Origin: Prevotella sp.
GTDB taxonomy: Bacteria; Bacteroidota; Bacteroidia; Bacteroidales; Bacteroidaceae
Length of the DNA stretch: 64,000 nucleotides
Direction of reading: 5' to 3'
NCBI GenBank assembly: GCA_015060485.1
Contig: SUYI01000012.1
Location: 20,872 to 84,871 of the forward strand
Below are positions 1-64,000 of this stretch, piece after piece (position 1 is the stretch's first letter; each line of letters opens with the position of its first letter). The notes below the pieces were generated by a model. That model did not search any database. It was not told the DNA's origin and worked only from the letters and a program-made list of their open reading frames with translations. A program made the translations under genes and the position numbers.

Positions 1-2
1 TG

Positions 3-287
3 ACTGAGGGTAAACTGACGCTGCCGGTTATCTATGCGCTGAACAATTCTGATTACGAGTCGATGCAAACGTTAGCCAAGAAGGTCAAGGCAGGCACCAT
101 CAACCCTGATGAAATCGCTGTTTTGGTCGAGTTCACCAAGCAAACAGGAGGTATTGAATATGCCGAACAGAAGATGTCGGAATTTGGCGCTTTGTGTATG
201 AAATACATTGAAGGTCATGTAAAAGACAAGGCCATCAGGGAGAGCCTGACAGCCTATGTCGATTACGTGATTCAACGCAATTATTAG
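3..287 (+). CDS. Polyprenyl synthetase, C-terminal part (cut by window edge)
   Basis: Only the last 94 codons are visible; the frame is open to the left edge. The first residues read TEGKLTLPVIYAL, which matches the conserved segment after the second aspartate-rich motif of trans-polyprenyl diphosphate synthases (IspA/IspB type). The family condenses isopentenyl diphosphate units into the isoprenoid chains of quinones or the lipid carrier. The catalytic DDxxD motifs lie outside the window, so the chain length (octaprenyl or other) cannot be judged. A hairpin terminator follows directly. Confidence 0.75.
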   Translation, partial: TEGKLTLPVIYALNNSDYESMQTLAKKVKAGTINPDEIAVLVEFTKQTGGIEYAEQKMSEFGALCMKYIEGHVKDKAIRESLTAYVDYVIQRNY

Positions 288-292
288 TGTAT

Positions 293-320
293 GGAGCGAT
301 TTTGTCGCTCCATTTTTCTT
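293..320 (+). terminator. Rho-independent terminator after the polyprenyl synthetase
   Basis: A 7-bp stem GGAGCGA/TCGCTCC (293-299 and 305-311) with a 5-base loop is followed by a T-rich run. It sits 6 bases after the stop codon and just before the convergent end of deoC. Confidence 0.75.
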
Positions 321-1264
321 TAGAAGAACTTCACTTCCTTACCCTCTAATTCACTCAGAATCAGGTTGGCCAGCCGACTCGTTCCTAAACGGAACATCTC
401 GTTGGTGAGCCAGTCCTTGCCCAATACTTCCTTCACGATGGTGTAGTAGGTGAGCGCGTCCATCACGCTGTTAATACCACCTGCGGGCTTGAAACCAATA
501 CGGATACCAGTCTTTTGGAAGTATTCCTTGATGGCCAGGCACATGACGTAGGCAGCCTCTGGTGTAGCACTGACTTTCTCCTTACCAGTAGAAGTCTTGA
601 TGTAGTCGGCACCGGCATACATCGAGAGAATGGAAGCCTTCTTGATGTTAGCGCAAGAACCAAGATCACCCGTTTCCAGAATGACTTTCATTGGTACCTT
701 TCCGCAGGCTGCCTTCATCTCGCGAATTTCATCACAAACGGTCTCGTAATCACCACTCAGGAACTGTCCTACGTGCATCACGATATCCACGTTACGGGCT
801 CCGTCACGAACGGCTAAAGCAGTCTCAGCAACCTTGATTTCAATGGTTGCCTGAGAGGATGGGAAGGCACCGCTGACAACAGTAGGAATCACACCATCAA
901 CCTCGAGCGACTCAGCTACGAGTTTGGCGAAACGAGGGTAGGTGACAACCGTTGCCACATGGGGCATAGCAGGATATTCGTCAGCAAACTGGTTTACCTT
1001 TTCTACCAGACGCAGCACGCTCTCGTCAGAATCCTGAGTGGTCAGCGTCGTCAGACAGATGCTGCCGAACATGAATTTCTTTACTTCAGGAGTGTCGTTC
1101 TCAGGTACCTTTTCGATGATTTTCTTTACTGCAACCTTGACTTCTTCGTCAGTAATATTGAAGTTGTAGAGGCTCAGAGCCTGGTCGTACATACTCTCCA
1201 AATGCTTTTCGTCATCATGATGATGATGCTCGTGGCCACAGCCACAATTGCAATGTTCACCCAT
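320..1264 (-). CDS. deoC: Deoxyribose-phosphate aldolase with Cys/His-rich N-terminus
   Basis: Class I aldolase cleaving 2-deoxyribose 5-phosphate to glyceraldehyde 3-phosphate and acetaldehyde, a cytoplasmic step of deoxynucleoside catabolism. Visible DeoC signatures are NVDIVMHVG (the D102-type aspartate), YIKTSTGK carrying the Schiff-base lysine and GFKPAGG carrying the second lysine. The longest frame begins at TTG; the ATG two codons on (1264) gives 314 residues. DeoC is usually 215-260 residues. Here roughly 60 extra N-terminal residues start with a Cys/His cluster, CNCGCGHEHHHH, suggestive of metal binding, followed by a helical segment. No clear promoter is seen, and the MazG-like gene upstream may be co-transcribed. 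Confidence 0.9.
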   Translation of the reverse strand: MGEHCNCGCGHEHHHHDDEKHLESMYDQALSLYNFNITDEEVKVAVKKIIEKVPENDTPEVKKFMFGSICLTTLTTQDSDESVLRLVEKVNQFADEYPAMPHVATVVTYPRFAKLVAESLEVDGVIPTVVSGAFPSSQATIEIKVAETALAVRDGARNVDIVMHVGQFLSGDYETVCDEIREMKAACGKVPMKVILETGDLGSCANIKKASILSMYAGADYIKTSTGKEKVSATPEAAYVMCLAIKEYFQKTGIRIGFKPAGGINSVMDALTYYTIVKEVLGKDWLTNEMFRLGTSRLANLILSELEGKEVKFF

Positions 1265-1298
1265 AGTCAAATTAAATTTTTAGTTAATAATATGTTGT

Positions 1299-1646
1299 CT
1301 ATTCTTTCAGTTTCCCGTTATTCTTATGACGCTCAGCGTCGCGTTTTGTCTTCTTTTCTATCGATTTTTTTAGTTCTTCCGTCAAGTCGACGCCCGTTTG
1401 GTTAGCCAGACAGAGCAGCACCCAGAGTACGTCGGCCATCTCCTCGCCTAAGGCTGCCTTGCCGTTATCAGTGCCACGAGGGTCACTGGTTTTCCACGAC
1501 TGATCGCCGTATCTGCGGGCAATGACTCGGGCCAGTTCACCGACTTCCTCCGTCAGTACCGCCATATTGGTCAACTCTGTGAAGTAACGCACCCCGTACG
1601 TCTTAATCCACTGGTCTACAGCCTGTTGCGCTTCCTTTAGTGTCAT
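1299..1646 (-). CDS. MazG-like nucleotide pyrophosphohydrolase
   Basis: A 115-residue all-helical protein with the MazG/dUTPase-type metal-binding signature: TEEVGELAR near residue 30 and EEMADVLWVLL near residue 70, i.e. the paired ExxE...ExxD acidic motifs. The family hydrolyses (d)NTPs to monophosphates and pyrophosphate and helps clean the nucleotide pool; the exact substrate cannot be told from sequence. Its start overlaps the stop of the upstream membrane protein by four bases (ATGA), which indicates translational coupling in an operon with dtd. Confidence 0.8.
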   Translation of the reverse strand: MTLKEAQQAVDQWIKTYGVRYFTELTNMAVLTEEVGELARVIARRYGDQSWKTSDPRGTDNGKAALGEEMADVLWVLLCLANQTGVDLTEELKKSIEKKTKRDAERHKNNGKLKE

Positions 1647-1891
1647 TGCCTGAAAATCATATGAGCGATGAGCAAAAAGATGGCGATGAGGATGATAACT
1701 ATATACTGCTTATTATCGCGCTCGTACTCCTTCCAATGGAAAGCCTTATAGAGGAAAACAAGCAGAAACAGAAGTAAGCCCACACCACAAGGCCAGGCTC
1801 CGATTCCATAGCCCCATACCATTGATAGAACCACTCCGATGATGCAGAGAATGGCGCTGGATAGTTCTATTTCCCTCAGATATTTCTTCAT
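1643..1891 (-). CDS. Small membrane protein of unknown function
   Basis: An 82-residue protein with three predicted transmembrane segments (about residues 9-27, 31-49 and 60-80) separated by short charged loops. I do not recognise the family. It lies between dtd (one base upstream) and the MazG-like gene (four-base overlap), so it is probably translated from the same mRNA. Nothing in it suggests an enzyme. Confidence 0.6.
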   Translation of the reverse strand: MKKYLREIELSSAILCIIGVVLSMVWGYGIGAWPCGVGLLLFLLVFLYKAFHWKEYERDNKQYIVIILIAIFLLIAHMIFRQ

Positions 1892-1892
1892 T

Positions 1893-2345
1893 TTATTCCT
1901 TGTTTTTAGTGTCCATACATATAGTGACGGGTCCGTCGTTCAGCAGTTCTACTTTCATGTCTGCACCAAATTCTCCTGTGCCAACTGGTTTTGCCAACTG
2001 TTCGCTCAGCTGTTCACAAAACGCCTCGTAGAGTGGGATAGAGTGCTCGTGACTGCCTGCGCGGAACCAGCTTGGCCTGTTGCCTTTCTTATAGCTGGCA
2101 AACAGCGTAAACTGACTGACCACCAATGCCTCGCCATTGACGTCGAGTATCGAGCGGTTCATTACGTCGTTCTCATCGCCAAACACCCTTAGATTTGCAA
2201 TCTTTTTTACCAGCCACTCTACATCCTCCATAGAGTCTTCATCGCAGATGCCCAACAGGATGAGGAAACCCTGCTGAATCTGGCTCTTTACCTGGCCTTC
2301 GATGGTGACGCTGGCGTGGCTGACGCGCTGGATGACTGCTCTCAT
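1893..2345 (-). CDS. dtd: D-aminoacyl-tRNA deacylase
   Basis: A 150-residue protein of the usual DTD length that hydrolyses D-amino acids from mischarged tRNA in the cytoplasm. It starts MRAVIQRVSHASV, the standard N-terminus. It carries the two catalytic-pocket motifs, SQFTLFA (about residues 77-83) and NDGPVTICMDT near the C-terminus (GPVT motif). It is the first gene of a compact three-gene unit with the membrane protein and MazG-like gene. A good sigma-ABfr promoter lies just upstream. Confidence 0.93.
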   Translation of the reverse strand: MRAVIQRVSHASVTIEGQVKSQIQQGFLILLGICDEDSMEDVEWLVKKIANLRVFGDENDVMNRSILDVNGEALVVSQFTLFASYKKGNRPSWFRAGSHEHSIPLYEAFCEQLSEQLAKPVGTGEFGADMKVELLNDGPVTICMDTKNKE

Positions 2346-2361
2346 ATTTCTGTTTTTTCGG

Positions 2362-2393
2362 CAAAGTTACGATATTATTTTGAATCCGCCAAA
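2362..2393 (-). promoter_or_regulatory. Promoter of the dtd operon
   Basis: On the minus strand TTTG (2390-2393) is followed after 20 bases by TAACTTTG (2362-2369), matching the Bacteroidetes -33/-7 consensus. The predicted start lies about 10 bases before the dtd ATG, so the leader is very short. Confidence 0.7.
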
Positions 2394-2442
2394 TTTTTCG
2401 CCTTCAATTCCTTAGTTTTTGAGGATGGCATTCCTTTGCTCT

Positions 2443-2574
2443 ATGACAAATGACAGATGACAGTTTTTTTGAATTTAAGAAGAGATAAGTTAAAGTATTA
2501 TATATATTATAATATATATAATACTAATTCTATACGCGACCAATTTTCAAAAAACTGTCATCTGTCATTTGTCA
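2443..2574. repeat. Inverted repeat with heptamer arms around a perfect 32-bp palindrome
   Basis: The arms 2443-2473 and 2545-2574 are near-perfect inverted copies, each built from 7-bp units (TGACAAA, TGACAGA, TGACAGT). At the centre, 2494-2525 is a perfect AT-only-core palindrome of 32 bp. The element fills the gap between dtd and the end of uvrC. It contains no open reading frame of interest and could act as a bidirectional terminator, a MITE-like relic or a recombination target. Confidence 0.8.
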
Positions 2575-2632
2575 TTGTTATTTTCCCTTAGCCTGATGTC
2601 TTTATTATCTTTGATATTATTCCTTTTACCGC

Positions 2633-2707
2633 CCTCAATATTACTCGTTGCCCTCGATATTACGTTTCGAAGGCCACGATATTACGTTTCGATGGCCACG
2701 ATGTTAC
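2633..2707. repeat. 22-23 bp imperfect tandem repeat at the end of uvrC
   Basis: Two good copies of a 22-23 bp unit containing CGATATTACGTTTCGA (from 2651 and 2674) are flanked by partial copies on both sides. The last partial copy overlaps the uvrC stop codon (2704-2706). Confidence 0.7.
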
Positions 2708-4536
2708 TTCTCGTCTTGATGGAAATACTGGAACACGATTTCGGCTTTTGCAGGGCCAATAAGGTCGCTGAGCGTTTCAAGGTTCGCCTCACGAATCTTC
2801 TTAACCGATTTAAGGGCATTTAGAAGCTCGTCACGCGTTTTTGGGCCGATGCCCTTGATACTATCAAGCTCGGAGTGTAAAGCGCGCTTAGAACGCTTTT
2901 CTCGATGGAAAGTGATGGCAAAGCGGTGAACTTCATCTTGTAAGTGAGTCAATATACGAAATAATTCGCTGTCTGTCTTCAAACCAATGACTCTCGCCGG
3001 GAATCCATAGAGCAGCTCATTGGTTCTGTGTCGGTTATCTTTTGCCAGTCCTGCTATCGGAATATCGAGACCCAGTTCATCTTGAATCGCCTGCCGGATA
3101 ACCTCCATCTGACCCTTGCCACCATCTGCCACAATAAGGTCGGGTAGGGGTTGTTCTTCTTCAATGAGACGTTTATAGCGACGAAAGACGACTTCTTTCA
3201 TCGACGCATAGTCGTCCGGACCAACCACCGTTTTGATGTTATACTTTCGATAATCCTGCTTTGAAGGCTTCATCTTTTTGAATACGACGCAAGCGGCAAC
3301 AGCATCTGTTCCTGAGATGTTTGAGTTGTCGAAACACTCGATTTGATAGGGCATTTTTTCAAGGTGCAGCAGGTCCTGCAGTTCTTTCATCAGACGGACT
3401 TGTTTTTGCTCTGGATTGAGTTTTTCAGCCTGCTTTAAACGATCGAATTTGTATTGTTTGCCATTCATCTGCGACAGGTCCAAGAGGGTCTTTTTATCCC
3501 CTCGTAGAGGTACGGTGATAGTGACTCCTTCCAAATCAATATCAATCTCCTCGGGTAGTATTATTTCCTTGGCTGTACTCTTGAAACGCTCGCGCATTTC
3601 CACGATGGCCAACTGCAGAAGCTCCTCGTCGGTTTCCTCTAAACGTTTCTTGTATTCAAAGGTAAAACTTTGGTTAATCTGGCCGTTGGAAACGTGAATA
3701 TAGTTGATAAAAGCAGTCTTTTCGTCGTTGGTAATCGACAGCACATCGACGTTATCAATATTATGACTGACAACCTCGCTTTTGCTCACAAATTGATCAA
3801 CCAACAGATAACGACGCTTGACTTCTTCAGCCTCTTCAAAACGTAATTCCTCTGCCAATTGCATCATCTCGTCTTTCATTTCTCGCAACACCTGACGAGT
3901 GTTTCCCTTTAATATTTCCCGGGCTTGCGAGATGTTTTTCTGATAGTCTTCCCACGATTGTTTTTTCACACAAGGACCTGCACAATTCTTGATGTGATAT
4001 TCCAGGCAAACCTGGTATTTCCCACCTTCTACCCCTTCTTCTGAAAGAGGTTGCTTACAGGTTCGCGGATGATAGAGTTTCTTGATGAGTTCGAGAATAG
4101 CGTGCATGGAACCCACATGAGAATAAGGTCCATAATAGGTACCACCTTTTTTGTTAATGGTTCTCGTAGGAAAGATTCTAGGCAGATACTCTTTAGTGAT
4201 GCAGATGGAAGGGTAGGTTTTGCCGTCTTTCAGCAACACATTGTACCTTGGATTGTATTTCTTGATGAGGGCATTTTCTAAAAGCAATGCATCCTCTTCT
4301 GAGTTGACAACGGTATAGCTGATATCCCAGATTTTACTGACAAGTACTTTAGTCTTGAACCTGTCAACTTCTGTATGGAAGTAGGACGAAACACGAGCCT
4401 TTAAGTTCTTTGCCTTACCAACATAGATAATCGTGCCATCAGCGTCATAATACTGATAACTACCAGGCTTCTGTGGTAAACTGGCCACAATAGCTTTTAG
4501 TTTCGCTAAACGTGCCTCGTCCTCTTCCTTTTTCAT
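2704..4536 (-). CDS. uvrC: UvrABC excinuclease subunit C
   Basis: A 610-residue nucleotide excision repair nuclease that makes both incisions around a lesion marked by UvrAB. Domains in order: GIY-YIG nuclease (about residues 15-95, with PGSYQYYDADG and IIYVGKAKNLKAR), a Cys-rich region near 160-190, a UVR UvrB-binding helix pair near 205-240, the RNase H-like domain (CFDNSNISGTDAVAACVVF), and a C-terminal helix-hairpin-helix (SIKGIGPKTRDELL). Length is typical. The perfect parS-like site begins seven bases upstream of its ATG, so any ParB bound there would sit over its 5' end. Confidence 0.96.
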   Translation of the reverse strand: MKKEEDEARLAKLKAIVASLPQKPGSYQYYDADGTIIYVGKAKNLKARVSSYFHTEVDRFKTKVLVSKIWDISYTVVNSEEDALLLENALIKKYNPRYNVLLKDGKTYPSICITKEYLPRIFPTRTINKKGGTYYGPYSHVGSMHAILELIKKLYHPRTCKQPLSEEGVEGGKYQVCLEYHIKNCAGPCVKKQSWEDYQKNISQAREILKGNTRQVLREMKDEMMQLAEELRFEEAEEVKRRYLLVDQFVSKSEVVSHNIDNVDVLSITNDEKTAFINYIHVSNGQINQSFTFEYKKRLEETDEELLQLAIVEMRERFKSTAKEIILPEEIDIDLEGVTITVPLRGDKKTLLDLSQMNGKQYKFDRLKQAEKLNPEQKQVRLMKELQDLLHLEKMPYQIECFDNSNISGTDAVAACVVFKKMKPSKQDYRKYNIKTVVGPDDYASMKEVVFRRYKRLIEEEQPLPDLIVADGGKGQMEVIRQAIQDELGLDIPIAGLAKDNRHRTNELLYGFPARVIGLKTDSELFRILTHLQDEVHRFAITFHREKRSKRALHSELDSIKGIGPKTRDELLNALKSVKKIREANLETLSDLIGPAKAEIVFQYFHQDEK

Positions 4537-4542
4537 ACAAAT

Positions 4543-4558
4543 TGTTTCACGTGAAACA
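4543..4558. promoter_or_regulatory. parS-like centromere site (perfect match)
   Basis: TGTTTCACGTGAAACA is a perfect 16-bp palindrome identical to the bacterial parS consensus bound by ParB (Spo0J). It lies in the short uvrC/apt gap. A second site lies 590 bp away. Confidence 0.85.
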
Positions 4559-5089
4559 TCAAAGAACCATCAGTGTTGTTACTTCACAAAGTCCGTCAAA
4601 TTCGTCACGTCCATGTAGACCTTCATCTTTGATTTCAATAATGAAGTTCATGTATACTTGTTTTGGATGGAACTTCTGAACCAAATTATAGGTGGCTTTT
4701 GCGGTTCCACCTGTTGCCAGTAAATCATCGTGAATCAACACAACGTCATTTTCGTCGATGGAATCCAAGTGCATTTCAACAGTATCCACTCCGTATTCTT
4801 TAGAGAAGGATTCTTTGATGACAGTAGCAGGAAGTTTACCTGGTTTTCTTGCTAACACTACGCCACATCCCAACTTCGCAGCTAATGCAGAAGCCATGAC
4901 AAAACCGCGACTTTCTACACCAACTATCTTGGTGATGCCTTTGTCTTTGTACAACTCACACAATTCGTCTAACATGATCTTCATGCATTCTGCGTTTTTG
5001 TACAATGTCGTTACGTCTCGGAAGTTAATTCCTTTTTTGGGGAAATCTGGTATGCTGCGCAGATTATCCATTAATACTTTGTTGTTCAT
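4559..5089 (-). CDS. apt: Adenine phosphoribosyltransferase
   Basis: Purine salvage enzyme converting adenine and PRPP to AMP. The PRPP-binding loop VVLIHDDLLATGGTAKA is present near residue 115-130, preceded by GVESRGF and ARKPGKLP, all diagnostic of Apt. The longest frame begins at a TTG 33 bases upstream; the internal ATG (5087-5089) gives 176 residues, the usual size, and removes an odd Ile-rich leader. It lies between mnmG and uvrC on the same strand, with a parS-like site on each side. Confidence 0.93.
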   Translation of the reverse strand: MNNKVLMDNLRSIPDFPKKGINFRDVTTLYKNAECMKIMLDELCELYKDKGITKIVGVESRGFVMASALAAKLGCGVVLARKPGKLPATVIKESFSKEYGVDTVEMHLDSIDENDVVLIHDDLLATGGTAKATYNLVQKFHPKQVYMNFIIEIKDEGLHGRDEFDGLCEVTTLMVL

Positions 5090-5133
5090 AATCTTTGGTT
5101 TTATCGTTATTACTATTATCAATTAAATCTAAA

Positions 5134-5149
5134 TGTTTCACGTGAAACC
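5134..5149. promoter_or_regulatory. Second parS-like site (15 of 16 positions)
   Basis: TGTTTCACGTGAAACC differs from the parS palindrome at the last base only. Its end overlaps the first base of the mnmG stop codon complement. Two such sites within 600 bp next to mnmG (gidA), a gene often near oriC, make chance unlikely. Confidence 0.8.
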
Positions 5150-7068
5150 TATCTTCCTAATAACACCAACATGGCATTGATGTCGCTAGGTGATACACCG
5201 GGAATACGACTGGCTTGTGCCAATGTTTCTGGTTGAATCTTCTCCAGTTTCTGTCGTGCTTCCGTTGAGATGGCGGCAAGATTAGGATAATCGAACTTAC
5301 CTTTAATCTTGATATTCTCCAAACGATGCATCTTGTCTGCCACCATTCGTTCGCGTTCGATATATCCTTTATATTTGATATGAATCTCTGCTGCTTCAGC
5401 AATCTCTTCTTTTCTGTTTGGGAGTTGTTCGATGACTTCGCGGAATTCTGGAACAATCTCCTGCAGTTTTTCAAAGTTCAGTTCAGGACGAGCAACCAGA
5501 TCTTCTAATTTACATCCATAGACGAGTGGGGTAGAGCCCATAGCTTCTAAAGCACCATTCACCACTTTGGGTTTGATAGCGAAAGTTCGGCAGAAAGCTT
5601 CGATTCTTTCGATGGACTCTTTCTTCTGTAACCACCAGTCATATCGATTACGTTTGGCAATACCCAGCTCGTAGGCTTTTTCTGTCAGGCGTGCATCAGC
5701 ATCATCTTGTCGCAAAAGAATTCGATACTCTGCCCTTGAGGTAAACATTCGATACGGTTCGTCAACGCCCTTCGTTACCAAGTCGTCAATCAGCACACCG
5801 ATGTAGGCTTCGTCGCGCTTAAGTTCGAAGGTAGGGGTTGTGGCGACAGAATCGCCACACACACTACCTGCCAATAGTGCGGCATTGATGCCAGCTAATG
5901 TTCCTTGTCCACCTGCCTCTTCATAGCCCGTAGTACCATTTACCTGACCAGCCATAAACAATCCGTCGATTATTTTCGATTCCAACGAATGTTTCAACTG
6001 GGTAGGATCGAAGAAATCGTACTCTATGGCATAACCAGGACGATATACTTTCAGGTCTCTTAGAGCAGGTATCTTCTTCAGTGCTTCAATCTGAACATCC
6101 ATCGGTAGACTCGACGAAAATCCATTCAGATACATCTCGTTGGTATCCTCTCCTTCCGGTTCCAAGAACAACAGATGTTGTGGACGCTCAGGGAAGGTAA
6201 CGAGTTTCGTTTCTATCGAAGGACAGTAACGAGGACCTATCGATTGAATCTGTCCGTTGTAAAGCGGAGAATCGTCCAATCCACCGAGCAACGTCTGATG
6301 AACTTCCGGATTGGTATAGCACACCCAACAAGGCAATTGCTGTAGGGGGCGAGCCTCGCCCAGATACGAGAACTTGTAATAGCCGTTCTCTCCGTCCTGG
6401 CGTTCCATATCCTCGAAATGAATGCTTCGCTTGTCAATACGGACAGGAGTACCCGTCTTCATTCGTGCAGAATGGATTCCGTGACGAGTGATGCTTTCTG
6501 TGAAATGAGGCACAGCGGGTTCGGCAATACGTCCACCAGGTACCATTTTTCGTCCGATATGCATCAAGCCATTCAAGAAGGTGCCAGCGGTGATGATAAC
6601 AGCCTTGGCCCTGATTTCGGCACCCCAAATGGTGCGTACACCAACAACATGTTTTCCGATGACAGAATCATCGGACACAGTATCAACCAACAGTTCTTCT
6701 GCTTGGTCTTGCCAGACGTCGAGGTTTGGGGTAGCGTCCAGCATCGAACGCCATTTCCAGATAAACTTTCCTCTGTCGCACTGTGCACGGGGACTCCATA
6801 CGGCAGGACCCTTGCTTCGATTGAGCATACGGAACTGGATGGCTGTAGCATCTGTAACCAAGCCCATCTGACCACCCAAGGCATCAATCTCGCGAACAAT
6901 CTGTCCTTTTGCAATACCACCTACAGCAGGATTACACGACATCTGTGCAATCTTGTTCATATCCATTGTGACTAGCAGAGTCTTTGCCCCCATGTTGGCA
7001 GAAGCCGTTGCTGCTTCACATCCGGCATGTCCGCCACCAATCACAATCACATCATATTTTAGAATCAT
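5149..7068 (-). CDS. mnmG: tRNA uridine-5-carboxymethylaminomethyl modification enzyme MnmG (GidA)
   Basis: A 639-residue FAD enzyme that with MnmE installs the carboxymethylaminomethyl group at wobble U34 of certain tRNAs. The N-terminal dinucleotide fold IGGGHAGCEAA (about residues 11-21) binds FAD. MSCNPAVGGIAKG, GTFLNGLMHIG and GTTGYEEAGGQG are conserved GidA signatures, and the C-terminal helical domain that contacts MnmE is complete. It has its own promoter upstream. The gene often lies near the replication origin in bacteria, consistent with the adjacent parS-like sites. Confidence 0.97.
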   Translation of the reverse strand: MILKYDVIVIGGGHAGCEAATASANMGAKTLLVTMDMNKIAQMSCNPAVGGIAKGQIVREIDALGGQMGLVTDATAIQFRMLNRSKGPAVWSPRAQCDRGKFIWKWRSMLDATPNLDVWQDQAEELLVDTVSDDSVIGKHVVGVRTIWGAEIRAKAVIITAGTFLNGLMHIGRKMVPGGRIAEPAVPHFTESITRHGIHSARMKTGTPVRIDKRSIHFEDMERQDGENGYYKFSYLGEARPLQQLPCWVCYTNPEVHQTLLGGLDDSPLYNGQIQSIGPRYCPSIETKLVTFPERPQHLLFLEPEGEDTNEMYLNGFSSSLPMDVQIEALKKIPALRDLKVYRPGYAIEYDFFDPTQLKHSLESKIIDGLFMAGQVNGTTGYEEAGGQGTLAGINAALLAGSVCGDSVATTPTFELKRDEAYIGVLIDDLVTKGVDEPYRMFTSRAEYRILLRQDDADARLTEKAYELGIAKRNRYDWWLQKKESIERIEAFCRTFAIKPKVVNGALEAMGSTPLVYGCKLEDLVARPELNFEKLQEIVPEFREVIEQLPNRKEEIAEAAEIHIKYKGYIERERMVADKMHRLENIKIKGKFDYPNLAAISTEARQKLEKIQPETLAQASRIPGVSPSDINAMLVLLGR

Positions 7069-7072
7069 GCTG

Positions 7073-7103
7073 CAAAGGTACGAAAAGTTAAGGGCAAAAC
7101 AAA
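7073..7103 (-). promoter_or_regulatory. Promoter of mnmG
   Basis: Minus strand TTTG (7100-7103), 19 bases, TACCTTTG (7073-7080). The -7 box ends only four bases from the mnmG ATG (7066-7068), so the transcript would be leaderless or nearly so. Confidence 0.6.
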
Positions 7104-7121
7104 ATAATTACAGCAAGAAAG

Positions 7122-8243
7122 TTACGTCAGAATCTTTTCGAGCAATTCCTTTTGATGCCCAGGCATGATGATGTGATGATTGCCAATGGGGTTGTTCAGG
7201 AAAAACTGTGCTTGACTCTTGTCAGCGAGTTGAATGACCTGTTGCGTGCGACAAAGATCGGGCTTGGCCTGATTACGAACCAATGCTCCCTCTGCAATGA
7301 AGTATCGCTGAAGATCGCCTGAAACCTTGAAAATGGTGACGGGTCCTTCCTTCATATACCCTCGAATACCCACACCAATGCCAGACTCAAAATGAGTATC
7401 CAGCTCGTAGCGTTCCACCATATCGAGCGGAATGGTACAATGAGCAAACAATATCTCACCCGTTTCTGGACTGATAGTAGCAGGATTGGCTTGGAAACCA
7501 GAAACACCCAACAAAGATCGGATGATCATCATCGATATCATGGCAGGCACGTCACCTTCACATCCAGCCACATAACCTTCAGCGTTAAGTTTGGCCAAAG
7601 CCAGACATCCCGTATTCTTCAGCGTGGTGAGCAGGTCAAAACAACGAAGCGTAAAGCCTTGTAATTGGTATTCGGCTATGATGGACTTCAGCGACTCGTA
7701 GATATCCTTATTTCTATACATCGTCTCCATGGGGATATCCACCAGCTCAATACCTAAACGAGACTTTACCTGTTCCTTGTCAGCATGGCTCGAAATCAGC
7801 CAGTCAGAAGGTTGTCCGATAATACCCAATCGAGCACCATTCAGCAAACGATGAGCCTCTTCTACCTTTTTAAGCAAGCTGATACGATGCGTGATGTATT
7901 CAGGGCTGCCATGAATAATCTCGCCTTGGATGTTGTGCTGGCGCAGATAAGACAGTATCTCCATCGATGCTGCCAGCGAATTGCTCTTCCCTGACGTCAG
8001 CAAATAGAAGGGCCTGTTGCTTTTAGCCAGAAGTTCAGGCAATAGTCTCAGGAAACCTCCTTCAGTACCTCCTGTGCGGACATAAATCAGGTTAAGGCAT
8101 GCAGAACCATAGTCATTATAGTCGTTGCCTTTCAACTCGTACTCAATAGCGAGGCTTCCAAGAAACTCATGCATAACATTACCTACGGCCTTCTCGTCGT
8201 GCAACTCAGAAGTAAGTGTAAAGATGGCGATGTTTTTATTCAT
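7122..8243 (-). CDS. L-fucose/L-arabinose isomerase-like protein
   Basis: A 373-residue protein resembling the N-terminal and central domains of the FucI/AraA sugar isomerase superfamily. The segment LGIIGQPSDWLI near residue 145 corresponds to the GxxGxPSDWL motif of fucose isomerase-like proteins, and GCEGDVPAMISMMI near 225 resembles the conserved metal-site region. It is shorter than true FucI (about 590), so the reaction is uncertain. It could be a truncated paralogue acting on another aldose or ketose. It has its own promoter, and its neighbours give no pathway context. Confidence 0.6.
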   Translation of the reverse strand: MNKNIAIFTLTSELHDEKAVGNVMHEFLGSLAIEYELKGNDYNDYGSACLNLIYVRTGGTEGGFLRLLPELLAKSNRPFYLLTSGKSNSLAASMEILSYLRQHNIQGEIIHGSPEYITHRISLLKKVEEAHRLLNGARLGIIGQPSDWLISSHADKEQVKSRLGIELVDIPMETMYRNKDIYESLKSIIAEYQLQGFTLRCFDLLTTLKNTGCLALAKLNAEGYVAGCEGDVPAMISMMIIRSLLGVSGFQANPATISPETGEILFAHCTIPLDMVERYELDTHFESGIGVGIRGYMKEGPVTIFKVSGDLQRYFIAEGALVRNQAKPDLCRTQQVIQLADKSQAQFFLNNPIGNHHIIMPGHQKELLEKILT

Positions 8244-8280
8244 AGTGATATGTGCTGTTAGTGAGTAATACTTCTACCTG

Positions 8281-8312
8281 CAAAGATACAAAATACGAAG
8301 CAAAAAGCCAAA
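8281..8312 (-). promoter_or_regulatory. Promoter of the isomerase-like gene
   Basis: Minus strand TTTG (8309-8312), 20 bases, TATCTTTG (8281-8288); about 35 bases upstream of the start codon at 8243. Confidence 0.65.
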
Positions 8313-8358
8313 TATTCAAATGGATTTTGTATAAATAGCCGACTTTTTTACGAAAACG

Positions 8359-8390
8359 TTTGCGTTATTCATCTTTTTTTAGTACCTTTG
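8359..8390 (+). promoter_or_regulatory. Promoter of the fumarate reductase operon
   Basis: TTTG (8359-8362), 20 bases, TACCTTTG (8383-8390), followed by a leader of about 65 bases before the cytochrome b subunit. Confidence 0.7.
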
Positions 8391-8463
8391 TACCCTAAAA
8401 CGTATATTTACTACCTTATAATAAGTATTTCAAGTTTAAATTATTAATAATTCAAATTCAATT

Positions 8464-9174
8464 ATGTGGTTAATTAATTCATCAATCGGTCGTAAGGTTG
8501 TTATGTCTGTCACCGGTCTGGCGCTGATTCTGTTCCTGACATTCCACTGTTGCATGAACATTGTCGCGCTGTTCTCAGGTGAGGCTTACAACATGATTTG
8601 CGAATTGCTGGGTGCCAACTGGTATGCCGTTGTAGCAACACTGGGTTTGGCTGCTCTGGCTGTGATTCACATCGTTTATGCGTTCATCTTGACCGCACAG
8701 AACCGTACTGCCCGTGGCGACAACCGCTACGACGTGGCTACAACGGTCAATGCCGGCAAGGTAGAGTGGGCATCAAAGAACATGCTCGTGCTGGGTATCA
8801 TTATCTGCTTGGGCCTGTTGCTGCACCTGTTCAACTTCTGGTACAACATGATGTTCGCCGAAATCGTTGGTATGGAGACTGCCCTGAGTCCTACGGATGG
8901 CTTCGGCTGGATTAAGGAGACATTCTCAAATCCTGTTTTCGTGGTGCTCTACATCGTCTGGCTGGTGGCCATCTGGTTCCATCTCTCTCATGGTTTTTGG
9001 TCGGCTATGCAGACCTTCGGCTGGAGTGGTAAGATTTGGCTGAAGCGTTGGATGTGCATTGGCAACATCTATGTGACTCTGCTCTTCTTGGGCTTCCTCG
9101 TAGTAGTACTGGCCTTTGCTTTTGGCTGTGCTCCTTCACTTTGTGACGGCACTTGCTGTGGAAGTAGCTGCTAA
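8464..9174 (+). CDS. Succinate dehydrogenase/fumarate reductase cytochrome b subunit
   Basis: A 236-residue integral membrane subunit anchoring the flavoprotein and iron-sulfur subunits and carrying heme b for electron exchange with menaquinone. Five hydrophobic helices are visible (about residues 10-36, 55-78, 103-130, 155-178 and 196-222) with several heme-ligand candidate histidines (FHCCMN, VIHIVYAF, LHLFNFWYN, FHLSHGFW). This is the single-anchor diheme type (SdhC/FrdC of Bacteroides and Wolinella). It is the first gene of a three-gene operon with 28 and 5 base gaps. The C-terminus is unusually Cys-rich. Confidence 0.92.
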   Translation: MWLINSSIGRKVVMSVTGLALILFLTFHCCMNIVALFSGEAYNMICELLGANWYAVVATLGLAALAVIHIVYAFILTAQNRTARGDNRYDVATTVNAGKVEWASKNMLVLGIIICLGLLLHLFNFWYNMMFAEIVGMETALSPTDGFGWIKETFSNPVFVVLYIVWLVAIWFHLSHGFWSAMQTFGWSGKIWLKRWMCIGNIYVTLLFLGFLVVVLAFAFGCAPSLCDGTCCGSSC

Positions 9175-9202
9175 TTGTTAACTTTTAAATCTGAAAGAAA
9201 TT

Positions 9203-11182
9203 ATGGCAAAAGTAATTGATTCTAAGATTCCCGCAGGTCCAGTGCCTGAGAAATGGAAGGAATATAAGGCTCATCAGCGTCTGGTTAACCCCAAGAACAA
9301 GCTGAAGCTCGATGTGATTGTGGTTGGTACCGGTCTGGCTGGTGCTTCTGCAGCTGCTTCACTCGGTGAGATGGGCTTCAATGTGATCAACCTGTGTATT
9401 CAGGATTCTCCCCGTCGCGCTCACTCTATCGCTGCTCAGGGTGGTATCAATGCCGCCAAGTGCTATCAGAACGATGGTGACTCTGTTTACCGTCTGTTCT
9501 ACGATACCGTAAAGGGTGGTGACTATCGTGCCCGCGAGGCTAACGTTTATCGTCTGGCTGAGGTTTCTAACAATATTATCGACCAGTGCGTAGCTCAGGG
9601 CGTTCCCTTCGCTCGTGAGTATGGCGGCATGCTGGCTAACCGTTCGTTCGGTGGTGCTCAGGTAAGCCGTACATTCTACGCTAAGGGTCAGACGGGTCAG
9701 CAGCTTCTGCTCGGTGCCTATAGCTCTTTGAGCTGTCAGGTTCAGGCTGGCAAGGTAAAGCTCTACACCCGTTATGAGATGGAAGATGTAGTCATCGTTG
9801 ACGGACGTGCTCGTGGTATCATCGCCAAGAACCTCGTAACAGGTAAGCTGGAGCGCTTCTCTGCAAACGCAGTTGTCATCGCTACTGGCGGCTATGGAAA
9901 CACTTACTTCCTTTCTACCAATGCTATGGGATGTAACTGTACAGCAGCTGTTCAGTGCTATCGTAAGGGCGCTTACTTTGCAAATCCCTCGTATGTGCAG
10001 ATTCACCCCACCTGTATCCCCGTTCATGGTGACAAGCAGTCTAAGCTGACGCTGATGTCTGAGTCGCTGCGTAACGATGGTCGTATCTGGGTGCCGAAGA
10101 ACATCGAGGATGCCAAGGCTCTGCAGGCTGGCACCAAGCAGGGTTGGGAGATTCCTGAGGAGGATCGCGACTACTATCTGGAGCGCCGTTATCCAGCATT
10201 CGGTAACCTCGTTCCACGTGACGTTGCCTCTCGTGCTGCTAAGGAGCGCTGCGACAAGGGCTTCGGTGTGAACAACACAGGTCTGGCCGTATTCCTCGAC
10301 TTCTCTGAGTCTATCAACCGTCTGGGGCTTGATGTCATCATGCAGCGTTATGGCAACCTCTTCGAGATGTACGAGGAGATTACCGACGTATTCCCAGGCG
10401 ATGTAGCTAACGAGATCAATGGCGTGAAGTACTACAAGCCGATGATGATCTATCCTGCTATCCACTACACAATGGGTGGTATCTGGGTTGACTACGAGCT
10501 GCAGACTTCTATTCCTGGTCTGTTTGCCATTGGTGAGTGTAACTTCTCTGATCACGGTGCTAACCGTCTGGGTGCTTCTGCGCTGATGCAGGGTCTGGCC
10601 GATGGTTACTTCGTACTGCCTTACACCATCCAGAACTACTTGGCTGATCAGGCTGTATGGCCCAAGGTTTCTACTGATCTGCCTGAGTTCGCTGAGGCTG
10701 AAAAGAAGGTGGATGCAGAGATCGACCGTCTGATGAACATCAAGGGTAAGCGCTCTGTTGACTCTATCCATAAGGAGCTCGGCCACATCATGTGGGAGTA
10801 TGTCGGCATGGGTCGCACAGCTGAGGGCCTGAAGGAAGGTCTGAAGAAGATGCACGAACTGGAGAAGGAGTTCGACTCTAACCTCTTTGTTCCTGGCACG
10901 AAGGAAGGCCTGAACATCGAACTCGACAAGGCTATCCACCTGCGTGACTTCTTCACAATGGGTCAGCTCGTCGCCTTCGACGCTCTCTCTCGTAATGAGT
11001 CTTGCGGAGGTCACTTCCGTGAGGAGTATCAGACCGAGGAAGGCGAGGCTAAGCGCGACGATGAAAACTACTTCTACGTAGGCTGCTGGGAGTACAAAGG
11101 CAAGGGCAACGAGCCCGAGCTCATCAAGGAGCCGCTGGAATATGAAGCAATTAAAGTACAAACCCGTAATTATAAGAATTAA
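9203..11182 (+). CDS. Fumarate reductase/succinate dehydrogenase flavoprotein subunit
   Basis: A 659-residue catalytic subunit interconverting fumarate and succinate. In anaerobic Bacteroidales it mainly reduces fumarate on the way to succinate and propionate. The FAD fold [12 protein letters not shown] lies near residue 36, the FAD-linking histidine in AHSIAAQGG near residue 73, the substrate-site HPTC near residue 268 and SESLRNDGR near residue 290. The C-terminal capping domain is complete. It is sandwiched between the membrane anchor and the iron-sulfur subunit. Codon usage is strongly biased, as expected of a highly expressed gene, which also creates a long spurious antisense frame. Confidence 0.96.
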
Positions 11183-11187
11183 AGACT

Positions 11188-11946
11188 ATGGCTAAGAATA
11201 TAAGTTTCACTATTAAATTTTGGCGTCAGAATGGTCCGAAAGATGCGGGTCACTTCGATACTCACGAGATGCACGACATCCCCGATGACACCTCCTTCCT
11301 GGAGATGCTCGACATTCTGAACGAAGAACTGATTAATGAAGGCAAGGAGCCTTTCGTGTTCGATCACGACTGCCGCGAGGGTATCTGCGGTATGTGCTCA
11401 CTCTACATCAACGGAACACCCCACGGACTCACTGAGCGTGGCGCTACCACCTGTCAGCTCTACATGCGCCGCTTCAATGATGGCGACGTCATCACCGTCG
11501 AGCCTTGGCGCTCAGCAGCTTTCCCCGTCATCAAGGACTGTATGGTCGACCGCAACGCCTTCGATAAGATTATCCAGGCAGGTGGCTATACCACCATCCG
11601 TACCGGTCAGGCTCAGGATGCCAACGCTATCCTGATTCCGAAGGAGGATGCTGACGAGGCTATGGATTGCGCATCTTGCATCGGCTGTGGCGCTTGCGTA
11701 GCAGCCTGTAAGAACGGTTCGGCTATGCTGTTCGTTTCGTCTAAGGTATCTCAGCTCGCTCTGCTTCCCCAGGGTCGCGTAGAGGCTGCCCGTCGTGTGA
11801 AGAACATGATTGCCAAGATGGACGAGCTCGGCTTCGGTAACTGCACCAACACTCGCGCCTGCGAGGCTGTCTGTCCGAAGAACGAGACTATCGCCAACAT
11901 CGCTCGCCTCAACCGTGAGATGATTAAGGCAAAACTGGCCGACTAA
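11188..11946 (+). CDS. Fumarate reductase/succinate dehydrogenase iron-sulfur subunit
   Basis: A 252-residue electron-transfer subunit between the flavin and the heme-bearing membrane anchor. The N-terminal plant-type ferredoxin domain has the 2Fe-2S loop [12 protein letters not shown] near residue 65. The C-terminal bacterial-ferredoxin domain has [14 protein letters not shown] near residue 158 and [13 protein letters not shown] near residue 220. It begins five bases after the flavoprotein stop. A strong terminator follows. Confidence 0.96.
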
Positions 11947-12015
11947 AATTTATTCTAACTATTTTTAGTCAAGGCTTCAAAGCTGATTAATGTAATATAT
12001 ACATTATTCTATAAT

Positions 12016-12047
12016 AAAGAGCGGCACAGATTTGCGCCGCTCTTTTG
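12016..12047 (+). terminator. Terminator of the fumarate reductase operon
   Basis: A 10-bp perfect stem AAAGAGCGGC/GCCGCTCTTT (12016-12025 and 12036-12045) with a 10-base loop runs into Ts. It lies 70 bases after the last stop codon and is convergent with the GH30 gene. Confidence 0.85.
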
Positions 12048-12083
12048 TTATACTGTTATCCAAAAGAAAGTGCTTGCTGCTAG

Positions 12084-13598
12084 TTAAAAAAAGACTTTTC
12101 TTGTACTGCCGTCTTCAGACCTTTCGATGCAGAGCCCCTTAGGAGTCTGAAGTCGATTGCCACGAAGGTCGTAATAGGTTTTAGGACCATCCGAACGCAG
12201 TTGCTTTACCTCTTCAATGGCTGTGCTACCATTGTCAATCATGAAGATAAAAGTATTCAGACTCTGAGCAGGCATCTCATAAAGATACTCGTTGGTGGAC
12301 TCGGTAAGGTCTTCCAACTCTGATTTCTGACAGAGTTTGTCGCTTTCATTGCCTGTCGACAGCCACAGAGAACCGCTCTTCACGTTGTAAGGCAGGGTTA
12401 TTTTTACGTCGCGGGTATCTTCCCTTGCATTAATAGCCATAACAATGATAGAGTCACCTTTAATGTATGCCGAGAATTGTTCGTTTTGTAGGATTTCCTC
12501 TTTCTCGCGTCCTGCATCTGCGTCTTTTGAGGTCGCTAAGCGGGTGGAACCAGTAATATTCTTCGAGAAGTGGGACATGACATAGGCGCGAGGCAGGAGT
12601 TCGTCTTTTTTATTGCCTGTTCCATATTTGGTTTCGCCTGTTCCACAAAAGGCCCAATGTGCACGCAAATACCAATAGATATATCCCGTACAACCTGCCA
12701 GCATACACTCGTTCAGCTCTTGGGCGAAAATAAGGTTGTCATTCCATGTGGGCAGTGCACCAGTATTATCTGTTGTCGAATGCTCCGTCATCCACAATTC
12801 CTTGCCGTACTTGAGGGGTAAAACGCCCGCAGGCTTCATATACTGAAGAGGTAAATGTCCGTAAAGATGGCCAGCCACGATGTCAATTTGCTCGCGACAT
12901 GCCGGATCTTTCATCAGTGGGTCGGTATAGTTTTGGGTGAATCCCAAGGGTTCACCACTGATGAGGCGAACACCGTTATAGGTTTCACGGTCCAGCATGT
13001 GGGCATAGTTCTTGACAAGGCTCACCAAACTATCAGGTTCGTAAAGGCATCCAGAATAGTTGACCCACCAGTCAGGTTCGTTCTGCAGGGACACGGCATC
13101 CATAACAACGCCATGATCCTTCATCCACTTCAGGAAGGTGTTCAGCCAGGGGAAGAACTTTTCATAGCAGTCCCTACGTAGTGTGGCTCTTATGTTTCCC
13201 TGATCATCGGAATTGCCGCCTTGAGCCGAACCATTGGTCTTATATTCGCCTGGAGGTGACCAAGGCGTGCCGAATACGATGCCGCCGCGATTTTTGACGG
13301 TCTTAGCCGAAGGCAATGAGCCATTCCAGTCATAATCACCCCAATTGTCGCCAGTGAAACTTGGCGAGATTTCCATACGCAAGATGTTCAGTCCAATCTT
13401 TGACTTGGCACCATAGAGTTTGCCCACACAGGCGTTGTCAGTCCCGAATGGCTTCATGGCTCCATCACAACAGGCACCACCAAAGCCTGTGATAGTCTGA
13501 CAGCGGGTGTCATACACCTTTAAGGAAGTACGTGGTTTTGCTGCTTGGACAGCCGTTGAGGCAGCCAGCAAAAGTGAGATAATGATAGTTTTTTTCAT
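12084..13598 (-). CDS. Secreted GH30-family glycoside hydrolase (xylanase-like)
   Basis: A 504-residue secreted enzyme. The longest frame starts eight codons earlier; the ATG at 13598 gives a clean signal peptide (MKKTIIISLLLAASTAVQA). The fold is a GH30 (beta/alpha)8 barrel with the side beta-domain. GFGGACCDG lies near the N-terminus, the acid/base glutamate is in LQNEPDW (about residue 174) and the nucleophile glutamate in LWMTEHS (about residue 272). This resembles GH30 glucuronoxylanases, so hydrolysis of plant xylan is likely. The last ~45 residues form the short C-terminal tail (YDLRGNRL...GSTRKVFF type) common on exported Prevotella proteins. Confidence 0.85.
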   Translation of the reverse strand: MKKTIIISLLLAASTAVQAAKPRTSLKVYDTRCQTITGFGGACCDGAMKPFGTDNACVGKLYGAKSKIGLNILRMEISPSFTGDNWGDYDWNGSLPSAKTVKNRGGIVFGTPWSPPGEYKTNGSAQGGNSDDQGNIRATLRRDCYEKFFPWLNTFLKWMKDHGVVMDAVSLQNEPDWWVNYSGCLYEPDSLVSLVKNYAHMLDRETYNGVRLISGEPLGFTQNYTDPLMKDPACREQIDIVAGHLYGHLPLQYMKPAGVLPLKYGKELWMTEHSTTDNTGALPTWNDNLIFAQELNECMLAGCTGYIYWYLRAHWAFCGTGETKYGTGNKKDELLPRAYVMSHFSKNITGSTRLATSKDADAGREKEEILQNEQFSAYIKGDSIIVMAINAREDTRDVKITLPYNVKSGSLWLSTGNESDKLCQKSELEDLTESTNEYLYEMPAQSLNTFIFMIDNGSTAIEEVKQLRSDGPKTYYDLRGNRLQTPKGLCIERSEDGSTRKVFF

Positions 13599-13732
13599 AG
13601 TTGAAAAGTATTTTGCCGGCAAAGATACAAATTATTTTTTTAATTCCTTCATTTTTAACGTATTTTGTACACTTATTCGCGCCTTAGAGAAAAACTCGAA
13701 GATGGGCTGCACCGCAGAAAAGCTCAAATTAA

Positions 13733-13764
13733 TTTGGTTTTTCATTCGGTTTGCACTATCTTTG
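13733..13764 (+). promoter_or_regulatory. Promoter of the EamA gene; predicts a leaderless transcript
   Basis: TTTG (13733-13736), 20 bases, TATCTTTG (13757-13764). The ATG begins five bases after the -7 box, so transcription should start at or next to the A of the start codon. Confidence 0.7.
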
Positions 13765-13768
13765 CAGC

Positions 13769-14692
13769 ATGAATCAAATAACAGGGACAGCACTGACATC
13801 AGAGCGTCGAATCTTATATCACATGGTGGCATTTCTAGTGGTTGCTATCTGGGGTTCTACGTTTGTGTTTACCAAACTGTTGTTGCTGGGCGGTTTTTCG
13901 CCAGCACAGATTTTCACGCTGCGCTTTCTGATAGCCTATGCAGTGCTGTTGATATTTTGTCTATGGAAAGGTATCCGTTGGGTGGCCGACACGTGGAAAG
14001 ATGAGTTGCTGATGATGGGGCTGGGAATAACAGGAGGATCGTTGTATTTCATGGCTGAGAATGAGGCAATGAACCATACGACGACCACCAATACGTCATT
14101 GATAGTCTGTCTCTGCCCGCTGTTTGCATCGTTACTCATAGGGTTGTTTTACAAGTCTGAACGTCTGAACCGCACGCAGATTATCGGCACACTCTTGGCT
14201 GCAACGGGACTGGTTGTGGTGGTGCTGAATGGTCACTTCGTGCTCCATCTGTCTCCCTTGGGCGACTCGCTGGCTTTTGTGGCCTGTCTCTGCTGGGCGG
14301 TATATAGTCTGCTGCTGATTCCTGCAAATGCGAAATACGATACTCTGTTCATCACGCGCAAGGTTTTCTTCTATGGACTGATATCCATGACACCTTATTT
14401 CATCGTGCGTCCTGGCTTGAATGCCCATTTGCTGTTTGAGCAGCCTGCCCTTCTTTGGAATCTGCTGTTCTTGGGATGTGTAGCATCTTTCGTGTGCTAT
14501 CTGGCTTGGAACTGGGTTATCAAGAATCTTGGTGCCGTAATGGCAACTAACTATGTTTATTTTAATCCCGTTACGACCATCCTCTTTGCCTGGCTGATAC
14601 TATCGGAGCCGATTACCATATACTTTATCATAGGCACCGTGCTCATCCTTGTGGGTATGGTGTTAAGCGACAAAAAAACGCGTCAAGAATGA
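13769..14692 (+). CDS. EamA/DMT-family transporter
   Basis: A 307-residue permease of the drug/metabolite transporter superfamily with ten predicted membrane helices in two homologous halves; AIWGSTFVFTKLLL in helix 1 is the typical EamA signature. Substrate unknown; relatives export amino acids or metabolites. The longest frame begins at a TTG lying inside the promoter -7 box, so the ATG at 13769 is used. Its stop overlaps the start of the next gene by four bases (ATGA), indicating coupled translation. Confidence 0.85.
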   Translation: MNQITGTALTSERRILYHMVAFLVVAIWGSTFVFTKLLLLGGFSPAQIFTLRFLIAYAVLLIFCLWKGIRWVADTWKDELLMMGLGITGGSLYFMAENEAMNHTTTTNTSLIVCLCPLFASLLIGLFYKSERLNRTQIIGTLLAATGLVVVVLNGHFVLHLSPLGDSLAFVACLCWAVYSLLLIPANAKYDTLFITRKVFFYGLISMTPYFIVRPGLNAHLLFEQPALLWNLLFLGCVASFVCYLAWNWVIKNLGAVMATNYVYFNPVTTILFAWLILSEPITIYFIIGTVLILVGMVLSDKKTRQE

Positions 14693-15336
14693 AAATGAAA
14701 TCATATCTGAATACAGCAAACATAGCACGAAGCAAGGACAGGGTGGAGTATCATCCGTTAGTGCCGTTCTTGCCCGAAAACGCCCGTGTGTTGTTCTTGG
14801 GCAGTTTCCCGCCACAACGTAAACGCTGGTGCATGGACTTCTATTACCCCAACTTTATCAACGACCACTGGCGCATCGAAGGGGAAGTGTTCTTTGGTAA
14901 CCGCCAGCATTTTGTCGACGAAGAGGCTAAACGCTTTAAACTCGATGAAATCGTTGCTTTTTGCCAGGAAAAAGGTCTTGCCTTTTTTGATACCTCTACG
15001 GCCATCCGACGTCTGCAGGACAATGCTTCCGACAAATTCCTGGAAGTGGTAGAGCCCACCGATATCAAGGCACTCATAGCTCATTTGCCCTACTTGCGCG
15101 CTATTGTTACTACTGGCGAGAAAGCTACTGACACCATTGTACAGACGTTGAACATTTCTACGAAGCCCAAGGTAAATACCTTTGTGACAATACCTCATTT
15201 ATATAATTGCGATGCCGTTGAAATCGTGCTTTATCGACTTCCGTCGTCCTCGCGGGCCTATCCGTTGGCTTTCGAAAAGAAGGCAGAGGCGTATCGAAAA
15301 ATGTATGAAAAGATGGGAATTAATATTGAAAACTAA
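14689..15336 (+). CDS. Uracil-DNA glycosylase superfamily protein
   Basis: A 215-residue protein. Residues 33-46 (VLFLGSFPPQRKRW) resemble motif 1 of the MUG/TDG branch of uracil-DNA glycosylases, DFYYPNF follows in the position of the pocket tyrosine, and RLPSSSRAYP near residue 184 matches the second motif (xPSSS). These enzymes excise uracil or mispaired bases from DNA. The specific base cannot be inferred. It is coupled to the EamA gene by a four-base overlap. A second ATG two codons in is an alternative start. Confidence 0.7.
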   Translation: MKMKSYLNTANIARSKDRVEYHPLVPFLPENARVLFLGSFPPQRKRWCMDFYYPNFINDHWRIEGEVFFGNRQHFVDEEAKRFKLDEIVAFCQEKGLAFFDTSTAIRRLQDNASDKFLEVVEPTDIKALIAHLPYLRAIVTTGEKATDTIVQTLNISTKPKVNTFVTIPHLYNCDAVEIVLYRLPSSSRAYPLAFEKKAEAYRKMYEKMGINIEN

Positions 15337-15346
15337 TTAATAAACT

Positions 15347-17722
15347 ATGACGAAAAAACTATTCATTACACTCGCCGTACTGCTGCCAATAGCAGTTATG
15401 GCTCAACAAGACCCGATAGTGGTTCGCACCGAGTCGGGATTGGTACAGGGAATCAATCACGAGGGGACGAAAGGATTTCTGGGCATTCCCTATGCGAAAG
15501 TCGAGCGGTTCATGCCTCCAAAACCTGTCGACAAGTGGAAGGGCATACGGTTGTGCGACCATTGGGGGCCGCAGGCTATGCAAAACACATGGGGTCGCAA
15601 GCTCAGCGAGTCAGAGATGTCGGAGCAATGCTGTGTGCTAAACGTGTGGACTACGTCTAATCTCAAAACTCCGACCTCCAACCTCAAACCCGTTATGCTT
15701 TGGCTGCATGGTGGTGGCTTCGACTCAGGCACGTCGGCATGGAATCCTGGCATGCAGCTGGCAAAGAAGGATGTCGTTGTGGTCAGCGTTAACCATCGCC
15801 TGAACATCCTCGGTTTTCTGGACCTCTCAAGCGTTTCGAAGAAATTCAAGTATTCTGGCAATGTTGGCATGCTCGACGTGGTGCAGGCCCTGCAGTGGGT
15901 GCAGCGGAACATTCGTCAGTTTGGCGGCGACCCCACGAATGTCACCATCTTCGGTGAGTCGGGTGGGGGAGGCAAGGTGGGAACTTTGCTCTGCATGCCA
16001 CAGGCCAAGGGCCTTTTCCATAAGGCTATCATCATGAGTGGCACCATCCTCAATGTGAATACCAAGCAGATGACAGAAGAGCTGGGGCAGGCTGTGCTGA
16101 AGGAGCTGAACATCGATGCCAAGCATATTGACGACATTAACAACGTCCCCTACGACACGCTCTATGCTGCAGGCCAGGGGGCTATGGCGGCCAGCATCGG
16201 TACTCGTAAACCAGGCACACCGATGATGTGGGGCTTTGGTCCCACGCCTGATGGTGAGACGCTGTTGCAGCAGCCCTTCCAGCCTGGTTTTGCCAGCATC
16301 AGCGACAATATCCCGATCCTCATCGGTACTACGTTCAATGAGTTGCAGCGCCTGCGCTACGACCAGCCCATGACACAAGACGAGGCTCGTCGCGAACTAT
16401 TCCGCACCTTTGGCTTCGATACCCAGAGCTATCTGAGTGCTTTTGCTGAGGCTTATCCTGACCATACGCTGCAGGACCTGCTGAGCATCGATTGGCTGTT
16501 TCGTCCGAAAACCATTATTACTGCTGATGCCGTCACCGCCCACCGCTCATCACTCTCATCTTTCACCTCTCACCACTCACCTCTTTATATGTATATGTTC
16601 ACATGGCGCTCGCCCGTCAACAAAGGCAGCGTGCATGGCCACGAACTGAAGTTCTGCTTCAACACACTCCATCATGCTGCCAACGAGTTGCCGCAGCCTA
16701 CTGAGGCTGACCTACGTCTGGCCGAAACAATGAGCAGCGTATGGGCGCAGTTTGCCCATAACGGCAATCCGAATATCGATGGTTTGCCCACGTGGCATCC
16801 TTATACGAAGGAGAACGGCGAGCTGATGGAGTTCAACCACCAGTGTGCTCTCCGTCACAACCACGATCGTCGTCTGGCAGAGATGATCGACAAGCATTGT
16901 TTCCAGCAGCTCGACGACTTCCGCGCCAAGCAGAGCAGTAAGATAATCAAGATGGGCGATGTCACCATGACCATTTATCCCACGAAGGGCGCCAAAATCA
17001 TGTCGCTGACGTACAAGGGCCAGGAAGTCATTTCGCAACAGACGGCCCCCGAATCCTTCGGCAGCACCTTCTGGACCAGTCCGCAGAAGGAGTGGAACTG
17101 GCCTCCCGTACAGGAGTTCGACAAAGGTGTTTATCAGGTCGAAGATCTGCCCGGAGGAGGTTTTGTCATGACCAGCGAAGTGTCGCAAAAACTGAAATAC
17201 CGCATCCGTAAGGAGTTCACTGTCGACGAGAAGGACAATGCCATCGTTATTACATATTCTATTGTTAACGAGAGCGACGAGACGCGCCAGGTGGCTCCGT
17301 GGGAGATCACCCGTGTGCCCAACGACGGCGGTATGATTTTCTTCGATGCCCCCCTCGATGGCGTGACGCCTGCTGGTGTCTTGTCCTTCAAGTCCGAATA
17401 TGGTGCCGTATGGTATCAGCCCGACGAAGCCCCCCAGAACCGCAAGATAAATGCTGATGGCAAGGGCTGGTATGCCTATTGTAATAACGGCCTGCTACTG
17501 TTGAAGAAGTTCGATGACTTGACAGCCTCACAGCCCGCTCCCGGTGAGGCCGAGATACAGGTTTACATGAATCGTGGCAAGACTTTCATCGAACTGGAAG
17601 CTCAGGGCGCTTACACCACGCTCAAGCCTCACGAGCAGCTCAACTGGACGGTACGCTGGTATTTGCGGCCTGTAGAGGGCAATGCTCAACCCTCATCAGA
17701 ATTGTTACAGATGGTCAGATAA
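15347..17722 (+). CDS. Secreted type-B carboxylesterase fused to a DUF4380-like mutarotase-fold domain
   Basis: A 791-residue protein with a signal peptide (cleavage near Ala19). Residues 22 to about 520 form an alpha/beta-hydrolase of the type-B carboxylesterase family: oxyanion HGGGF near residue 121, nucleophile serine in GESGG (about 205), an acidic residue in TTFNELQ, and the histidine in VHGHELKFCFN. Residues ~540-780 resemble DUF4380, a galactose-mutarotase-like beta-sandwich. Such proteins likely deacylate plant polysaccharide or phenolic esters in the periplasm. Two in-frame stretches of degenerate 7-bp repeats (15661-15695 and 16555-16590) encode low-complexity loops absent from relatives. 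Confidence 0.8.
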   Translation: MTKKLFITLAVLLPIAVMAQQDPIVVRTESGLVQGINHEGTKGFLGIPYAKVERFMPPKPVDKWKGIRLCDHWGPQAMQNTWGRKLSESEMSEQCCVLNVWTTSNLKTPTSNLKPVMLWLHGGGFDSGTSAWNPGMQLAKKDVVVVSVNHRLNILGFLDLSSVSKKFKYSGNVGMLDVVQALQWVQRNIRQFGGDPTNVTIFGESGGGGKVGTLLCMPQAKGLFHKAIIMSGTILNVNTKQMTEELGQAVLKELNIDAKHIDDINNVPYDTLYAAGQGAMAASIGTRKPGTPMMWGFGPTPDGETLLQQPFQPGFASISDNIPILIGTTFNELQRLRYDQPMTQDEARRELFRTFGFDTQSYLSAFAEAYPDHTLQDLLSIDWLFRPKTIITADAVTAHRSSLSSFTSHHSPLYMYMFTWRSPVNKGSVHGHELKFCFNTLHHAANELPQPTEADLRLAETMSSVWAQFAHNGNPNIDGLPTWHPYTKENGELMEFNHQCALRHNHDRRLAEMIDKHCFQQLDDFRAKQSSKIIKMGDVTMTIYPTKGAKIMSLTYKGQEVISQQTAPESFGSTFWTSPQKEWNWPPVQEFDKGVYQVEDLPGGGFVMTSEVSQKLKYRIRKEFTVDEKDNAIVITYSIVNESDETRQVAPWEITRVPNDGGMIFFDAPLDGVTPAGVLSFKSEYGAVWYQPDEAPQNRKINADGKGWYAYCNNGLLLLKKFDDLTASQPAPGEAEIQVYMNRGKTFIELEAQGAYTTLKPHEQLNWTVRWYLRPVEGNAQPSSELLQMVR

Positions 17723-17765
17723 AACAACCGTTTTTGCGTAGGCGCAATCTACAGTCGAATAATCC

Positions 17766-18581
17766 TTATGGTTCGTAATTGGATTTGTGGATGATGGCGG
17801 TGAAGATACGGCCAGAGTTGATGCCTAAACGGCGTGCAGAGAAATAGTCGGCAGACTGTTGGAGGGTGCAGACGGATGAGACCCTAATGTTCTGTGGATT
17901 TAAGCCAGACAAGATCAGTTGCTGACGGTTGCACTCAGGCAGGTCGATGTGCCATTTTTCGACCATTTCATCGGTGGTGGGGTAACGGCGGCTGATGGTA
18001 GACATGTCGAACCCTTCTTGTGCAAAGGCCTTGTAGACCTCGTCGCCTACCTCGAAACTGTCGAGATGGATGCCGGGACCAATTTGGGCCACGAGTAGTT
18101 GAGGATGTGTGCCGTAGGTTTCTGTCATCGCTTTGATGGCTTTCTGGACGATGCACTTGACGGTGCCTCGCCAACCAGCATGGATGGCGCAGGTGGCATG
18201 GTGTTCACTATCGTAGAGCAGCACGGGGATGCAGTCGGCAGTGGAAACGCCAATGCACACATCATGCAGGTTGGTCATCAGGGCATCAACCCCCTCCAGA
18301 GCTGCCAGTCGCTCTATTGTGCCGAGAGCCAGGAATACCTCGTCAATCGTAGCCACCTTGGTCTGATGTACTTGATGGGGTATGATGAGGCAGTCATCGT
18401 TGATGCCGAGCAGTTGGCATAGCGCCTCGCGGTTACGGCGGATATGGTCCTCGTTGTCGCCACAATAGCGGTTGATATTGAACCCAGCATAGTTACCCGT
18501 GCTGCACCCTCCATGCCGGGTGCTGCTGAAGGCCACCACACCACGCCCCATGTCGTAATAATCCAATTGCGGTTGTTGCAT
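17766..18581 (-). CDS. pgeF: Peptidoglycan editing factor / YfiH-type polyphenol oxidase family protein
   Basis: A 271-residue protein of the PgeF (YfiH, DUF152) family. Active-site motifs are visible: IPHQVHQTKV near residue 66, STADCIPVLLYD near 114 and CAIHAGWRGTV near 133, supplying the His-Cys-His metal site. Members act as purine nucleoside phosphorylase/adenosine deaminase or edit mis-built peptidoglycan precursors. Older annotation calls them laccases. Monocistronic, with its own promoter, divergent from the Cache sensor gene. Confidence 0.9.
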   Translation of the reverse strand: MQQPQLDYYDMGRGVVAFSSTRHGGCSTGNYAGFNINRYCGDNEDHIRRNREALCQLLGINDDCLIIPHQVHQTKVATIDEVFLALGTIERLAALEGVDALMTNLHDVCIGVSTADCIPVLLYDSEHHATCAIHAGWRGTVKCIVQKAIKAMTETYGTHPQLLVAQIGPGIHLDSFEVGDEVYKAFAQEGFDMSTISRRYPTTDEMVEKWHIDLPECNRQQLILSGLNPQNIRVSSVCTLQQSADYFSARRLGINSGRIFTAIIHKSNYEP

Positions 18582-18660
18582 ACAATAGAAACGGGTTATT
18601 TCTTAATCTGCTTGACAGGGAATGTGAAATTTAAAGAGATTATCTTTTTCATTTTGCAGG

Positions 18661-18691
18661 CAAAGATAGCAAAAGATTTACTCACGGCAAA
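18661..18691 (-). promoter_or_regulatory. Promoter of pgeF
   Basis: Minus strand TTTG (18688-18691), 19 bases, TATCTTTG (18661-18668), 80 bases before the start codon. Confidence 0.6.
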
Positions 18692-18749
18692 ACGAAATCG
18701 GTGTTTTTTGTACTCTTATCGGGAAAAAGCAAGAATAATCAGCTTTATA

Positions 18750-18781
18750 TTTGGTTATTTGTCGGCTAAATCGTACCTTTG
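18750..18781 (+). promoter_or_regulatory. Promoter of the Cache sensor/murQ operon
   Basis: TTTG (18750-18753), 20 bases, TACCTTTG (18774-18781). The first ATG (18791) lies nine bases downstream. Confidence 0.7.
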
Positions 18782-18790
18782 CAACGAAAT

Positions 18791-20182
18791 ATGCAGAAAT
18801 GGGCGAACCAAATCTCCAGGACCTTATCCTTCAGGCTGAGTCTGATGGTTGTCCTTGCGGTAGCGATTCTTTTGTCGTTATCGTTGGCTGTGTTGTTCCA
18901 TTTCTCGCGTCAGGCACTGAAACAAGAGGCTCTTCAGAGCGCTGAGCAGACGTTGGAGAGCACCGTGCAGCACATCGACAACATTTTGTTGAGCGTAGAG
19001 CAGTCGGTGGGCAACATCTACTGGGATATGCTGGTTCATCTTGACGATCCAGAGCAGATGAAGGCCTACAGCAAGCGCATAGCGGATTGTAACCCATATA
19101 TTCTGAATTGTGACATCGTGCTACATCCGGATTCTGTGGTTCCGGCGGGAAAAGTGTGGACAGGATGGTCGCGTGAGAAAACTGCCATTTTCAGCCTGCC
19201 CATCTACAATCGGCGAGGTCAGTGCATCGGCCAGGTGGACAGCCATGTGTCGATAGCGCTGATTTCGCAGATTATCCTCTCATCGAAGCCGTCGCCCAAT
19301 GGTTACAGTACCCTGTTGGACAGCAAAGGCTCGTACATCGTACACCCCGATAGCGATAAGCTGTTGCACCAGACCATTTATACCCAGACGGAAGGCGGGA
19401 AGAATGCCAGCATTAAGGAGGTGGCAGACGCCATGGTGGCCGGCGAGACCGGTTACAAGCGTTTTACGATGGACGGCCACAAGAACTATGTGTTCTACAA
19501 ACCGTTCTTGCGTTCCGACGTACCAGGCCGTACTGGCGTCAAGCTCGACTGGAGCGTGGGTGTCATCTATCCCGAGAACGATATCTTCGGCGAATACAAC
19601 CAACTGCTCTATTACGTGTTGGGCATTGCCGTTGTGAGCTTGCTGTTGTTCTTTGCACTCTGCTGGCTGATTGCTCACCGCCAATTGCTGCCTCTGCAGA
19701 TGTTGACAAAATCGGCACAGCGCATAGCAGAAGGAAACTACAAAGAGCCTATTTCCCCGGCAAAAGACACGAGTGCGACGCATCGTCGCGAGGATGAAAT
19801 CGGCCTGTTGCAGGAGTGTTTCCAGCAGATGCAGCAGTCTTTGTCCGTCCATGTCAGTGAATTGGAGCAACTGCTGAAAACCCTGGAGGAGCATGGTGAG
19901 AGCCTGCGAAAGATGTATCGTCAAGCTCAAGAGGCCGATCACATGAAGATAGCTTTCCTGCACAATATGACCAACCAGATGATGGACCCCGCCAAGGCCA
20001 TTGCTGCCAGTGTGGAGCGGCTCTGCCAATCGGAGTCGGAAGAACGGACAGCGGACTATCGTGACAGGTGTGCACAGGAAGTGGATACCATCAAGTCGCA
20101 AAGTAAAGTCATTACTGACGTATTGAACCAACTGTTGGATGCTGCCGACAGCGAAAAAGGAAAGGAGGAGCCACATGAGTAG
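18791..20182 (+). CDS. Degenerate Cache-HAMP sensor protein lacking the kinase ATPase domain
   Basis: A 463-residue membrane sensor: helix 1 near residues 10-35, a ~230-residue extracellular dCache-like domain (LDSKGSYIVHPDSDKLL), helix 2 near 275-300, a HAMP linker, a coiled coil and the start of a histidine-kinase dimerisation helix. The H-box position reads FLHNMTNQMMDP, with the phospho-accepting histidine replaced by asparagine, and the protein ends before any HATPase domain. It probably cannot autophosphorylate. It overlaps the full kinase downstream by eight bases and is related to it, so it may be a regulatory partner. The longest frame starts at a TTG in the promoter; 18791 ATG is chosen. 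Confidence 0.75.
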   Translation: MQKWANQISRTLSFRLSLMVVLAVAILLSLSLAVLFHFSRQALKQEALQSAEQTLESTVQHIDNILLSVEQSVGNIYWDMLVHLDDPEQMKAYSKRIADCNPYILNCDIVLHPDSVVPAGKVWTGWSREKTAIFSLPIYNRRGQCIGQVDSHVSIALISQIILSSKPSPNGYSTLLDSKGSYIVHPDSDKLLHQTIYTQTEGGKNASIKEVADAMVAGETGYKRFTMDGHKNYVFYKPFLRSDVPGRTGVKLDWSVGVIYPENDIFGEYNQLLYYVLGIAVVSLLLFFALCWLIAHRQLLPLQMLTKSAQRIAEGNYKEPISPAKDTSATHRREDEIGLLQECFQQMQQSLSVHVSELEQLLKTLEEHGESLRKMYRQAQEADHMKIAFLHNMTNQMMDPAKAIAASVERLCQSESEERTADYRDRCAQEVDTIKSQSKVITDVLNQLLDAADSEKGKEEPHE

Positions 20183-22106
20183 CGTTCGTAGGAGCCTTTC
20201 CCTGAAGATGAGCCATGGCATCCTGCTAATGGCGATACCCATCTTCATTTTGTCGCTGGGTATTTTGTTCTGGCAGTCGCGTAACTTCATCCGCCAGAAG
20301 GCCGCAGAGCATGCTACTACCGTCCTCAATAGTGCTACGCAGCGCGTCAGGACCTATATGAACACCATTGAAACTGCGACCAATTCCAACGAGTGGATTG
20401 CCGAGGAAAACTTCCAACCGGAAGTGCTGCTGGGACTGACGGACCGTATCGTACGGCTGAACCGTCACGTAAATGGCTGTTCCATCACCGCTGAGCCGGA
20501 CATGTTCCCTGAATACGGCCGTTATTTCTCGGCCTATTCCGTTCGCGAAACAATACGCACGGATGGTCAGGAAGAGGTCGATTCGGTGACTACCGTCCGT
20601 GAGGAAGAGTACGACTATTACGAAAAAGTGTGGTACAAGACCCCGAAGAAGTTGGGAAAGCCCTGTTGGGTAGACCCCTTCGACGATTTCAACGCGACAG
20701 GGCTATATACCACCGAGATGATAGCATCGTATTGTAAGCCGATATACAAGGCCGACGGCCGTATGTTAGGTGTCATTTCTACCGACCTCTCGCTGCGCAG
20801 TCTCGCCCAGACCGTCGATTCTGCCAGCCATCCCTATCCCAATGCCTATTTCATGCTGATAGGGCAGGACGGGCATTATTTCATCCACCCCGACGCGGCC
20901 CGCCTCTTCAAGCGGACCATTTTCAGTGATGCCGATCCCCGTGAAAATGCCGATCAGATTGCGTTGGGTCACGAGATGACGGCAGGCAGGCAGGGACACA
21001 TGACTGTGGTTGTCGACGGAGAGCCGTGCCTGGTGTGCTATCGTCCGGTGCCCGGTACTGAGTGGAGTCTGGCACTGGTGTGTCCTGAGAGTGATATCCT
21101 GAAGAGTTATCACAAGCTGGGATATATCATAGCGCTGCTTATCGCCGTCGGATTAGTGGCCATTATGCTGCTCTGCCGACGAGCTGTGAGTCATGCCATT
21201 CGTCCCGTCACTAAGCTGTCGAATCTGACCAGACAAATCGCCAACGGACAATACGAAGTGTTCTGCCCGCATACCCGGCGTGAGGATGCCGTCGGACAGC
21301 TGCAAAACAGTTTCGCTGCGATGCAGGAGTCGCTGAACTTCCATATGGGTAGCATACGCTATACGACTGAAGTTGCCCGCCAGCGCAATGAGGAGCAGGC
21401 ACAGGCTACGCTGCTGGCTGAGGAGGCCCTCAGGCAGAAGACAACCTTTATTCAAAATGTGACACACCAGATACGTACACCGCTGAACATCATCATGGGC
21501 TTTGCTCAAGTGATGCGCGATGGCATGGCACAGGACGAAATGGCCAGCATCAAGCACATGATGCTTCACAACAGCTATACGCTGACCCGTCTGTTGCAGA
21601 TGCTGTTCGACAGCTCGGACAGCGGACTCTCTGAAGAGCTGAACAGCCAAAAGCAAGAGCTTGTATCGTGCAACGAGCTGGCTCGCGACAGTATCGACAA
21701 CCTGCTTTCGCACGCCCCCAATGTCAATATTCAGTTCGAGAGTGACGCCACTGATGACTTCTGCATCACCACCAACAGGCTTTATCTGTTGCGCAGCCTG
21801 CGCGAACTGCTTTATAATTCCGCCAAATATTCTGACCAGAGGCATCTGTTGCTCCGCATCACACATACGGACAGCAAGGCGTACTTCTGTGTCGAGGACA
21901 AAGGACCGGGCATTTCCGAGGATAAGACAGAACAGATTTTCGAACCCTTTATGAAGATTGACGACCTTACCGAAGGGCTGGGACTTGGTCTGCCACTCAG
22001 CAAGCGCCATATCATAAGTCTTGGCGGCGACCTCACGCTCGACACCACTTACCGCGAAGGATGCCGTTTCGTCATAGAGATGCCCGTCAACAATGCACCA
22101 TCATGA
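20175..22106 (+). CDS. Cache-HAMP sensor histidine kinase
   Basis: A 643-residue kinase with a membrane helix near 15-35, an extracellular dCache domain (LIGQDGHYFIHPDAARLF), a second helix near 315-340, HAMP, a HisKA H-box with intact histidine (THQIRTPLNII) and a HATPase domain (N-box LRELLYNSAKYS, G1 VEDKGPGIS, G2 GLGLGLPLSKRH). No response regulator is adjacent. Start 20175 is chosen because it follows an unusually strong Shine-Dalgarno (AAAGGAGG) for this phylum; the longer frame adds 12 codons. The eight-base overlap with the degenerate sensor implies coupled expression. Confidence 0.88.
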   Translation: MSSVRRSLSLKMSHGILLMAIPIFILSLGILFWQSRNFIRQKAAEHATTVLNSATQRVRTYMNTIETATNSNEWIAEENFQPEVLLGLTDRIVRLNRHVNGCSITAEPDMFPEYGRYFSAYSVRETIRTDGQEEVDSVTTVREEEYDYYEKVWYKTPKKLGKPCWVDPFDDFNATGLYTTEMIASYCKPIYKADGRMLGVISTDLSLRSLAQTVDSASHPYPNAYFMLIGQDGHYFIHPDAARLFKRTIFSDADPRENADQIALGHEMTAGRQGHMTVVVDGEPCLVCYRPVPGTEWSLALVCPESDILKSYHKLGYIIALLIAVGLVAIMLLCRRAVSHAIRPVTKLSNLTRQIANGQYEVFCPHTRREDAVGQLQNSFAAMQESLNFHMGSIRYTTEVARQRNEEQAQATLLAEEALRQKTTFIQNVTHQIRTPLNIIMGFAQVMRDGMAQDEMASIKHMMLHNSYTLTRLLQMLFDSSDSGLSEELNSQKQELVSCNELARDSIDNLLSHAPNVNIQFESDATDDFCITTNRLYLLRSLRELLYNSAKYSDQRHLLLRITHTDSKAYFCVEDKGPGISEDKTEQIFEPFMKIDDLTEGLGLGLPLSKRHIISLGGDLTLDTTYREGCRFVIEMPVNNAPS

Positions 22107-22927
22107 GCAACCACCATCACGACATTAGGGAGAAAATCACCGAGCAGCCGTCACGCTACGATCATCTGGAACAGATGACGGTATCGGAACTGTTGCAGCA
22201 CATCAACGAGGAAGACCGCGGCGTGGCTGAGGCCGTGCAGCGAGCCATTCCACAGATAGAAGCACTCGTTGTGGCCATAGAGCAGCGCATGAAACAAGGC
22301 GGCCGGCTGTTCTATATCGGTGCAGGAACCAGCGGCCGGCTGGGCGTGCTCGATGCCAGCGAGCTGCCCCCAACCTTTGGCGTGCCGGCAGGCAGGGTGC
22401 TGGCCGTCATTGCCGGAGGCGACAAAGCCCTGCGTAAAGCCGTAGAGCGCGCCGAGGACGTGACGGAACAGGGTTGGCAGGACCTGCTCGAGCACCACCC
22501 CACCGACCGCGACACCGTGTTGGGCATTGCCGCTTCGGGAACGACGCCATACGTGGTTGGCGCCATTCGTCAGGCCCGTCAGAACGGGCTGTTGACAGGC
22601 TGCATCACCAGCAATCCCAACACCCCGTTGGCTACAGCTGCCGACTATGCCATCGAGACCATTGTAGGACCGGAATTCGTCACCGGTTCCAGCCGGATGA
22701 AGAGCGGCACAGCCCAGAAGATGGTGCTCAACATGATTTCCACCACGCTCATGATCCGTCTGGGACGCGTGCGCGGCAACCGCATGGTGAAGATGCAGCT
22801 GACCAATGCCAAGCTGGTGGACCGCGGCACGCGCATGGTTCAGGACATCCTCGGACTCGACTACGATGCAGCCCGCCAGCGCCTGTTAGAGGCTGGCAGC
22901 GTGGAAGAAGCCCTACTTTTCCCTTGA
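22103..22927 (+). CDS. murQ: N-acetylmuramic acid 6-phosphate etherase
   Basis: A 274-residue cytoplasmic enzyme of peptidoglycan recycling that cleaves the lactyl ether of MurNAc-6-phosphate to give GlcNAc-6-phosphate and D-lactate. It has the SIS-domain signature GAGTSGRLG near residue 73, the conserved PTFGVP, and TGSSRMKSGTAQKMVLN near residue 196. The ATG at 22103 overlaps the histidine kinase stop by four bases; the longer frame starts 14 codons upstream inside that gene. Linkage to a Cache sensor pair hints that the sensors respond to a cell-wall-derived ligand, an inference only. Confidence 0.94.
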   Translation: MSNHHHDIREKITEQPSRYDHLEQMTVSELLQHINEEDRGVAEAVQRAIPQIEALVVAIEQRMKQGGRLFYIGAGTSGRLGVLDASELPPTFGVPAGRVLAVIAGGDKALRKAVERAEDVTEQGWQDLLEHHPTDRDTVLGIAASGTTPYVVGAIRQARQNGLLTGCITSNPNTPLATAADYAIETIVGPEFVTGSSRMKSGTAQKMVLNMISTTLMIRLGRVRGNRMVKMQLTNAKLVDRGTRMVQDILGLDYDAARQRLLEAGSVEEALLFP

Positions 22928-22931
22928 ATAA

Positions 22932-22963
22932 TTTGGAGGTTTCGAAAAAAGTTCCTATCTTTG
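22932..22963 (+). promoter_or_regulatory. Promoter of the MNT/HEPN module
   Basis: TTTG (22932-22935), 20 bases, TATCTTTG (22956-22963); 30 bases upstream of the MNT start. Confidence 0.7.
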
Positions 22964-22992
22964 CAGCGTACACCTCAAAAACTGCGGATTAT

Positions 22993-23319
22993 ATGATGAA
23001 TACGACACAAGTCTTGGACAGCATCCGGCAAGTGGCCATCGATGTGCTTCCACAGGGCAGCAAGCTGTATCTTTACGGTTCGCGCGCCCGTGGTGATGCC
23101 CGTGAGGATAGCGACTGGGACCTGCTGCTCTTGCTCGACAAACCCTCGAACAATGATGCGGACTTCAAAAAGTACGTCTATCCCATCGTTGAGCGTGGTT
23201 TTGACTTGTGGCAATACTTTAGTGTTCACGCCTATACTAAGGACGACTGGTATAACGGCCCACATGCCATGTTTTATTATAACGTTGAAAAGGATAAACA
23301 ACTGATATATGAATCTTAG
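22993..23319 (+). CDS. MNT-type nucleotidyltransferase (antitoxin candidate of an MNT/HEPN module)
   Basis: A 108-residue minimal nucleotidyltransferase with the catalytic signature GSRARGDAREDSDWDLLLLL (GSxxxG...DxD) near residue 34. In MntA/HepT systems such proteins AMPylate and silence the HEPN RNase toxin. The real start is ATG 22993 or 22996; a longer frame running back into murQ is spurious. It overlaps the HEPN gene by 11 bases and has its own promoter, so the pair forms a two-gene unit. Confidence 0.8.
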   Translation: MMNTTQVLDSIRQVAIDVLPQGSKLYLYGSRARGDAREDSDWDLLLLLDKPSNNDADFKKYVYPIVERGFDLWQYFSVHAYTKDDWYNGPHAMFYYNVEKDKQLIYES

Positions 23320-23710
23320 GGAAGAAGATAGACGTATACTCGTTGAGCTGGAATTAGAGAAAGCCGATAAAACTTTCCGTCAGGTGGAAGTCTTGCAGCG
23401 TGAGCAATATTGGGACACGATGGCCAACCGTCTCTATTATTCGCTGTTTCATGCTGTCTGCGCATTGCTGATCAACGATCAGCGTGAGGTGGGTTCCCAC
23501 AAGGGCGCTGCCATTCGGTTCCATCAGTATTACGTAAAAACGGGTGTGTTTACCGAGGAGGAAGGCTCTTTCTATTCGCAGATGGAAACCCTTCGCGAGA
23601 AGTCGGACTACAACTGCTTCTTCAATGTCACCGAGGCAGACATCGCTTCAAAAGTGGGCCCCGCCTCGGCATTCATAGAAAAGGTGAAGCATTACGTTGC
23701 TGAACGATAA
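23309..23710 (+). CDS. HEPN-domain protein (toxin candidate of an MNT/HEPN module)
   Basis: A 133-residue all-helical HEPN protein (PF05168-like). NRLYYSLFHAVCALL near residue 40 is the conserved helix, and LREKSDYNCFF near residue 95 matches the RxxSDY segment of this subfamily. The canonical RNase motif RxxxxxH is not obvious, so nuclease activity is uncertain. Its start overlaps the MNT stop. Pairing with an MNT protein suggests a type VII-like toxin-antitoxin or a nucleic-acid-linked regulatory pair. Confidence 0.75.
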   Translation: MNLREEDRRILVELELEKADKTFRQVEVLQREQYWDTMANRLYYSLFHAVCALLINDQREVGSHKGAAIRFHQYYVKTGVFTEEEGSFYSQMETLREKSDYNCFFNVTEADIASKVGPASAFIEKVKHYVAER

Positions 23711-23800
23711 CAGATAATTGTCGAACCCTTAAAACCGCAGATGCCTATGGGCTGAGAGAGATATAAAAAAACAAATACGTTGAAGCGTCCGCTGAATCTT

Positions 23801-23910
23801 GTCATCTGGAAATCTGCAAAATTTCATAAACTCACAAGAGTAAGTAGATGGTTCACGCCCGAGGGCGTGGGCATTACTCGTTGAAGTGAGTTGGGTGTTT
23901 GCAGATACCT
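23801..23910. ncRNA. Nested multi-stem hairpin element, possible structured RNA
   Basis: Four nested complementary pairs are visible: ATCTGCAAA/TTTGCAGAT (from 23812, and 23898-23906), AACTCAC/GTGAGTT (23829-23835, 23886-23892), GAGTAA/TTACTC (23838-23843, 23874-23879) and CACGCCC/GGGCGTG (23854-23860, 23863-23869). They form one long interrupted stem of ~95 bases in the gap before the secreted-protein gene. The strand is undetermined; on the plus strand it would be a 5' leader of that gene. Confidence 0.55.
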
Positions 23911-23995
23911 CAGATACATAAGCGAAGTACTTGCTCACGTTTTTGTTTTGTGCATTTCTAAACTAATTCAATAACAACTTAAATATGTAACAATA

Positions 23996-25312
23996 ATGAA
24001 AAAACAACTACTATTACTTTGTATTCCGTTATTTTCGCTTCCTGTTAGTGCGCAAACATATGTCGGGAACTTCCCGTCATCAAGCATTGACGTAATCCCC
24101 CGCGTGGTGTCCGATCAGAAAAGCACCTACATTTGTACAAAAGATTATCATGACGGCTTTGTCGGTATAAACATTCTCGACGAGAATCTTGAAATGGTAA
24201 GGAACTTTGACGTGAAGGTTGCTAAATATCAAGCAGGACAGAAACATGAGGAGCGCTCCCGTACACTCATTCTCGATGGTGCTTATTTCAGCTATTTCGG
24301 AACAGCTGAGACTTGGGAAGATGCGAAAGAAATCATAAAGGGAGTGGACTCGGGTGAGCTTGTCGATAGAACAGGCGAAGGACCCTTTCAGGGTTGGATG
24401 TATTCTGGCTGGATATTTACTAACCAGCTCTGGCCGGCACCTTCCAGATACTATGATTTCTATGTCATTGAAGATGGGGGTGGTAACACAAGGGCATCAC
24501 GTAGGAGCGATGAGGACTATACAGGTATGTATCCGCGCTTTATCTTCGACTGGAATCCCGACACAAAGGAAGTAAGAAGACTAGATTTGTCGTATCGCGA
24601 AGGATACCAAGGAGAATGGAAAACCATTTCAGAAGAAAGTTGGCTGGATGGCGATGTAATAAGAACTCGTTTTGTGAATTACGACGATAATGCTGGTGCC
24701 GAGCAGCGTTTCTTTGTCACTCAGACACTTTTCAACGACGATGAAAATTTCGAAATTATTGCTCCAATTTACGACGAAAGCTACAGCAGGGTAGATGAAG
24801 GGGATCGCGACGGCGATGGCCAGACGGACTACCGATATACCTACAATGGTGGAAGAATCGTCGGCTATTCGGTGATTTCAGAATATGGTAACTCCATTTG
24901 TACGTTTGACCCACCATCAGGTTATTATTTTTCAGGAATAGAAAGACTTGTAAAAATGAATGGCCACTATTACCTACTCATCTCTATGGGAAGTGATGAA
25001 GCAGGATGGTCTTATGGTTTCTATAAGATTGACCATGAAACTAGTTCAGTTCAATACGTAAAGTCATTGGGAATGACCGTTTCACCTGCCATTGCCAATA
25101 AGAGTGAACTCATTACGGTAACGTTGGGCAAAGACAGTAATGCAAAAGAGATTAGGGTCGTCAACGCACAGGGACAAACAATAAAGAACATTCCAATAAA
25201 GGAAGGACAGAATACAGTTACTTTTAGTGCACAAGGACTGAGTCGGGGGTTGAATATTATCAATGCTCCAGATGGGAAGGGAATTGAAAGTAGCAAGATT
25301 ATAATTAAGTAG
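23996..25312 (+). CDS. Secreted protein with T9SS-type C-terminal sorting domain
   Basis: A 438-residue protein with a signal peptide (cleavage after SAQ, about residue 20). The body is beta-rich with aromatic and aspartate-rich turns, including DEGDRDGDGQTDYRY near residue 290, which resembles a calcium-binding dockerin-like loop. The last ~75 residues (EIRVVNAQGQTIKNI...SRGLNIINAPDGK...KIIIK) match the type A sorting domain used by the type IX secretion system, so the protein is probably delivered to the cell surface. I do not recognise the main domain. Confidence 0.65.
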   Translation: MKKQLLLLCIPLFSLPVSAQTYVGNFPSSSIDVIPRVVSDQKSTYICTKDYHDGFVGINILDENLEMVRNFDVKVAKYQAGQKHEERSRTLILDGAYFSYFGTAETWEDAKEIIKGVDSGELVDRTGEGPFQGWMYSGWIFTNQLWPAPSRYYDFYVIEDGGGNTRASRRSDEDYTGMYPRFIFDWNPDTKEVRRLDLSYREGYQGEWKTISEESWLDGDVIRTRFVNYDDNAGAEQRFFVTQTLFNDDENFEIIAPIYDESYSRVDEGDRDGDGQTDYRYTYNGGRIVGYSVISEYGNSICTFDPPSGYYFSGIERLVKMNGHYYLLISMGSDEAGWSYGFYKIDHETSSVQYVKSLGMTVSPAIANKSELITVTLGKDSNAKEIRVVNAQGQTIKNIPIKEGQNTVTFSAQGLSRGLNIINAPDGKGIESSKIIIK

Positions 25313-25317
25313 AAGAA

Positions 25318-25502
25318 ATGAAGAAATTGTTTATTTTGACATTTGCATTGCTAACGCTAGGGTTAAATGCTCAGGAATATTACACGAAGGAAGATGTAAC
25401 CATTACCTTTCAGGCAAGACCATAGCCCCTACAAAAGCAAGTGGAGATATCATTATAAAGAATAATGGCAAGAAATCAGTCAAGTATTTCAATAAGAAGT
25501 AG
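25318..25502 (+). pseudogene. Frameshifted remnant of a small exported protein
   Basis: Starting at ATG 25318, a 35-codon frame encodes a signal peptide (MKKLFILTFALLTLGLNAQ) and stops at 25423-25425. Reading on in a shifted frame from about 25411 gives SGKTIAPTKASGDIIIKNNG and then a Lys-rich tail to a stop at 25500-25502. The continuous sense of the two pieces suggests a one- or two-base frameshift or small deletion in a ~60-residue secreted protein. Confidence 0.5.
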
Positions 25503-25597
25503 CTAAAAAGACAAGGCGACATTTCTGTACAATCCTACGAGGACAAACTGCGGGACGGCATTCTCAGTAATCCGCTATGAAGACTGATTATAGTAAG

Positions 25598-25629
25598 GCA
25601 CTGCCCTGTTTTTCAGGGCGGTGCTTTTG
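25598..25629 (+). terminator. Rho-independent terminator
   Basis: GCACTGCCCTG (25598-25608), a T5 loop, and CAGGGCGGTGC (25614-25624) pair over 11 bp with one G-U, followed by TTTTG. It closes the secreted-protein transcription unit. Confidence 0.8.
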
Positions 25630-25656
25630 TTGCCAGAATTTTTTTATTTTTCGTGT

Positions 25657-25747
25657 TTTTGCTACCATGCTACCACGGATCTTTCGGGATGCCTTTGTTT
25701 AAAGGGGCTCCCGCAGTGGTAGCAAGTATGGTAGCATGGTAGCAAAA
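25657..25747. repeat. 19-bp perfect inverted repeat, 91-bp element
   Basis: The arms TTTTGCTACCATGCTACCA (25657-25675) and its exact complement (25729-25747) flank a 53-bp centre. The arms themselves contain two GCTACCA units. It is typical of a short palindromic intergenic element. Confidence 0.8.
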
Positions 25748-25750
25748 GAC

Positions 25751-25855
25751 TCCGGACAGAATAAAAATTTCGTCCGACAGAATTTTCGTTTCGTCGGACA
25801 GAAATTTTTTTTCGTCGGACGGAATTTTTTTTTCGTCGGACGAAAATATTTTTTC
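25751..25855. repeat. Five tandem copies of a 21-bp unit
   Basis: Units begin at 25751, 25772, 25793, 25814 and 25835, each with a core like GTCGGACAGAA followed by a T-rich tract. The 21-bp period is a whole number of codons and of about two helical turns. The repeat keeps frames open on the minus strand, which are not genes. From 25856 to 26111 there is AT-rich spacer plus one copy of the dispersed repeat at 26055-26095. Confidence 0.8.
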
Positions 25856-26054
25856 TCTGGGAGTAACTGAAGGAACACAAGTCACTGATTCCGTTTCTTT
25901 TATTTTCTTTTATTCTTTTCTGATCGCAGAAGTATAAAATAAACGCTGAAATGCAAGTGTTATACTTTAATTAAATAAAAAAATCGTAAATTCTCCCGTT
26001 TTTTGTTTGATTTACGTTATCTTTGACTACCTTTGACTGCGTCGAAGGTACTCA

Positions 26055-26095
26055 CGTTCTTTGACCTAAAGGTGCAAAGTGTGGCGTTGCAATCT
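26055..26095 (-). repeat. Dispersed ~38-bp intergenic repeat (copy 1)
   Basis: On the minus strand it reads TTGCAACGCCACACTTTGCA followed by CCTTTAGGTCAAAG. Related copies are at 33455-33491, 60303-60340 and 62984-63020. Confidence 0.65.
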
Positions 26096-26111
26096 AAAAA
26101 ACCTAAATAAA

Positions 26112-26143
26112 TTTGGTTTTTTCCTCACTTAATCGTACCTTTG
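26112..26143 (+). promoter_or_regulatory. Promoter of the GH3-like operon
   Basis: TTTG (26112-26115), 20 bases, TACCTTTG (26136-26143), 25 bases before the chosen ATG. Confidence 0.7.
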
Positions 26144-26168
26144 CACGTTGTATCAGACAACTACGCAA

Positions 26169-27710
26169 ATGAGCATCACAAGTTTAGTAAGACATATATT
26201 CACCTCGCGCATGCGGGAACTGGAAAAGCACCAGAGCGGCGGCGAGGTGTTGCAGCGGGCTGTGCTGCGGCATCTGATAAGCCGCGCCAGGGACACGGAA
26301 TACGGTTGTGAACACGGCTTTGCCACGACGAGAAGCTACGACGACTTCGTCAGGATGAACCCGGTGAACAGCTATGAGGAGCTGAAGGGTCAGATAGACC
26401 GCATGCGCCGGGGCGAGCAGGACGTGCTGTGGCCGGGACGCGTCAGGTGGTATGCCAAGTCGAGCGGAACGACGAACGACAAGTCGAAGTTTATTCCCGT
26501 CAGCAGCGAGGGCCTTAAGAGGATTCATTATGCAGGCGGACGCGACTCGGTGGCGCTCTACCTGCGCAACAACCCGCAGTCGAGGATGTTCGACGGGCGC
26601 GGACTGATTCTGGGTGGCAGCCATGCACCGAACTACAACGTGAAGGACTCGCTGGTGGGCGATCTCAGCGCCATCCTCATCGAAAACATCAACCCGCTGG
26701 TGAATCTGGTCCGAGTACCCAAGAAAGAGACGGCGTTGCTTTCTGACTTTGAAGTGAAACGCGAGCGGATAGCCCGTGAGGCAATGACTAAAAATGTCAC
26801 CAACATCAGTGGCGTGCCGTCGTGGATGCTCTCGGTGCTGAACTGTATGATGGAGCTGACGGGTAAGACGCATCTGGAGGAGGTGTGGCCGAACCTGGAA
26901 GTGTTCTTTCATGGTGGTGTGGCCTTTACGCCGTATCGTAAGCAGTACGAACAGCTCATCACCACGCCCCGGATGCACTATATGGAGACGTATAATGCCA
27001 GCGAGGGCTTCTTTGGCATTCAGGACGATCCGACGGACAAGGCTATGCTGCTCATGTTGGACTATGGGGTGTTCTACGAGTTCCTTGAAATGGGAAATGA
27101 AAGAAATGAAGGAAATGAAAGAAATGAAAGAAATGAAAGAAATGAAGGTATCGTTCCGCTGTGGGGCGTGGAGACGGGCAAGAACTACGCCATGCTGATT
27201 TCGACGTCGTGTGGACTGTGGCGCTACATGATAGGCGACACGGTGCGGTTCACGTCTACAAATCCCTATAAATTCGTCATCTCCGGACGTACCAAGAGCT
27301 TTATCAATGCCTTTGGCGAAGAACTCATCGTCGACAATGCTGAACAGGGTCTGGCCTATGCTTGCGAGCAGACGGGTGCCGAAGTGCTGGAATATACGGC
27401 GGCGCCAGTCTTTATGGATGCAAATGCCAAGTGTCGCCACCAGTGGCTCATTGAATTCTCGAAGTCACCAAACGACCTGGCACAATTCGCCGACCTGCTG
27501 GACCGGAAACTGCAGGAGCTGAACAGCGACTACGAGGCCAAGCGATATAAGGACATCACCCTGCAGCATCTGGAAATCGTCGAGGCCCGCAAAGGACTCT
27601 TCAACGACTGGCTGAAGTTGCGTGGGAAATTGGGAGGCCAGCACAAGGTGCCCCGACTGAGCAATTCGCGTGAAAACATAGAACAGCTATTGCTGTTAAA
27701 TGAGAAATGA
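26169..27710 (+). CDS. GH3-family acyl-adenylate-forming protein (auxin-responsive GH3-like)
   Basis: A 513-residue protein of the GH3 family, which in plants conjugates amino acids to acyl hormones through an adenylate. In bacteria the role is unknown. The adenylation motifs YAKSSGTTNDKSKFIP (about residue 98) and YNASEGFFGIQ (about 278) are intact. The chosen ATG lies after the promoter; the longest frame starts 7 codons earlier. About residues 307-324 are encoded by an in-frame 9-bp tandem repeat (27099-27147, unit GAAATGAAA) giving Arg-Asn-Glu repeats in a loop. It is the first gene of a likely six-gene operon. Confidence 0.82.
   Translation: MSITSLVRHIFTSRMRELEKHQSGGEVLQRAVLRHLISRARDTEYGCEHGFATTRSYDDFVRMNPVNSYEELKGQIDRMRRGEQDVLWPGRVRWYAKSSGTTNDKSKFIPVSSEGLKRIHYAGGRDSVALYLRNNPQSRMFDGRGLILGGSHAPNYNVKDSLVGDLSAILIENINPLVNLVRVPKKETALLSDFEVKRERIAREAMTKNVTNISGVPSWMLSVLNCMMELTGKTHLEEVWPNLEVFFHGGVAFTPYRKQYEQLITTPRMHYMETYNASEGFFGIQDDPTDKAMLLMLDYGVFYEFLEMGNERNEGNERNERNERNEGIVPLWGVETGKNYAMLISTSCGLWRYMIGDTVRFTSTNPYKFVISGRTKSFINAFGEELIVDNAEQGLAYACEQTGAEVLEYTAAPVFMDANAKCRHQWLIEFSKSPNDLAQFADLLDRKLQELNSDYEAKRYKDITLQHLEIVEARKGLFNDWLKLRGKLGGQHKVPRLSNSRENIEQLLLLNEK
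27099..27147 (+). repeat. 9-bp tandem repeat inside the GH3-like gene
   Basis: About five copies of GAAATGAAA/G in frame, encoding repeated Arg-Asn-Glu triplets. The same 9-bp unit recurs at the stop of this gene (27700-27735), inverted at 27818-27862, and at 31490-31527. Confidence 0.85.
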
Positions 27711-29764
27711 AAGAAATGAAAGAAATGAGAAATGTAAATGAAGAAATGAAGAAATGTTGTCATCCCATGAAGAGTACGGCTCGCCATAACAGCGTAGCCC
27801 ATTTTCTCATCTCCCATTCCTCATTCCTTTCATTTCTTTCATTTCTTTCATTTCTCATTTCGGGCTGTGCCCGAATGGGCTCACCCGACGGAGGATGGTA
27901 CGACGACGACCCGCCGCGTGTCATTGGTGCTACGCCAGCAGAAGGGGCAACCAATGTGACGGCTCAGAAGATAACCATTCAGTTTGACGAGTTTATCAAG
28001 CTGGCCGATGCTTCGCAGAATGTCATCGTGTCGCCTCCGCAATTGGAGATGCCCGAGATTAAGGCCGCCGGCAAGAGAATCATTGTGGAACTGAAGGACT
28101 CGCTGAAACCGAATACTACCTACACCATTGACTTCAGCGATGCCATCAGCGACAACAACGAGGGCAATCCGATGGGAAACTATACTTACACCTTCTCGAC
28201 AGGCGAACAGATTGACACGTTCGAGGTGGCTGGATATGTGCTCGACGCATCGAATCTGGAACCCGTGAAAGGCATCAGCGTCGGTCTTTACAACAACCTG
28301 GCGGATTCTGTGTTCCGCAAAGAGCCCCTCATGCGTATTTCCCGGACTGACGGCACGGGACATTTCGTCATCAAAGGTGTGGCTCCCGGTGAATACCGCA
28401 TCTATGCGTTGCAGGATGCAGACAACGACTTCAAGTTCTCGCAGAAGAGCGAGATGATAGCTTTTTCGCACGAGATTCACAAGCCGTATGCAAAACCTGA
28501 CATCCGGCAGGATACCATCTGGCGCGACACACTGCACATCGATAACATTCTGCAGGTGCCTTATACGCATTTCTATCCGGACAACGTCGTGATGCTGGCC
28601 TTTCAGGAAGTTCAGACGGACCGCTATCTGCTGAAACAGCCAGACCGTACGGAGGCAAACCGCATGACACTCTATTTCAGCTATGGTAACGAACAGCTGC
28701 CAGTCATCAAGGGGTTTAACTTTGATGCCGACTCTGCTTTCGTATTGGAGGCAAGTCAAAAGCAGGATACGTTGACCTATTGGTTGCGCGACACCACCCT
28801 GATAAACCAGGATACGCTGGCACTGTCCTTGGAATACTTGATGACGGACAGCATGGGTGTGCTCGTCAGCCAGACGGATACGTTGGACGTTATTGCCAAG
28901 ACGTCGTATGCCAAGCGAATGAAGGAGAAACAAAAGGAATATGAAGAGTGGGAGAAAGAGCAGAAGAAGAAAAAGAAGCGCGACGAGCCTTACGACAGCA
29001 TCTACCCCGTCAAACCGTTGGATGTGAATATCATTATCCCTGGGTCACTGAATCCTGCGAGCAAGATTTATTTCACGATACCAACGCCGCTCGAGAAGGC
29101 CGACACGTCGGCAATCCATCTTTATTCCAAGATAGACTCGCTGTGGTACCGCTCTCCTTATGAATTCCGGCAACTGGACGGGGTCAAGCGTCGCTTCGAA
29201 CTGGTGGCGGAATGGCATCCGGAAACGGAATACAGCCTGGAGATTGACTCGGCAGCATTTGTCGATATCTATGGGCTGGCCTCGGAGGAGATGAAAAAGG
29301 GTATCAAGGCTAAGCCACTCGACGATTTTGGTTCACTGGTGTTCCGTTTAAGTGGTGTACGCGACACAGGCATCGTGGTACAGCTATTGGGCAAGGACGA
29401 CAAGTGCCTGCGCCAGGTCAGGGCAAGTGCCAATGGCGAGGCGGCTTTCTTCTACCTCGATCCTAATAAGTATTATGCACGTGCCTTTGTCGACCGCAAC
29501 GGCAATAACATCTGGGATACGGGTGAGTACGATCTCGATCAACAGCCAGAAGAGGTTTACTATTTCTCGGAGGAAATCGAGAGCAAGGCCAAGTGGGACA
29601 TCACGAAACAATGGAACTTGGTTGCCAAGCCCCGCAACCGGCAGAAACCTGGTGCGCTGATCAAGCAGAAAGGTGATAAAGAAAAGAAGAAACTGACGAA
29701 CCGTAATGCAGAACGTGCCCGTCAGTTGGGTATAGAATATGTCAAGAAGGAATTAGTGAAGTAA
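27707..29764 (+). CDS. Lipoprotein with Ig-like (Big_5-type) N-terminal domain
   Basis: A 685-residue exported lipoprotein. The mature part begins at the Cys of FLISGC and continues GSPDGGWYDDDPPRV, followed by an Ig-like domain (GATPAEGATNVTAQKITIQFDEFI) typical of Bacteroidetes Big_5 lipoproteins. Several further beta domains and a charged Lys/Glu linker near residue 410 follow. The start is ambiguous: ATGs at 27707 (overlapping the previous stop), 27746 or 27767 all precede the signal sequence. The hydrophobic core SFLSFLSFLSFLI is encoded by inverted copies of the 9-bp repeat, an unusual origin for a signal peptide. Function unknown, probably envelope. Confidence 0.72.
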   Translation: MKEMKEMRNVNEEMKKCCHPMKSTARHNSVAHFLISHSSFLSFLSFLSFLISGCARMGSPDGGWYDDDPPRVIGATPAEGATNVTAQKITIQFDEFIKLADASQNVIVSPPQLEMPEIKAAGKRIIVELKDSLKPNTTYTIDFSDAISDNNEGNPMGNYTYTFSTGEQIDTFEVAGYVLDASNLEPVKGISVGLYNNLADSVFRKEPLMRISRTDGTGHFVIKGVAPGEYRIYALQDADNDFKFSQKSEMIAFSHEIHKPYAKPDIRQDTIWRDTLHIDNILQVPYTHFYPDNVVMLAFQEVQTDRYLLKQPDRTEANRMTLYFSYGNEQLPVIKGFNFDADSAFVLEASQKQDTLTYWLRDTTLINQDTLALSLEYLMTDSMGVLVSQTDTLDVIAKTSYAKRMKEKQKEYEEWEKEQKKKKKRDEPYDSIYPVKPLDVNIIIPGSLNPASKIYFTIPTPLEKADTSAIHLYSKIDSLWYRSPYEFRQLDGVKRRFELVAEWHPETEYSLEIDSAAFVDIYGLASEEMKKGIKAKPLDDFGSLVFRLSGVRDTGIVVQLLGKDDKCLRQVRASANGEAAFFYLDPNKYYARAFVDRNGNNIWDTGEYDLDQQPEEVYYFSEEIESKAKWDITKQWNLVAKPRNRQKPGALIKQKGDKEKKKLTNRNAERARQLGIEYVKKELVK

Positions 29765-29771
29765 TATATCG

Positions 29772-30623
29772 ATGGAAATGAATAATACAATGAGAAAAAA
29801 CTGGGGAAAAAGCTTGGTAAAAGGTATTTTACTTTTTTACCTTTTTACTTTTTTACCTTTAAATATCAGTGCTCAGTGTGGCATAGAGAATACTGCTTTC
29901 AAGTCGGGTGAATTCCTTAGCTACGACCTCTACTTCAACTGGAAGTTCGTCTGGGTGAAGGTCGGAACGGCCTCCATGTCTACCGTTCAGTCGAGATACA
30001 AAGGGCAGAAGGCCTTTCGCAGCAGCTTAATTACACGCGGCAACGACCAGCTGGACAATGTGTTTGTGATGCGCGACACGCTGTTGTGCTATACCGATAT
30101 GGATATTTCACCGCTCTATTTCCGCAAAGGAGCACGTGAGGGCGATCGCTACTATGTAGACGAGCTGTGGTATAGCTATCCCGGGTCGAATTGTCATCTG
30201 AAGATGCACCGCATTGACGCCGATGGCGAGGAGCGCTGGAAGGAGGCCGAGTATAAGGACTGCATCTACGACATGATGAGCATCTTTTTACGAGCCCGTA
30301 ATTTTGATGCCAACAAGCTGAAAGTTGGCGAGAACATTCCCATGCCCATCAGCGACGCCAAGCGTCTGACGAACTCGTGGCTGAAGTATACGGGTAAGAC
30401 TACGCTGAAGATGAAGAACAATAACGACAAGTACCGCTGTCTGGTCTTTTCGTTCATAGAGCGCGAGGACGGCAAGAACCACGAACTCATCCGTTTCTAC
30501 ATTACCGACGACAAGAACCACATGCCGGTCCGTCTCGACATGTTCCTCTCGTTTGGTTCTGCCAAGGCCTATCTGTCGGGCTATAAAGGATTGCGTAACC
30601 CCATGGAATCGAAAGAGAAATAA
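29772..30623 (+). CDS. DUF3108 family exported protein
   Basis: A 283-residue protein with a signal peptide ending near NISAQ. The body matches DUF3108 (GEFLSYDLYFNWKFVWVKVGTA near the N-terminus; CIYDMMSIFLRARNFD in the middle), a family predicted to be periplasmic with a lipocalin-like beta-barrel. ATGs at 29772, 29778 or 29790 are possible starts. The hydrophobic core of the signal peptide is encoded by an 8-bp tandem repeat (TTTTTACC/TTTTTACT, 29831-29866). It follows the lipoprotein gene by seven bases, so it belongs to the same operon. Confidence 0.75.
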   Translation: MEMNNTMRKNWGKSLVKGILLFYLFTFLPLNISAQCGIENTAFKSGEFLSYDLYFNWKFVWVKVGTASMSTVQSRYKGQKAFRSSLITRGNDQLDNVFVMRDTLLCYTDMDISPLYFRKGAREGDRYYVDELWYSYPGSNCHLKMHRIDADGEERWKEAEYKDCIYDMMSIFLRARNFDANKLKVGENIPMPISDAKRLTNSWLKYTGKTTLKMKNNNDKYRCLVFSFIEREDGKNHELIRFYITDDKNHMPVRLDMFLSFGSAKAYLSGYKGLRNPMESKEK

Positions 30624-30648
30624 GAATTAACGATTAGCTGCTGCCAAG

Positions 30649-31497
30649 ATGATTCCCAGAACCGAAGCAATGACAGAGAAGATGGAGGCCTTTACCGATG
30701 CCGGCCTCTACGAACAGGATGAATTCATCGACTTCCTGCCCGAAGGACATGTATATCTCTATCGCGGACAGTACCAGCTGCTGCCCGTCAGCAACCTCAT
30801 AGGTTATTTCTTCGAACCGTTTGACGGACAGCGTGCCGCTCTTCGTCGTCAGGAACGTTACGGTATTCCTGCCGAACAGACACTCCGCGAATGGAAACGG
30901 GTGGGCTGCATGGCCAGCGAGGTAGGTACTTTCCTGCATGAACAGACGGAGAACTATTTTAAGAACGGACGCTTCGAAACCCGTTACGTGTTCCGTTACG
31001 AGGGTGAAAGTGAAGAAGTCTGCGTGGAGCCTGAACGTCAGCATTTCATGCGTTTCGTCAACGACTATCATATCCGTCCTTACCGTCAGGAGTGGCCCGT
31101 CTATGATGTGGACCTGAATATCGCAGGAACCATCGATATGATATGCCGTGATGACGATGGTCAGTTCGTCATCTACGACTGGAAGCGCAGCCGTAAGGTG
31201 GTCGACGATGACGGACGCCCCGTTGTGACGGGCTTTGGTGGTAAGATGTCGATGAACGGCATCAGTGTGCCCGACACGGCGTACTATCATTATTGTCTTC
31301 AACAGAACCTGTATCGCTATATGCTTCAGCAGAACTACGGCATTCGGGTGAAGGCACTGAATCTGGTGGTGCTCTGCGCCGATTACGACAACTATCGGCA
31401 GGTTCCAGTTCCCCTTATGGATGATGTGATAGCGCGGATTGTCAGTATTTGTAATGAACGAGACTTAGGACACAGTCTGATCAAGGATCAGAAATGA
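30649..31497 (+). CDS. PD-(D/E)XK nuclease superfamily protein
   Basis: A 282-residue cytoplasmic protein. NIAGTIDMICRDDDGQFVIYDWKRSRK (given here as GTIDMI near residue 164 and VIYDWKRS near 178) forms the D...(D/E)xK metal site of the PD-(D/E)XK superfamily (RecB/Cas4/PDDEXK_1-like). The upstream GTFLHEQTENYF near residue 93 resembles the helix histidine of RecB-type nucleases. The substrate is unknown. No Cys cluster of Cas4 is seen. Position in an operon of envelope and transport genes gives no clear functional hint. Confidence 0.72.
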   Translation: MIPRTEAMTEKMEAFTDAGLYEQDEFIDFLPEGHVYLYRGQYQLLPVSNLIGYFFEPFDGQRAALRRQERYGIPAEQTLREWKRVGCMASEVGTFLHEQTENYFKNGRFETRYVFRYEGESEEVCVEPERQHFMRFVNDYHIRPYRQEWPVYDVDLNIAGTIDMICRDDDGQFVIYDWKRSRKVVDDDGRPVVTGFGGKMSMNGISVPDTAYYHYCLQQNLYRYMLQQNYGIRVKALNLVVLCADYDNYRQVPVPLMDDVIARIVSICNERDLGHSLIKDQK

Positions 31498-31527
31498 AAG
31501 AAATGAATGAAATGAAAGAAGTGTGAA
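31490..31527 (+). repeat. 9-bp-type repeat between the nuclease and ABC genes
   Basis: Degenerate copies of GAAATGAAA span the stop of the nuclease gene and the gap to the ABC ATPase gene. Confidence 0.7.
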
Positions 31528-32352
31528 ATGGGCAATGCGACCGTTATACTGAAGGACCTAAGCATCGGCTATACCGCCAAGGGAAACAAAAAGGTGGTTG
31601 CCTCCGGGTTGAACGCTGCCATCAACAGCGGCGAGTTGACGTGTTTGTTGGGTCCTAACGGCATTGGCAAGTCTACGTTGCTCCGCACCCTCTCGACTTT
31701 CCAGCCACCCCTTGCCGGCGACGTCCTACTCAACATTCCGAACCTTCACAGTAATCATATCTCTCCTCTCTCCTCTCTCACCTCTCATCTCGTATCTCGC
31801 ACCATCGGTGTCGTACTGACAGAGAAGCTGGCTATCAAGAATATGACAGCAGAGGAACTCATCGCTATGGGGCGTGCGCCTTATACGGGGTTCTGGGGAC
31901 GACTGACGGAGGAAGACCATCGGGTGGTATGCGAGGCCATCCGGCTCGTCGGTATCGAGCCTTTGGCAAAACGCATGATACAGACGCTGAGCGACGGCGA
32001 GCGTCAGAAAGTCATGATTGCCAAGGCGCTGGCTCAGCAGACGCCGATTATATATCTCGATGAGCCGACAGCCTTTCTCGACTATCCCAGCAAGGTGGAG
32101 ATGATGCAACTGTTGCGCCGTCTGGCGGTCCAGGAGCAGAAAACCATCTTCCTCTCTACGCACGATGTGGAACTGTCGCTGCAAGTGGCAGACTGCATCT
32201 GGCTAATGAGTAATAACACTCAACATTCAACACTCAGTGTGGGTACACCGCATCAGCTGGCCGTCCAAGGTGTCCTGGGACGTTTTATCGAACGCGAAGG
32301 CATCATCTTCGACAGTGACAGCCTGACCATCCACGTCACTCCCACAAACTAA
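31528..32352 (+). CDS. ABC transporter ATP-binding protein (FecE/BtuD type)
   Basis: A 274-residue ATPase of an iron-siderophore/heme/cobalamin importer: Walker A GPNGIGKST near residue 42, signature LSDGERQKV near 156, Walker B IIYLDEP near 175, and the H-loop STHD. No permease or binding protein is adjacent, so partners must lie elsewhere. The next gene is CobD-like, which favours cobalamin uptake. Two in-frame heptamer-repeat stretches (31756-31800 and 32219-32240) insert Ser/Leu/His-rich loops between conserved motifs; the first adds about 14 codons just before the Q-loop region. Confidence 0.85.
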   Translation: MGNATVILKDLSIGYTAKGNKKVVASGLNAAINSGELTCLLGPNGIGKSTLLRTLSTFQPPLAGDVLLNIPNLHSNHISPLSSLTSHLVSRTIGVVLTEKLAIKNMTAEELIAMGRAPYTGFWGRLTEEDHRVVCEAIRLVGIEPLAKRMIQTLSDGERQKVMIAKALAQQTPIIYLDEPTAFLDYPSKVEMMQLLRRLAVQEQKTIFLSTHDVELSLQVADCIWLMSNNTQHSTLSVGTPHQLAVQGVLGRFIEREGIIFDSDSLTIHVTPTN

Positions 32353-32355
32353 TCA

Positions 32356-32390
32356 TATTTCTCATTTCTCACTTCTCATTTCTCATTTAA
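32356..32390. repeat. Heptamer repeat upstream of the CobD-like gene
   Basis: About five 7-bp units of TTTCTCA type fill the gap between the ABC ATPase stop and the start codon at 32395. Confidence 0.75.
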
Positions 32391-32394
32391 CACT

Positions 32395-33411
32395 ATGTTA
32401 GAAGGACACGGCGACGACATTTACCGCTACGACGACCTGGTGAAGATGAACTTCAGCAGCAATGTCTATCAGCACGTTGACCTGACGGCTCTTAAAACGC
32501 ATCTGGAGGATTCTTTCGACCTCATAGCCAACTATCCGGAGCCTCAGCCTCGTAGCCTGGAACGCCTCATCGCCCTGAAGGAAGGCATCTCGCCAGAGGC
32601 CGTTCTGGTAACGAATGGTGCTACAGAAGCCATTTACCTCATAGCGCAGCATTTTCATGGCAGTGCCTCTGTCATTCCCCAGCCTACGTTCAACGAGTAT
32701 GCGGATGCCTGCCGGCAGCATCATCACATCATCTCCTACGAAAACAACGACGAGATGACGAAGCTGCCGCGCGACCGCGTCTATTGGATATGCAATCCCA
32801 ACAACCCTTCAGGCAATGTGCTGATGAAGGGATTCATGGACTATGTGGTGCGCCGCTCGCCCCGTTATACTTTTGTTGTCGACCAGTCGTATGAGTCGTA
32901 CACGAAAGAGCCGTTATTACGGGCCCGTGAGATGATGGATGTTCCTAATCTCATCATCCTTCATTCGCTTAGCAAGACGTATGGCGTTCCTGGTTTGCGC
33001 TTGGGTTATATGACCGCTCACCCCAACCTCATCCAGCTGCTGCGCCAGCATCGCCATCCTTGGGCAATCAGTGCCTTGAGCTTAGAGGCTGGCAAATTCT
33101 TGCTGAAAAACGGAACGCCCGCAGTACAGAATCTGGACGAGTATTTGGAGGAAACCGATCGCTTCCGCAGCAATCTGCGTGACATCAAGGGCGTACGCGT
33201 CTTCGAAACCAAAACGAACTATATGCTCTGCGAACTGGAAACCGTTAAGGCTTCTGCTTTGAAGTATTATCTCATCCATGAACATGGCATGTTGATTCGC
33301 GATTGCTCCAATTTCCACGGGCTTTCCCCGTATTTCTTCCGTGTCTCTACCCAACGCCCAGAAGAAAACGACGCCCTCGTAGCCGCCATCCAGAAATACT
33401 TAAAGGCGTAA
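32395..33411 (+). CDS. CobD-like threonine-phosphate decarboxylase / HisC-like aminotransferase
   Basis: A 338-residue fold-type I PLP enzyme. The N-terminus LEGHGDDIYRYDDLVKMNFSS parallels the GHGGD...FSSN start of CobD, which makes aminopropanol phosphate for the cobalamin lower ligand. The PLP lysine is in HSLSKTYGVPGLRLGY (about residue 200), and CNPNNPSGN near 132 is the substrate/PLP motif. HisC is the alternative, but the CobD-type start and the BtuD-type ATPase upstream favour a B12 link. The 42-base leader consists of TTTCTCA heptamer repeats. Confidence 0.72.
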   Translation: MLEGHGDDIYRYDDLVKMNFSSNVYQHVDLTALKTHLEDSFDLIANYPEPQPRSLERLIALKEGISPEAVLVTNGATEAIYLIAQHFHGSASVIPQPTFNEYADACRQHHHIISYENNDEMTKLPRDRVYWICNPNNPSGNVLMKGFMDYVVRRSPRYTFVVDQSYESYTKEPLLRAREMMDVPNLIILHSLSKTYGVPGLRLGYMTAHPNLIQLLRQHRHPWAISALSLEAGKFLLKNGTPAVQNLDEYLEETDRFRSNLRDIKGVRVFETKTNYMLCELETVKASALKYYLIHEHGMLIRDCSNFHGLSPYFFRVSTQRPEENDALVAAIQKYLKA

Positions 33412-33435
33412 CCTCACACTTTGTAAGATTACGCC

Positions 33436-33517
33436 TTAACTGTCAACTGTCTAATCGTTACTTGTAACGCTTTGTACCTTTAGGTCAAAGAACTGTCAAC
33501 TGTCAATTGTGAATAGT
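33436..33517. repeat. Heptamer repeats (AACTGTC) around a dispersed repeat copy
   Basis: AACTGTC-type heptamers at 33438-33455 and 33490-33517 flank a copy of the dispersed repeat (33455-33491, TAACGCTTTGTACCTTTAGG). The right-hand array runs into the last codons and stop of the C10 protease gene (stop at 33503). Confidence 0.7.
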
Positions 33518-36500
33518 CTTGCTGTTCTGACCAACACGGATGATGTATACACCCTTCGGCAGGGTGTCCAGCACACGCATCAAGTCTGCCTTCTGAGCTT
33601 CAGCATGCTTGTGGCCGTCCAGAGAGAAGATTTGGGCGGTGCCGTTTCCGTCAGCCCAGAGGGCTCTGATAGCCGTTGGCTCAGTGCCGTTGAAGCCCTT
33701 GATGATTCCAAACAGGCTCCATGGCTCTGCAGTATAATAAGCCATCACACTATTGTCGTCGACTAACAGCGTACCATTGCTGATGGGACTGCCTTCGAAG
33801 GCATTGGCTGCCGTAGTGGGAACGCTCTCCGCATGGCACTCAACCTTCATTCCCTCGCCCTCTGCACGCCTTGGGGCATTGGCCGGTGTTCCGATATTGG
33901 CAAAGGCTTTGTCGCCAATAGTAGCTACATCCTTACCTATGATGACTGTCATCATGTTGCTGCACCCGTCAAAGGCACTTGCGCCAATGGTGGTGATGCC
34001 GTCGGGTATCGTAACAGAAGTAATGGTTGTGTTGTCCTTGAACGCATCATCAGCAATGCCAGTCACCTGATATGCCTGACCATTAATAACGATCGTGCTG
34101 GAAATTTCTACATCGCCCGTTACGTCACCGCCAGTAACTGTAACGCTGCCATCGTCGGTGATATCGTAATTTACAATATCTGAGACCTCAAGGTAGTATT
34201 CTGCATAACCAGCCTTGTACTCATCATTACCGGCAAAGTCGGCCCTGATTTGGATTCCACCCATTCCGACGATGGTTACGACACCATTTTCGTCAACGGT
34301 AGCGACACTTGAGTCACTTGAAGACCACACGATGGGACTCACGTTGTGCGGGTTGCTCAGCTGGGGTGAAGTGTAGGGCTGTCCTATCTTTGCGGTGAAA
34401 TAGCCGAGAGCGGCGTCATAATGCTCATTTGGCTGAATGGCCAACTCGGGATCGCCCTTTTCACGGTTTGTGATAGTGAAGGTCTTGGTGGCAGCGCTCT
34501 CCTCTCCGGCCAGCGTCTCTCCGGCCTCGTCGGTAGTCACCTTGATGGTATACTCCTTGGCCTCTGTGGGCTTGTACTTCACGCTGTAGTCCTTCGCTTC
34601 ACCGGCAGCGATGTCGACCTCGATCTCGCCCTCCTTGATGTTGTTGATGAAGTAGTAGAGCTTGCCGGTCTGCACATTGCCCTCGTTCTTCACGCTGACG
34701 GTAATGTCCACCTCGTCGTTGGTCTTCAGCGTACCGGCAACGTCAATAGCCTGCACGGTGAACTTCGTGACATCAGGATCCTTCACCGTGAAGGTCTTGG
34801 TGGCAGCGCTCTCCTCTCCGGCCAGCGTCTCTCCGGCCTCGTCGGTAGTCACCTTGATGGTATACTCCTTGGCCTCTGTGGGCTTGTACTTCACGCTGTA
34901 GTCCTTCGCTTCACCGGCAGCGATGTCGACCTCGATCTCGCCCTCCTTGATGTTGTTGATGAAGTAGTAGAGCTTGCCGGTCTGCACATTGCCCTCGTTC
35001 TTCACGCTGACGGTAATGTCCACCTCGTCGTTGGTCTTCAGCGTACCGGCAACGTCAATAGCCTGCACGGTGAACTTCGTCACTTCCTGAGGTGGCTCCT
35101 CACCCTCAATCGTGACAGTAAACATGGGCGAATACTGATAGCCCTTGACCTCTTCGCCTGCTGACATGTAGTAGACATAGTAGAAATAGGTGGCTCCGTC
35201 TTCCAGTCCGGTCAGCTCCACTTCTGCTGTTGCAGAAGCACCGGCAGCCAGCTGAAGAGCCGTTCTGAATGTGCCAGCAGAAGAGCCCTGGTTCTGATTA
35301 TGTAATTTATATAGTTTGACGATGACATCGTTGTCATAGTCCGTACTTCCTGCGTTAGTCACATCAATGCTGACAATCGCCTTACTCTCCTTCACAACCC
35401 ACTGGTCGTCCTCTCTGACAGCATTTTTCGTTTTGGGTGTCATCGTCAGCGTTGCTTCCGATGCGGCATCAATGGTGACGCTGCCAGTAATGAACGGTGT
35501 ATAAGAGTAGGATCCGTCGTAGTATTCGCGCGTACAGATGCCTACTTCGTTGGTTCCTGCTGTTTTAGGAGTATATGTAAAGTCAACAGTCTCTGTGGCG
35601 CCTGCATCAATGTCGAAATGGCGACCTCCAACCATCTCTCCGTCTGCTACAAGGAATATCTGTCCGTTATATAATGAACCATTATTGGTAATAGTGGCCG
35701 TCAGGCTCAGCGGTGCACCAACCTCTTGCTTGCCCGATGCCTCCAACGAACCCGTCAGATCGAATGTCGGTGCCGTAATCGTTAGCGTGTTGTCGCTGAT
35801 GGTAGCTGTCAGGTAGTTCGTTTCTGTTCCAAGATTGGGATACCATGTTTCTGAATCAAGCTCACGGCTAATCGGCTTCAAGTAATAAGTGCCACTTGAA
35901 ACGTTTGCACCCAAAGGAAGAGTACAAGTAAATGAGTTAAATCCATAAGAAGGATCAAGGTTTGCCACATCTTTGGGAACAGCCGACAAAAGCTGTCCTT
36001 CCGTATCAAAGACACCATAACCATATTCAAAAATGTGATTGGCACCTGTTAAGTTCCAGCAGTTGGCAGAAGCACTCGCCAGGAAGTCTTCCGTCACATC
36101 TGTTCTTGACACTTCCGCAAAGTCTGCGTAAACTTTTGAAGTAGTCAATATTGGTGTGACAATGGGCGACACACCCGTATTGGGCTGAGCGCCGAAGATG
36201 GCACCCTGATCAAAACTATAGCCGTCAGAACTGCTGCTGGCTCCTATACCCGAGTTGCTGTCTGGGTCGAGAATCGACAGCAGGAAATACTCGTTGCTGC
36301 CGCCTCCCCAGCCCCAGTTGACGTGGAAATAGTCGTCGCCGCCATAGCCGTCGATGACAAAGGCGTGACCGCCGCCGCTCGACTGACCGCTATACAATAC
36401 GGGACGTCCGGCCTTCAGCTCGTCGTAGACCTTCTGGTTCCATGCTGCCAGCCGGTAGCTGTTGCGGTTTTCATACTTGGTGGCTGCATCATAATCGAAA

Positions 36501-37300
36501 TACTCCAGCCAGGCCGAAGCCACATATCCCGCGTATGCCCCACTGCTTGCCGCAGTATAGTTCATCTGTACTGCCGTGCCGCACATCAGCATCAGACTGG
36601 CTACGGCGCTGATTTGCTCGTCCGTCTCACTGCCGTTATACTTCGGCAGCATGTTGTCCCAGTCAATCGTCGTACCCGCTGCGATTTCCGGCAGGGTGAA
36701 GCCCTTTGTGCCCGTCGTGTAGCCGGGAATGGCTGCCGTCGTCTGCTGCGGATACTTCCAGAAGTACATCACCTGCGCCATGGCCGTTGCCACACATCCC
36801 GTCATCGAATAGCTGTCACCGTCCACCGGACATTGGCTGTTGTACGGGCTGCCCTGGTTCCATTCAATGGTTCCCAGCAGCGGTTCTATGCTGCCGCCGC
36901 TCACCACTCTCCGCGCTACGGCTTCGGGGTGGCTGTCCAGGTATTCCATCTGGTCGTTGTAACCCTTCAGCCAGGCCTGCTTGTTGGCTGGCATATGCTC
37001 CGGGTCGAACGTCCCCCTATCAGAATATCCCAACACGGCGGGAATGCGGTCGTCGGCACCGGCAATGACGTAGCCCTGGCCGTCACCCACGTTGAATACA
37101 TAGTAACTGGGAGACATCACGTCGTCCTGAGCCTGATAATGACTCGTGGCCACCAGGCGCAAATCCTGAAGGACTGCGCTCGAACGGCGCGAACTCATCT
37201 GCTTCGTAATCTTCTGGCGAGCCTCGTCTGGAGTAATGGGACCAGCCATCGCCACTATGCTAGCAAAAAGCACAAAAAGGAGTAAATAGGTCTTTCTCAT
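33503..37300 (-). CDS. Secreted C10 (streptopain-type) cysteine protease with tandem CARDB, Big_2 and BspA-type repeats
   Basis: A 1265-residue exported protease. A signal peptide (cleavage near Ala19) and an inhibitory propeptide (about residues 20-130) precede the C10 catalytic domain, with Cys169 in SMTGCVATAMAQ and His312 in GGGHAFVIDGYG. Beta-rich modules follow, including two CARDB-like domains (about residues 741-838 and 845-942) from a near-perfect 312-bp DNA duplication. Then come a Big_2 domain (VWSSSDSSVATVDENG), a BspA leucine-rich segment (IPDGITTIGASAFDGC) and a C-terminal tail. Relatives such as Prevotella interpain cleave host proteins and complement. It has its own promoter and convergent downstream neighbours. 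Confidence 0.9.
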   Translation of the reverse strand: MRKTYLLLFVLFASIVAMAGPITPDEARQKITKQMSSRRSSAVLQDLRLVATSHYQAQDDVMSPSYYVFNVGDGQGYVIAGADDRIPAVLGYSDRGTFDPEHMPANKQAWLKGYNDQMEYLDSHPEAVARRVVSGGSIEPLLGTIEWNQGSPYNSQCPVDGDSYSMTGCVATAMAQVMYFWKYPQQTTAAIPGYTTGTKGFTLPEIAAGTTIDWDNMLPKYNGSETDEQISAVASLMLMCGTAVQMNYTAASSGAYAGYVASAWLEYFDYDAATKYENRNSYRLAAWNQKVYDELKAGRPVLYSGQSSGGGHAFVIDGYGGDDYFHVNWGWGGGSNEYFLLSILDPDSNSGIGASSSSDGYSFDQGAIFGAQPNTGVSPIVTPILTTSKVYADFAEVSRTDVTEDFLASASANCWNLTGANHIFEYGYGVFDTEGQLLSAVPKDVANLDPSYGFNSFTCTLPLGANVSSGTYYLKPISRELDSETWYPNLGTETNYLTATISDNTLTITAPTFDLTGSLEASGKQEVGAPLSLTATITNNGSLYNGQIFLVADGEMVGGRHFDIDAGATETVDFTYTPKTAGTNEVGICTREYYDGSYSYTPFITGSVTIDAASEATLTMTPKTKNAVREDDQWVVKESKAIVSIDVTNAGSTDYDNDVIVKLYKLHNQNQGSSAGTFRTALQLAAGASATAEVELTGLEDGATYFYYVYYMSAGEEVKGYQYSPMFTVTIEGEEPPQEVTKFTVQAIDVAGTLKTNDEVDITVSVKNEGNVQTGKLYYFINNIKEGEIEVDIAAGEAKDYSVKYKPTEAKEYTIKVTTDEAGETLAGEESAATKTFTVKDPDVTKFTVQAIDVAGTLKTNDEVDITVSVKNEGNVQTGKLYYFINNIKEGEIEVDIAAGEAKDYSVKYKPTEAKEYTIKVTTDEAGETLAGEESAATKTFTITNREKGDPELAIQPNEHYDAALGYFTAKIGQPYTSPQLSNPHNVSPIVWSSSDSSVATVDENGVVTIVGMGGIQIRADFAGNDEYKAGYAEYYLEVSDIVNYDITDDGSVTVTGGDVTGDVEISSTIVINGQAYQVTGIADDAFKDNTTITSVTIPDGITTIGASAFDGCSNMMTVIIGKDVATIGDKAFANIGTPANAPRRAEGEGMKVECHAESVPTTAANAFEGSPISNGTLLVDDNSVMAYYTAEPWSLFGIIKGFNGTEPTAIRALWADGNGTAQIFSLDGHKHAEAQKADLMRVLDTLPKGVYIIRVGQNSKTIHN
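34476..35080 (-). repeat. 312-bp tandem duplication inside the protease gene
   Basis: 34476-34768 and 34788-35080 appear identical base for base, offset by 312 bp (104 codons). Perfect identity at synonymous sites indicates a recent duplication or ongoing conversion. Confidence 0.9.
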
Positions 37301-37326
37301 ATGTTTATAGTTTTAGTTATATGTCG

Positions 37327-37358
37327 CAAAGATAGGAAATCTTTTCTATTATTCCAAA
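37327..37358 (-). promoter_or_regulatory. Promoter of the C10 protease gene
   Basis: Minus strand TTTG (37355-37358), 20 bases, TATCTTTG (37327-37334), about 25 bases before the ATG. Confidence 0.7.
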
Positions 37359-37373
37359 TTTTCTGCCTCATTT

Positions 37374-37404
37374 TTTGAACTTACCAAAAAAATATATACC
37401 TTTG
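37374..37404 (+). promoter_or_regulatory. Promoter of the thioredoxin/TonB_C gene
   Basis: TTTG (37374-37377), 19 bases, TACCTTTG (37397-37404), divergent from the protease promoter. Confidence 0.65.
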
Positions 37405-37437
37405 CAACCATATTTATTCAGCAAAAATACAAGAAAG

Positions 37438-38370
37438 ATGATGATGAGAATACTATCACTATTGGCTTTCGCACTGATGGTTTGCGGTGCGAAGGGCCAG
37501 ACGGCGACGGCGACACAGGATCTGGACGCGAAGTATGCTACCGGTCTGCTGCCTGTAGGGACACTGCCTCCCGACTTGATTGACGCCCTGGGCGAAAAAC
37601 ATCCGATAGCGGATTTTCATGGCCGTTGCGTGGTACTCGACTTCTTTGCCACATGGTGTGGCGACTGCCGCAAGGACATGCCCGAGGTGAAGAAGCTCTA
37701 CCAGAAGTACGACATGGAGGGTGTCGAGTTCATTGGCATATCATTCGATACCAACTCTGAGGTGCTTCAGAACTTCATGGACAAAGAGCCGATACCTTGG
37801 CGTGTGCTCAGCGAACTGAAGAAGATGAAAGAGTCGCAGATGGCGAAAGACTACCACATCCAATGGATTCCAACCATGTATCTGCTCGATACCGAAGGCC
37901 GCATCGTGCTGGCTACGGTCGAGATCAACAAGCTCAAGGCGAAGCTGGCAGAGCTGAAGAAGTCCAACATGCTGGTGGCTCCCGAACTGGCCGGTCAGGA
38001 CCATGCTCCGCAGTATCCCGGTGGTGTGCAGGCGCTGATGAAGTTCCTGTCCAGCAACATCAAATATCCTGTCGAGGCAGAGCACTATGGCGTAGAGGGC
38101 CGCGTGCTCATCAATTTCGTCGTCGAGACCGACGGCACGGTGTCCGACGCGAAGGTGGTTAACACCGAACTGAAGAACCGCCTCTCCGACAAGAAGTTCA
38201 GCAAATATTCCGATATCGACAAGTACGCCATGCGCGAGCAGGGTGAGGGACAGCTCAAGGAAGAGGCGCTGCGCGTCGTTGGCATGATGCCCCACTGGGA
38301 ACCCGCCATGCGTCGCGGCCAGTCCGAACGCGTCAGATACACCCTACCTATCAGCTTCAAGTTGAAATAA
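37438..38370 (+). CDS. Exported thioredoxin-fold protein fused to a TonB C-terminal-type domain
   Basis: A 310-residue protein with a signal peptide. Residues ~40-165 form a TlpA/ResA-like thioredoxin domain with the redox motif TWCGDCRKDMP. Residues ~190-310 match the TonB_C/energy-transducer domain (PQYPGGVQALMKFLSSNIKYP; VEGRVLINFVVETDGTV). It lies after a -33/-7 promoter, so the longest frame (starting 21 codons earlier, across the promoter) is rejected. ATGs at 37438, 37441 and 37444 are all possible. The leader and signal-peptide DNA is duplicated at the start of the next gene. Role: probably periplasmic thiol redox; the TonB_C part may dock to a partner. Confidence 0.8.
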   Translation: MMMRILSLLAFALMVCGAKGQTATATQDLDAKYATGLLPVGTLPPDLIDALGEKHPIADFHGRCVVLDFFATWCGDCRKDMPEVKKLYQKYDMEGVEFIGISFDTNSEVLQNFMDKEPIPWRVLSELKKMKESQMAKDYHIQWIPTMYLLDTEGRIVLATVEINKLKAKLAELKKSNMLVAPELAGQDHAPQYPGGVQALMKFLSSNIKYPVEAEHYGVEGRVLINFVVETDGTVSDAKVVNTELKNRLSDKKFSKYSDIDKYAMREQGEGQLKEEALRVVGMMPHWEPAMRRGQSERVRYTLPISFKLK

Positions 38371-38403
38371 CTGCTGTCCAACAAAAATACAAGAAAGAAG
38401 AAG

Positions 38404-39078
38404 ATGAGAATACTATCACTATTGGCGTTCGCCCTGATGGTTTGCAGTGCGAAGGGCCAGACGGCGACGACCGAGGTACTGCTTGAGACCACCGCGGGCA
38501 ACATCCGCATAGCACTCTTCGACGAGACGCCCCAGCATCGCGACAACTTCCTGAAACTCGTCCGGGAACACGTCTACGACTCCCTGCTGTTCCATCGCGT
38601 CATAAAGGACTTCATGATACAAGCGGGCGATCTTCACAGCAAGCATGCCCAGCCTGGACAACGCCTGGGCTCTGGCGACTACAACTACACCGTCGAGGCC
38701 GAGTTCCGCCTGCCCACGCTCTTCCACCGTCGCGGCATGGTGGCAATGGCTCGCGAGGGCGACCGTGTCAACCCTGAGCGCCGCAGCTCCGCCTGCCAGT
38801 TCTACATCGTCTGGGGCCGTGTCTACAACGACACCCGCCTCGCCAAGGTCCAGGAACGCCTCGACACCACCGCCCACGTAACGCTGACGCCCGAGATGCA
38901 GGAAGCCTACAAAACCGTTGGCGGCATACCTCATCTCGACGGACAATATACCGTCTTTGGCGAAGTCACGGAAGGCCTCGATGTCGTCGACCGCATCCAG
39001 CAGTCAGCCACCGATCCCAACGACCGTCCCCTTCAGGACATCCGCATCCTCCGCGCCACCGTTACCAAGCCCCAGTAA
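38404..39078 (+). CDS. Exported cyclophilin-type peptidyl-prolyl cis-trans isomerase
   Basis: A 224-residue protein with a signal peptide (cleavage near KGQ, residue 19) and a cyclophilin domain that catalyses proline isomerisation in the periplasm. The catalytic region reads LLFHRVIKDFMIQAGD (FHRVI...QGGD type), with MAMAREGDRVNPERRSSACQFYI and the YTVFGEVTEGLDVVD end motif. An ~25-residue insertion (about residues 145-175) precedes the last strand, as in other Bacteroidetes PPIases. Probably co-transcribed with the thioredoxin fusion 33 bases upstream. Confidence 0.9.
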   Translation: MRILSLLAFALMVCSAKGQTATTEVLLETTAGNIRIALFDETPQHRDNFLKLVREHVYDSLLFHRVIKDFMIQAGDLHSKHAQPGQRLGSGDYNYTVEAEFRLPTLFHRRGMVAMAREGDRVNPERRSSACQFYIVWGRVYNDTRLAKVQERLDTTAHVTLTPEMQEAYKTVGGIPHLDGQYTVFGEVTEGLDVVDRIQQSATDPNDRPLQDIRILRATVTKPQ

Positions 39079-39102
39079 CTGCTGTTCCGTCAGGCGTTGT
39101 CC

Positions 39103-39969
39103 CTATCTTGGCGACGGGGGCCTGACGGGGCGGGGAGGCTGGGCCGCCGGGGCACTTGCCGGGCCCGTGCCGTTCATCATCCGCCCGTTCATGCCGTTCC
39201 TGTCGTTCCAGCTATTCTGGCGCGAGCGGTCGTTCCGGTCCCACACAAGATGCTTCAGCAGATCGCCAAGGGGGAATTCCAGTCTGCCGCTACCTATCTT
39301 GATATATGGATTAATGATGGGCGTCGTCGTCCATTGGCCAGTCATGGGGTCCACATAACGCCGCACGCCTAGATTCGTACCAAACGCACTGCTGAATCGG
39401 ATATCAGCATAGCCGCCATACGTCGTCGAATTCATATAGGGAGTCATGGCCGGACCCACCTGCAACTGGTTGACATAGTAATAGCCAAAGGCATGCAGCG
39501 ACACCGCGTCGCTCAACATATAGGCCACCGTACCGCCCACACCATATTGCGTCGATAGTGTGCGCTGCCAAGGCATCCAGTATTTGTTGGCCAGCGCCGA
39601 TGCCGTAAACTGCCACCGTCCCAAGTCCTGATACAGCGACATCCTCCCCATCTCAGTAGTCATCAGCCCTGGCTTATGGTCTGTCATCCCGGAAAAGCCA
39701 ACGTAAGCCCCCTTCCACAGAGGCAGACCGACTCCGCCCTGCTTCGTCAGGTTCGTATAGCTCTGCACCGCCGGATTCGTCGGTGCTGCAAACTGCGGCT
39801 GCATCAATTCCGAACGGAAACGCATGGAGTCAGCCCGCAACTGCCCGCCCACATCCATCTTCTGCACATCAGCATCCTTGCCCGACAGTCCCTGACTGCC
39901 GATTTCCGTCTGAGCACTTCCGTGCAACGACACCATCACTCCCAACAGGAGCATCCATTGCCTCGTCAT
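39103..39969 (-). CDS. Exported outer-membrane-type protein with Pro-rich tail
   Basis: A 288-residue protein from the ATG at 39969 (the longest frame begins 18 codons earlier, across the promoter). A signal peptide (MTRQWMLLLGVMVSLHGSAQ) is followed by beta-strand-rich, Gly/Tyr-rich sequence (GGVGLPLWKGAYVGFSG; YYYVNQLQVGPAMTP) suggestive of a small beta-barrel. The last ~50 residues are basic and then Pro/Ala-rich. I do not recognise the family. Convergent with the cyclophilin gene, 24 bases apart. Confidence 0.65.
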   Translation of the reverse strand: MTRQWMLLLGVMVSLHGSAQTEIGSQGLSGKDADVQKMDVGGQLRADSMRFRSELMQPQFAAPTNPAVQSYTNLTKQGGVGLPLWKGAYVGFSGMTDHKPGLMTTEMGRMSLYQDLGRWQFTASALANKYWMPWQRTLSTQYGVGGTVAYMLSDAVSLHAFGYYYVNQLQVGPAMTPYMNSTTYGGYADIRFSSAFGTNLGVRRYVDPMTGQWTTTPIINPYIKIGSGRLEFPLGDLLKHLVWDRNDRSRQNSWNDRNGMNGRMMNGTGPASAPAAQPPRPVRPPSPR

Positions 39970-39997
39970 ACGCCTTTGCCGATTGCCATTTCCCTGG

Positions 39998-40029
39998 CAA
40001 AGATAGAAAGAAATCCCGAACATTCCAAA
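39998..40029 (-). promoter_or_regulatory. Promoter of the outer-membrane-type protein gene
   Basis: Minus strand TTTG (40026-40029), 20 bases, TATCTTTG (39998-40005), 28 bases before the chosen ATG. Confidence 0.7.
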
Positions 40030-40144
40030 ATTTTAGGGCAGATTTTTATTCCTAGCCAACCACCCGTCCCTTGCCATCCAAACTAACAAGTATTTTTTGT
40101 GAGTTCGTTCGTCATCATCAAGTTCCTTGCCATCATCAAAGTCA

Positions 40145-40717
40145 TCACTCACATTCCTGTAATCTGCACTTTTCTATCTCCACGTCCAACGTCCTGGCCG
40201 TTCTGAAGAAACTATCCAGCATCAGTTTCAGATATTCTTCAACGTCAGGAATCTGTTGCACTAACAGGAAATGCTTCTTGATATGCACAGCCACGTCATC
40301 CGAATCCGTCATACCATAAAAAACAGACGCTGTTCCTCGCGCATTGATGTCATTCACCACCTTCTGAACCCGTGCAAACTCATCGATGTCGAATTTGGAG
40401 AAGCTATGGCACCATGGCCATATCAGATTCACAAACGCACAGTCATTCACAGCTTCCATCAGAAATATCACACCCTGATACTCAAACTGTATCCGCCCTT
40501 CTTCTGTGTATTCAGGCTTGCTTCCCAAATGCTCAATAGTATTCAAAGCCAATTGTCTTGTACTTATTGTTTCTTCCATATTCGTTTCTGCTACTTGATT
40601 GTTAATTGATATTGTCTCTATCACGGGACAACAATCTATGTCTTTTTGCTCACGATAGTAGCGAAAAAGGTTATATATCACTATAAAAACGAGTAAAATT
40701 ATGATATGCATCATCAT
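40145..40717 (-). CDS. Membrane-anchored protein, possibly YbjN-like
   Basis: A 190-residue protein with one N-terminal membrane helix (about residues 3-18). It has a soluble alpha/beta domain in which GRIQFEYQGVIFLMEAVND and the helix FDIDEFARVQKVVNDIN recall the YbjN/type III chaperone-like fold; that assignment is tentative. Its ATG overlaps the stop of the WYL-like gene by one base (TAATG), so the two are probably translated together downstream of dnaB. Confidence 0.5.
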   Translation of the reverse strand: MMMHIIILLVFIVIYNLFRYYREQKDIDCCPVIETISINNQVAETNMEETISTRQLALNTIEHLGSKPEYTEEGRIQFEYQGVIFLMEAVNDCAFVNLIWPWCHSFSKFDIDEFARVQKVVNDINARGTASVFYGMTDSDDVAVHIKKHFLLVQQIPDVEEYLKLMLDSFFRTARTLDVEIEKCRLQECE

Positions 40718-40986
40718 TAATATATCCTTTTAAAATCATCACCAATTTGTTTCCAATAAATTCGAGAGAAGGAATGACCGTTCACGCTCATGATTCTACT
40801 GATTTTGAACGTTCGTTCTTCGCCCATATCCAGACGATATGCCTGAATATACATGCCACCATAATAGTTGGAGTACCTAATGTCGGAGATACGACACGTA
40901 AAGACCTTTCCATTTCGCGTACAGTATTCTATCTCTATCTCCTGATTCAGCTGTACCGCCCTGTCAATCACTTCCTCGATAGCCAT
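40717..40986 (-). CDS. Small WYL-domain-like protein
   Basis: An 89-residue protein consisting of little more than a WYL-like SH3-fold domain: VQLNQEIEIEYCTRNGKVF and YIQAYRLDMGEERTFKISRI correspond to the two core segments. WYL domains bind ligands or nucleotides and often regulate defence systems, usually attached to an HTH, which is missing here. Its start overlaps the dnaB 3' end by 23 bases. Confidence 0.6.
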   Translation of the reverse strand: MAIEEVIDRAVQLNQEIEIEYCTRNGKVFTCRISDIRYSNYYGGMYIQAYRLDMGEERTFKISRIMSVNGHSFSRIYWKQIGDDFKRIY

Positions 40987-42511
40987 TCATCGCTGCCAGT
41001 TTAAATGGATCATATTCATCTGGAGAGAAAATCGTGTTTCCGCCATCTGCATTGATTTTTGAGCCGATAATCTCTCCGCCTTCCGTTGGAGGCCGGTTAG
41101 CCATTGATGGGTCCTCACAATTCTCAAAACGCGTAAACTCACCCACAAATTTCATCATGATAATTCCAGTAGCACCCTTTCGGTGTTTTGAGATAATAAC
41201 CTCTGCCTTATCATGATAGTCGATGAGGCCATCACTACTCATCAAGATACCATAATACTCTGGTCGATGCAGGAAAATCACCATATCAGCATCCTGCTCA
41301 ATGGCACCAGACTCCCTGAGGTCCGACAGCTGAGGACGTTTTCCTTCTGCACCAGTACGCGACTCTACCCCACGATTCAACTGACTCAGCGCCAGTACGG
41401 GAATGTTCAATTCCTTCGCCATACCCTTCAGCGAGCGAGAAATCAGCGACACCTCCTCTTGGCGACTGTTATAGTTCATGCCACTTGCCGTCATCAACTG
41501 CAGATAGTCTATCATAATCAGCTTCACACCATGTTCCTTCACCAGTCGGCGGGCCTTCGTTCTCAGTTCCATCACAGAAAGCCCTTCCGTCTCATCAATA
41601 TACAAAGGCGCTTCCTTCAATTTCTCAATGTTCTTATCCAATCGTAACCAGTCCGACCTGTCTAATTGCCCACTCAACAGTTTCTTACTATCCACCCTAC
41701 ACGCATTGGCCATCAATCGGTTTGCCAACTGCACATCCGACATCTCCAACGAAAAGAATGCCATTGGTATTTTCTGATCAGCAGCAATATTTTTCGCCAA
41801 CGACAGGGCAAATGCCGTCTTTCCCATAGCTGGACGCCCTGCAATAATCACGAGATCAGAGTTCTGCCAACCACAAGTCATATCGTCGAGCAGAATAAAG
41901 CCAGAAGGAATGCCCGTCGTTCCACCTTTGTTGGAATGGGCAATCTTCACCATTTCCATCGCTTTGTCCACAATGGGCGACAACACAGAATAGTCTTTCT
42001 TCATGTTGTTCTGCGACAGCTCAAAGAGAATACTTTCCGCTTCCTGTACCACATCCTTAATGTCGTACGATTCGTCGAAGGCCTTATTACCTATTGTACC
42101 CACATAGCGAATCATCTGCCTGGCCAAATATTTCTCCGCCACAACATTGGCGTGATACACGATATTGGCCGATGTGGCGACTCTTGAACTGAGCTCAGCG
42201 ATGTATCCCGGGCCCCCAACATCATCCAACTTGCCCATCTTCCCCAGCTTATCAGTCACTGTCAACACATCTACAGGACTCTCTTCCGCGTTGAGCTTTA
42301 CGATGGCCTCATACACCATCTGATTTCTGGGCTCATAAAAGCTCTCGACACGCAACAGATTACAGACTTCCATATAGGCATCCCTGTCAATCATCAGCGC
42401 CCCCAGCACAGCCCTCTCCATCTCTGTAGCTTGAGGCTGCACATGGGCCAGTTCTAACGGCATGTCCCTATACTTGCCATTACCATGATTTGTTCTCCTT
42501 TGTTCAGGCAT
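40964..42511 (-). CDS. dnaB: Replicative DNA helicase
   Basis: A 515-residue hexameric helicase that unwinds DNA at the replication fork. The N-terminal DnaB domain (LPQATEMERAVLGALMID type, about residues 25-130) is followed by the RecA-like ATPase with Walker A AGRPAMGKTAFAL (about residue 225), Walker B LIMIDYLQLM (about 330) and the arginine-finger region (QDADMVIFLHRPEYY). Length is typical. It is transcribed with an unknown 142-residue gene upstream (3-base gap) and the WYL-like and YbjN-like genes downstream. Confidence 0.96.
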   Translation of the reverse strand: MPEQRRTNHGNGKYRDMPLELAHVQPQATEMERAVLGALMIDRDAYMEVCNLLRVESFYEPRNQMVYEAIVKLNAEESPVDVLTVTDKLGKMGKLDDVGGPGYIAELSSRVATSANIVYHANVVAEKYLARQMIRYVGTIGNKAFDESYDIKDVVQEAESILFELSQNNMKKDYSVLSPIVDKAMEMVKIAHSNKGGTTGIPSGFILLDDMTCGWQNSDLVIIAGRPAMGKTAFALSLAKNIAADQKIPMAFFSLEMSDVQLANRLMANACRVDSKKLLSGQLDRSDWLRLDKNIEKLKEAPLYIDETEGLSVMELRTKARRLVKEHGVKLIMIDYLQLMTASGMNYNSRQEEVSLISRSLKGMAKELNIPVLALSQLNRGVESRTGAEGKRPQLSDLRESGAIEQDADMVIFLHRPEYYGILMSSDGLIDYHDKAEVIISKHRKGATGIIMMKFVGEFTRFENCEDPSMANRPPTEGGEIIGSKINADGGNTIFSPDEYDPFKLAAMNGYRGSD

Positions 42512-42514
42512 ACC

Positions 42515-42943
42515 TTATTTATTCTCCTTATTCAACTTTTTTCTTTTTCCTTCAGCCCAGTTTTGGTTGGCTTTCGTGGTTTCCGACAAGGTGTCGAGAA
42601 TCTTCACCTTGTCCGCATCGTCCAGCGAGTCATAGCGATCTTTCATTTCCAGCACAATGAACTTCCCGTAACCATTCTCATCATGCAGATTCTCAATCAG
42701 CTCATCCACACTCATCGCCTTAATCTTTCTGTCCCTTTCCTCAATTCGCTTCCTAAACAGCAGATTAAAGATAGCATCCTTTAGCGTCTTCTCGTGCTCT
42801 ACCCACTTACTGCGAAACAGCGCCACCTGTTGCTCTCTCGAAAGTCCAGGCAACATGTCCACACACTTTCTCAACTCTTCATCATCCCATCCCGAAAAAT
42901 GGAACCTCTTCACTTGCTTAATAATGTACTCGTAATCCGTCAT
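42515..42943 (-). CDS. Hypothetical protein upstream of dnaB
   Basis: A 142-residue, highly charged, probably helical cytoplasmic protein with no recognised domain (start MTDYEYIIKQVKRF, Lys-rich end). It has its own promoter and lies three bases upstream of dnaB, so it is likely the first gene of the dnaB operon. No signal peptide, membrane segment or catalytic motif is visible. Confidence 0.6.
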   Translation of the reverse strand: MTDYEYIIKQVKRFHFSGWDDEELRKCVDMLPGLSREQQVALFRSKWVEHEKTLKDAIFNLLFRKRIEERDRKIKAMSVDELIENLHDENGYGKFIVLEMKDRYDSLDDADKVKILDTLSETTKANQNWAEGKRKKLNKENK

Positions 42944-42971
42944 TGCTCACATAATAATAAAAGTTTGACTG

Positions 42972-43003
42972 CAAAGTTAGGGTTTTCTAACTCTGCAACC
43001 AAA
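42972..43003 (-). promoter_or_regulatory. Promoter of the dnaB operon
   Basis: Minus strand TTTG (43000-43003), 20 bases, TAACTTTG (42972-42979), about 30 bases before the first ATG. Confidence 0.7.
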
Positions 43004-43014
43004 CGATTTTGCCC

Positions 43015-43041
43015 CACAAGCCTTGTGAAAAACGAAAGATT
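43015..43041. repeat. Palindrome-containing direct repeat, left copy
   Basis: CACAAGCCTTGTG plus AAAACGAAAGATT; a nearly identical copy lies at 45116-45142. Together they bracket higBA and the two genes beyond it. Confidence 0.7.
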
Positions 43042-43061
43042 TAAAAAAAACGATTCGATTA

Positions 43062-43093
43062 TTTGCGAATTTCAATTCTTTTGTTTATCTTTG
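43062..43093 (+). promoter_or_regulatory. Promoter of higBA
   Basis: TTTG (43062-43065), 20 bases, TATCTTTG (43086-43093), 25 bases before the higB ATG. Confidence 0.7.
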
Positions 43094-43117
43094 CACACAG
43101 AATTAGCAAAAAGCGAC

Positions 43118-43435
43118 ATGGTAGTAACGTTCAATGAAGATTATCTGGAGAAGCTCTACACTAATGGTGAGACAGGAATCAAGAAACTTAGATTCCAGCC
43201 TCAGATAGTCAGAGGATACCAAAAAGCCGTAAAGTATTTGATACAGGCTAAACGTAAGGAAGACCTTTTCCCCTTCAAGTCGTTACATTTTGAAGCTCTG
43301 CATGGTGACAAAGAAGGTCGTTTCTCCGTAAAGGCCAATGACCAGTATCGGGTAGAATTCACCTTGACAGAAACAGATGAAGAACCAGTGGTCACTATAT
43401 GCAACATAATAGAATTGTCAAATCATTATAAATAA
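43118..43435 (+). CDS. higB: HigB-type toxin (RelE superfamily)
   Basis: A 105-residue RelE/HigB-fold toxin, expected to be a ribosome-dependent mRNA endonuclease. The conserved core reads FKSLHFEALHGDKEGRFSV, then the strand NDQYRVEFTL with the catalytic-type Arg, and a C-terminal EPVVTICNIIELSNHY. The true start is ATG 43118, after the promoter; a longer frame upstream is spurious. The antitoxin follows after 9 bases, the toxin-first order of HigBA. Confidence 0.85.
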   Translation: MVVTFNEDYLEKLYTNGETGIKKLRFQPQIVRGYQKAVKYLIQAKRKEDLFPFKSLHFEALHGDKEGRFSVKANDQYRVEFTLTETDEEPVVTICNIIELSNHYK

Positions 43436-43444
43436 GAGAAGGAT

Positions 43445-43786
43445 ATGGATACGATACAGATTATGGGAAATAAGATTGCCAACAACATGACATCATCTAT
43501 GCTGATACACCCAGGCGAGATGATTAAGGACGAAATCATTGCTCGTGGCATGACGCAGAAAGAACTCGCCAAGCAGATGGGCGTATCATACACCGTATTC
43601 AATGAAATCCTTAACGGCAAACGCCCTGTAACAACAGAATATGCATTGTTGCTGGAGGCTGCTCTAGGCACTAATGCCTCAATTTGGATTGGCTTGCAGG
43701 CTGATTACAATATGCAGAAGGCTAAACAAGACAAGTCGTTCATGAAACGCCTAGAGAAAATCAGAAAGATTGCTGCTGTCTTTTAG
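43445..43786 (+). CDS. higA: HigA-type antitoxin, XRE-family regulator
   Basis: A 113-residue helix-turn-helix protein. HPGEMIKDEIIARGMTQKEL near residue 22 is the HigA addiction-module signature, followed by the recognition helix VSYTVFNEILNGKRPVT and a C-terminal dimerisation helix. It neutralises HigB and probably represses the promoter upstream. The pair forms a two-gene toxin-antitoxin cassette at the edge of the conflict-gene region. Confidence 0.88.
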   Translation: MDTIQIMGNKIANNMTSSMLIHPGEMIKDEIIARGMTQKELAKQMGVSYTVFNEILNGKRPVTTEYALLLEAALGTNASIWIGLQADYNMQKAKQDKSFMKRLEKIRKIAAVF

Positions 43787-43833
43787 CTAAAGAATTGACA
43801 TCAGCCTTCCTACGTCAGCCATCATACATCTCT

Positions 43834-43920
43834 CTATTCCCAGATTACCAAATCACGAGGCAGAGAAATTTTTTTGGCTTCGCCACGTTTCCCTTCTATA
43901 TAGTAGTATTTGGCCATATA
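43834..43920 (-). pseudogene. C-terminal fragment duplicated from the gene at 45140
   Basis: Reading the minus strand gives YMAKYYYIEGKRGEAKKISL, then PRDLVIWE and a TAG stop, nearly identical to the last 28 residues of the membrane protein encoded at 45140-46540. Upstream homology stops abruptly at about 43920. It is therefore the relic of a duplicated or displaced gene end. The rest of 43787-43975 shows no gene. Confidence 0.8.
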
Positions 43921-43975
43921 CTTTTGCTATGATGCGTAGTTGTCAGCCACCCATCCCTTGCCATCCTAGCCAGTT

Positions 43976-44347
43976 TTATCCCAATGGTGTACAAATATAA
44001 TGTACTTCTTTGATGCCTTTACCGACTTTATATTGGTAGATATCTTCCAAGAAGAGTTTAGGCCCGCCTTGACATGGATAGTCTGATATCCGATAATGCT
44101 GGCGAAGTGGATATGAACTAATAGTTTCAGTAGTCCACTCAAAACCATCCGATTTGTATCTCAATGCATATAAGATCTTCGCATCCCAGTCCCACGCCTT
44201 CCATTCCCCTTCTTGATCATTTATTTTGGATTCCACTGGGTCAGATATTAATTGGGTTTTAATAGTAATATCCTTAAAACACTCATACAAGACATCTCCT
44301 TTGCAAAGGTGATAATTATGGGTAAACAATATTCTGGGCTGAATCAT
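43976..44347 (-). CDS. Hypothetical protein (no recognised domain)
   Basis: A 123-residue protein rich in Trp, Tyr and charged residues, with no signal peptide or membrane helix. Its ATG overlaps the stop of the zinc-ribbon gene upstream by four bases, so the two are co-translated. I do not recognise a family. It lies between the direct repeats at 43015 and 45116, so it may be part of a small inserted cassette. Confidence 0.55.
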   Translation of the reverse strand: MIQPRILFTHNYHLCKGDVLYECFKDITIKTQLISDPVESKINDQEGEWKAWDWDAKILYALRYKSDGFEWTTETISSYPLRQHYRISDYPCQGGPKLFLEDIYQYKVGKGIKEVHYICTPLG

Positions 44348-45045
44348 AGTTTGAAAACTTTACTGTCATTATCAATCATTCGCTTTTTGATGCCATTGTA
44401 TATGCCCTTTTCATAATCCTGCAGCGACTTATAAGGAATGGATTTCAGGACTTTCGCACACTCCTGCATCTTTCCGGCCTCACGATACAATTCAGCCTTC
44501 AGCAAGGGATGATTCACTTGAGTCCAGTCAAAGCCCTTAATGAACGAAAGCACTATCTTAACGAAGAAAGCATAGTCTGCTTTTGTTGGTTCCAGAGATT
44601 TGGAATTCCTGTAATAATGGTCATTGTAAGAATGGATGAGCCAAAAACACAAATCCACCTTATCTTTTCCACTAATCTTTTCAGACACGAACTGGCGATA
44701 TGCCTCTTTCCATTCAGAAAAGGTCAACTCACCAAGTTCAGAGGAACTTTTCTTACCTTCACCATGTCGGCTTTTACGCTCAAAATAGTACTTTTTGCAA
44801 CGAGGGCACTTCTGTATAGGAGATACAATTGGAAGCATCGGAGCAATTTTCTTATTGTCCGACCACAACTGGGCACCAAACGTATTACCTGAAGCCAATG
44901 TCATTAGCTCCTTCTCTTTTCCACAATATGGACACTTTACAATCTCAGCATTACCTATCAACATATTCGCTTCTTCTGTTTTTGAACTCATCGTCACAGA
45001 GATAATCAGTATGACAGTCAAGAATAGGGTTCTCATTTTCTTCAT
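44344..45045 (-). CDS. Exported zinc-ribbon (DUF2225-like) protein
   Basis: A 233-residue protein from the ATG at 45045; the longer frame starts at a TTG five codons up. It has an N-terminal signal peptide or anchor (MKKMRTLFLTVILIISVTM). It has two CxxC pairs, KCPYCGKEK near residue 38 and KCPRCKKYYFERKSR near 82, forming a split zinc ribbon as in DUF2225, followed by a TPR-like helical region. Own promoter. Coupled to the next gene by a four-base overlap. Its relation to the large operon upstream (79-base gap) is uncertain. Confidence 0.65.
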   Translation of the reverse strand: MKKMRTLFLTVILIISVTMSSKTEEANMLIGNAEIVKCPYCGKEKELMTLASGNTFGAQLWSDNKKIAPMLPIVSPIQKCPRCKKYYFERKSRHGEGKKSSSELGELTFSEWKEAYRQFVSEKISGKDKVDLCFWLIHSYNDHYYRNSKSLEPTKADYAFFVKIVLSFIKGFDWTQVNHPLLKAELYREAGKMQECAKVLKSIPYKSLQDYEKGIYNGIKKRMIDNDSKVFKL

Positions 45046-45072
45046 CTTTATAAAACACAAATAATTTGGTTA

Positions 45073-45104
45073 CAAAGTTAGAACTTCTCTCTATTACCAA
45101 CAAA
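45073..45104 (-). promoter_or_regulatory. Promoter of the zinc-ribbon gene
   Basis: Minus strand TTTG (45101-45104), 20 bases, TAACTTTG (45073-45080), so this two-gene unit can be transcribed independently of the large operon. Confidence 0.7.
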
Positions 45105-45115
45105 CAAATTCCCAT

Positions 45116-45142
45116 CACAAGCCTTGTGAAAACGAAAGATTA
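45116..45142. repeat. Palindrome-containing direct repeat, right copy
   Basis: CACAAGCCTTGTG plus AAACGAAAGATTA, matching 43015-43041. It ends at the stop codon of the gene at 45140. Confidence 0.7.
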
Positions 45143-46540
45143 TTCCCAGACCACTAAGTTACGAGGAAGAGTGATTTTCTTGGCTTCGCCACGTTTGCCT
45201 TCTATATAGTAGTACTTGGCCATATAGTCATCAAACTCACCCAAGAAAGCGCCACGAATTCTGGCACACTTCTCGTTGATAGAGTTAAGCAGGGGATTCG
45301 TTACATCCTCAATACTCTGCAATGCCCTGTCGCTAAGACCCATAGGACGCAGCTTGTTATAAATCTCTGCCAACTCTTTACGATAGTCAGGCAAGCACTT
45401 AAAGGCAATTCCCTCCGGATGCTTCAAGAATAAGAGATACACAGCCTTAACGATTGGCTCCATCTTAATCTCCATGTTTTGATAGTTGGGCAACACGATG
45501 CGATAATCCTTTGTAACCAGAAGTTTACTCAATCTGTCATCAGGATGAATCAACTGTTCCAATATCGACTCTGCAATTCCTCGAAGTCTCAGTTTGGCTA
45601 TTCGCTCGCGAACCTCTTCCATCAGGTTTTCAGTTTCCTCGTCTTGGTGTGGACTTGTCCCTAAATCTTTTGGTTCACTTACCACATCCCCCCAATCATC
45701 AAACGTATCGGATTGTTGCTCCAAATATCGTCCCTGTCCGAATCTTTCTGTCGATATTTGTTTCCCAATCCTATGCAACTGGTCAGCCAAAGGCTCCCCA
45801 CTAGTAGATGATAATGGATAGAATCTGTTGATTGCCTTATCCTTGCCGTCACTTCCTCGGTGAACATCCTCAGTGCGAATAAAACCGTGCTTCAGTTTAT
45901 CCCTATCTTCAGGATTATCCAAATACTGCAGTAAATAATCATTACCGATAGCAATGTCCTTTAGCTCTGCGTCTGTCAGATAGGGAGCCCTGTATTGTAA
46001 TACCTTCTTGTCCTTGAGGCGTTTTAGCAACAAAGGCAGGTAGACAATATGAAATCCTATCATCTGGCCCCATCCTTCCAACGCTTCGGGATGAGTCTCA
46101 AACAACTCCGTCAGAGCCTTGTCCTCCTCGCTCGCTACATACACCAATTCCTTGGGTGCCAGTTTGCCCTTCAGTTGAAACTCTATCTTGTTGTCCTCCA
46201 ATTCAGGATGATCATCCGGAGGTAGAGTTTCGTATTTCACATAGCCCTTCCTTGAGTTGCGCCATTCCATGATGAACAGAGCTATCAATAGCAGGGCCAC
46301 TATGACATCTACCACATTCCAGACCGTTCGTCCTAACGCAATCTTATATATCGGTTGAAACAACAATGCCAACGCTCCAAACACCCACGTAGCCACCATC
46401 TTCTGGTTCTGGTAGTAGCGATAGGCCATCACGCCAAACACCACCATCGCCACAAACCGCACGAACTGGAAATATCCGTACGGCATCGGTGCCAAGCAGA
46501 GCAGCATCATGGCTGCAAGGATCAGATAGATTTGTTTCAT
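45140..46540 (-). CDS. Membrane protein with DUF6804-like N-terminus and a C-terminal domain shared with the FtsZ-partner
   Basis: A 466-residue last gene of the large operon. Residues 1-100 contain four membrane helices resembling small DUF6804 proteins (PMPYGYFQFVRFV). A ~210-residue linker region follows. Residues ~325-466 form a domain (LSKLLVTKDYRIVL, KAVYLLFLKHPEGI, SINEKCARIRGAFL, LPRNLVVWE) found again in the protein at 61719 and in the fragment at 43834. Start 46540 is chosen because GGAGG lies eight bases upstream; the longer frame adds four codons and overlaps the nuclease gene. Function unknown; the cytoplasmic C-terminal domain may contact the tubulin-like GTPase. Confidence 0.75.
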   Translation of the reverse strand: MKQIYLILAAMMLLCLAPMPYGYFQFVRFVAMVVFGVMAYRYYQNQKMVATWVFGALALLFQPIYKIALGRTVWNVVDVIVALLLIALFIMEWRNSRKGYVKYETLPPDDHPELEDNKIEFQLKGKLAPKELVYVASEEDKALTELFETHPEALEGWGQMIGFHIVYLPLLLKRLKDKKVLQYRAPYLTDAELKDIAIGNDYLLQYLDNPEDRDKLKHGFIRTEDVHRGSDGKDKAINRFYPLSSTSGEPLADQLHRIGKQISTERFGQGRYLEQQSDTFDDWGDVVSEPKDLGTSPHQDEETENLMEEVRERIAKLRLRGIAESILEQLIHPDDRLSKLLVTKDYRIVLPNYQNMEIKMEPIVKAVYLLFLKHPEGIAFKCLPDYRKELAEIYNKLRPMGLSDRALQSIEDVTNPLLNSINEKCARIRGAFLGEFDDYMAKYYYIEGKRGEAKKITLPRNLVVWE

Positions 46541-46542
46541 GA

Positions 46543-47433
46543 TTACCTCCAATCTTCTAAATTTGAATATGCCTCAACTTTATTTTCTATGCTATCTGGC
46601 AGAGAAGGAAAGAAATCTATCTTTGTAATACGTTCTATTTCGTCAACAGTGTTAACATATTGGTCCTTTTTCTTGGCCCCCTCATTGTTCTTAACGATAA
46701 AGCCAATAGCTTTGGGCTTGCCTTCTAAACATAGAATGACTTTATAAAAAGCCTCAGGCACAACAACTTTGTTTAAACCAATCACCTCGTGTTCCTTATT
46801 ATAATATAATGGGCCACAAACAATGTAAACACCTCCATATTTCTGTGCCCATCTACGACAATCAGTTTCTACTCTGTTCCAAAGCCCACTATTTAAGCTT
46901 CTATCTTGCGGACACATATTAGACAAGAGGAACGTTTCGCTCATCGCATCTGAGTCCCATTTATTATCTCCAGCAGGACACATGTGTCCTCTCGACCAAG
47001 AACTTCCTCTATAATCATCATTTGTAGCTCTCGGAGCCGGTACGTCGTAATCCTCTCTGTAATCGTTCGACCTAGTCCACTCTCCGTCAGCATGATCTGC
47101 AGGTAAGTACCAAGCAACCCAATTAGGACATTTTGTGTCCTTATTATACGAAACGGTATAGGCTTTTCGCTTTATAATTTGCTCAGATACATTCTCTGTA
47201 ATTCTAGGGATCTCAACTGCATCAACATTAATAACGACTTTCTCTTGGACTGGTCCCTCTTTCACTTCTTCAACATCAGATACCAACGCAAGTTTTTGAC
47301 CTTCAGACTCATCTGCATTTTCTGAATATGATTCTTCTTCATATACTGAGTCAGGAACATCATCATTACATTGCCCAATAATCAATGCAATCAATAGTAC
47401 AGAAGCTATAAACATAATGATAAATTTTTTCAT
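46543..47433 (-). CDS. Membrane-anchored NucA-type DNA/RNA non-specific endonuclease
   Basis: A 296-residue nuclease. An N-terminal hydrophobic segment (about residues 3-20, ending IIGQC, a poor lipobox) anchors or exports it; an acidic linker of ~70 residues follows. The catalytic domain has the beta-beta-alpha-metal motif SRGHMCPAGDN near residue 150, with the catalytic His, and FLLSNMCPQ supplying the metal-binding Asn. The family degrades DNA and RNA without sequence preference. Placement in an operon with a proton-channel motor and cytoskeletal proteins makes it the likely effector, acting outside the cytoplasmic membrane. Confidence 0.85.
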   Translation of the reverse strand: MKKFIIMFIASVLLIALIIGQCNDDVPDSVYEEESYSENADESEGQKLALVSDVEEVKEGPVQEKVVINVDAVEIPRITENVSEQIIKRKAYTVSYNKDTKCPNWVAWYLPADHADGEWTRSNDYREDYDVPAPRATNDDYRGSSWSRGHMCPAGDNKWDSDAMSETFLLSNMCPQDRSLNSGLWNRVETDCRRWAQKYGGVYIVCGPLYYNKEHEVIGLNKVVVPEAFYKVILCLEGKPKAIGFIVKNNEGAKKKDQYVNTVDEIERITKIDFFPSLPDSIENKVEAYSNLEDWR

Positions 47434-47436
47434 TGC

Positions 47437-48597
47437 TTATACTTTGTTTATATAACTCTCCAAAGATACCCCCTCTTTACTTTTCCACTCAACCCAACCA
47501 TTTGAGTTTTCACCCAACACAAAGCAAGCCGCCTCATCAGGAGAATTACAAATGGCGTCCCTTCTCAATATGAGATCGTAACGAGTTATGTTACAGTTGA
47601 GCTTGATAAACTTATTCCGTTTTATATCTGATGCTGTATAACGATAAGAAGATGTCACCTCGCGGGCGAGTTCGCTTCCCTCTAAAATAATAAACTTGTC
47701 GTTCACCTTATCGTACATCCCTTTGGCGTTACACGATCTATCCCCCATGTTTTCACGAATGATATAATAATAACGCGGCGGACGGCCCACTTTGGCAAAC
47801 TTTGTAGTTTTCTTAGGCTCTTCGACTTTTTGAGGCTCCTGTACTTTTTCTGAGTGTTTTTGTTCTTTTTTTTGTGGCTGTTCTTTTGCCTTTAAGGGTA
47901 ATTCTGTTTTCTTTGATGGTTTCTTTATCTTTACTTTATCTTCTTTCTTTTGTATAGTCGCTGAAAAAACGTCAGGATAGACTTCAGATAGCATTTTCCC
48001 TTCAGAATCAATCCAACAGGTTTGATCAGCTAAATAACCAAGGACGTAACATGCAGCAGCAGAAGCGGAGCGACACTTCGCATCTCGAACAACGCGATAG
48101 AATCCCTTTTCTTCTACGCAAATTTTCTTCAAGAAAGTCTCTCGGGCATGCTCTGTATCATTGACCAAGTAGATAAGATCTGTTTCGTAAGACACTAGAC
48201 TATCCTTGCAAATAAAGAAGAATTGAACTTTTTCGTCGTAATAGCCCACCGAATCACAAACTCCATCTTCTCTAATGAAGAACAGGTGTTTATCAGAAAC
48301 CACAGGTTTAATTACACTCTGAGAAGACTGGACTGCTTTATGTTTATTTTGGAGACTTGCTAGGATTGTACATATTAAAGATTTCTTTCTGTCCTCTGTT
48401 CCTGGTTTTCTTTCAACAACAGGTAGTACTATTCCGTTAAAAGGCAACTCTTTGGTCAAATATGTTTCTAGAGGTTGGGAAACAATGTATTGTCGGAGTT
48501 CTTCATATTCTTCCTCCGAATCGAAAAGGTTAAATCGCTTTGCTGAGCCAAATAACTTTTCATACTCTTCATTAACATCCCAGTTGTCTTCCGACAT
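47437..48597 (-). CDS. Protein with two DUF4357-like modules
   Basis: A 386-residue cytoplasmic protein. Residues ~170-205 (CRSASAAACYVLGYLADQTCW) and ~345-385 (CNSPDEAACFVLGENSNGWVEW) are two copies of the DUF4357 pattern (SxSxAAxxVxGxxxNGWxxWK), each preceded by a beta-rich segment. A Lys/Glu/Pro-rich linker (about 225-275) joins the halves. DUF4357 is found at the ends of restriction and nuclease proteins and may bind DNA or damaged ends. Gaps to neighbours are 1 and 3 bases. No catalytic motif is visible. Confidence 0.7.
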   Translation of the reverse strand: MSEDNWDVNEEYEKLFGSAKRFNLFDSEEEYEELRQYIVSQPLETYLTKELPFNGIVLPVVERKPGTEDRKKSLICTILASLQNKHKAVQSSQSVIKPVVSDKHLFFIREDGVCDSVGYYDEKVQFFFICKDSLVSYETDLIYLVNDTEHARETFLKKICVEEKGFYRVVRDAKCRSASAAACYVLGYLADQTCWIDSEGKMLSEVYPDVFSATIQKKEDKVKIKKPSKKTELPLKAKEQPQKKEQKHSEKVQEPQKVEEPKKTTKFAKVGRPPRYYYIIRENMGDRSCNAKGMYDKVNDKFIILEGSELAREVTSSYRYTASDIKRNKFIKLNCNITRYDLILRRDAICNSPDEAACFVLGENSNGWVEWKSKEGVSLESYINKV

Positions 48598-48598
48598 A

Positions 48599-49405
48599 TC
48601 AATAACTGTTTTTCTTGTAAGCGTCTATTTTTTCCTTAGTAACATCGATATTACCAATTACAGGAACAATATGAATCAAGAATCTTTGGTTCTTACCTTC
48701 TTCTTCGTTCCACAATTTTGCAAATTCTTTATCGTCGGCAGCTTTGCTTTTTAAAGCAGCTTCATTAGGAATTACACGCGGAACGCCTCCCTCACCACTA
48801 CCAGAGATTATAAGTTCGCATCTTGGTATAGAGGCCAGATCAATATTATTCTCTTTCCAAAACTCGTTTAGGAAACTGGCCCTCAAATATGACAAGGTGT
48901 AATTGTTATGCCAATCATCAATATTAAAACTGATTTTTGATGCCTGGCCCTCAATTACAACCAAGAATTTAATATTATTGCTAGTTGAGTCCGGATGTAA
49001 GGCAACTTCTATGCCTTTGGTCTTTTCCAGTTTTAAAATCGTCTCTTTTATCAGTTCACCTGCCTGTATAATACTATCACGTTTATTATCTGCAGCCTCT
49101 TTGTCTATACCATCAAGTTTAAGTTTATCTATTCGATATTCCTTTTGTTGATATTCTACGTCTACTGTAAAAAGATGCTTTAGATATTCTTTATTGTAAC
49201 CGAAATACGCTGTTGAATCAATAGATCCAACTGTAGAATAAACAGTTATTATGTTCTCGTATTCATCAACCAAACTTTTCAACTGTTCTTCTTTATTCTT
49301 AAAACGGCTGTACGAAACGACGAAAAGGACAAGCATAATGGCAAACAGAGTTGTCATTATGTCTACATAACTAGGCCAAAATGATCCACTATTCTTTTTA
49401 TTCAT
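48599..49405 (-). CDS. ZorB/MotB-like stator protein with OmpA-like domain
   Basis: A 268-residue protein. One membrane helix (about residues 13-32, PSYVDIMTTLFAIMLVLFVV) carries the aspartate (D15) that binds protons in MotB/ZorB. A coiled-coil stretch and a periplasmic domain follow; LSYLRASFLNEFWKEN, ISGSGEGG and GKNQRFLIHI follow the OmpA peptidoglycan-binding order, though with weak matches. It lies two bases after the channel gene. In Zorya and flagella such a pair forms a proton-driven motor spanning the membrane. Confidence 0.8.
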   Translation of the reverse strand: MNKKNSGSFWPSYVDIMTTLFAIMLVLFVVSYSRFKNKEEQLKSLVDEYENIITVYSTVGSIDSTAYFGYNKEYLKHLFTVDVEYQQKEYRIDKLKLDGIDKEAADNKRDSIIQAGELIKETILKLEKTKGIEVALHPDSTSNNIKFLVVIEGQASKISFNIDDWHNNYTLSYLRASFLNEFWKENNIDLASIPRCELIISGSGEGGVPRVIPNEAALKSKAADDKEFAKLWNEEEGKNQRFLIHIVPVIGNIDVTKEKIDAYKKNSY

Positions 49406-49407
49406 TT

Positions 49408-51393
49408 CTACTTGTTAAATGGCCACCACCAACGTTTCTTCTTTTCCTCTACAGGTTCCTCCTCGGCAGTTTCCACCGTTTCTTCGATGTTAGTGTCTTT
49501 AACTATCTTTTTGTCGCTTGACGATTGATCAACAACAGGTGAAATATGTGAATTCTGTTCTTCGTCAACAGGTTTTGCCGGAGAAGTAAAACTCTGTTGG
49601 GAATCAACTATTCTTGGAGCTGAATAAGTTTTATATTGAGGACGGGAAGAGACAGGTATACGAGAGTACGTTTCCTCCTTTTTCTTTATTTCGTTTATCA
49701 GCTCAGAAACCCCATTTGTCAAAATCTGAATATTATTCCTTAATTCCTGGTTCTCTTTGCGTATCTGTTTCATTTCCTCATCGTTTACAGGTGGGGCAGG
49801 TACATAGGCAGGAATCTCCTTCTTTTTATGAGAATCTCCAGAATTATCTTGCTGTCTATGATGAAATTCTATCGTACCAAGAATCTTATTTGTTGATTCC
49901 AGATAATCAAATATTGACTCCAAATCGTCCCTTATAGACGAAAGTTGGTCTAGTTTTGACAAATTAGAGAAGTCTTTGTGTATCATCTCAACATTTAAGT
50001 TATCTTCCATTAGTGCCAAGAATTCATAGTGACGGACTCTAATATCTTCTTTAAGATCATCTATAAGCTTCTCAAATTCATCAGCATGCTCAGCTATTGC
50101 AAGCCTATAACGTTTATTCAATTCTTCTATCGCCTTAGTCTGCTCTTGGAACAAGTCTTCAAGGTTTCCATCAGCAACCTCCAGATAGCTATCTGCTATT
50201 TTGCTCTTCTTTTCAATAGCATTTACTTGGTCTCTAATTGCATTGACAACATCATTGCCAAGGATTTCCCGCTCATTAAGCTTATCGCCAAGTCTTTCAA
50301 TGTTAGCCTCAAAATTCTTAACGCGATCAAGTATTTGATTAATGCGTAATGCCACTTCTCTAGGAACAACGAGCGACTCTGAATATGCATTTTGCAGGTT
50401 AATAGCCTCCTGCGCTGCAGCCAACATCATACGGCGAGCTTCCTCAAACTTATTGAGGGATTGGGTAATACCCACAAAGTGATCAGCTGCTTCGACATAT
50501 TTCTCAAGCCCTCTAACTACTTCTTCTGACTTGAACGTAGATAGGACAGATTTCTGAAGAGCAATATTTTCATTAATCTTATCCATATTTTCGCCCATAA
50601 CCCTAACCGCATTAGATACAGTCTTCACGTTAGTCTCAAAACTTTGCCCAAATGCCTGTGTGCATCTATCAAAAGTGTTTTGGAATCGCGTAATAACTCC
50701 ATCAAAAGCTGGCTCGAATTTGTCTACAGTTTCATGAAGTTTGGATATCGCAGTCACCAAACTGACATCCAAAGAAGGCATCAATTCTGTTTGAATGAAA
50801 TCATAAAATTCATTTTTGTCACTTTCAACATCTTTTTGGGCTTCACCAATTCTACCTGTATTTATTGTCGTCAGCAATAATCCAATAAAACTAGTCGACA
50901 TAGAGATTAGAACTCCTATCAGAAGGTTCCTGATAGATGAATCTCTAAGAGCATCAGAACCATTAAAGCCAAGAACAAACATTGCGATACCAAGAAACAC
51001 GCCTAAGAATGTTCCCATGAGTCCAATGTTTGTAGGGAACGACAATTTTGACATTGCCTGATCGTAACGCATCGTTAGGTTACATTCCACTTTGTTCTGT
51101 ATAACCGCAAAATCTGTTGTCCCTCGTGTTTTAACAATATAGTGGTTTATCTCTGCTATAATATTGTTCAAATCATAGCTTTCAATGCCTACTTCCACTA
51201 ATTGAGGTATAGTATCCCCATCAATTTCCTTCTCCTCAGTCTTATAATCGCTGAGTTTAGTAAAGAAGTTTTTGTAAAGATCTAAAAAACTGTATGTTTC
51301 GGTGAAATACCTCAGCTGGAAATATGAGAATAACAGTAGAATGCCACCAGAAATGGCTACAGTCCACCAAACGTTTGTCAAAATATCATTCAT
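49408..51393 (-). CDS. ZorA/MotA/ExbB-like proton channel with long coiled-coil tail
   Basis: A 661-residue protein. Three membrane helices are visible (about 7-24, 122-143 and 156-177), the last two with the MotA/TolQ/ExbB pattern (LMGTFLGVFLGIAMFV; LIGVLISMSTSFIGLLLT). A ~370-residue helical coiled coil follows (about 185-560), as in ZorA, where it forms a long cytoplasmic tail, then a Pro/Ser-rich acidic region and a basic KKKRWWWPFNK end. With the adjacent ZorB-like protein it likely makes an ion-driven motor whose tail reaches into the cytoplasm, where the actin-like and tubulin-like partners would be. Confidence 0.85.
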   Translation of the reverse strand: MNDILTNVWWTVAISGGILLLFSYFQLRYFTETYSFLDLYKNFFTKLSDYKTEEKEIDGDTIPQLVEVGIESYDLNNIIAEINHYIVKTRGTTDFAVIQNKVECNLTMRYDQAMSKLSFPTNIGLMGTFLGVFLGIAMFVLGFNGSDALRDSSIRNLLIGVLISMSTSFIGLLLTTINTGRIGEAQKDVESDKNEFYDFIQTELMPSLDVSLVTAISKLHETVDKFEPAFDGVITRFQNTFDRCTQAFGQSFETNVKTVSNAVRVMGENMDKINENIALQKSVLSTFKSEEVVRGLEKYVEAADHFVGITQSLNKFEEARRMMLAAAQEAINLQNAYSESLVVPREVALRINQILDRVKNFEANIERLGDKLNEREILGNDVVNAIRDQVNAIEKKSKIADSYLEVADGNLEDLFQEQTKAIEELNKRYRLAIAEHADEFEKLIDDLKEDIRVRHYEFLALMEDNLNVEMIHKDFSNLSKLDQLSSIRDDLESIFDYLESTNKILGTIEFHHRQQDNSGDSHKKKEIPAYVPAPPVNDEEMKQIRKENQELRNNIQILTNGVSELINEIKKKEETYSRIPVSSRPQYKTYSAPRIVDSQQSFTSPAKPVDEEQNSHISPVVDQSSSDKKIVKDTNIEETVETAEEEPVEEKKKRWWWPFNK

Positions 51394-51398
51394 TCAAC

Positions 51399-54300
51399 TT
51401 ATATCTTTGTCAATTCAAATATGCGATTTATTACAGGGAGGAAGAATACCGAGTCGTTATAGAACACCTCTTCACCATATTTCTCTTTTACCTGAGTTTT
51501 ATAATAAGTAGCGAGGGGAGTACCCATGTCTTTATTTGCTTCTCTGGTATACTTCGACATATCTGCCATACCATCAATTATTCGTTCCTGTTGCAGTTTG
51601 TCAAGAACAGCCTTATAAAGATCATTTAGTTCATCATACTTACTAAGTAGTACTTTCTTAAGAGAATCGAAATTATCATTCAGATCACTCACTTTCTGAT
51701 ACTTCTTAGTAACATCACCCTGATAAACAATGTCCTTCACATTCTCCTCATTGGGATCACGATATAAACCTCCATAACAGGTTGACTCCTTTCGTTCTTC
51801 AGGAAGTTTCAGATTGACATCCGATTTCTCCTCAAAAACATGCTCGAATATCAAGTCAATAATGCTCTTAAGCACATTGGTATCGGTTGCAATAAAGTTG
51901 TCAATATATTTACTTCCGTTTCCACTAAAGACCACTGTACGAGGTGCTTGAAGTTGGTTATCCTTATACATGCTAGCCATGTAATAAAGAATTGATGTAA
52001 GATGATAAATAAAAACAGGTTTGAAATCCTCTCTTAAATACTTAGTTATATTACAATACTCATAATTACTTAGCCAGAAGTTAATGATATCCTTTGTTTT
52101 CAGACCATCTACATTCTTGAAGCTTTCATTTAGCTCTTCCAAATCTTTTCTCTCAAAACGTAGATTCTCTGCATACCTCCTATAGATACCATTCTCTCGC
52201 TCATTTTGGAACTCTATGAATCCGTTTTCCCAAAGTACATCACATCCAAAGTGTACAGAATTGGCAACTACTGGTTGGTTGTCCTTGAAATAGACAAAAT
52301 CTGTCGAACCACCACCAATATCAATAACCGTTACTGCTTCAGAATCTTTAATATAATCTTTCTTCTTATAATAATAGTAAGGAGCTTCAGATTCTGAGTA
52401 TTGTCTGATCTGATTCGGTTCAATAAAAAGAATATTCTTTGGCTCAGAAGTCCATATGTCATTATATATAGCCTTTTCGTTACCAGAGAAACTCAAGGGA
52501 CTAAACCATACGAGCTTTGTACGGTCAAGATCTCCATTTCGCTGCAATATATCACACTTGATAATGAGCAGTAATTCCCGAACGAAAATCCGTAGCATAT
52601 CTTCGTTCTTATCCCACTTAATATCGGTATGTACATCCTGATCGTCATTGGCCATCATTCGCTCGTAGAAGAACGCGATGTTATGGTTATCAAACAATCT
52701 TGGCCTTTGTACCCTGTTATGAATTCCACATAGTGCTGTGCGAATCGGGAACTTATAATAATCTCCATCAATAATTGCCGGTAAGAACTCCGTCTTAATC
52801 TTATTCTTGGCTTTGGCAAACACAGAATCCTCAATCCTACTTGCCAACGAGAACTGGTCGTTATCAGGAACCTCATGCATGAAATTTACCATAGGACGGT
52901 CCATTTTGAAGAGCTCCGGTTTCCTGCTAAGGTCTGGTTTGCCGTTTGCGTCGTTCTTACACCTTGACATAAAGGTGTTTGATGTACCCAAGTCGATTGC
53001 GTAAGTGAAAGTAACATCTGTAGCCTGACTCTTCTGCCAAACTGGACGTAAAAGGCCTGTATCTCCAAGAACTTTCACTTCAATCAAATCGAATGAAGTA
53101 TTAAACAGTTCATAGAATTTCGTTCCACTCTCTTCCATATCGGTCTTTTGCCTCGAACGTACAACTGCTGGCAATGTTCCATAACCAGCTCCTTGTTCTG
53201 GTTCGACTTCACCAATATGAACTCCTTTCTTGAAGAAAGAAAGTGAAATCTGGTCTATATTAAAATGGGGTGCTTCGGGGTCTTCATCAGCTGCAACAAC
53301 AAGAACTTTAAAGTAGTTATTCTCTTGCTCCTTATATGAAAGAATATTGGGGAAAAGTCCTAAATCAAAACTAATCTTTGCTTTCTGCAGGTCAACTATT
53401 CGTCCTTGTCCATCTTTGAAAGGTTCTACTGCATACTCTTTCTCATATTCTTTTCCGTTATAGCGCAAATGAGCTGTAACAGAATTGCGGTTTATATGTA
53501 TATCTGCATCTATGTTACCATCAGGGAAGAGATTTACCACATCATTCTTAAATGGTATCAGATAATCATAATTACGATTGGGAGAATCGTTCTGATATGT
53601 CACTCCAATGAATGTATCTTTCGAAATACGATATGGTATACGTATCAGATTGTCAGTAAAGTAATAGTTTACATCAATCTCGTCCAATTGGCGAATATTC
53701 AACCCGTTAATTATTAAATCATCATTCTGGTCTGTTTTAACAGATACAGTATGAGGATTCCTGTCATTGCGAATAGACTCGTCCTTATCCTTGAAGCTTC
53801 GAATAAAGTCTCTAATTGTCTTAAAACGTGCATCTGTGTTACCAGTTCCAAACAAAATGTTGAACATGTAATTCTTGAAATCGACTTCACGGTCAGAGAA
53901 TGCCTTTGCCTCGCGGAAATATTCTCCGCCAGATTTTCTTCTGATGTGAAGATTCTTATATTGTTCACCAACAAAGACCTGCGACTTAACACCTTCCTCT
54001 TGGATTATCATCTTATCAAGGTCTGGAGGTGTGACAAATCCCGTCATAGGTGAACTACAAGCCAAAAGCATCTCTCTTCCCTTTTCTGTATAAACCAGAA
54101 AATATAGCTTTTCTTCAATAATATCCGTCTTATAGTATTCGACAACCGAATTATACAAGATGGGCATTTTTTTCTTGATGATTTCCATATTCTCCTTGAA
54201 GTCCCATTCTCGCAACTCGATTTTCTCACCACTCCTCCAGGTGTTATTTCTATGATATTTCAAATTGAAGAGCAATTCGTAGATATCAAGGATGTCCGAT

Positions 54301-54548
54301 ACCATTTGTGTGTATGCTAAACCTGCCTCCTTGGATCGATCCATACTTTCCTCCATGACACGTCTGAATGCTTCTCGTGCCACAAAGAAACGAGCAAATG
54401 GCGTTGGTAAAGAATTAAGTGCTGCGCAATTGTCAGTCTTTTGCTCAACGACCTTATCCAAACTGTCTGCTGTTAAAGCTATATCTTCTGCAGCCCATTT
54501 GGTGCCTTCTGCACCGCGATCAACGATATTTAGATCTATTCTTGACAT
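51399..54548 (-). CDS. Large protein with C-terminal actin/Hsp70-fold ATPase
   Basis: A 1049-residue protein. Residues 1-~510 are an unrecognised N-terminal region: helical to ~160, then beta-rich. From ~515 an actin/Hsp70-superfamily ATPase is evident: phosphate-1 loop YAIDLGTSNTF (about 516-525), phosphate-2 VIDIGGGSTDFVYF (about 741-754) and adenosine motif VVFSGNGSKYI (about 871-881). No membrane helix or signal peptide, so cytoplasmic. It lies between the tubulin-like and channel genes with 2-5 base gaps. It could be a polymerising cytomotive protein or an ATP-dependent switch; sequence alone does not decide. Confidence 0.78.
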   Translation of the reverse strand: MSRIDLNIVDRGAEGTKWAAEDIALTADSLDKVVEQKTDNCAALNSLPTPFARFFVAREAFRRVMEESMDRSKEAGLAYTQMVSDILDIYELLFNLKYHRNNTWRSGEKIELREWDFKENMEIIKKKMPILYNSVVEYYKTDIIEEKLYFLVYTEKGREMLLACSSPMTGFVTPPDLDKMIIQEEGVKSQVFVGEQYKNLHIRRKSGGEYFREAKAFSDREVDFKNYMFNILFGTGNTDARFKTIRDFIRSFKDKDESIRNDRNPHTVSVKTDQNDDLIINGLNIRQLDEIDVNYYFTDNLIRIPYRISKDTFIGVTYQNDSPNRNYDYLIPFKNDVVNLFPDGNIDADIHINRNSVTAHLRYNGKEYEKEYAVEPFKDGQGRIVDLQKAKISFDLGLFPNILSYKEQENNYFKVLVVAADEDPEAPHFNIDQISLSFFKKGVHIGEVEPEQGAGYGTLPAVVRSRQKTDMEESGTKFYELFNTSFDLIEVKVLGDTGLLRPVWQKSQATDVTFTYAIDLGTSNTFMSRCKNDANGKPDLSRKPELFKMDRPMVNFMHEVPDNDQFSLASRIEDSVFAKAKNKIKTEFLPAIIDGDYYKFPIRTALCGIHNRVQRPRLFDNHNIAFFYERMMANDDQDVHTDIKWDKNEDMLRIFVRELLLIIKCDILQRNGDLDRTKLVWFSPLSFSGNEKAIYNDIWTSEPKNILFIEPNQIRQYSESEAPYYYYKKKDYIKDSEAVTVIDIGGGSTDFVYFKDNQPVVANSVHFGCDVLWENGFIEFQNERENGIYRRYAENLRFERKDLEELNESFKNVDGLKTKDIINFWLSNYEYCNITKYLREDFKPVFIYHLTSILYYMASMYKDNQLQAPRTVVFSGNGSKYIDNFIATDTNVLKSIIDLIFEHVFEEKSDVNLKLPEERKESTCYGGLYRDPNEENVKDIVYQGDVTKKYQKVSDLNDNFDSLKKVLLSKYDELNDLYKAVLDKLQQERIIDGMADMSKYTREANKDMGTPLATYYKTQVKEKYGEEVFYNDSVFFLPVINRIFELTKI

Positions 54549-54550
54549 AA

Positions 54551-55948
54551 TTATTTCTCCAATTTCTTAGTGTAATAGTTAATAGCGTCATAAGCAAACT
54601 GTAGGAAAAACCGGAATTTGTTGCTATGATCTTTCTCGTTGTAAGCATTACTTGCTTTAATCATTTCCAAAAGATAATATGAGTCATTCTTTGCGTCTAA
54701 CTCCATATGCTTAATCCATCCCGACATTTGTTTTGGATCATCATAATGCAATGGTGCAAAGGCTCGCTTGTTTGTGGCCAACTCGTGATACCATTTAAAA
54801 TAAGTGTCCGTGAACTTTTTTAAATTCTGGAAAGGCTGGTCTTTATAAAATGCACTATTCAAACCTCTGTTCTTGACCAACGGGAAGAAAGGCTCATTGG
54901 GGACGTCGTTTATCAATTGACGTAGTAGCATATAATCTGCGACACACTTTACGATATCGTTATATCCACTTCCTAACGAATCAATAGACATTGATTCCTT
55001 ATCATTCTCAATAGCTCTAGATAAGAATTGTTGTCTCTTTGGTCTCTCTCTCTTTAAGAAATCGAACAATGAAGATGCCGCAATAAGTTCAATGAAATTA
55101 GCAGTATCTTCTTGCTTTGCCTCGTCGTTTTCATATACCTGACGCAAAGTCTTTTCGCCAATATAATACAAATAATCAGATAGTATGTTCTTGTCGTAAT
55201 ATGCCAGTGCAGCTTTTGTCTTTGTATAGAAGTTCGAACTATCTATATCACTACCTGTTGTCGAGGGGTCTTTTAATCCATAATATGGTAAAACTGATAC
55301 AGCACCCATCACAACATTCTTTACAGCTGGTTGCTGAGATGCATTTCTAATTTTCTTCTCGATTAATGGAAAGCCTGATGCACCGGTACCTCCAAATATA
55401 GAACTGATAATAAAAACTCTATCATCCTTTTCGCAGTGAATTTTGAATGCATTGAACCAGTCTGCCTGTTCTATCATCTCACCCAGAACCACCGTTCCAA
55501 CGTTCGGATTGCCCTTAAAACCGACTGAAAGTGGATTGTTCAGGTTCTTTGTAGAGAAAAGAGTTTCCACGAAATAATTGTTGATATCCGTTGTTCCTAG
55601 GCTGGACATGTTTATATACGAGCGAAACTTCTCGTTGCTTCCAACGGCCTGATGAGTGTCATTAAGTTGATTGTTTATCTCTCCAATTGTCTGCATCTCT
55701 GAATTAAAGAAACCATTGAGGGGGTTCAATGTTGAGGTACCATTATTAATAGATTCTTTATAGATTTTCTCATAATTGTCTATTAGAGAATGAAGATTCT
55801 TTTTCTCTTCCAAATCCATATGCGGATCTATGATAATGGGAACAACGGTATATCCATTTGTGCTCATGCCACTAGCCATCAACATTGTGACACTTTTCAT
55901 CACGCGGATGCCTGTTCCTCCTATACAAAAAACAAATACCTTCTTCAT
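54551..55948 (-). CDS. Tubulin/FtsZ-superfamily GTPase-like protein (Tubulin_2-like)
   Basis: A 465-residue protein. The N-terminus VFVFCIGGTGIRVMKSV has the Gly-rich loop and first helix of a tubulin Rossmann fold, and SSIFGGTGASGFPLI (about 182-196) matches the tubulin/FtsZ signature GGGTGxG. It is far from true FtsZ (no clear T7 loop NxDFxD) and resembles the bacterial tubulin-like proteins that occur in vWA-containing conflict operons. No membrane segment. It may bind GTP and polymerise or act as a nucleotide switch. Gap to the actin-like gene: two bases. Confidence 0.75.
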   Translation of the reverse strand: MKKVFVFCIGGTGIRVMKSVTMLMASGMSTNGYTVVPIIIDPHMDLEEKKNLHSLIDNYEKIYKESINNGTSTLNPLNGFFNSEMQTIGEINNQLNDTHQAVGSNEKFRSYINMSSLGTTDINNYFVETLFSTKNLNNPLSVGFKGNPNVGTVVLGEMIEQADWFNAFKIHCEKDDRVFIISSIFGGTGASGFPLIEKKIRNASQQPAVKNVVMGAVSVLPYYGLKDPSTTGSDIDSSNFYTKTKAALAYYDKNILSDYLYYIGEKTLRQVYENDEAKQEDTANFIELIAASSLFDFLKRERPKRQQFLSRAIENDKESMSIDSLGSGYNDIVKCVADYMLLRQLINDVPNEPFFPLVKNRGLNSAFYKDQPFQNLKKFTDTYFKWYHELATNKRAFAPLHYDDPKQMSGWIKHMELDAKNDSYYLLEMIKASNAYNEKDHSNKFRFFLQFAYDAINYYTKKLEK

Positions 55949-55954
55949 GTTTTC

Positions 55955-56404
55955 CTATATTTTAAAGATTCTACATGCATTGGTTGGACCAATATTGCAC
56001 CACACAACCGATACTACAAAGTAAAAAACGGATGCGTATATAGCATTACCCAATGCAATTTTCGTCTCAAGCATAAGTGCGCCTTCCAATTTGGGAGGTA
56101 CTGCAAAATACTCAAATCCAAGTGTTACTAAAAAAGTTAGTATAAATGTTATTAGAAGAAAAATAATCCAATGTTTCAATGTATAATGTCTACCTGGAGC
56201 ATCATTATAAGGCTTATAATAATAAGCAGCTAAAGCTATACCAAGGAAAACAAATATTAAAATGATGACAATTGAAGAATTCTCTAATTGAGACCAAAAC
56301 GTTTTGGCCTGTTTGTATAACTCTTCGTTTTCTCTTTGTTTAAAAGGCCGTGCAAAGTCATTCACAGACCCAGCAATCCAATTATACAATTTTAGCAATT
56401 TCAT
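55955..56404 (-). CDS. Small membrane protein of the motor/tubulin operon
   Basis: A 149-residue protein with three membrane helices (about residues 43-62, 78-97 and 120-139) and a charged N-terminal region of 40 residues. I recognise no family. Its position between the vWA-like lipoprotein and the tubulin-like gene, with gaps of 2 and 6 bases, suggests a membrane link between the extracytoplasmic and cytoplasmic parts of the system. Confidence 0.65.
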   Translation of the reverse strand: MKLLKLYNWIAGSVNDFARPFKQRENEELYKQAKTFWSQLENSSIVIILIFVFLGIALAAYYYKPYNDAPGRHYTLKHWIIFLLITFILTFLVTLGFEYFAVPPKLEGALMLETKIALGNAIYASVFYFVVSVVWCNIGPTNACRIFKI

Positions 56405-56406
56405 AT

Positions 56407-57666
56407 TTATGAGTTTTTAGAAATCAAAATATAATTAGGCTTAAGTGTCTTGTTTACGACACCACCATAAAAAATGCCCTTCAAGAAATTCTCCAAAGAA
56501 AATGTCTTGTCTACATCATTTGGAGACATCGCTCCCATATACGGAGAGAATTTGGACACATCTAAATCTGGCAACTCCAATGTCCACTCTAACACATCTG
56601 CATCCATTGGCATTCCGAATACTTTAAGATCAACTATAGCAGTTGCCTTTCTTATTAACTGCTTTCCTGTGATGTTTTCAATTTCATATTTAACATTACC
56701 AAGTTTTACACCTGAACCATAAAGAGATTTTACTTTGAATCCATTAGTAAAGAACAAGCTATCCGCTATTGCCCATCGATAATTCTCTAAAGATATCTTC
56801 AAATTAATTGTACAGGTATCAGAGTCTGAAGGATCGTAACCAACAAACGTTGGATTAACATTGTCCATCTGCCAACAATTGTCGGGCATTCCAAACGTAA
56901 AATTAATTGAGCCGTAATCAAAACCACTCTCAATATTATCTATTAAACGACCATTATTGAAAAGTAAAGTAGATATAGAATTTCTAAAATAAGCCACATT
57001 CTCATCTTTTCCTATTATCAAGAAATAATACGGAGACTTATTTGTAATTTCCACACCTTTTTTATCTAAATAAGAAGATATAGCGCCTATGAGACATACA
57101 TCTCTATTACCTTTGCCAATTATGTCACTTATATCCGAACTATATTGAGTCATGAGTACGTCTGGAGCTTCAGCACCAACTGGGTCATATTTCATATCTG
57201 ATATAAGAATCGCTATCTCGCCTTTTTGAGTATCAAAATCATTCATAATAGATTTAAGCATACTAGGCACTTGAGTTGATGCACCAGAAACAAATGCACC
57301 CGTATTCATTTTCATTTTAAAACTATTCAATGACTCCTTTTCACCTGTATTTCCATCATTCTTAAGTATTGTTATTTCTGATTGTAGTTCTGAAAAATAA
57401 CTCATAATCTGCCATACATCAGCTTTAAAATCTGTTGGTCTATTAGCTCTGAAGAAACCATTCATACTGCCAGAGACTTCAACATAATATTTAATCTTTT
57501 GGGGTGGTTGCATCTTAAAGGCGCTATCTTTATTAATGGTTAACAACTTGCCATCTTCATCAAAATACATCTGATCCACAGGGTTGATATCGTCACATGA
57601 TGATATAGACAGGATTGCTAATCCAATAATAGATATAACAGCAATTACGAAGACACTTTTTTTCAT
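56407..57666 (-). CDS. vWA-like lipoprotein, first gene of the motor/tubulin operon
   Basis: A 419-residue lipoprotein: signal peptide and lipobox ILSISSC (Cys24). Residues ~57-240 look like a von Willebrand A fold. KYYVEVSGSMNGFF (about 59-72) stands where the MIDAS DxSxS loop is expected, but with Glu for the first Asp; VSGASTQVPSML supplies the threonine loop and IAILISDMKYDP (about 151-162) the third loop. The C-terminal half is beta-rich. It is probably exposed in the periplasm or on the outer membrane and could sense or bind a partner. The long structured leader lies directly upstream. Confidence 0.72.
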   Translation of the reverse strand: MKKSVFVIAVISIIGLAILSISSCDDINPVDQMYFDEDGKLLTINKDSAFKMQPPQKIKYYVEVSGSMNGFFRANRPTDFKADVWQIMSYFSELQSEITILKNDGNTGEKESLNSFKMKMNTGAFVSGASTQVPSMLKSIMNDFDTQKGEIAILISDMKYDPVGAEAPDVLMTQYSSDISDIIGKGNRDVCLIGAISSYLDKKGVEITNKSPYYFLIIGKDENVAYFRNSISTLLFNNGRLIDNIESGFDYGSINFTFGMPDNCWQMDNVNPTFVGYDPSDSDTCTINLKISLENYRWAIADSLFFTNGFKVKSLYGSGVKLGNVKYEIENITGKQLIRKATAIVDLKVFGMPMDADVLEWTLELPDLDVSKFSPYMGAMSPNDVDKTFSLENFLKGIFYGGVVNKTLKPNYILISKNS

Positions 57667-57985
57667 TTCCTATATCCGCCTATCGGCCTCCCAAGTTTCG
57701 GCTGTTTGTTTTAGGTTTAAATGAAAGACGTGGGAGTCACTACTTCTCGCTTATCCCAAGTCTCAGGCTCTCGCATTGCCTCCATCTCCAAGATAAGCAA
57801 CTCGAGTTAGCCCACGCCATGATATATTGTAGCAGTGTACAATACACCTAACGCGGACGTTTCGGTTGCGTTTCTTCAGAGATGGATTCAAATTTGCGAG
57901 ATTTGAGACTCTAAAGATAACGTTCGTAAACGTCCTTTTACCACTATGTTCTGACCCGCTCACCCTTTACAGGCTACCCGAGTCG
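57667..57985 (-). ncRNA. ~315-base structured leader or small RNA upstream of the operon
   Basis: Between the promoter (57990-58021) and the first ATG there is no gene but several complementary pairs: CGTGGG/CCCACG (57729-57734, 57811-57816) enclosing GCTTATC/GATAAGC (57749-57755, 57792-57798); GTGTA/TACAC (57835-57839, 57843-57847); and GGACGTTT/AAACGTCC (57855-57862, 57928-57935) enclosing TCAAAT/ATTTGA (57888-57893, 57901-57906). This points to a folded RNA, either a cis-regulatory leader or a separate transcript. Confidence 0.6.
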
Positions 57986-57989
57986 ACTG

Positions 57990-58021
57990 CAAATATAGCA
58001 AGATTATTTTAACAAGCCAAA
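57990..58021 (-). promoter_or_regulatory. Promoter of the leader RNA and the nine-gene operon
   Basis: Minus strand TTTG (58018-58021), 20 bases, TATATTTG (57990-57997). It is the only good promoter seen upstream of the operon. The sequence just upstream of the -7 box belongs to the dispersed ~300-bp repeat. Confidence 0.72.
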
Positions 58022-58292
58022 TTTTTAGGGAAGAAATTTCAAAAACAGAGGTTTCACAAGGCTTGCGAAACATTCTTCGACCTTATGATTCTATGGACAG
58101 AAACGCTGCGCCGTGCGGAGAATTTCTGCCCTCCGTCCTAAGAATGTCTCCGCGCCGTCCGGAGATATTCTCCGCCTGGGGCAGTATCAGCCGGGATAGG
58201 TTTTGCAGCCTCCGGAGGCTGCACGTGCGATACCCGGGAGCCTGCACGTGTAGACTCGGTGCACGTGTAGACTCGGGGAGTCTGCAAATGTA
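57998..58292. repeat. Dispersed ~300-bp intergenic repeat, copy A
   Basis: Closely similar to 62927-63241 over its whole length except a ~38-bp segment present only in copy B. It contains GC-rich hairpins, including the perfect palindrome GCAGCCTCCGGAGGCTGC (about 58206-58223) and AGACTC/GAGTCT stems, and CACGTG motifs. No reading frame is supported. One end directly abuts a -7 promoter box. Confidence 0.85.
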
Positions 58293-58299
58293 AGCTCGC

Positions 58300-58387
58300 C
58301 TGCCTCTAGCCTGCCTCTAGGCTGCTTCTAGCCATACTCTAAGCATACTCTAGCCATACTCTAAGCATACTCTAGCCATACTCAAAC
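58300..58387. repeat. Eight tandem copies of an 11-bp unit
   Basis: Units start at 58300 and every 11 bases to 58377; early copies read CTGCCTCTAGC, later ones CATACTCTAAG and CATACTCTAGC alternately. The period is about one helical turn. The remaining gap to 58466 has no gene. Confidence 0.85.
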
Positions 58388-58466
58388 AGCTTGCATGAGT
58401 ATGCCAACACCTTGGGTAGAGCTTGGCATCTCCTTGAGAACACCTTACTATAATATATGGAAAGTA

Positions 58467-58892
58467 TTACATCGAATCAGCCGTCAGTTCCTTACGCCCT
58501 ATGAGGCTGAATATGGTGATTTCGTTATCTTCGCTGAGAATACGAAGGGTACGCAGAACCTCATTAAGACGGGAACCACCAGCGGTCACATCATCAATTA
58601 CCAGCACATTATGCTGACGAATCATGGAACATTTTTTTTCGTCCATAGGTTTTGACAGTATATCTTCTACGCTATATAGCCTAGGTTGATTGAATCTGTA
58701 GATGTAGCGCACCATATACTGATTAATCTTGGTCCTGTTTTGGGGCATAACAACAATATCATAATGATAGAGATTTATCTTCTTGTGAACACTATCTACA
58801 GCCCTTTGAATGGAAAGCCCAATATCCTCAGCCCCATCATACTCGAAATCGAACACAAACTTTTTCTCTGTTTCGTCGAAAGTTACACCCAT
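58467..58892 (-). CDS. Phosphoribosyltransferase-fold protein
   Basis: A 141-residue protein from the ATG at 58892; the longer frame runs 15 codons into the promoter. VLVIDDVTAGGSRLNEVLRT near residue 95 is the PRPP-binding motif of type I phosphoribosyltransferases, here followed by a region typical of ComF-like proteins (IFSLIGRKE). The N-terminal half is short and has no zinc ribbon. The substrate is unknown; small PRTases of this kind occur in defence islands. Monocistronic with its own promoter. Confidence 0.7.
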   Translation of the reverse strand: MGVTFDETEKKFVFDFEYDGAEDIGLSIQRAVDSVHKKINLYHYDIVVMPQNRTKINQYMVRYIYRFNQPRLYSVEDILSKPMDEKKCSMIRQHNVLVIDDVTAGGSRLNEVLRTLRILSEDNEITIFSLIGRKELTADSM

Positions 58893-58911
58893 ATCATTAT
58901 TGTCTCGTTTG

Positions 58912-58943
58912 CAAAGGTAGGAAGTTTTCCGTAACAAAGCAAA
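58912..58943 (-). promoter_or_regulatory. Promoter of the PRTase-like gene
   Basis: Minus strand TTTG (58940-58943), 20 bases, TACCTTTG (58912-58919), 19 bases before the ATG. A GGGGAAGAAAT...CAAAAACAGAG motif shared with other promoters follows at 58949-58972. Confidence 0.7.
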
Positions 58944-58989
58944 TTAATGGGGAAGAAATATCAAAAACAGAGAAATAGTATGTCCAATC

Positions 58990-60168
58990 TTACTTCATCA
59001 ATTCATTATACAGTGCCAGTCCCTTCACGGTCAGCAGGTATTTCTGTCGCGGATGGCGGGGCGAGTTGGGATAAAGCAGGCAGACATATCCTTCTGATAC
59101 AGCAGGCGAAAGATGAAGTTTCAAAAAGTTATCACGACCCTTTAGGTTTAACCCGGTCATCATCTCTTTCACTGACAATTGTTTGCTGCCGATGGTTTTG
59201 ACAAGGCTGATGATGTTATAGTTGTCGGTTCGCAACATGTCCTGTACTTGTCCTGTACTTGTCCTGTGCTTGTCACCTTCCGATTCCGGCATCTTCCACT
59301 CTTCTGGTGGATCTATCATCATATATCTGTTCTTGAGTGTGTTGTCCTCACCAAGCAGCAGGTTGCGGAAGAAACGTATCAGGAACAGCGGCTCGTAGTT
59401 GATGCCTTTGTTTAGGTTACGGTAGTTGGCTCTTACCAGCGCATTGCGGAAATACCACGAATGGCGTTCAAACAAATCGTTGTTCACACTGAATCCTTGT
59501 GAACGCAGATATTTGATGGTGAAGATGGCCGTTGTGCGTGTATTCCCCTCACCAAAAGGGTGAATCTGCCACAGGCCAGCCACAAATTTGGCCAGATGCT
59601 CCACCATTTGGTCTTTGTTTAAGCCAGTATAATCAAATTGTCGTTCCTGCTCCAAGTCGTATTCTATGGCCATACGCAAATCCTGCCAGCGACCATAAAG
59701 CACAGAGTCACCTCGTAGTACCCATTCCTTTTTCGAAATGTCGTAGTCACGGAAACGGCCGGCATGCTTAAACACCCCTTCAAAGACTGCCCTATGAATG
59801 GCTGCCAATCCTGCTACACTATAGGTGAACGCATCTGTCTGAAGTAGTTTTGATATATTGCTCGATACCCTGTCTGCTTCCTCTTTGTCGGCATCATCCT
59901 TGTCGTGAGTTGTCTTAGTAATGTAGTATTGCTTCACCAACTCACGTGCCTCGTCGATGGTAATCTCACCCTCGATATTCCTGCGAGCAGTCTCTTGCAG
60001 ATACTCAGAAGTCTTCAGTCCGTCCACAGCCTGCAAACCGATAGCCACGCGCCATGCTTCAGCCCGCTCACGTTGTGCCGGTTCCCCTTGGCGGATATAT
60101 TCGTCAAAGTTCAAGTACAGCTCCTTGCCGTTATTCTCACTCATATCTCGTCCTTTTTGGTAGTTCAT
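58990..60168 (-). CDS. Fic-domain protein (adenylyltransferase-type) with C-terminal winged helix
   Basis: A 392-residue protein (384 if ATG 60144 is used; that ATG has AAGGA upstream). The Fic core motif HPFGEGNTRTTA is intact near residue 210, so it can transfer AMP to hydroxyl groups of target proteins. A possible inhibitory-helix sequence is not obvious. The C-terminal ~90 residues (LSVKEMMTGLNLKGRDNFLKLHL...KYLLTVKGLAL) form a winged helix-turn-helix. Such Fic-wHTH proteins occur as stand-alone regulators or toxins. The longest frame extends through the promoters and is rejected. Confidence 0.85.
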   Translation of the reverse strand: MNYQKGRDMSENNGKELYLNFDEYIRQGEPAQRERAEAWRVAIGLQAVDGLKTSEYLQETARRNIEGEITIDEARELVKQYYITKTTHDKDDADKEEADRVSSNISKLLQTDAFTYSVAGLAAIHRAVFEGVFKHAGRFRDYDISKKEWVLRGDSVLYGRWQDLRMAIEYDLEQERQFDYTGLNKDQMVEHLAKFVAGLWQIHPFGEGNTRTTAIFTIKYLRSQGFSVNNDLFERHSWYFRNALVRANYRNLNKGINYEPLFLIRFFRNLLLGEDNTLKNRYMMIDPPEEWKMPESEGDKHRTSTGQVQDMLRTDNYNIISLVKTIGSKQLSVKEMMTGLNLKGRDNFLKLHLSPAVSEGYVCLLYPNSPRHPRQKYLLTVKGLALYNELMK

Positions 60169-60236
60169 AAGCTCCAACGTATTGGATAGTGCAAAGGTAC
60201 GACTTTTTTCGTTACGACTTTTTTCGTAGTCCGTTG

Positions 60237-60268
60237 CAAAGATAGGAAGAAATCTCAAACATTCCAAA
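60237..60268 (-). promoter_or_regulatory. Promoter of the Fic gene (with a second -7 box downstream)
   Basis: Minus strand TTTG (60265-60268), 20 bases, TATCTTTG (60237-60244). A second -7-like box TACCTTTG is at 60192-60199 but lacks a -33 match. Between them ACGACTTTTTTCGT is repeated twice. Confidence 0.6.
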
Positions 60269-60276
60269 CTTTTAAA

Positions 60277-60345
60277 GGAGAAATTTCGAAAACAGAGGTT
60301 TCACATTGCAACGCCAGACTTTTCACCTTCAGGTAACTTGTGGAC
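60277..60345. repeat. Partial copy C of the dispersed repeat
   Basis: It contains GAAATTTCGAAAACAGAGG and the TTGCAACGCC...CACCTTCAGGTAA block (60303-60340) seen in copy B, but not the GC-rich right half. Confidence 0.75.
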
Positions 60346-60397
60346 ACAAACGCTGCCCTGTGATTTCTGCTTATTCTCATCGCAAGGCTTGTGAACG

Positions 60398-60429
60398 CTT
60401 GGTGATTTCATGGGAAATCAGTATCTTTG
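60398..60429 (+). promoter_or_regulatory. Promoter of the second FtsZ gene
   Basis: CTTG (60398-60401), 20 bases, TATCTTTG (60422-60429), 27 bases before the ATG at 60457. Confidence 0.6.
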
Positions 60430-60456
60430 CAGTCGAATCTGAATTAAAGAGTGAAT

Positions 60457-61722
60457 ATGGACGGGATATTAGACTTCGGACCTGTAGAGGACAAGATGCA
60501 AGGCATCATCAAGGTGATTGGTGTTGGCGGCGGCGGATGTAATGCAGTGCGTAATATGTGGAACGACCAGATTGGCGGGGTGACGTATGCTGTGTGTAAT
60601 ACGGACAGTCAGTCGTTGTCGCGTTCGCCGGTGCCTGTGAAGATTATGCTGGGACAGTCGGGTCTTGGCGCCGGAGCTAATCCTGAACTGGGCAGACAAG
60701 AGGCTGAGACGAATGTCGACGACTTCAAGCAACTGTTGTCGGACGGCACGAAGATGGTGTTCGTGACGGCAGGCATGGGCGGTGGCACGGGTACTGGTGC
60801 TGCGCCTGTGGTGGCTGGTGTGGCCAAAGAGATGGGGTTGCTGACGGTGGGCGTGGTGACAATACCGTTCTACTTTGAGAAGAAGAAGAAAATCATTAAG
60901 GCCCTTAAGGGTGTTGACGAATTGCGAAAAAACGTGGATGCACTGCTGATAGTGAACAACGAACGGCTGTGTGACGTGTACGCTGATTCGGAGTTATCGG
61001 TGAAAGAGGCTTTCCAAAGGGCGGACAACATTCTGATGGATGCGGTGAAAGGCATTTCAGAGCTTATCACATTGCCCAGTGACGGGGGTATCAAGAGTGA
61101 CTTCCGTGACGTAGAGACAACGATGAAGGATGGCGGAGGTGCCATCATGGCGATGGGACGCGCCAGTGGTGACCATCGCGTAGAACGGGCTATTCTGGAT
61201 GCGCTGGACTCACCGTTGCTGTATGGTAACGACATCGGCAAGGCAAAACGTATCTTGTTTAATATCTATGCCAGCGACGAGCATCCTATCTTTGTGCGTG
61301 AACTGCAAGAAATAGATGACTTCTTCGAGCAGCTGGATCCCAATATCGAAGTGATTTGGGGTACGGCAACGGACGACTCATTAGGTGAGGATGCCAAGGT
61401 GACGATACTGGCTACGGGACTGGAGGATGACTTGCGCAATGATGTACAGAAGGAGGTCCATCGTGACGATGATGATTTCTATGAGGACTTGATAAAGATT
61501 TTGTATAAGCCCAAAAGAATAGGTACTGTCGGCAAAGTCATCGGAAAGGAACAGGAACTGGATTTCAAAGTGGAGATTGCCGAAGATCCAGAGCCGACAG
61601 TGGAGGTACAGAGTCCTGTGGCAGAACCAGAGGGAGACCCCGTTGACGAGCCTAAAGCGCAGCCGATGGTCGAGAAATGGAAGGGATGGCTGAATAGCTT
61701 GATGAAAGACGTGACAGAATGA
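60457..61722 (+). CDS. Divergent FtsZ-family GTPase (probable second FtsZ)
   Basis: A 421-residue protein with the full FtsZ GTPase core: KVIGVGGGGCNAVRNM (about residue 19), GAGANPELGRQEA (about 70) and the tubulin signature GMGGGTGTGAAP (about 105). The T7 loop reads KSDFRDVETTM: both catalytic aspartates are present but the usual preceding Asn is changed. The C-terminal ~65 residues are acidic and Pro-rich and lack a recognisable FtsA-binding peptide. It is not in a division gene cluster and forms a two-gene unit with 61719, so it is probably an accessory paralogue rather than the main division FtsZ. Confidence 0.85.
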   Translation: MDGILDFGPVEDKMQGIIKVIGVGGGGCNAVRNMWNDQIGGVTYAVCNTDSQSLSRSPVPVKIMLGQSGLGAGANPELGRQEAETNVDDFKQLLSDGTKMVFVTAGMGGGTGTGAAPVVAGVAKEMGLLTVGVVTIPFYFEKKKKIIKALKGVDELRKNVDALLIVNNERLCDVYADSELSVKEAFQRADNILMDAVKGISELITLPSDGGIKSDFRDVETTMKDGGGAIMAMGRASGDHRVERAILDALDSPLLYGNDIGKAKRILFNIYASDEHPIFVRELQEIDDFFEQLDPNIEVIWGTATDDSLGEDAKVTILATGLEDDLRNDVQKEVHRDDDDFYEDLIKILYKPKRIGTVGKVIGKEQELDFKVEIAEDPEPTVEVQSPVAEPEGDPVDEPKAQPMVEKWKGWLNSLMKDVTE

Positions 61723-62327
61723 CGGACGTGACGCATCATACTCCTGAAGAGGTTGCTATGCAGATAAGGCATCTGGCTGAACAACTTCAGACGGCAGGTC
61801 GGAAGGACTTGTTGTTGCGGGCCATTGGTGCACCTTTGCTCGAAGAACTGCGCATTGAGGCTGCAAAGGCGAAGCTGAGCAGACTGCTGATAACAAAGGA
61901 CTACAGGTTCTTTCTGGTAGATATGGGCAACAGGGAGATAGAACTGCAACCTGTACACAAGGCGGTGTATCTATTGTTTCTGGCACATCCAGAGGGAATT
62001 GAGTTCAAGCGGTTGGGTGACTATCGGGAGGAACTGACACGCTACTACATGCAGACAGCAAAGTTGTTGGACAAGGAGAAAATTATAGACGGTGTTAACC
62101 ATCTGGTGAATCCACTCGACAATGCCATCAACGAGAAATGCTCACGCATCAAGAAGGTATTCTTGGAGATGATGGATGAGTATATGGGCAGTTACTACAT
62201 CATCAGCGGACATACACAGAAACACATAGCCGGGTCTTCGCGTATCTGGTATGAGCGCTTGAAGGTTATCATACTGCCGAGGGAGTTGGTTGTAAGTGAA
62301 ATAACTTTACGGATAACTCCGAGATGA
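61719..62327 (+). CDS. FtsZ-linked protein sharing the C-terminal domain of the gene at 45140
   Basis: A 202-residue cytoplasmic protein overlapping the FtsZ gene by four bases (ATGA). Residues ~42-202 align closely with residues ~325-466 of the protein at 45140-46540: LSRLLITKDYR, KAVYLLFLAHPEGIEFK, DYREELTRYY, AINEKCSRIKKVFL and LPRELVVSE have direct counterparts there. The N-terminal ~40 residues are a separate helix region. No known family is recognised. Coupling with FtsZ, and the homologue's operon with a tubulin-like GTPase, suggest it regulates or binds tubulin-superfamily filaments. Confidence 0.78.
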   Translation: MTDVTHHTPEEVAMQIRHLAEQLQTAGRKDLLLRAIGAPLLEELRIEAAKAKLSRLLITKDYRFFLVDMGNREIELQPVHKAVYLLFLAHPEGIEFKRLGDYREELTRYYMQTAKLLDKEKIIDGVNHLVNPLDNAINEKCSRIKKVFLEMMDEYMGSYYIISGHTQKHIAGSSRIWYERLKVIILPRELVVSEITLRITPR

Positions 62328-62344
62328 CTTTAGCTGTAGCACTT

Positions 62345-62574
62345 TCATTCTTTGCTGGCCAACAACTTTTCTTTGATATACTCTTGAATATCGAAAGGGG
62401 TCACGTCATATACAGGCAGTAGTTAATGAAGTCCAAATCCTCACTCTGACGCTTCTCAATTTATAATGATAGAGCTGTTCCTCCAACCAACGTATAAGGT
62501 TTAATGCATTCCAAACGGGAAATGGCTTCAAAAACCTTACCGGTATGCGGTGCCAATGATTTCGTGTATTCCAT
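62345..62574 (-). pseudogene. Decayed AbiEii-type nucleotidyltransferase toxin
   Basis: From ATG 62574 the frame reads FEAISRLECIKPYTLVGGTA and then LSL, then a TAA at 62461-62463 where relatives have Gln, then IEKRQSEDLDF, the DxD catalytic region. After that an internal deletion and frameshift lead to a short tail (DIQEYIKEKLLASKE, stop at 62345). The nonsense codon plus deletion show a dead AbiEii/AbiGii toxin gene. It begins one base after the antitoxin stop. Confidence 0.8.
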
Positions 62575-62575
62575 A

Positions 62576-62908
62576 TTATGCAGCCGTTATACGGTTAAGA
62601 TGGCGAGTTTCAATGCTTTTGACATAAGATTCAGGACGTTTGGCTCCAAAATAATACCAGGCGTAAAGAATGTTGAACGGACGGAACATCTCACCCTGAG
62701 GAGCCACACGGTCTAACCATACACGCTTGACTTTTTTGTAGCCAAAAAGTGGAAAGAGCTTATTGATGTCGTCAATATCAAGATAGAGCAGCACGTGTTC
62801 AATCAAAGCCTCGTCGGAAATGGATTTCATTTTCGACACATCGTAAGACCAAAAGCAATTCTCCTTCTTAAGCTTACGAAACAGCTGCAGTCTTATATTG
62901 TGCTTCAT
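62576..62908 (-). CDS. AbiEi-like / DUF6922-type antitoxin candidate
   Basis: A 110-residue basic, helical protein with FWSYDVSKMKSISDEALIEHV near residue 19 and KLFPLFGYKKVKRVW near 50, the pattern of DUF6922-type proteins paired with AbiEii nucleotidyltransferases. It is intact and has its own promoter, whereas its toxin partner downstream is broken, so it may persist as an orphan or protect against related toxins. Confidence 0.65.
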   Translation of the reverse strand: MKHNIRLQLFRKLKKENCFWSYDVSKMKSISDEALIEHVLLYLDIDDINKLFPLFGYKKVKRVWLDRVAPQGEMFRPFNILYAWYYFGAKRPESYVKSIETRHLNRITAA

Positions 62909-62918
62909 CTTTCGGGAG

Positions 62919-62950
62919 CAAAGTTAGCAAGATTATTTCAACAATCCAAA
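62919..62950 (-). promoter_or_regulatory. Promoter of the AbiE-type pair
   Basis: Minus strand TTTG (62947-62950), 20 bases, TAACTTTG (62919-62926), about 11 bases before the ATG; it abuts copy B of the dispersed repeat. Confidence 0.7.
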
Positions 62951-63241
62951 TTTTGGGGGAAGAAATTTCAAAAACAGAGGTTTCGCATTGCAACGCCACA
63001 CTTTTCACCTTCAGGTAAAAGAAGGCTTGCGAAACATTCTCCGACCTTATGATTCTATGGACAGAAACGCTGCGCCGTGCGGAGAATTTCTGCCCTCCGT
63101 CCTAAGAAATTCTCCGCGCCGTCCTAAGAAATTCTCCGCCTGGGGCAGTATCAGCCGGGATAGGTTTTGCAGCCTCTGGAGGCTGCACGTGCGATACCCG
63201 GGAGCCTGCACGTGTAGACTCGGGGAGTCTGCAAATGTAAC
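62927..63241. repeat. Dispersed ~300-bp intergenic repeat, copy B
   Basis: It matches copy A (57998-58292) and contains an additional ~38-bp block (TTGCAACGCCACACTTTTCA, 62984-63020) that occurs separately at 26055, 33455 and 60303. No gene lies in 62909-63284. Confidence 0.85.
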
Positions 63242-63284
63242 CCCGTCCTGCCAGTCATCTGTCCCTTGTCATCATTAACCGTAA

Positions 63285-63650
63285 TTACTCCCAACCTTCT
63301 TCATCGTTATTCTCCATATAGCGGCTCATGCCATTATCGTCCATATCGTCCTCCGATGCAGGATCGAAGCCGCGCATATTGTCAGGCTTATGGGGAGGAC
63401 GCCCTTTTCCATGTGGTGGGGGTGGCGGCGGCCCATCAGGGCGCATGCCATCTGGTGGCGGTGGAGGCCGATGACCTTCCACTCTGCCACTATCTGGTGG
63501 CGGCGGTGGCATGTCCGGAGGCATAGAGTCTAATACAGCAACACTATCCACGTCGCCAATGCCAGCGCCGTTTGAGCTCATCCCGTTGCTACATGAAACT
63601 ATGAACAACAGGGAAATGCCAATGAAGATAAAACTACCGTTTAGCTTCAC
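63285..63650 (-). CDS. Small Pro-rich lipoprotein
   Basis: A 121-residue lipoprotein: signal peptide with lipobox FIVSC (Cys20). The mature protein is dominated by poly-proline tracts (PPPPP blocks between about residues 43 and 87) with Gly/Asp/Arg, followed by an acidic end (MENNDEEGWE). Such a rod-like chain could act as a spacer across the periplasm. Function unknown. It overlaps the upstream small gene by 17 bases. Confidence 0.65.
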   Translation of the reverse strand: MKLNGSFIFIGISLLFIVSCSNGMSSNGAGIGDVDSVAVLDSMPPDMPPPPPDSGRVEGHRPPPPPDGMRPDGPPPPPPHGKGRPPHKPDNMRGFDPASEDDMDDNGMSRYMENNDEEGWE

Positions 63651-63801
63651 GATTCAATTCATCATCAGGAGTTCTAAGCTCCACTCGTATTTTATAGCCT
63701 TTGTATTCACCAGCCTCAATAGATGGGCGCATAAAACCATATTTCTTATTAGTCTCCAAAAAGTCGATCAACTGATCTAGAATTTTATCATCTATTACCA
63801 T
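63634..63801 (-). CDS. Small hypothetical protein
   Basis: A 55-residue protein from the ATG at 63801 (the longer frame begins 17 codons upstream, against the promoter). It is charged and probably alpha/beta: MVIDDKILDQLIDFLETNKK then YKGYKIRVELRTPDDE. No family recognised. It lies between a promoter and the Pro-rich lipoprotein gene, which it overlaps. Confidence 0.5.
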   Translation of the reverse strand: MVIDDKILDQLIDFLETNKKYGFMRPSIEAGEYKGYKIRVELRTPDDELNREAKR

Positions 63802-63839
63802 ATTGTTTGTAATTATATAGTTGTATTTCCAATTTTCTG

Positions 63840-63871
63840 CAAATATAAGCAAAAGATTTTATTCTTCCAAA
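63840..63871 (-). promoter_or_regulatory. Promoter of the small protein/lipoprotein pair
   Basis: Minus strand TTTG (63868-63871), 20 bases, TATATTTG (63840-63847). From 63872 to the window end no feature is seen. Confidence 0.7.
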
Positions 63872-64000
63872 TTTTGGCAGTTATTTTGTCTCTTCCATCA
63901 GACTTCTTATCGATGTCAGGTCAGTCCTAGGTTGTTAAGTTAATCTGTGAATTATTTGTTAATTTTAGGGGATAATATTTTAACTAAATATATTTACATA

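What the first reader, a model, noticed from the sequence alone, without database searches (positions are those of the whole stretch)
45140..57666. Nine-gene operon combining a ZorAB-like motor with tubulin-like, actin-like, vWA and nuclease proteins
Seen: nine minus-strand genes separated by only 1-6 bases, in the order vWA-like lipoprotein, membrane protein, tubulin-like GTPase, actin/Hsp70-type ATPase, MotA/ZorA-like channel with long coiled coil, MotB/ZorB-like stator, DUF4357-like protein, anchored NucA nuclease, DUF6804-like membrane protein. Known: Zorya anti-phage systems use ZorAB with cytosolic effectors (ZorC/D, ZorE, or ZorF/G). None of those effectors is here, and two cytoskeletal NTPases take their place. 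Inference: a membrane-spanning, ion-driven conflict or cell-envelope machine in which an outside signal (vWA lipoprotein/stator) is passed by the coiled-coil tail to cytoskeletal filaments and the nuclease. Neighbouring HigBA, Fic and AbiE genes fit a defence island.
Basis: partly seen in the sequence, partly recalled or inferred. Interest (0 to 1): 0.93.

Follow-up and report, generated by a model that had tools for sequence, protein, structure and literature searches.

The report
Motor-driven tubulin–actin envelope defence machine
Some Bacteroidota carry a fixed set of genes for a tubulin-like and an actin-like protein, often followed by genes for a predicted ion-driven membrane motor and a predicted exported nuclease or protease; together they likely form a defence machine at the cell envelope, which would be a new use of a bacterial cytoskeleton.

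Summary
In detail: nine minus-strand ORFs, 1-6 nt apart, with the named families. I read 102 loci found through the tubulin-like protein. In 93 of 102 the genes for a vWA-like lipoprotein, a small membrane protein, the tubulin-like and the actin-like protein lie together in that order; of these 93, 59 carry a ZorA-ZorB-like pair downstream, 7 ZorA only, 27 neither. So the cytoskeletal pair is the core and the motor a module with several gains or losses. DUF4357, NucA and DUF6804 genes are accessory. Signal- or anchor-bearing hydrolases (NucA, trypsin-like, SNase, aspartyl protease) lie in 45 of 68 motor-bearing operons against 3 of 34 others. Ion-path and NTP-binding residues are conserved. 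It is not Zorya: no Zorya effector was found. I commit to an envelope conflict machine in which filaments position or load the motor and an exported hydrolase acts; function is inferred. Ten searches of open papers did not show this gene set. A structured 5' leader RNA without Rfam match precedes the operon and, elsewhere, mostly secreted-protein genes.

The parts
57990..58020 (-). Bacteroidetes-type promoter-like site TTG-N20-TATATTTG (consensus recalled)
   Evidence: read from sequence
57667..57990 (-). structured 5' leader RNA of the operon, no Rfam match
   Evidence: MFE -116.8 kcal/mol, z -6.4, 0 of 100 shuffles; upstream of gene 1 with no other gene between in 14 tubulin loci, window included; 26-copy alignment with 26 consensus pairs, 10 of them with changes on both sides; no Rfam family at gathering in four other stretches and no credible one at E<=5 here
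56407..57666 (-). gene 1: vWA-like plus Ig-like lipoprotein, core
   Evidence: MIDAS-like E-x-S-G-S and D157; AF2 pLDDT 90.8; vWA/I-domain rows over about residues 51-237, beta-sandwich rows over about 253-419
55955..56404 (-). gene 2: small membrane protein, three hydrophobic stretches, core
54551..55948 (-). gene 3: tubulin-like GTPase, core
   Evidence: PF00091 3.4e-5; GGTG in 101 and FGGTG in 102 of 102; the 22 PDB profile rows at E<=1 are FtsZ/tubulin, best 0.27
51399..54548 (-). gene 4: actin-like ATPase (residues about 511-936) with an N-terminal half of untested fold, core
49408..51393 (-). gene 5: ZorA-like channel with long coiled-coil C-terminal tail, module
   Evidence: NCBIfam ZorA 1.6e-5; PDB ZorA chains 0.0016 and 0.012; T128 in 68 and S168 in 66 of 71
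48599..49405 (-). gene 6: ZorB-like stator with OmpA-like C-terminal domain, module
   Evidence: profile matches chain 8vvn_B 6.6e-11, 8VVN being type I ZorAB; D15 aligns with its D24; D in 60 of 62
47437..48597 (-). gene 7: protein with two DUF4357 stretches, accessory
   Evidence: PF14267 2.9e-19, PADLOC candidate PDC-S14 1.4e-28; in 18 of 102 loci
46543..47433 (-). gene 8: NucA-type endonuclease with N-terminal signal or anchor, accessory, effector candidate
   Evidence: PF01223 1.2e-54; hydrophobic residues 4-22; SRGH motif
45140..46552 (-). gene 9: DUF6804 membrane part with a C-terminal domain, accessory
   Evidence: PF20619 2.2e-28; 164 C-terminal residues 44% identical to the gene next to a second ftsZ
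43976..45060 (-). two more same-strand genes (zinc-ribbon type, 238 aa, and 123 aa), possibly the tail of the same transcript
   Evidence: 79-nt gap after gene 9, 4-nt overlap between the two; weak PaaD-type zinc ribbon 1.3e-4; no homologue at 1e-5 among the ORFs of the other 101 loci

Best explanation
The operon encodes a fixed core of a vWA-like lipoprotein, a small membrane protein, a tubulin-like and an actin-like protein, joined here to a ZorAB-like motor and a NucA-type nuclease, and it likely works as a conflict machine that guards the cell envelope. Shown by sequence: the core order, the conserved nucleotide-binding and ion-path residues, the motor as an optional module, and the co-occurrence of motor genes and signal-bearing hydrolase genes. 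Inferred, step by step: (1) the vWA/Ig lipoprotein and the peptidoglycan-binding domain of the ZorB-like stator would sense a breach or contact outside the inner membrane; (2) ion flow past D15 would turn or strain the ZorA-like pentamer and its long coiled-coil tail; (3) in the cytoplasm the tubulin-like protein would polymerise and the actin-like protein would tie it to membrane protein 2, as FtsA ties FtsZ, so that filaments gather motors at the breach or give the tail something to pull on; (4) the motor would pass force or a conformational change across the membrane to the exported hydrolase, here NucA, which would cut DNA on its way in. In other loci a trypsin-like, SNase or aspartyl-protease protein takes that place.
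For: Core order 1-2-3-4 in 93 of 102 loci, g3-g4 gap median 4 nt; the tubulin-like and actin-like genes are also adjacent on two cyanobacterial plasmids, with a gene 1 match of 8.5e-8 on one. Active-site conservation of both NTPases and of the motor. ZorB homology 6.6e-11 and D15 = D24 (D24 called critical in PMC11890865, passages). Hydrolases of four families with signals or anchors, judged by eye and by a hydropathy scan; hydrolase in 45 of 68 operons with a motor gene versus 3 of 34 without, Fisher 1.7e-8; outside the window's subfamily 20 of 34 versus 3 of 34, p 2.2e-5; with 3.5 kb of room after gene 4, 20 of 34 versus 3 of 21, p 0.0017. Patchy distribution: 18 of 60 genomes of the genus and 9 of 296 of the phylum sample, own genome counted in both; distant clades of g3 within one genus. 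Two strong ZorB relatives without the core sit with DarT and a NADAR-like gene (L180) and with vWA and TmtA (L181). PADLOC models at 1e-10: 128 matched among 140 flank proteins versus 17 among 128 control proteins.
Against: No experiment exists. The leader RNA is shared with secreted, surface and RiPP-like genes, and I saw no known defence gene behind it, which fits an envelope or competition role at least as well. 23 of 68 motor operons show no recognised hydrolase and 27 of 93 core loci show no motor gene, so the core must do something without either. Tubulin and vWA assignments rest on weak profile scores plus motifs and a model; the tubulin profile against the genome's own FtsZ gave only E 0.078, probability 0.7%. 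The flank test counts models (one protein can match several), its two sets differ in taxonomy, and the flank sample holds some NucA and SNase genes that may belong to the operons. The Fisher tests ignore relatedness of loci. Contact between filaments, tail and motor is pure inference. Two of eight strong ZorB-like matches elsewhere in the family have no core.
Confidence: 0.45

Rival explanations
1. Envelope or surface machine without a defence role: an ion motor running on cytoskeletal tracks, comparable to the AglRQS-MreB gliding apparatus (recalled), moves or assembles surface lipoproteins; the hydrolases process envelope or environmental polymers.
For: Motor plus filament proteins plus lipoproteins; leader RNA shared with secreted and surface protein genes; vWA proteins driven by TolQ-like motors are predicted as force transducers (PMC12204202, passages).
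Against: Patchy occurrence (18 of 60 and 9 of 296 genomes), interchangeable nuclease and protease genes, some defence-type genes in flanks, and DarT or TmtA next to related motors are unusual for housekeeping or motility.
Confidence: 0.25
2. Membrane remodelling or vesicle formation by an FtsZl1-type tubulin, as Makarova and Koonin proposed in 2010, with the motor as an energy source.
For: FtsZl1 operons carry vWA and OmpA-domain genes; Bacteroides caccae and cyanobacteria are named in the alignment legend and text (PMC2875224, abstract and passages); weak PF13809 matches here.
Against: Does not explain swappable nucleases and proteases, nor the actin-like partner and ZorA, which the passages seen do not mention.
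Confidence: 0.12
3. A Zorya-like defence with a cytosolic effector: the motor signals inward and the DUF4357 protein (gene 7) or the actin-like protein acts on phage DNA; NucA is secondary.
For: ZorAB homology; DUF4357 stretches match PADLOC candidate PDC-S14; known Zorya systems recruit cytosolic nucleases (PMC11890865, passages).
Against: Gene 7 is in 18 of 102 loci, all of them close to the window's own subfamily, while exported hydrolases recur with the motor across subfamilies.
Confidence: 0.13
4. Chance or assembly artefact: unrelated genes that happen to be adjacent.
For: None beyond weak family scores of single proteins.
Against: 93 of 102 loci share the core order, from many separately deposited records.
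Confidence: 0.01

Closest known systems
Zorya anti-phage systems (ZorAB)
   Same: ZorA-like subunit with long tail, ZorB-like stator with the critical aspartate and OmpA-like domain
   Different: no ZorC/D, ZorE or ZorF/G match; tubulin-like and actin-like core present, also without the motor; hydrolases carry export signals
FtsZl1 operons (Makarova and Koonin 2010, PMC2875224; abstract and passages)
   Same: tubulin-family gene with vWA and OmpA-domain partners, patchy spread
   Different: no P-loop GTPase or protein kinase match among the nine proteins; actin-like partner, ZorA channel and hydrolases are not in the passages read
GTPase-centric and NucA-trypsin conflict systems (Kaur et al. 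2020, PMC7159879; passages)
   Same: tubulin, vWA and HSP70-class parts in some; NucA and trypsin-like effectors in others
   Different: theirs centre on TRAFAC GTPases, with tubulin and HSP70 parts (overview) or as separate themes in Firmicutes and Actinobacteria (GAP1-N2 passage); no such GTPase match here; the words Zorya and MotA do not occur there
FtsZ-FtsA division pair
   Different: true FtsZ genes exist elsewhere in the genome; gene 4 has a 500-residue N-terminal half; patchy presence, so not essential division genes
vWA force transducers with TolQ-like motors (PMC12204202; passages)
   Same: vWA protein encoded next to a 5:2-type motor
   Different: there the vWA protein itself carries the transmembrane motor contact; the word tubulin does not occur there

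Membership tests
Zorya | ZorA: MotA-like channel with long cytoplasmic tail | tested here: met
   NCBIfam ZorA_2 1.6e-5, PDB ZorA chains 0.0016 and 0.012, T128/S168 conserved; individual scores weak
Zorya | ZorB: stator with critical Asp and OmpA-like peptidoglycan-binding domain | tested here: met
   8vvn_B (type I ZorB) 6.6e-11 over profile positions 4-212; D15 = D24; R175 in 59 of 62
Zorya | type-specific effector ZorC/D, ZorE or ZorF/G | tested here: not met
   no such PADLOC match among the nine proteins at E<=1 nor among eight neighbours at 1e-5; whether PADLOC-DB 2.0.0 models every Zorya effector was not checked
Zorya | anti-phage activity | not testable with these tools
   needs plating assays
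FtsZ/tubulin superfamily | GTP-binding signature loop and tubulin fold | tested here: met
   PF00091 3.4e-5 (under its cut-off), FGGTG in 102 of 102, only FtsZ/tubulin rows among 22 in a PDB profile search, best 0.27; first G of the usual GGGTG is F; profile against the genome's own FtsZ weak, E 0.078; no model of gene 3 was made
FtsZl1 (Makarova and Koonin) | membership of the FtsZl1 / Tubulin_2 family | tested here: inconclusive
   PF13809 0.01 in window, 9.1e-4 in a cyanobacterial relative, both under cut-off
FtsZl1 (Makarova and Koonin) | vWA partner gene | tested here: met
   gene 1, by motif and model
FtsZl1 (Makarova and Koonin) | P-loop GTPase partner (frequent, not universal) | tested here: not met
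   no GTPase family among the nine proteins
Actin/ASKHA superfamily | phosphate-1, phosphate-2 and adenosine motifs with actin fold | tested here: met
Hsp70 chaperone | DnaK family assignment with substrate-binding domain | tested here: inconclusive
Kaur GTPase-centric conflict systems | TRAFAC GTPase (GAP1/DO-GTPase) core | tested here: not met
   no such family among the nine proteins; library coverage of these GTPases not checked

The most novel reading that the evidence does not exclude
A categorically new class of bacterial immune machine: an ion-driven rotary motor coupled to a two-filament cytoskeleton, tubulin-like and actin-like, that is recruited to an envelope breach and powers interchangeable nucleases and proteases outside the inner membrane, so that invading DNA or proteins are cut before they reach the cytoplasm.
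Probability: 0.28. Interest if true: 0.96.

Novelty: new variant of a known kind. Interest (0 to 1): 0.84.

Why it matters
If right, bacterial tubulin and actin relatives serve immunity as well as division, shape and plasmid segregation, and ZorAB-type motors are a general power module that can be joined to different cores and outputs. It makes a prediction of 2010 (FtsZ-like families in operons with vWA proteins) testable in cultured Bacteroidota and names the residues to mutate. It also brings up a structured leader RNA without Rfam match that ties this operon to a set of secreted-protein genes.

Tried and rejected
Considered and rejected: a conserved nine-gene unit (genes 7, 8 and 9 have a relative in 18, 35 and 19 of 102 stretches, and NucA lies inside the operon in 29); a true Zorya type (no effector match); an Hsp70 chaperone reading of gene 4 (MreB rows rank first); phage origin (no match of the tubulin-like protein in the phage collection; three IMG/VR contigs carry it, whose viral nature I did not check); the leader as a defence-specific RNA; a link between the zinc-ribbon gene 44344-45060 and one zinc-ribbon gene of another locus (E 0.012); in-frame stops reported inside two ZorB-like matches, which are the genes' own stop codons. 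Foldseek gave no match below 1e-3 for gene 1. The fold of the N-terminal half of gene 4 stays open, since the hit list was filled by the actin part. One search timed out and was redone. Promoter and terminator pattern counts in the region are no more than in shuffles. Papers: ten full-text searches, read as listings, in a library without most subscription journals, showed no paper with this gene set; the Nature Zorya paper is not held. Passages of PMC12505986 call Zorya a remote relative of MotAB and do not mention tubulin.

Limits of the counts: one search kept the best 80 of 558 relatives (and its pattern list was itself capped), so the 102 loci lean towards near relatives; genes were called by my own longest-first ORF script; loci cut by contig ends stay in the totals unless said otherwise; motor presence is looked for up to eight genes after gene 3, within the same-strand run with gaps up to 110 nt, 13 of 102 rows without a usable motor label were left out of the label count; I scanned 140 of 384 flank genes and 128 of 221 control genes, and no Pfam scan of the control was made.
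Full report
OBSERVATION. The nine ORFs are where the finding puts them, all on the minus strand, with gaps of 1-6 nt if gene 9 starts at the ATG at 46540. Single-protein family searches give strong matches for genes 7 (DUF4357), 8 (NucA) and 9 (DUF6804) and weak ones for 3, 4, 5 and 6; gene 1 has none of note. The window lies in a 3.9-Mb genome of 88 contigs; the nearest g3 relatives in named records are from Prevotella.

CONSERVATION. I collected 102 loci that encode a relative of the tubulin-like protein: the window, 18 stretches from genomes of the genus, the best 80 of 558 relatives in genome contigs and 3 viral contigs. Profiles iterated from the window proteins were run on ORFs of all loci. 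In 93 of 102 loci genes 1-2-3-4 are contiguous in that order; g3 and g4 are neighbours in 101 of 102, with a median gap of 4 nt. Of the 93, 59 carry adjacent ZorA and ZorB, 7 ZorA only and 27 neither. The nine exceptions are L028, L034, L035, L036, L071, L077, L081, L083 and L086: L034 and L077 have only two called genes, L083 and L086 have the gene 1 relative further upstream, L035 and L036 have other genes in place of 1-2 and TerD-type genes behind. In the window's own subfamily (31 contig loci, 51-93% identical) 29 of 31 have 1-2-3-4-5-6. Gene 7 has a relative in 18, gene 8 in 35 and gene 9 in 19 of 102 stretches. The pair g3-g4 is also encoded side by side on two cyanobacterial plasmids (g3 4e-51 and 4e-44, g4 8e-24 and 2e-38), with a gene 1 match of 8.5e-8 on one of them and no gene 2 match.

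CHECK FROM THE OTHER END. A search with the ZorB-like profile in 121 genomes of the family gave 32 genomes with some match and 9 strong ones (E up to 1.7e-39), the window included. Of the other eight, four have the full core, one has gene 4 at its contig end, one contig ends just upstream of ZorA, and two have no core. Three of the four full ones were already among my loci. The two without core are informative: L180 has DarT (PF14487 6.8e-27), DUF6939/NADAR-like, ZorA, ZorB; L181 has vWA (PF00092 1.4e-5), ZorA, ZorB and a TmtA match (PADLOC name, 1.1e-171).

MODULES. Downstream genes fall into families: a signal-peptide or anchored coiled-coil protein with a conserved C-terminal stretch (V0, operons of 46 loci; fused to gene 4 in L070, L072, L074), trypsin-like peptidase (13), aspartyl protease (8), SNase (6) and NucA. 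Nearly all members of the four hydrolase families begin, by eye and hydropathy scan, with a lipobox-like signal or hydrophobic anchor. A hydrolase is present in 45 of 68 operons with a motor gene and 3 of 34 without (p 1.7e-8); leaving out the window's subfamily it is 20 of 34 and 3 of 34 (p 2.2e-5), and with at least 3.5 kb of downstream room 20 of 34 and 3 of 21 (p 0.0017). Relatedness of loci is not corrected for. On a quick tree of g3 the motor label (89 rows) needs 8 changes, 5 of them forced by starred branches, against 19.1 when shuffled, so the motor is inherited in blocks but was gained or lost several times.

DISTRIBUTION AND CONTEXT. The tubulin-like gene is in 18 of 60 genomes of the genus and 9 of 296 of the phylum sample, own genome counted in both; genomes of the genus carry members of several distant clades. 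PADLOC models at 1e-10: 128 families matched among 140 sampled flank proteins, 17 among 128 proteins from 20 stretches of other genomes of the genus; the 25 flank models shown include AbiE and type II methyltransferases, and the Pfam list of the flanks has HsdR, AlbA_2 and integrases, but also NucA and SNase genes that my operon rule may have missed. This is suggestive only: the sets differ in taxonomy, and one protein may match many models. Next to the window's operon stand HigBA and a Fic gene.

LEADER RNA. Between a TTG-N20-TATATTTG promoter-like site and gene 1 lies a 324-nt leader with z -6.4. It lies upstream of gene 1, up to 162 nt away, in 14 tubulin loci (in L059 my gene 1 call overlaps it) and with other genes between in 3 more. 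BLAST finds it in 20 of 60 genomes of the genus, own included, with up to six matching pieces each. At 18 other sites with a same-strand gene behind it, the first gene has a signal-like N-terminus in 12 by eye; L158 has a radical-SAM gene (Pfam), L165 one that looks alike. The 26-copy alignment supports 26 pairs, 10 with both sides changed. Rfam has no match. This ties the operon to a surface or secretion regulon and is evidence against a pure defence-island view.

MECHANISM. I commit to an envelope conflict machine (confidence 0.45): outside sensing by gene 1 and the ZorB domain, ion flow through ZorAB, coupling through the tail to membrane-tied tubulin/actin filaments, and output by an exported hydrolase. 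Sensing, polymerisation, coupling and output are all inferred. A non-immune envelope machine is the strongest rival (0.25).

NOVELTY. Parts and partial combinations are known: Zorya, FtsZl1-vWA operons (PMC2875224), tubulin or HSP70 GTPase systems and NucA-trypsin systems (PMC7159879). In the passages read, none joins a ZorAB motor with a tubulin-actin core, and ten searches showed no paper with the set. Makarova and Koonin's supplementary operon tables were not available, so part of the core may be listed there.

Noticed in passing
window 57667-58020, minus strand; L145-L153, L155-L173: Structured leader RNA without Rfam match, before this operon and, in other genomes of the genus, mostly before secreted-protein, surface-protein and RiPP-like genes; covariation in 10 of 26 pairs.
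   Followed up: partly
L180 7520-11341: DarT - DUF6939/NADAR-like - ZorA-like - ZorB-like operon: a relative of this motor joined to a DarT-type toxin-antitoxin pair, without the cytoskeletal core.
   Followed up: partly
L181 70-4716: vWA protein - ZorA - ZorB - TmtA-like genes, another ZorAB arrangement without a recognised Zorya effector.
   Followed up: partly
window 60451-62327: A second FtsZ paralogue (54% identical to the other copy in the genome; 22 of 59 other genomes of the genus have a copy 60-84% identical) followed, with a 4-nt overlap, by a 202-aa gene 44% identical over 164 residues to the C-terminal domain of gene 9.
   Followed up: partly
L035, L036: Distant tubulin-actin pairs followed by a large gene and TerD-family genes (one tested, PF02342 2.9e-42), perhaps a tellurite-stress-type variant of the core.
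   Followed up: no
L070, L072, L074: The V0 C-terminal stretch is fused to the C-terminus of the actin-like protein.
   Followed up: no
L120, L121: Cyanobacterial plasmids carry the tubulin-actin pair plus signal-peptide coiled-coil proteins; the L120 plasmid is typed mobilizable.
   Followed up: partly
L054, L067: Two loci of the subfamily sit in MAG contigs labelled Roseburia and Lachnospiraceae; transfer to Firmicutes or mis-binning, not resolved.
   Followed up: no
window 23309-23710: HEPN-domain gene about 21 kb from the operon.
   Followed up: no
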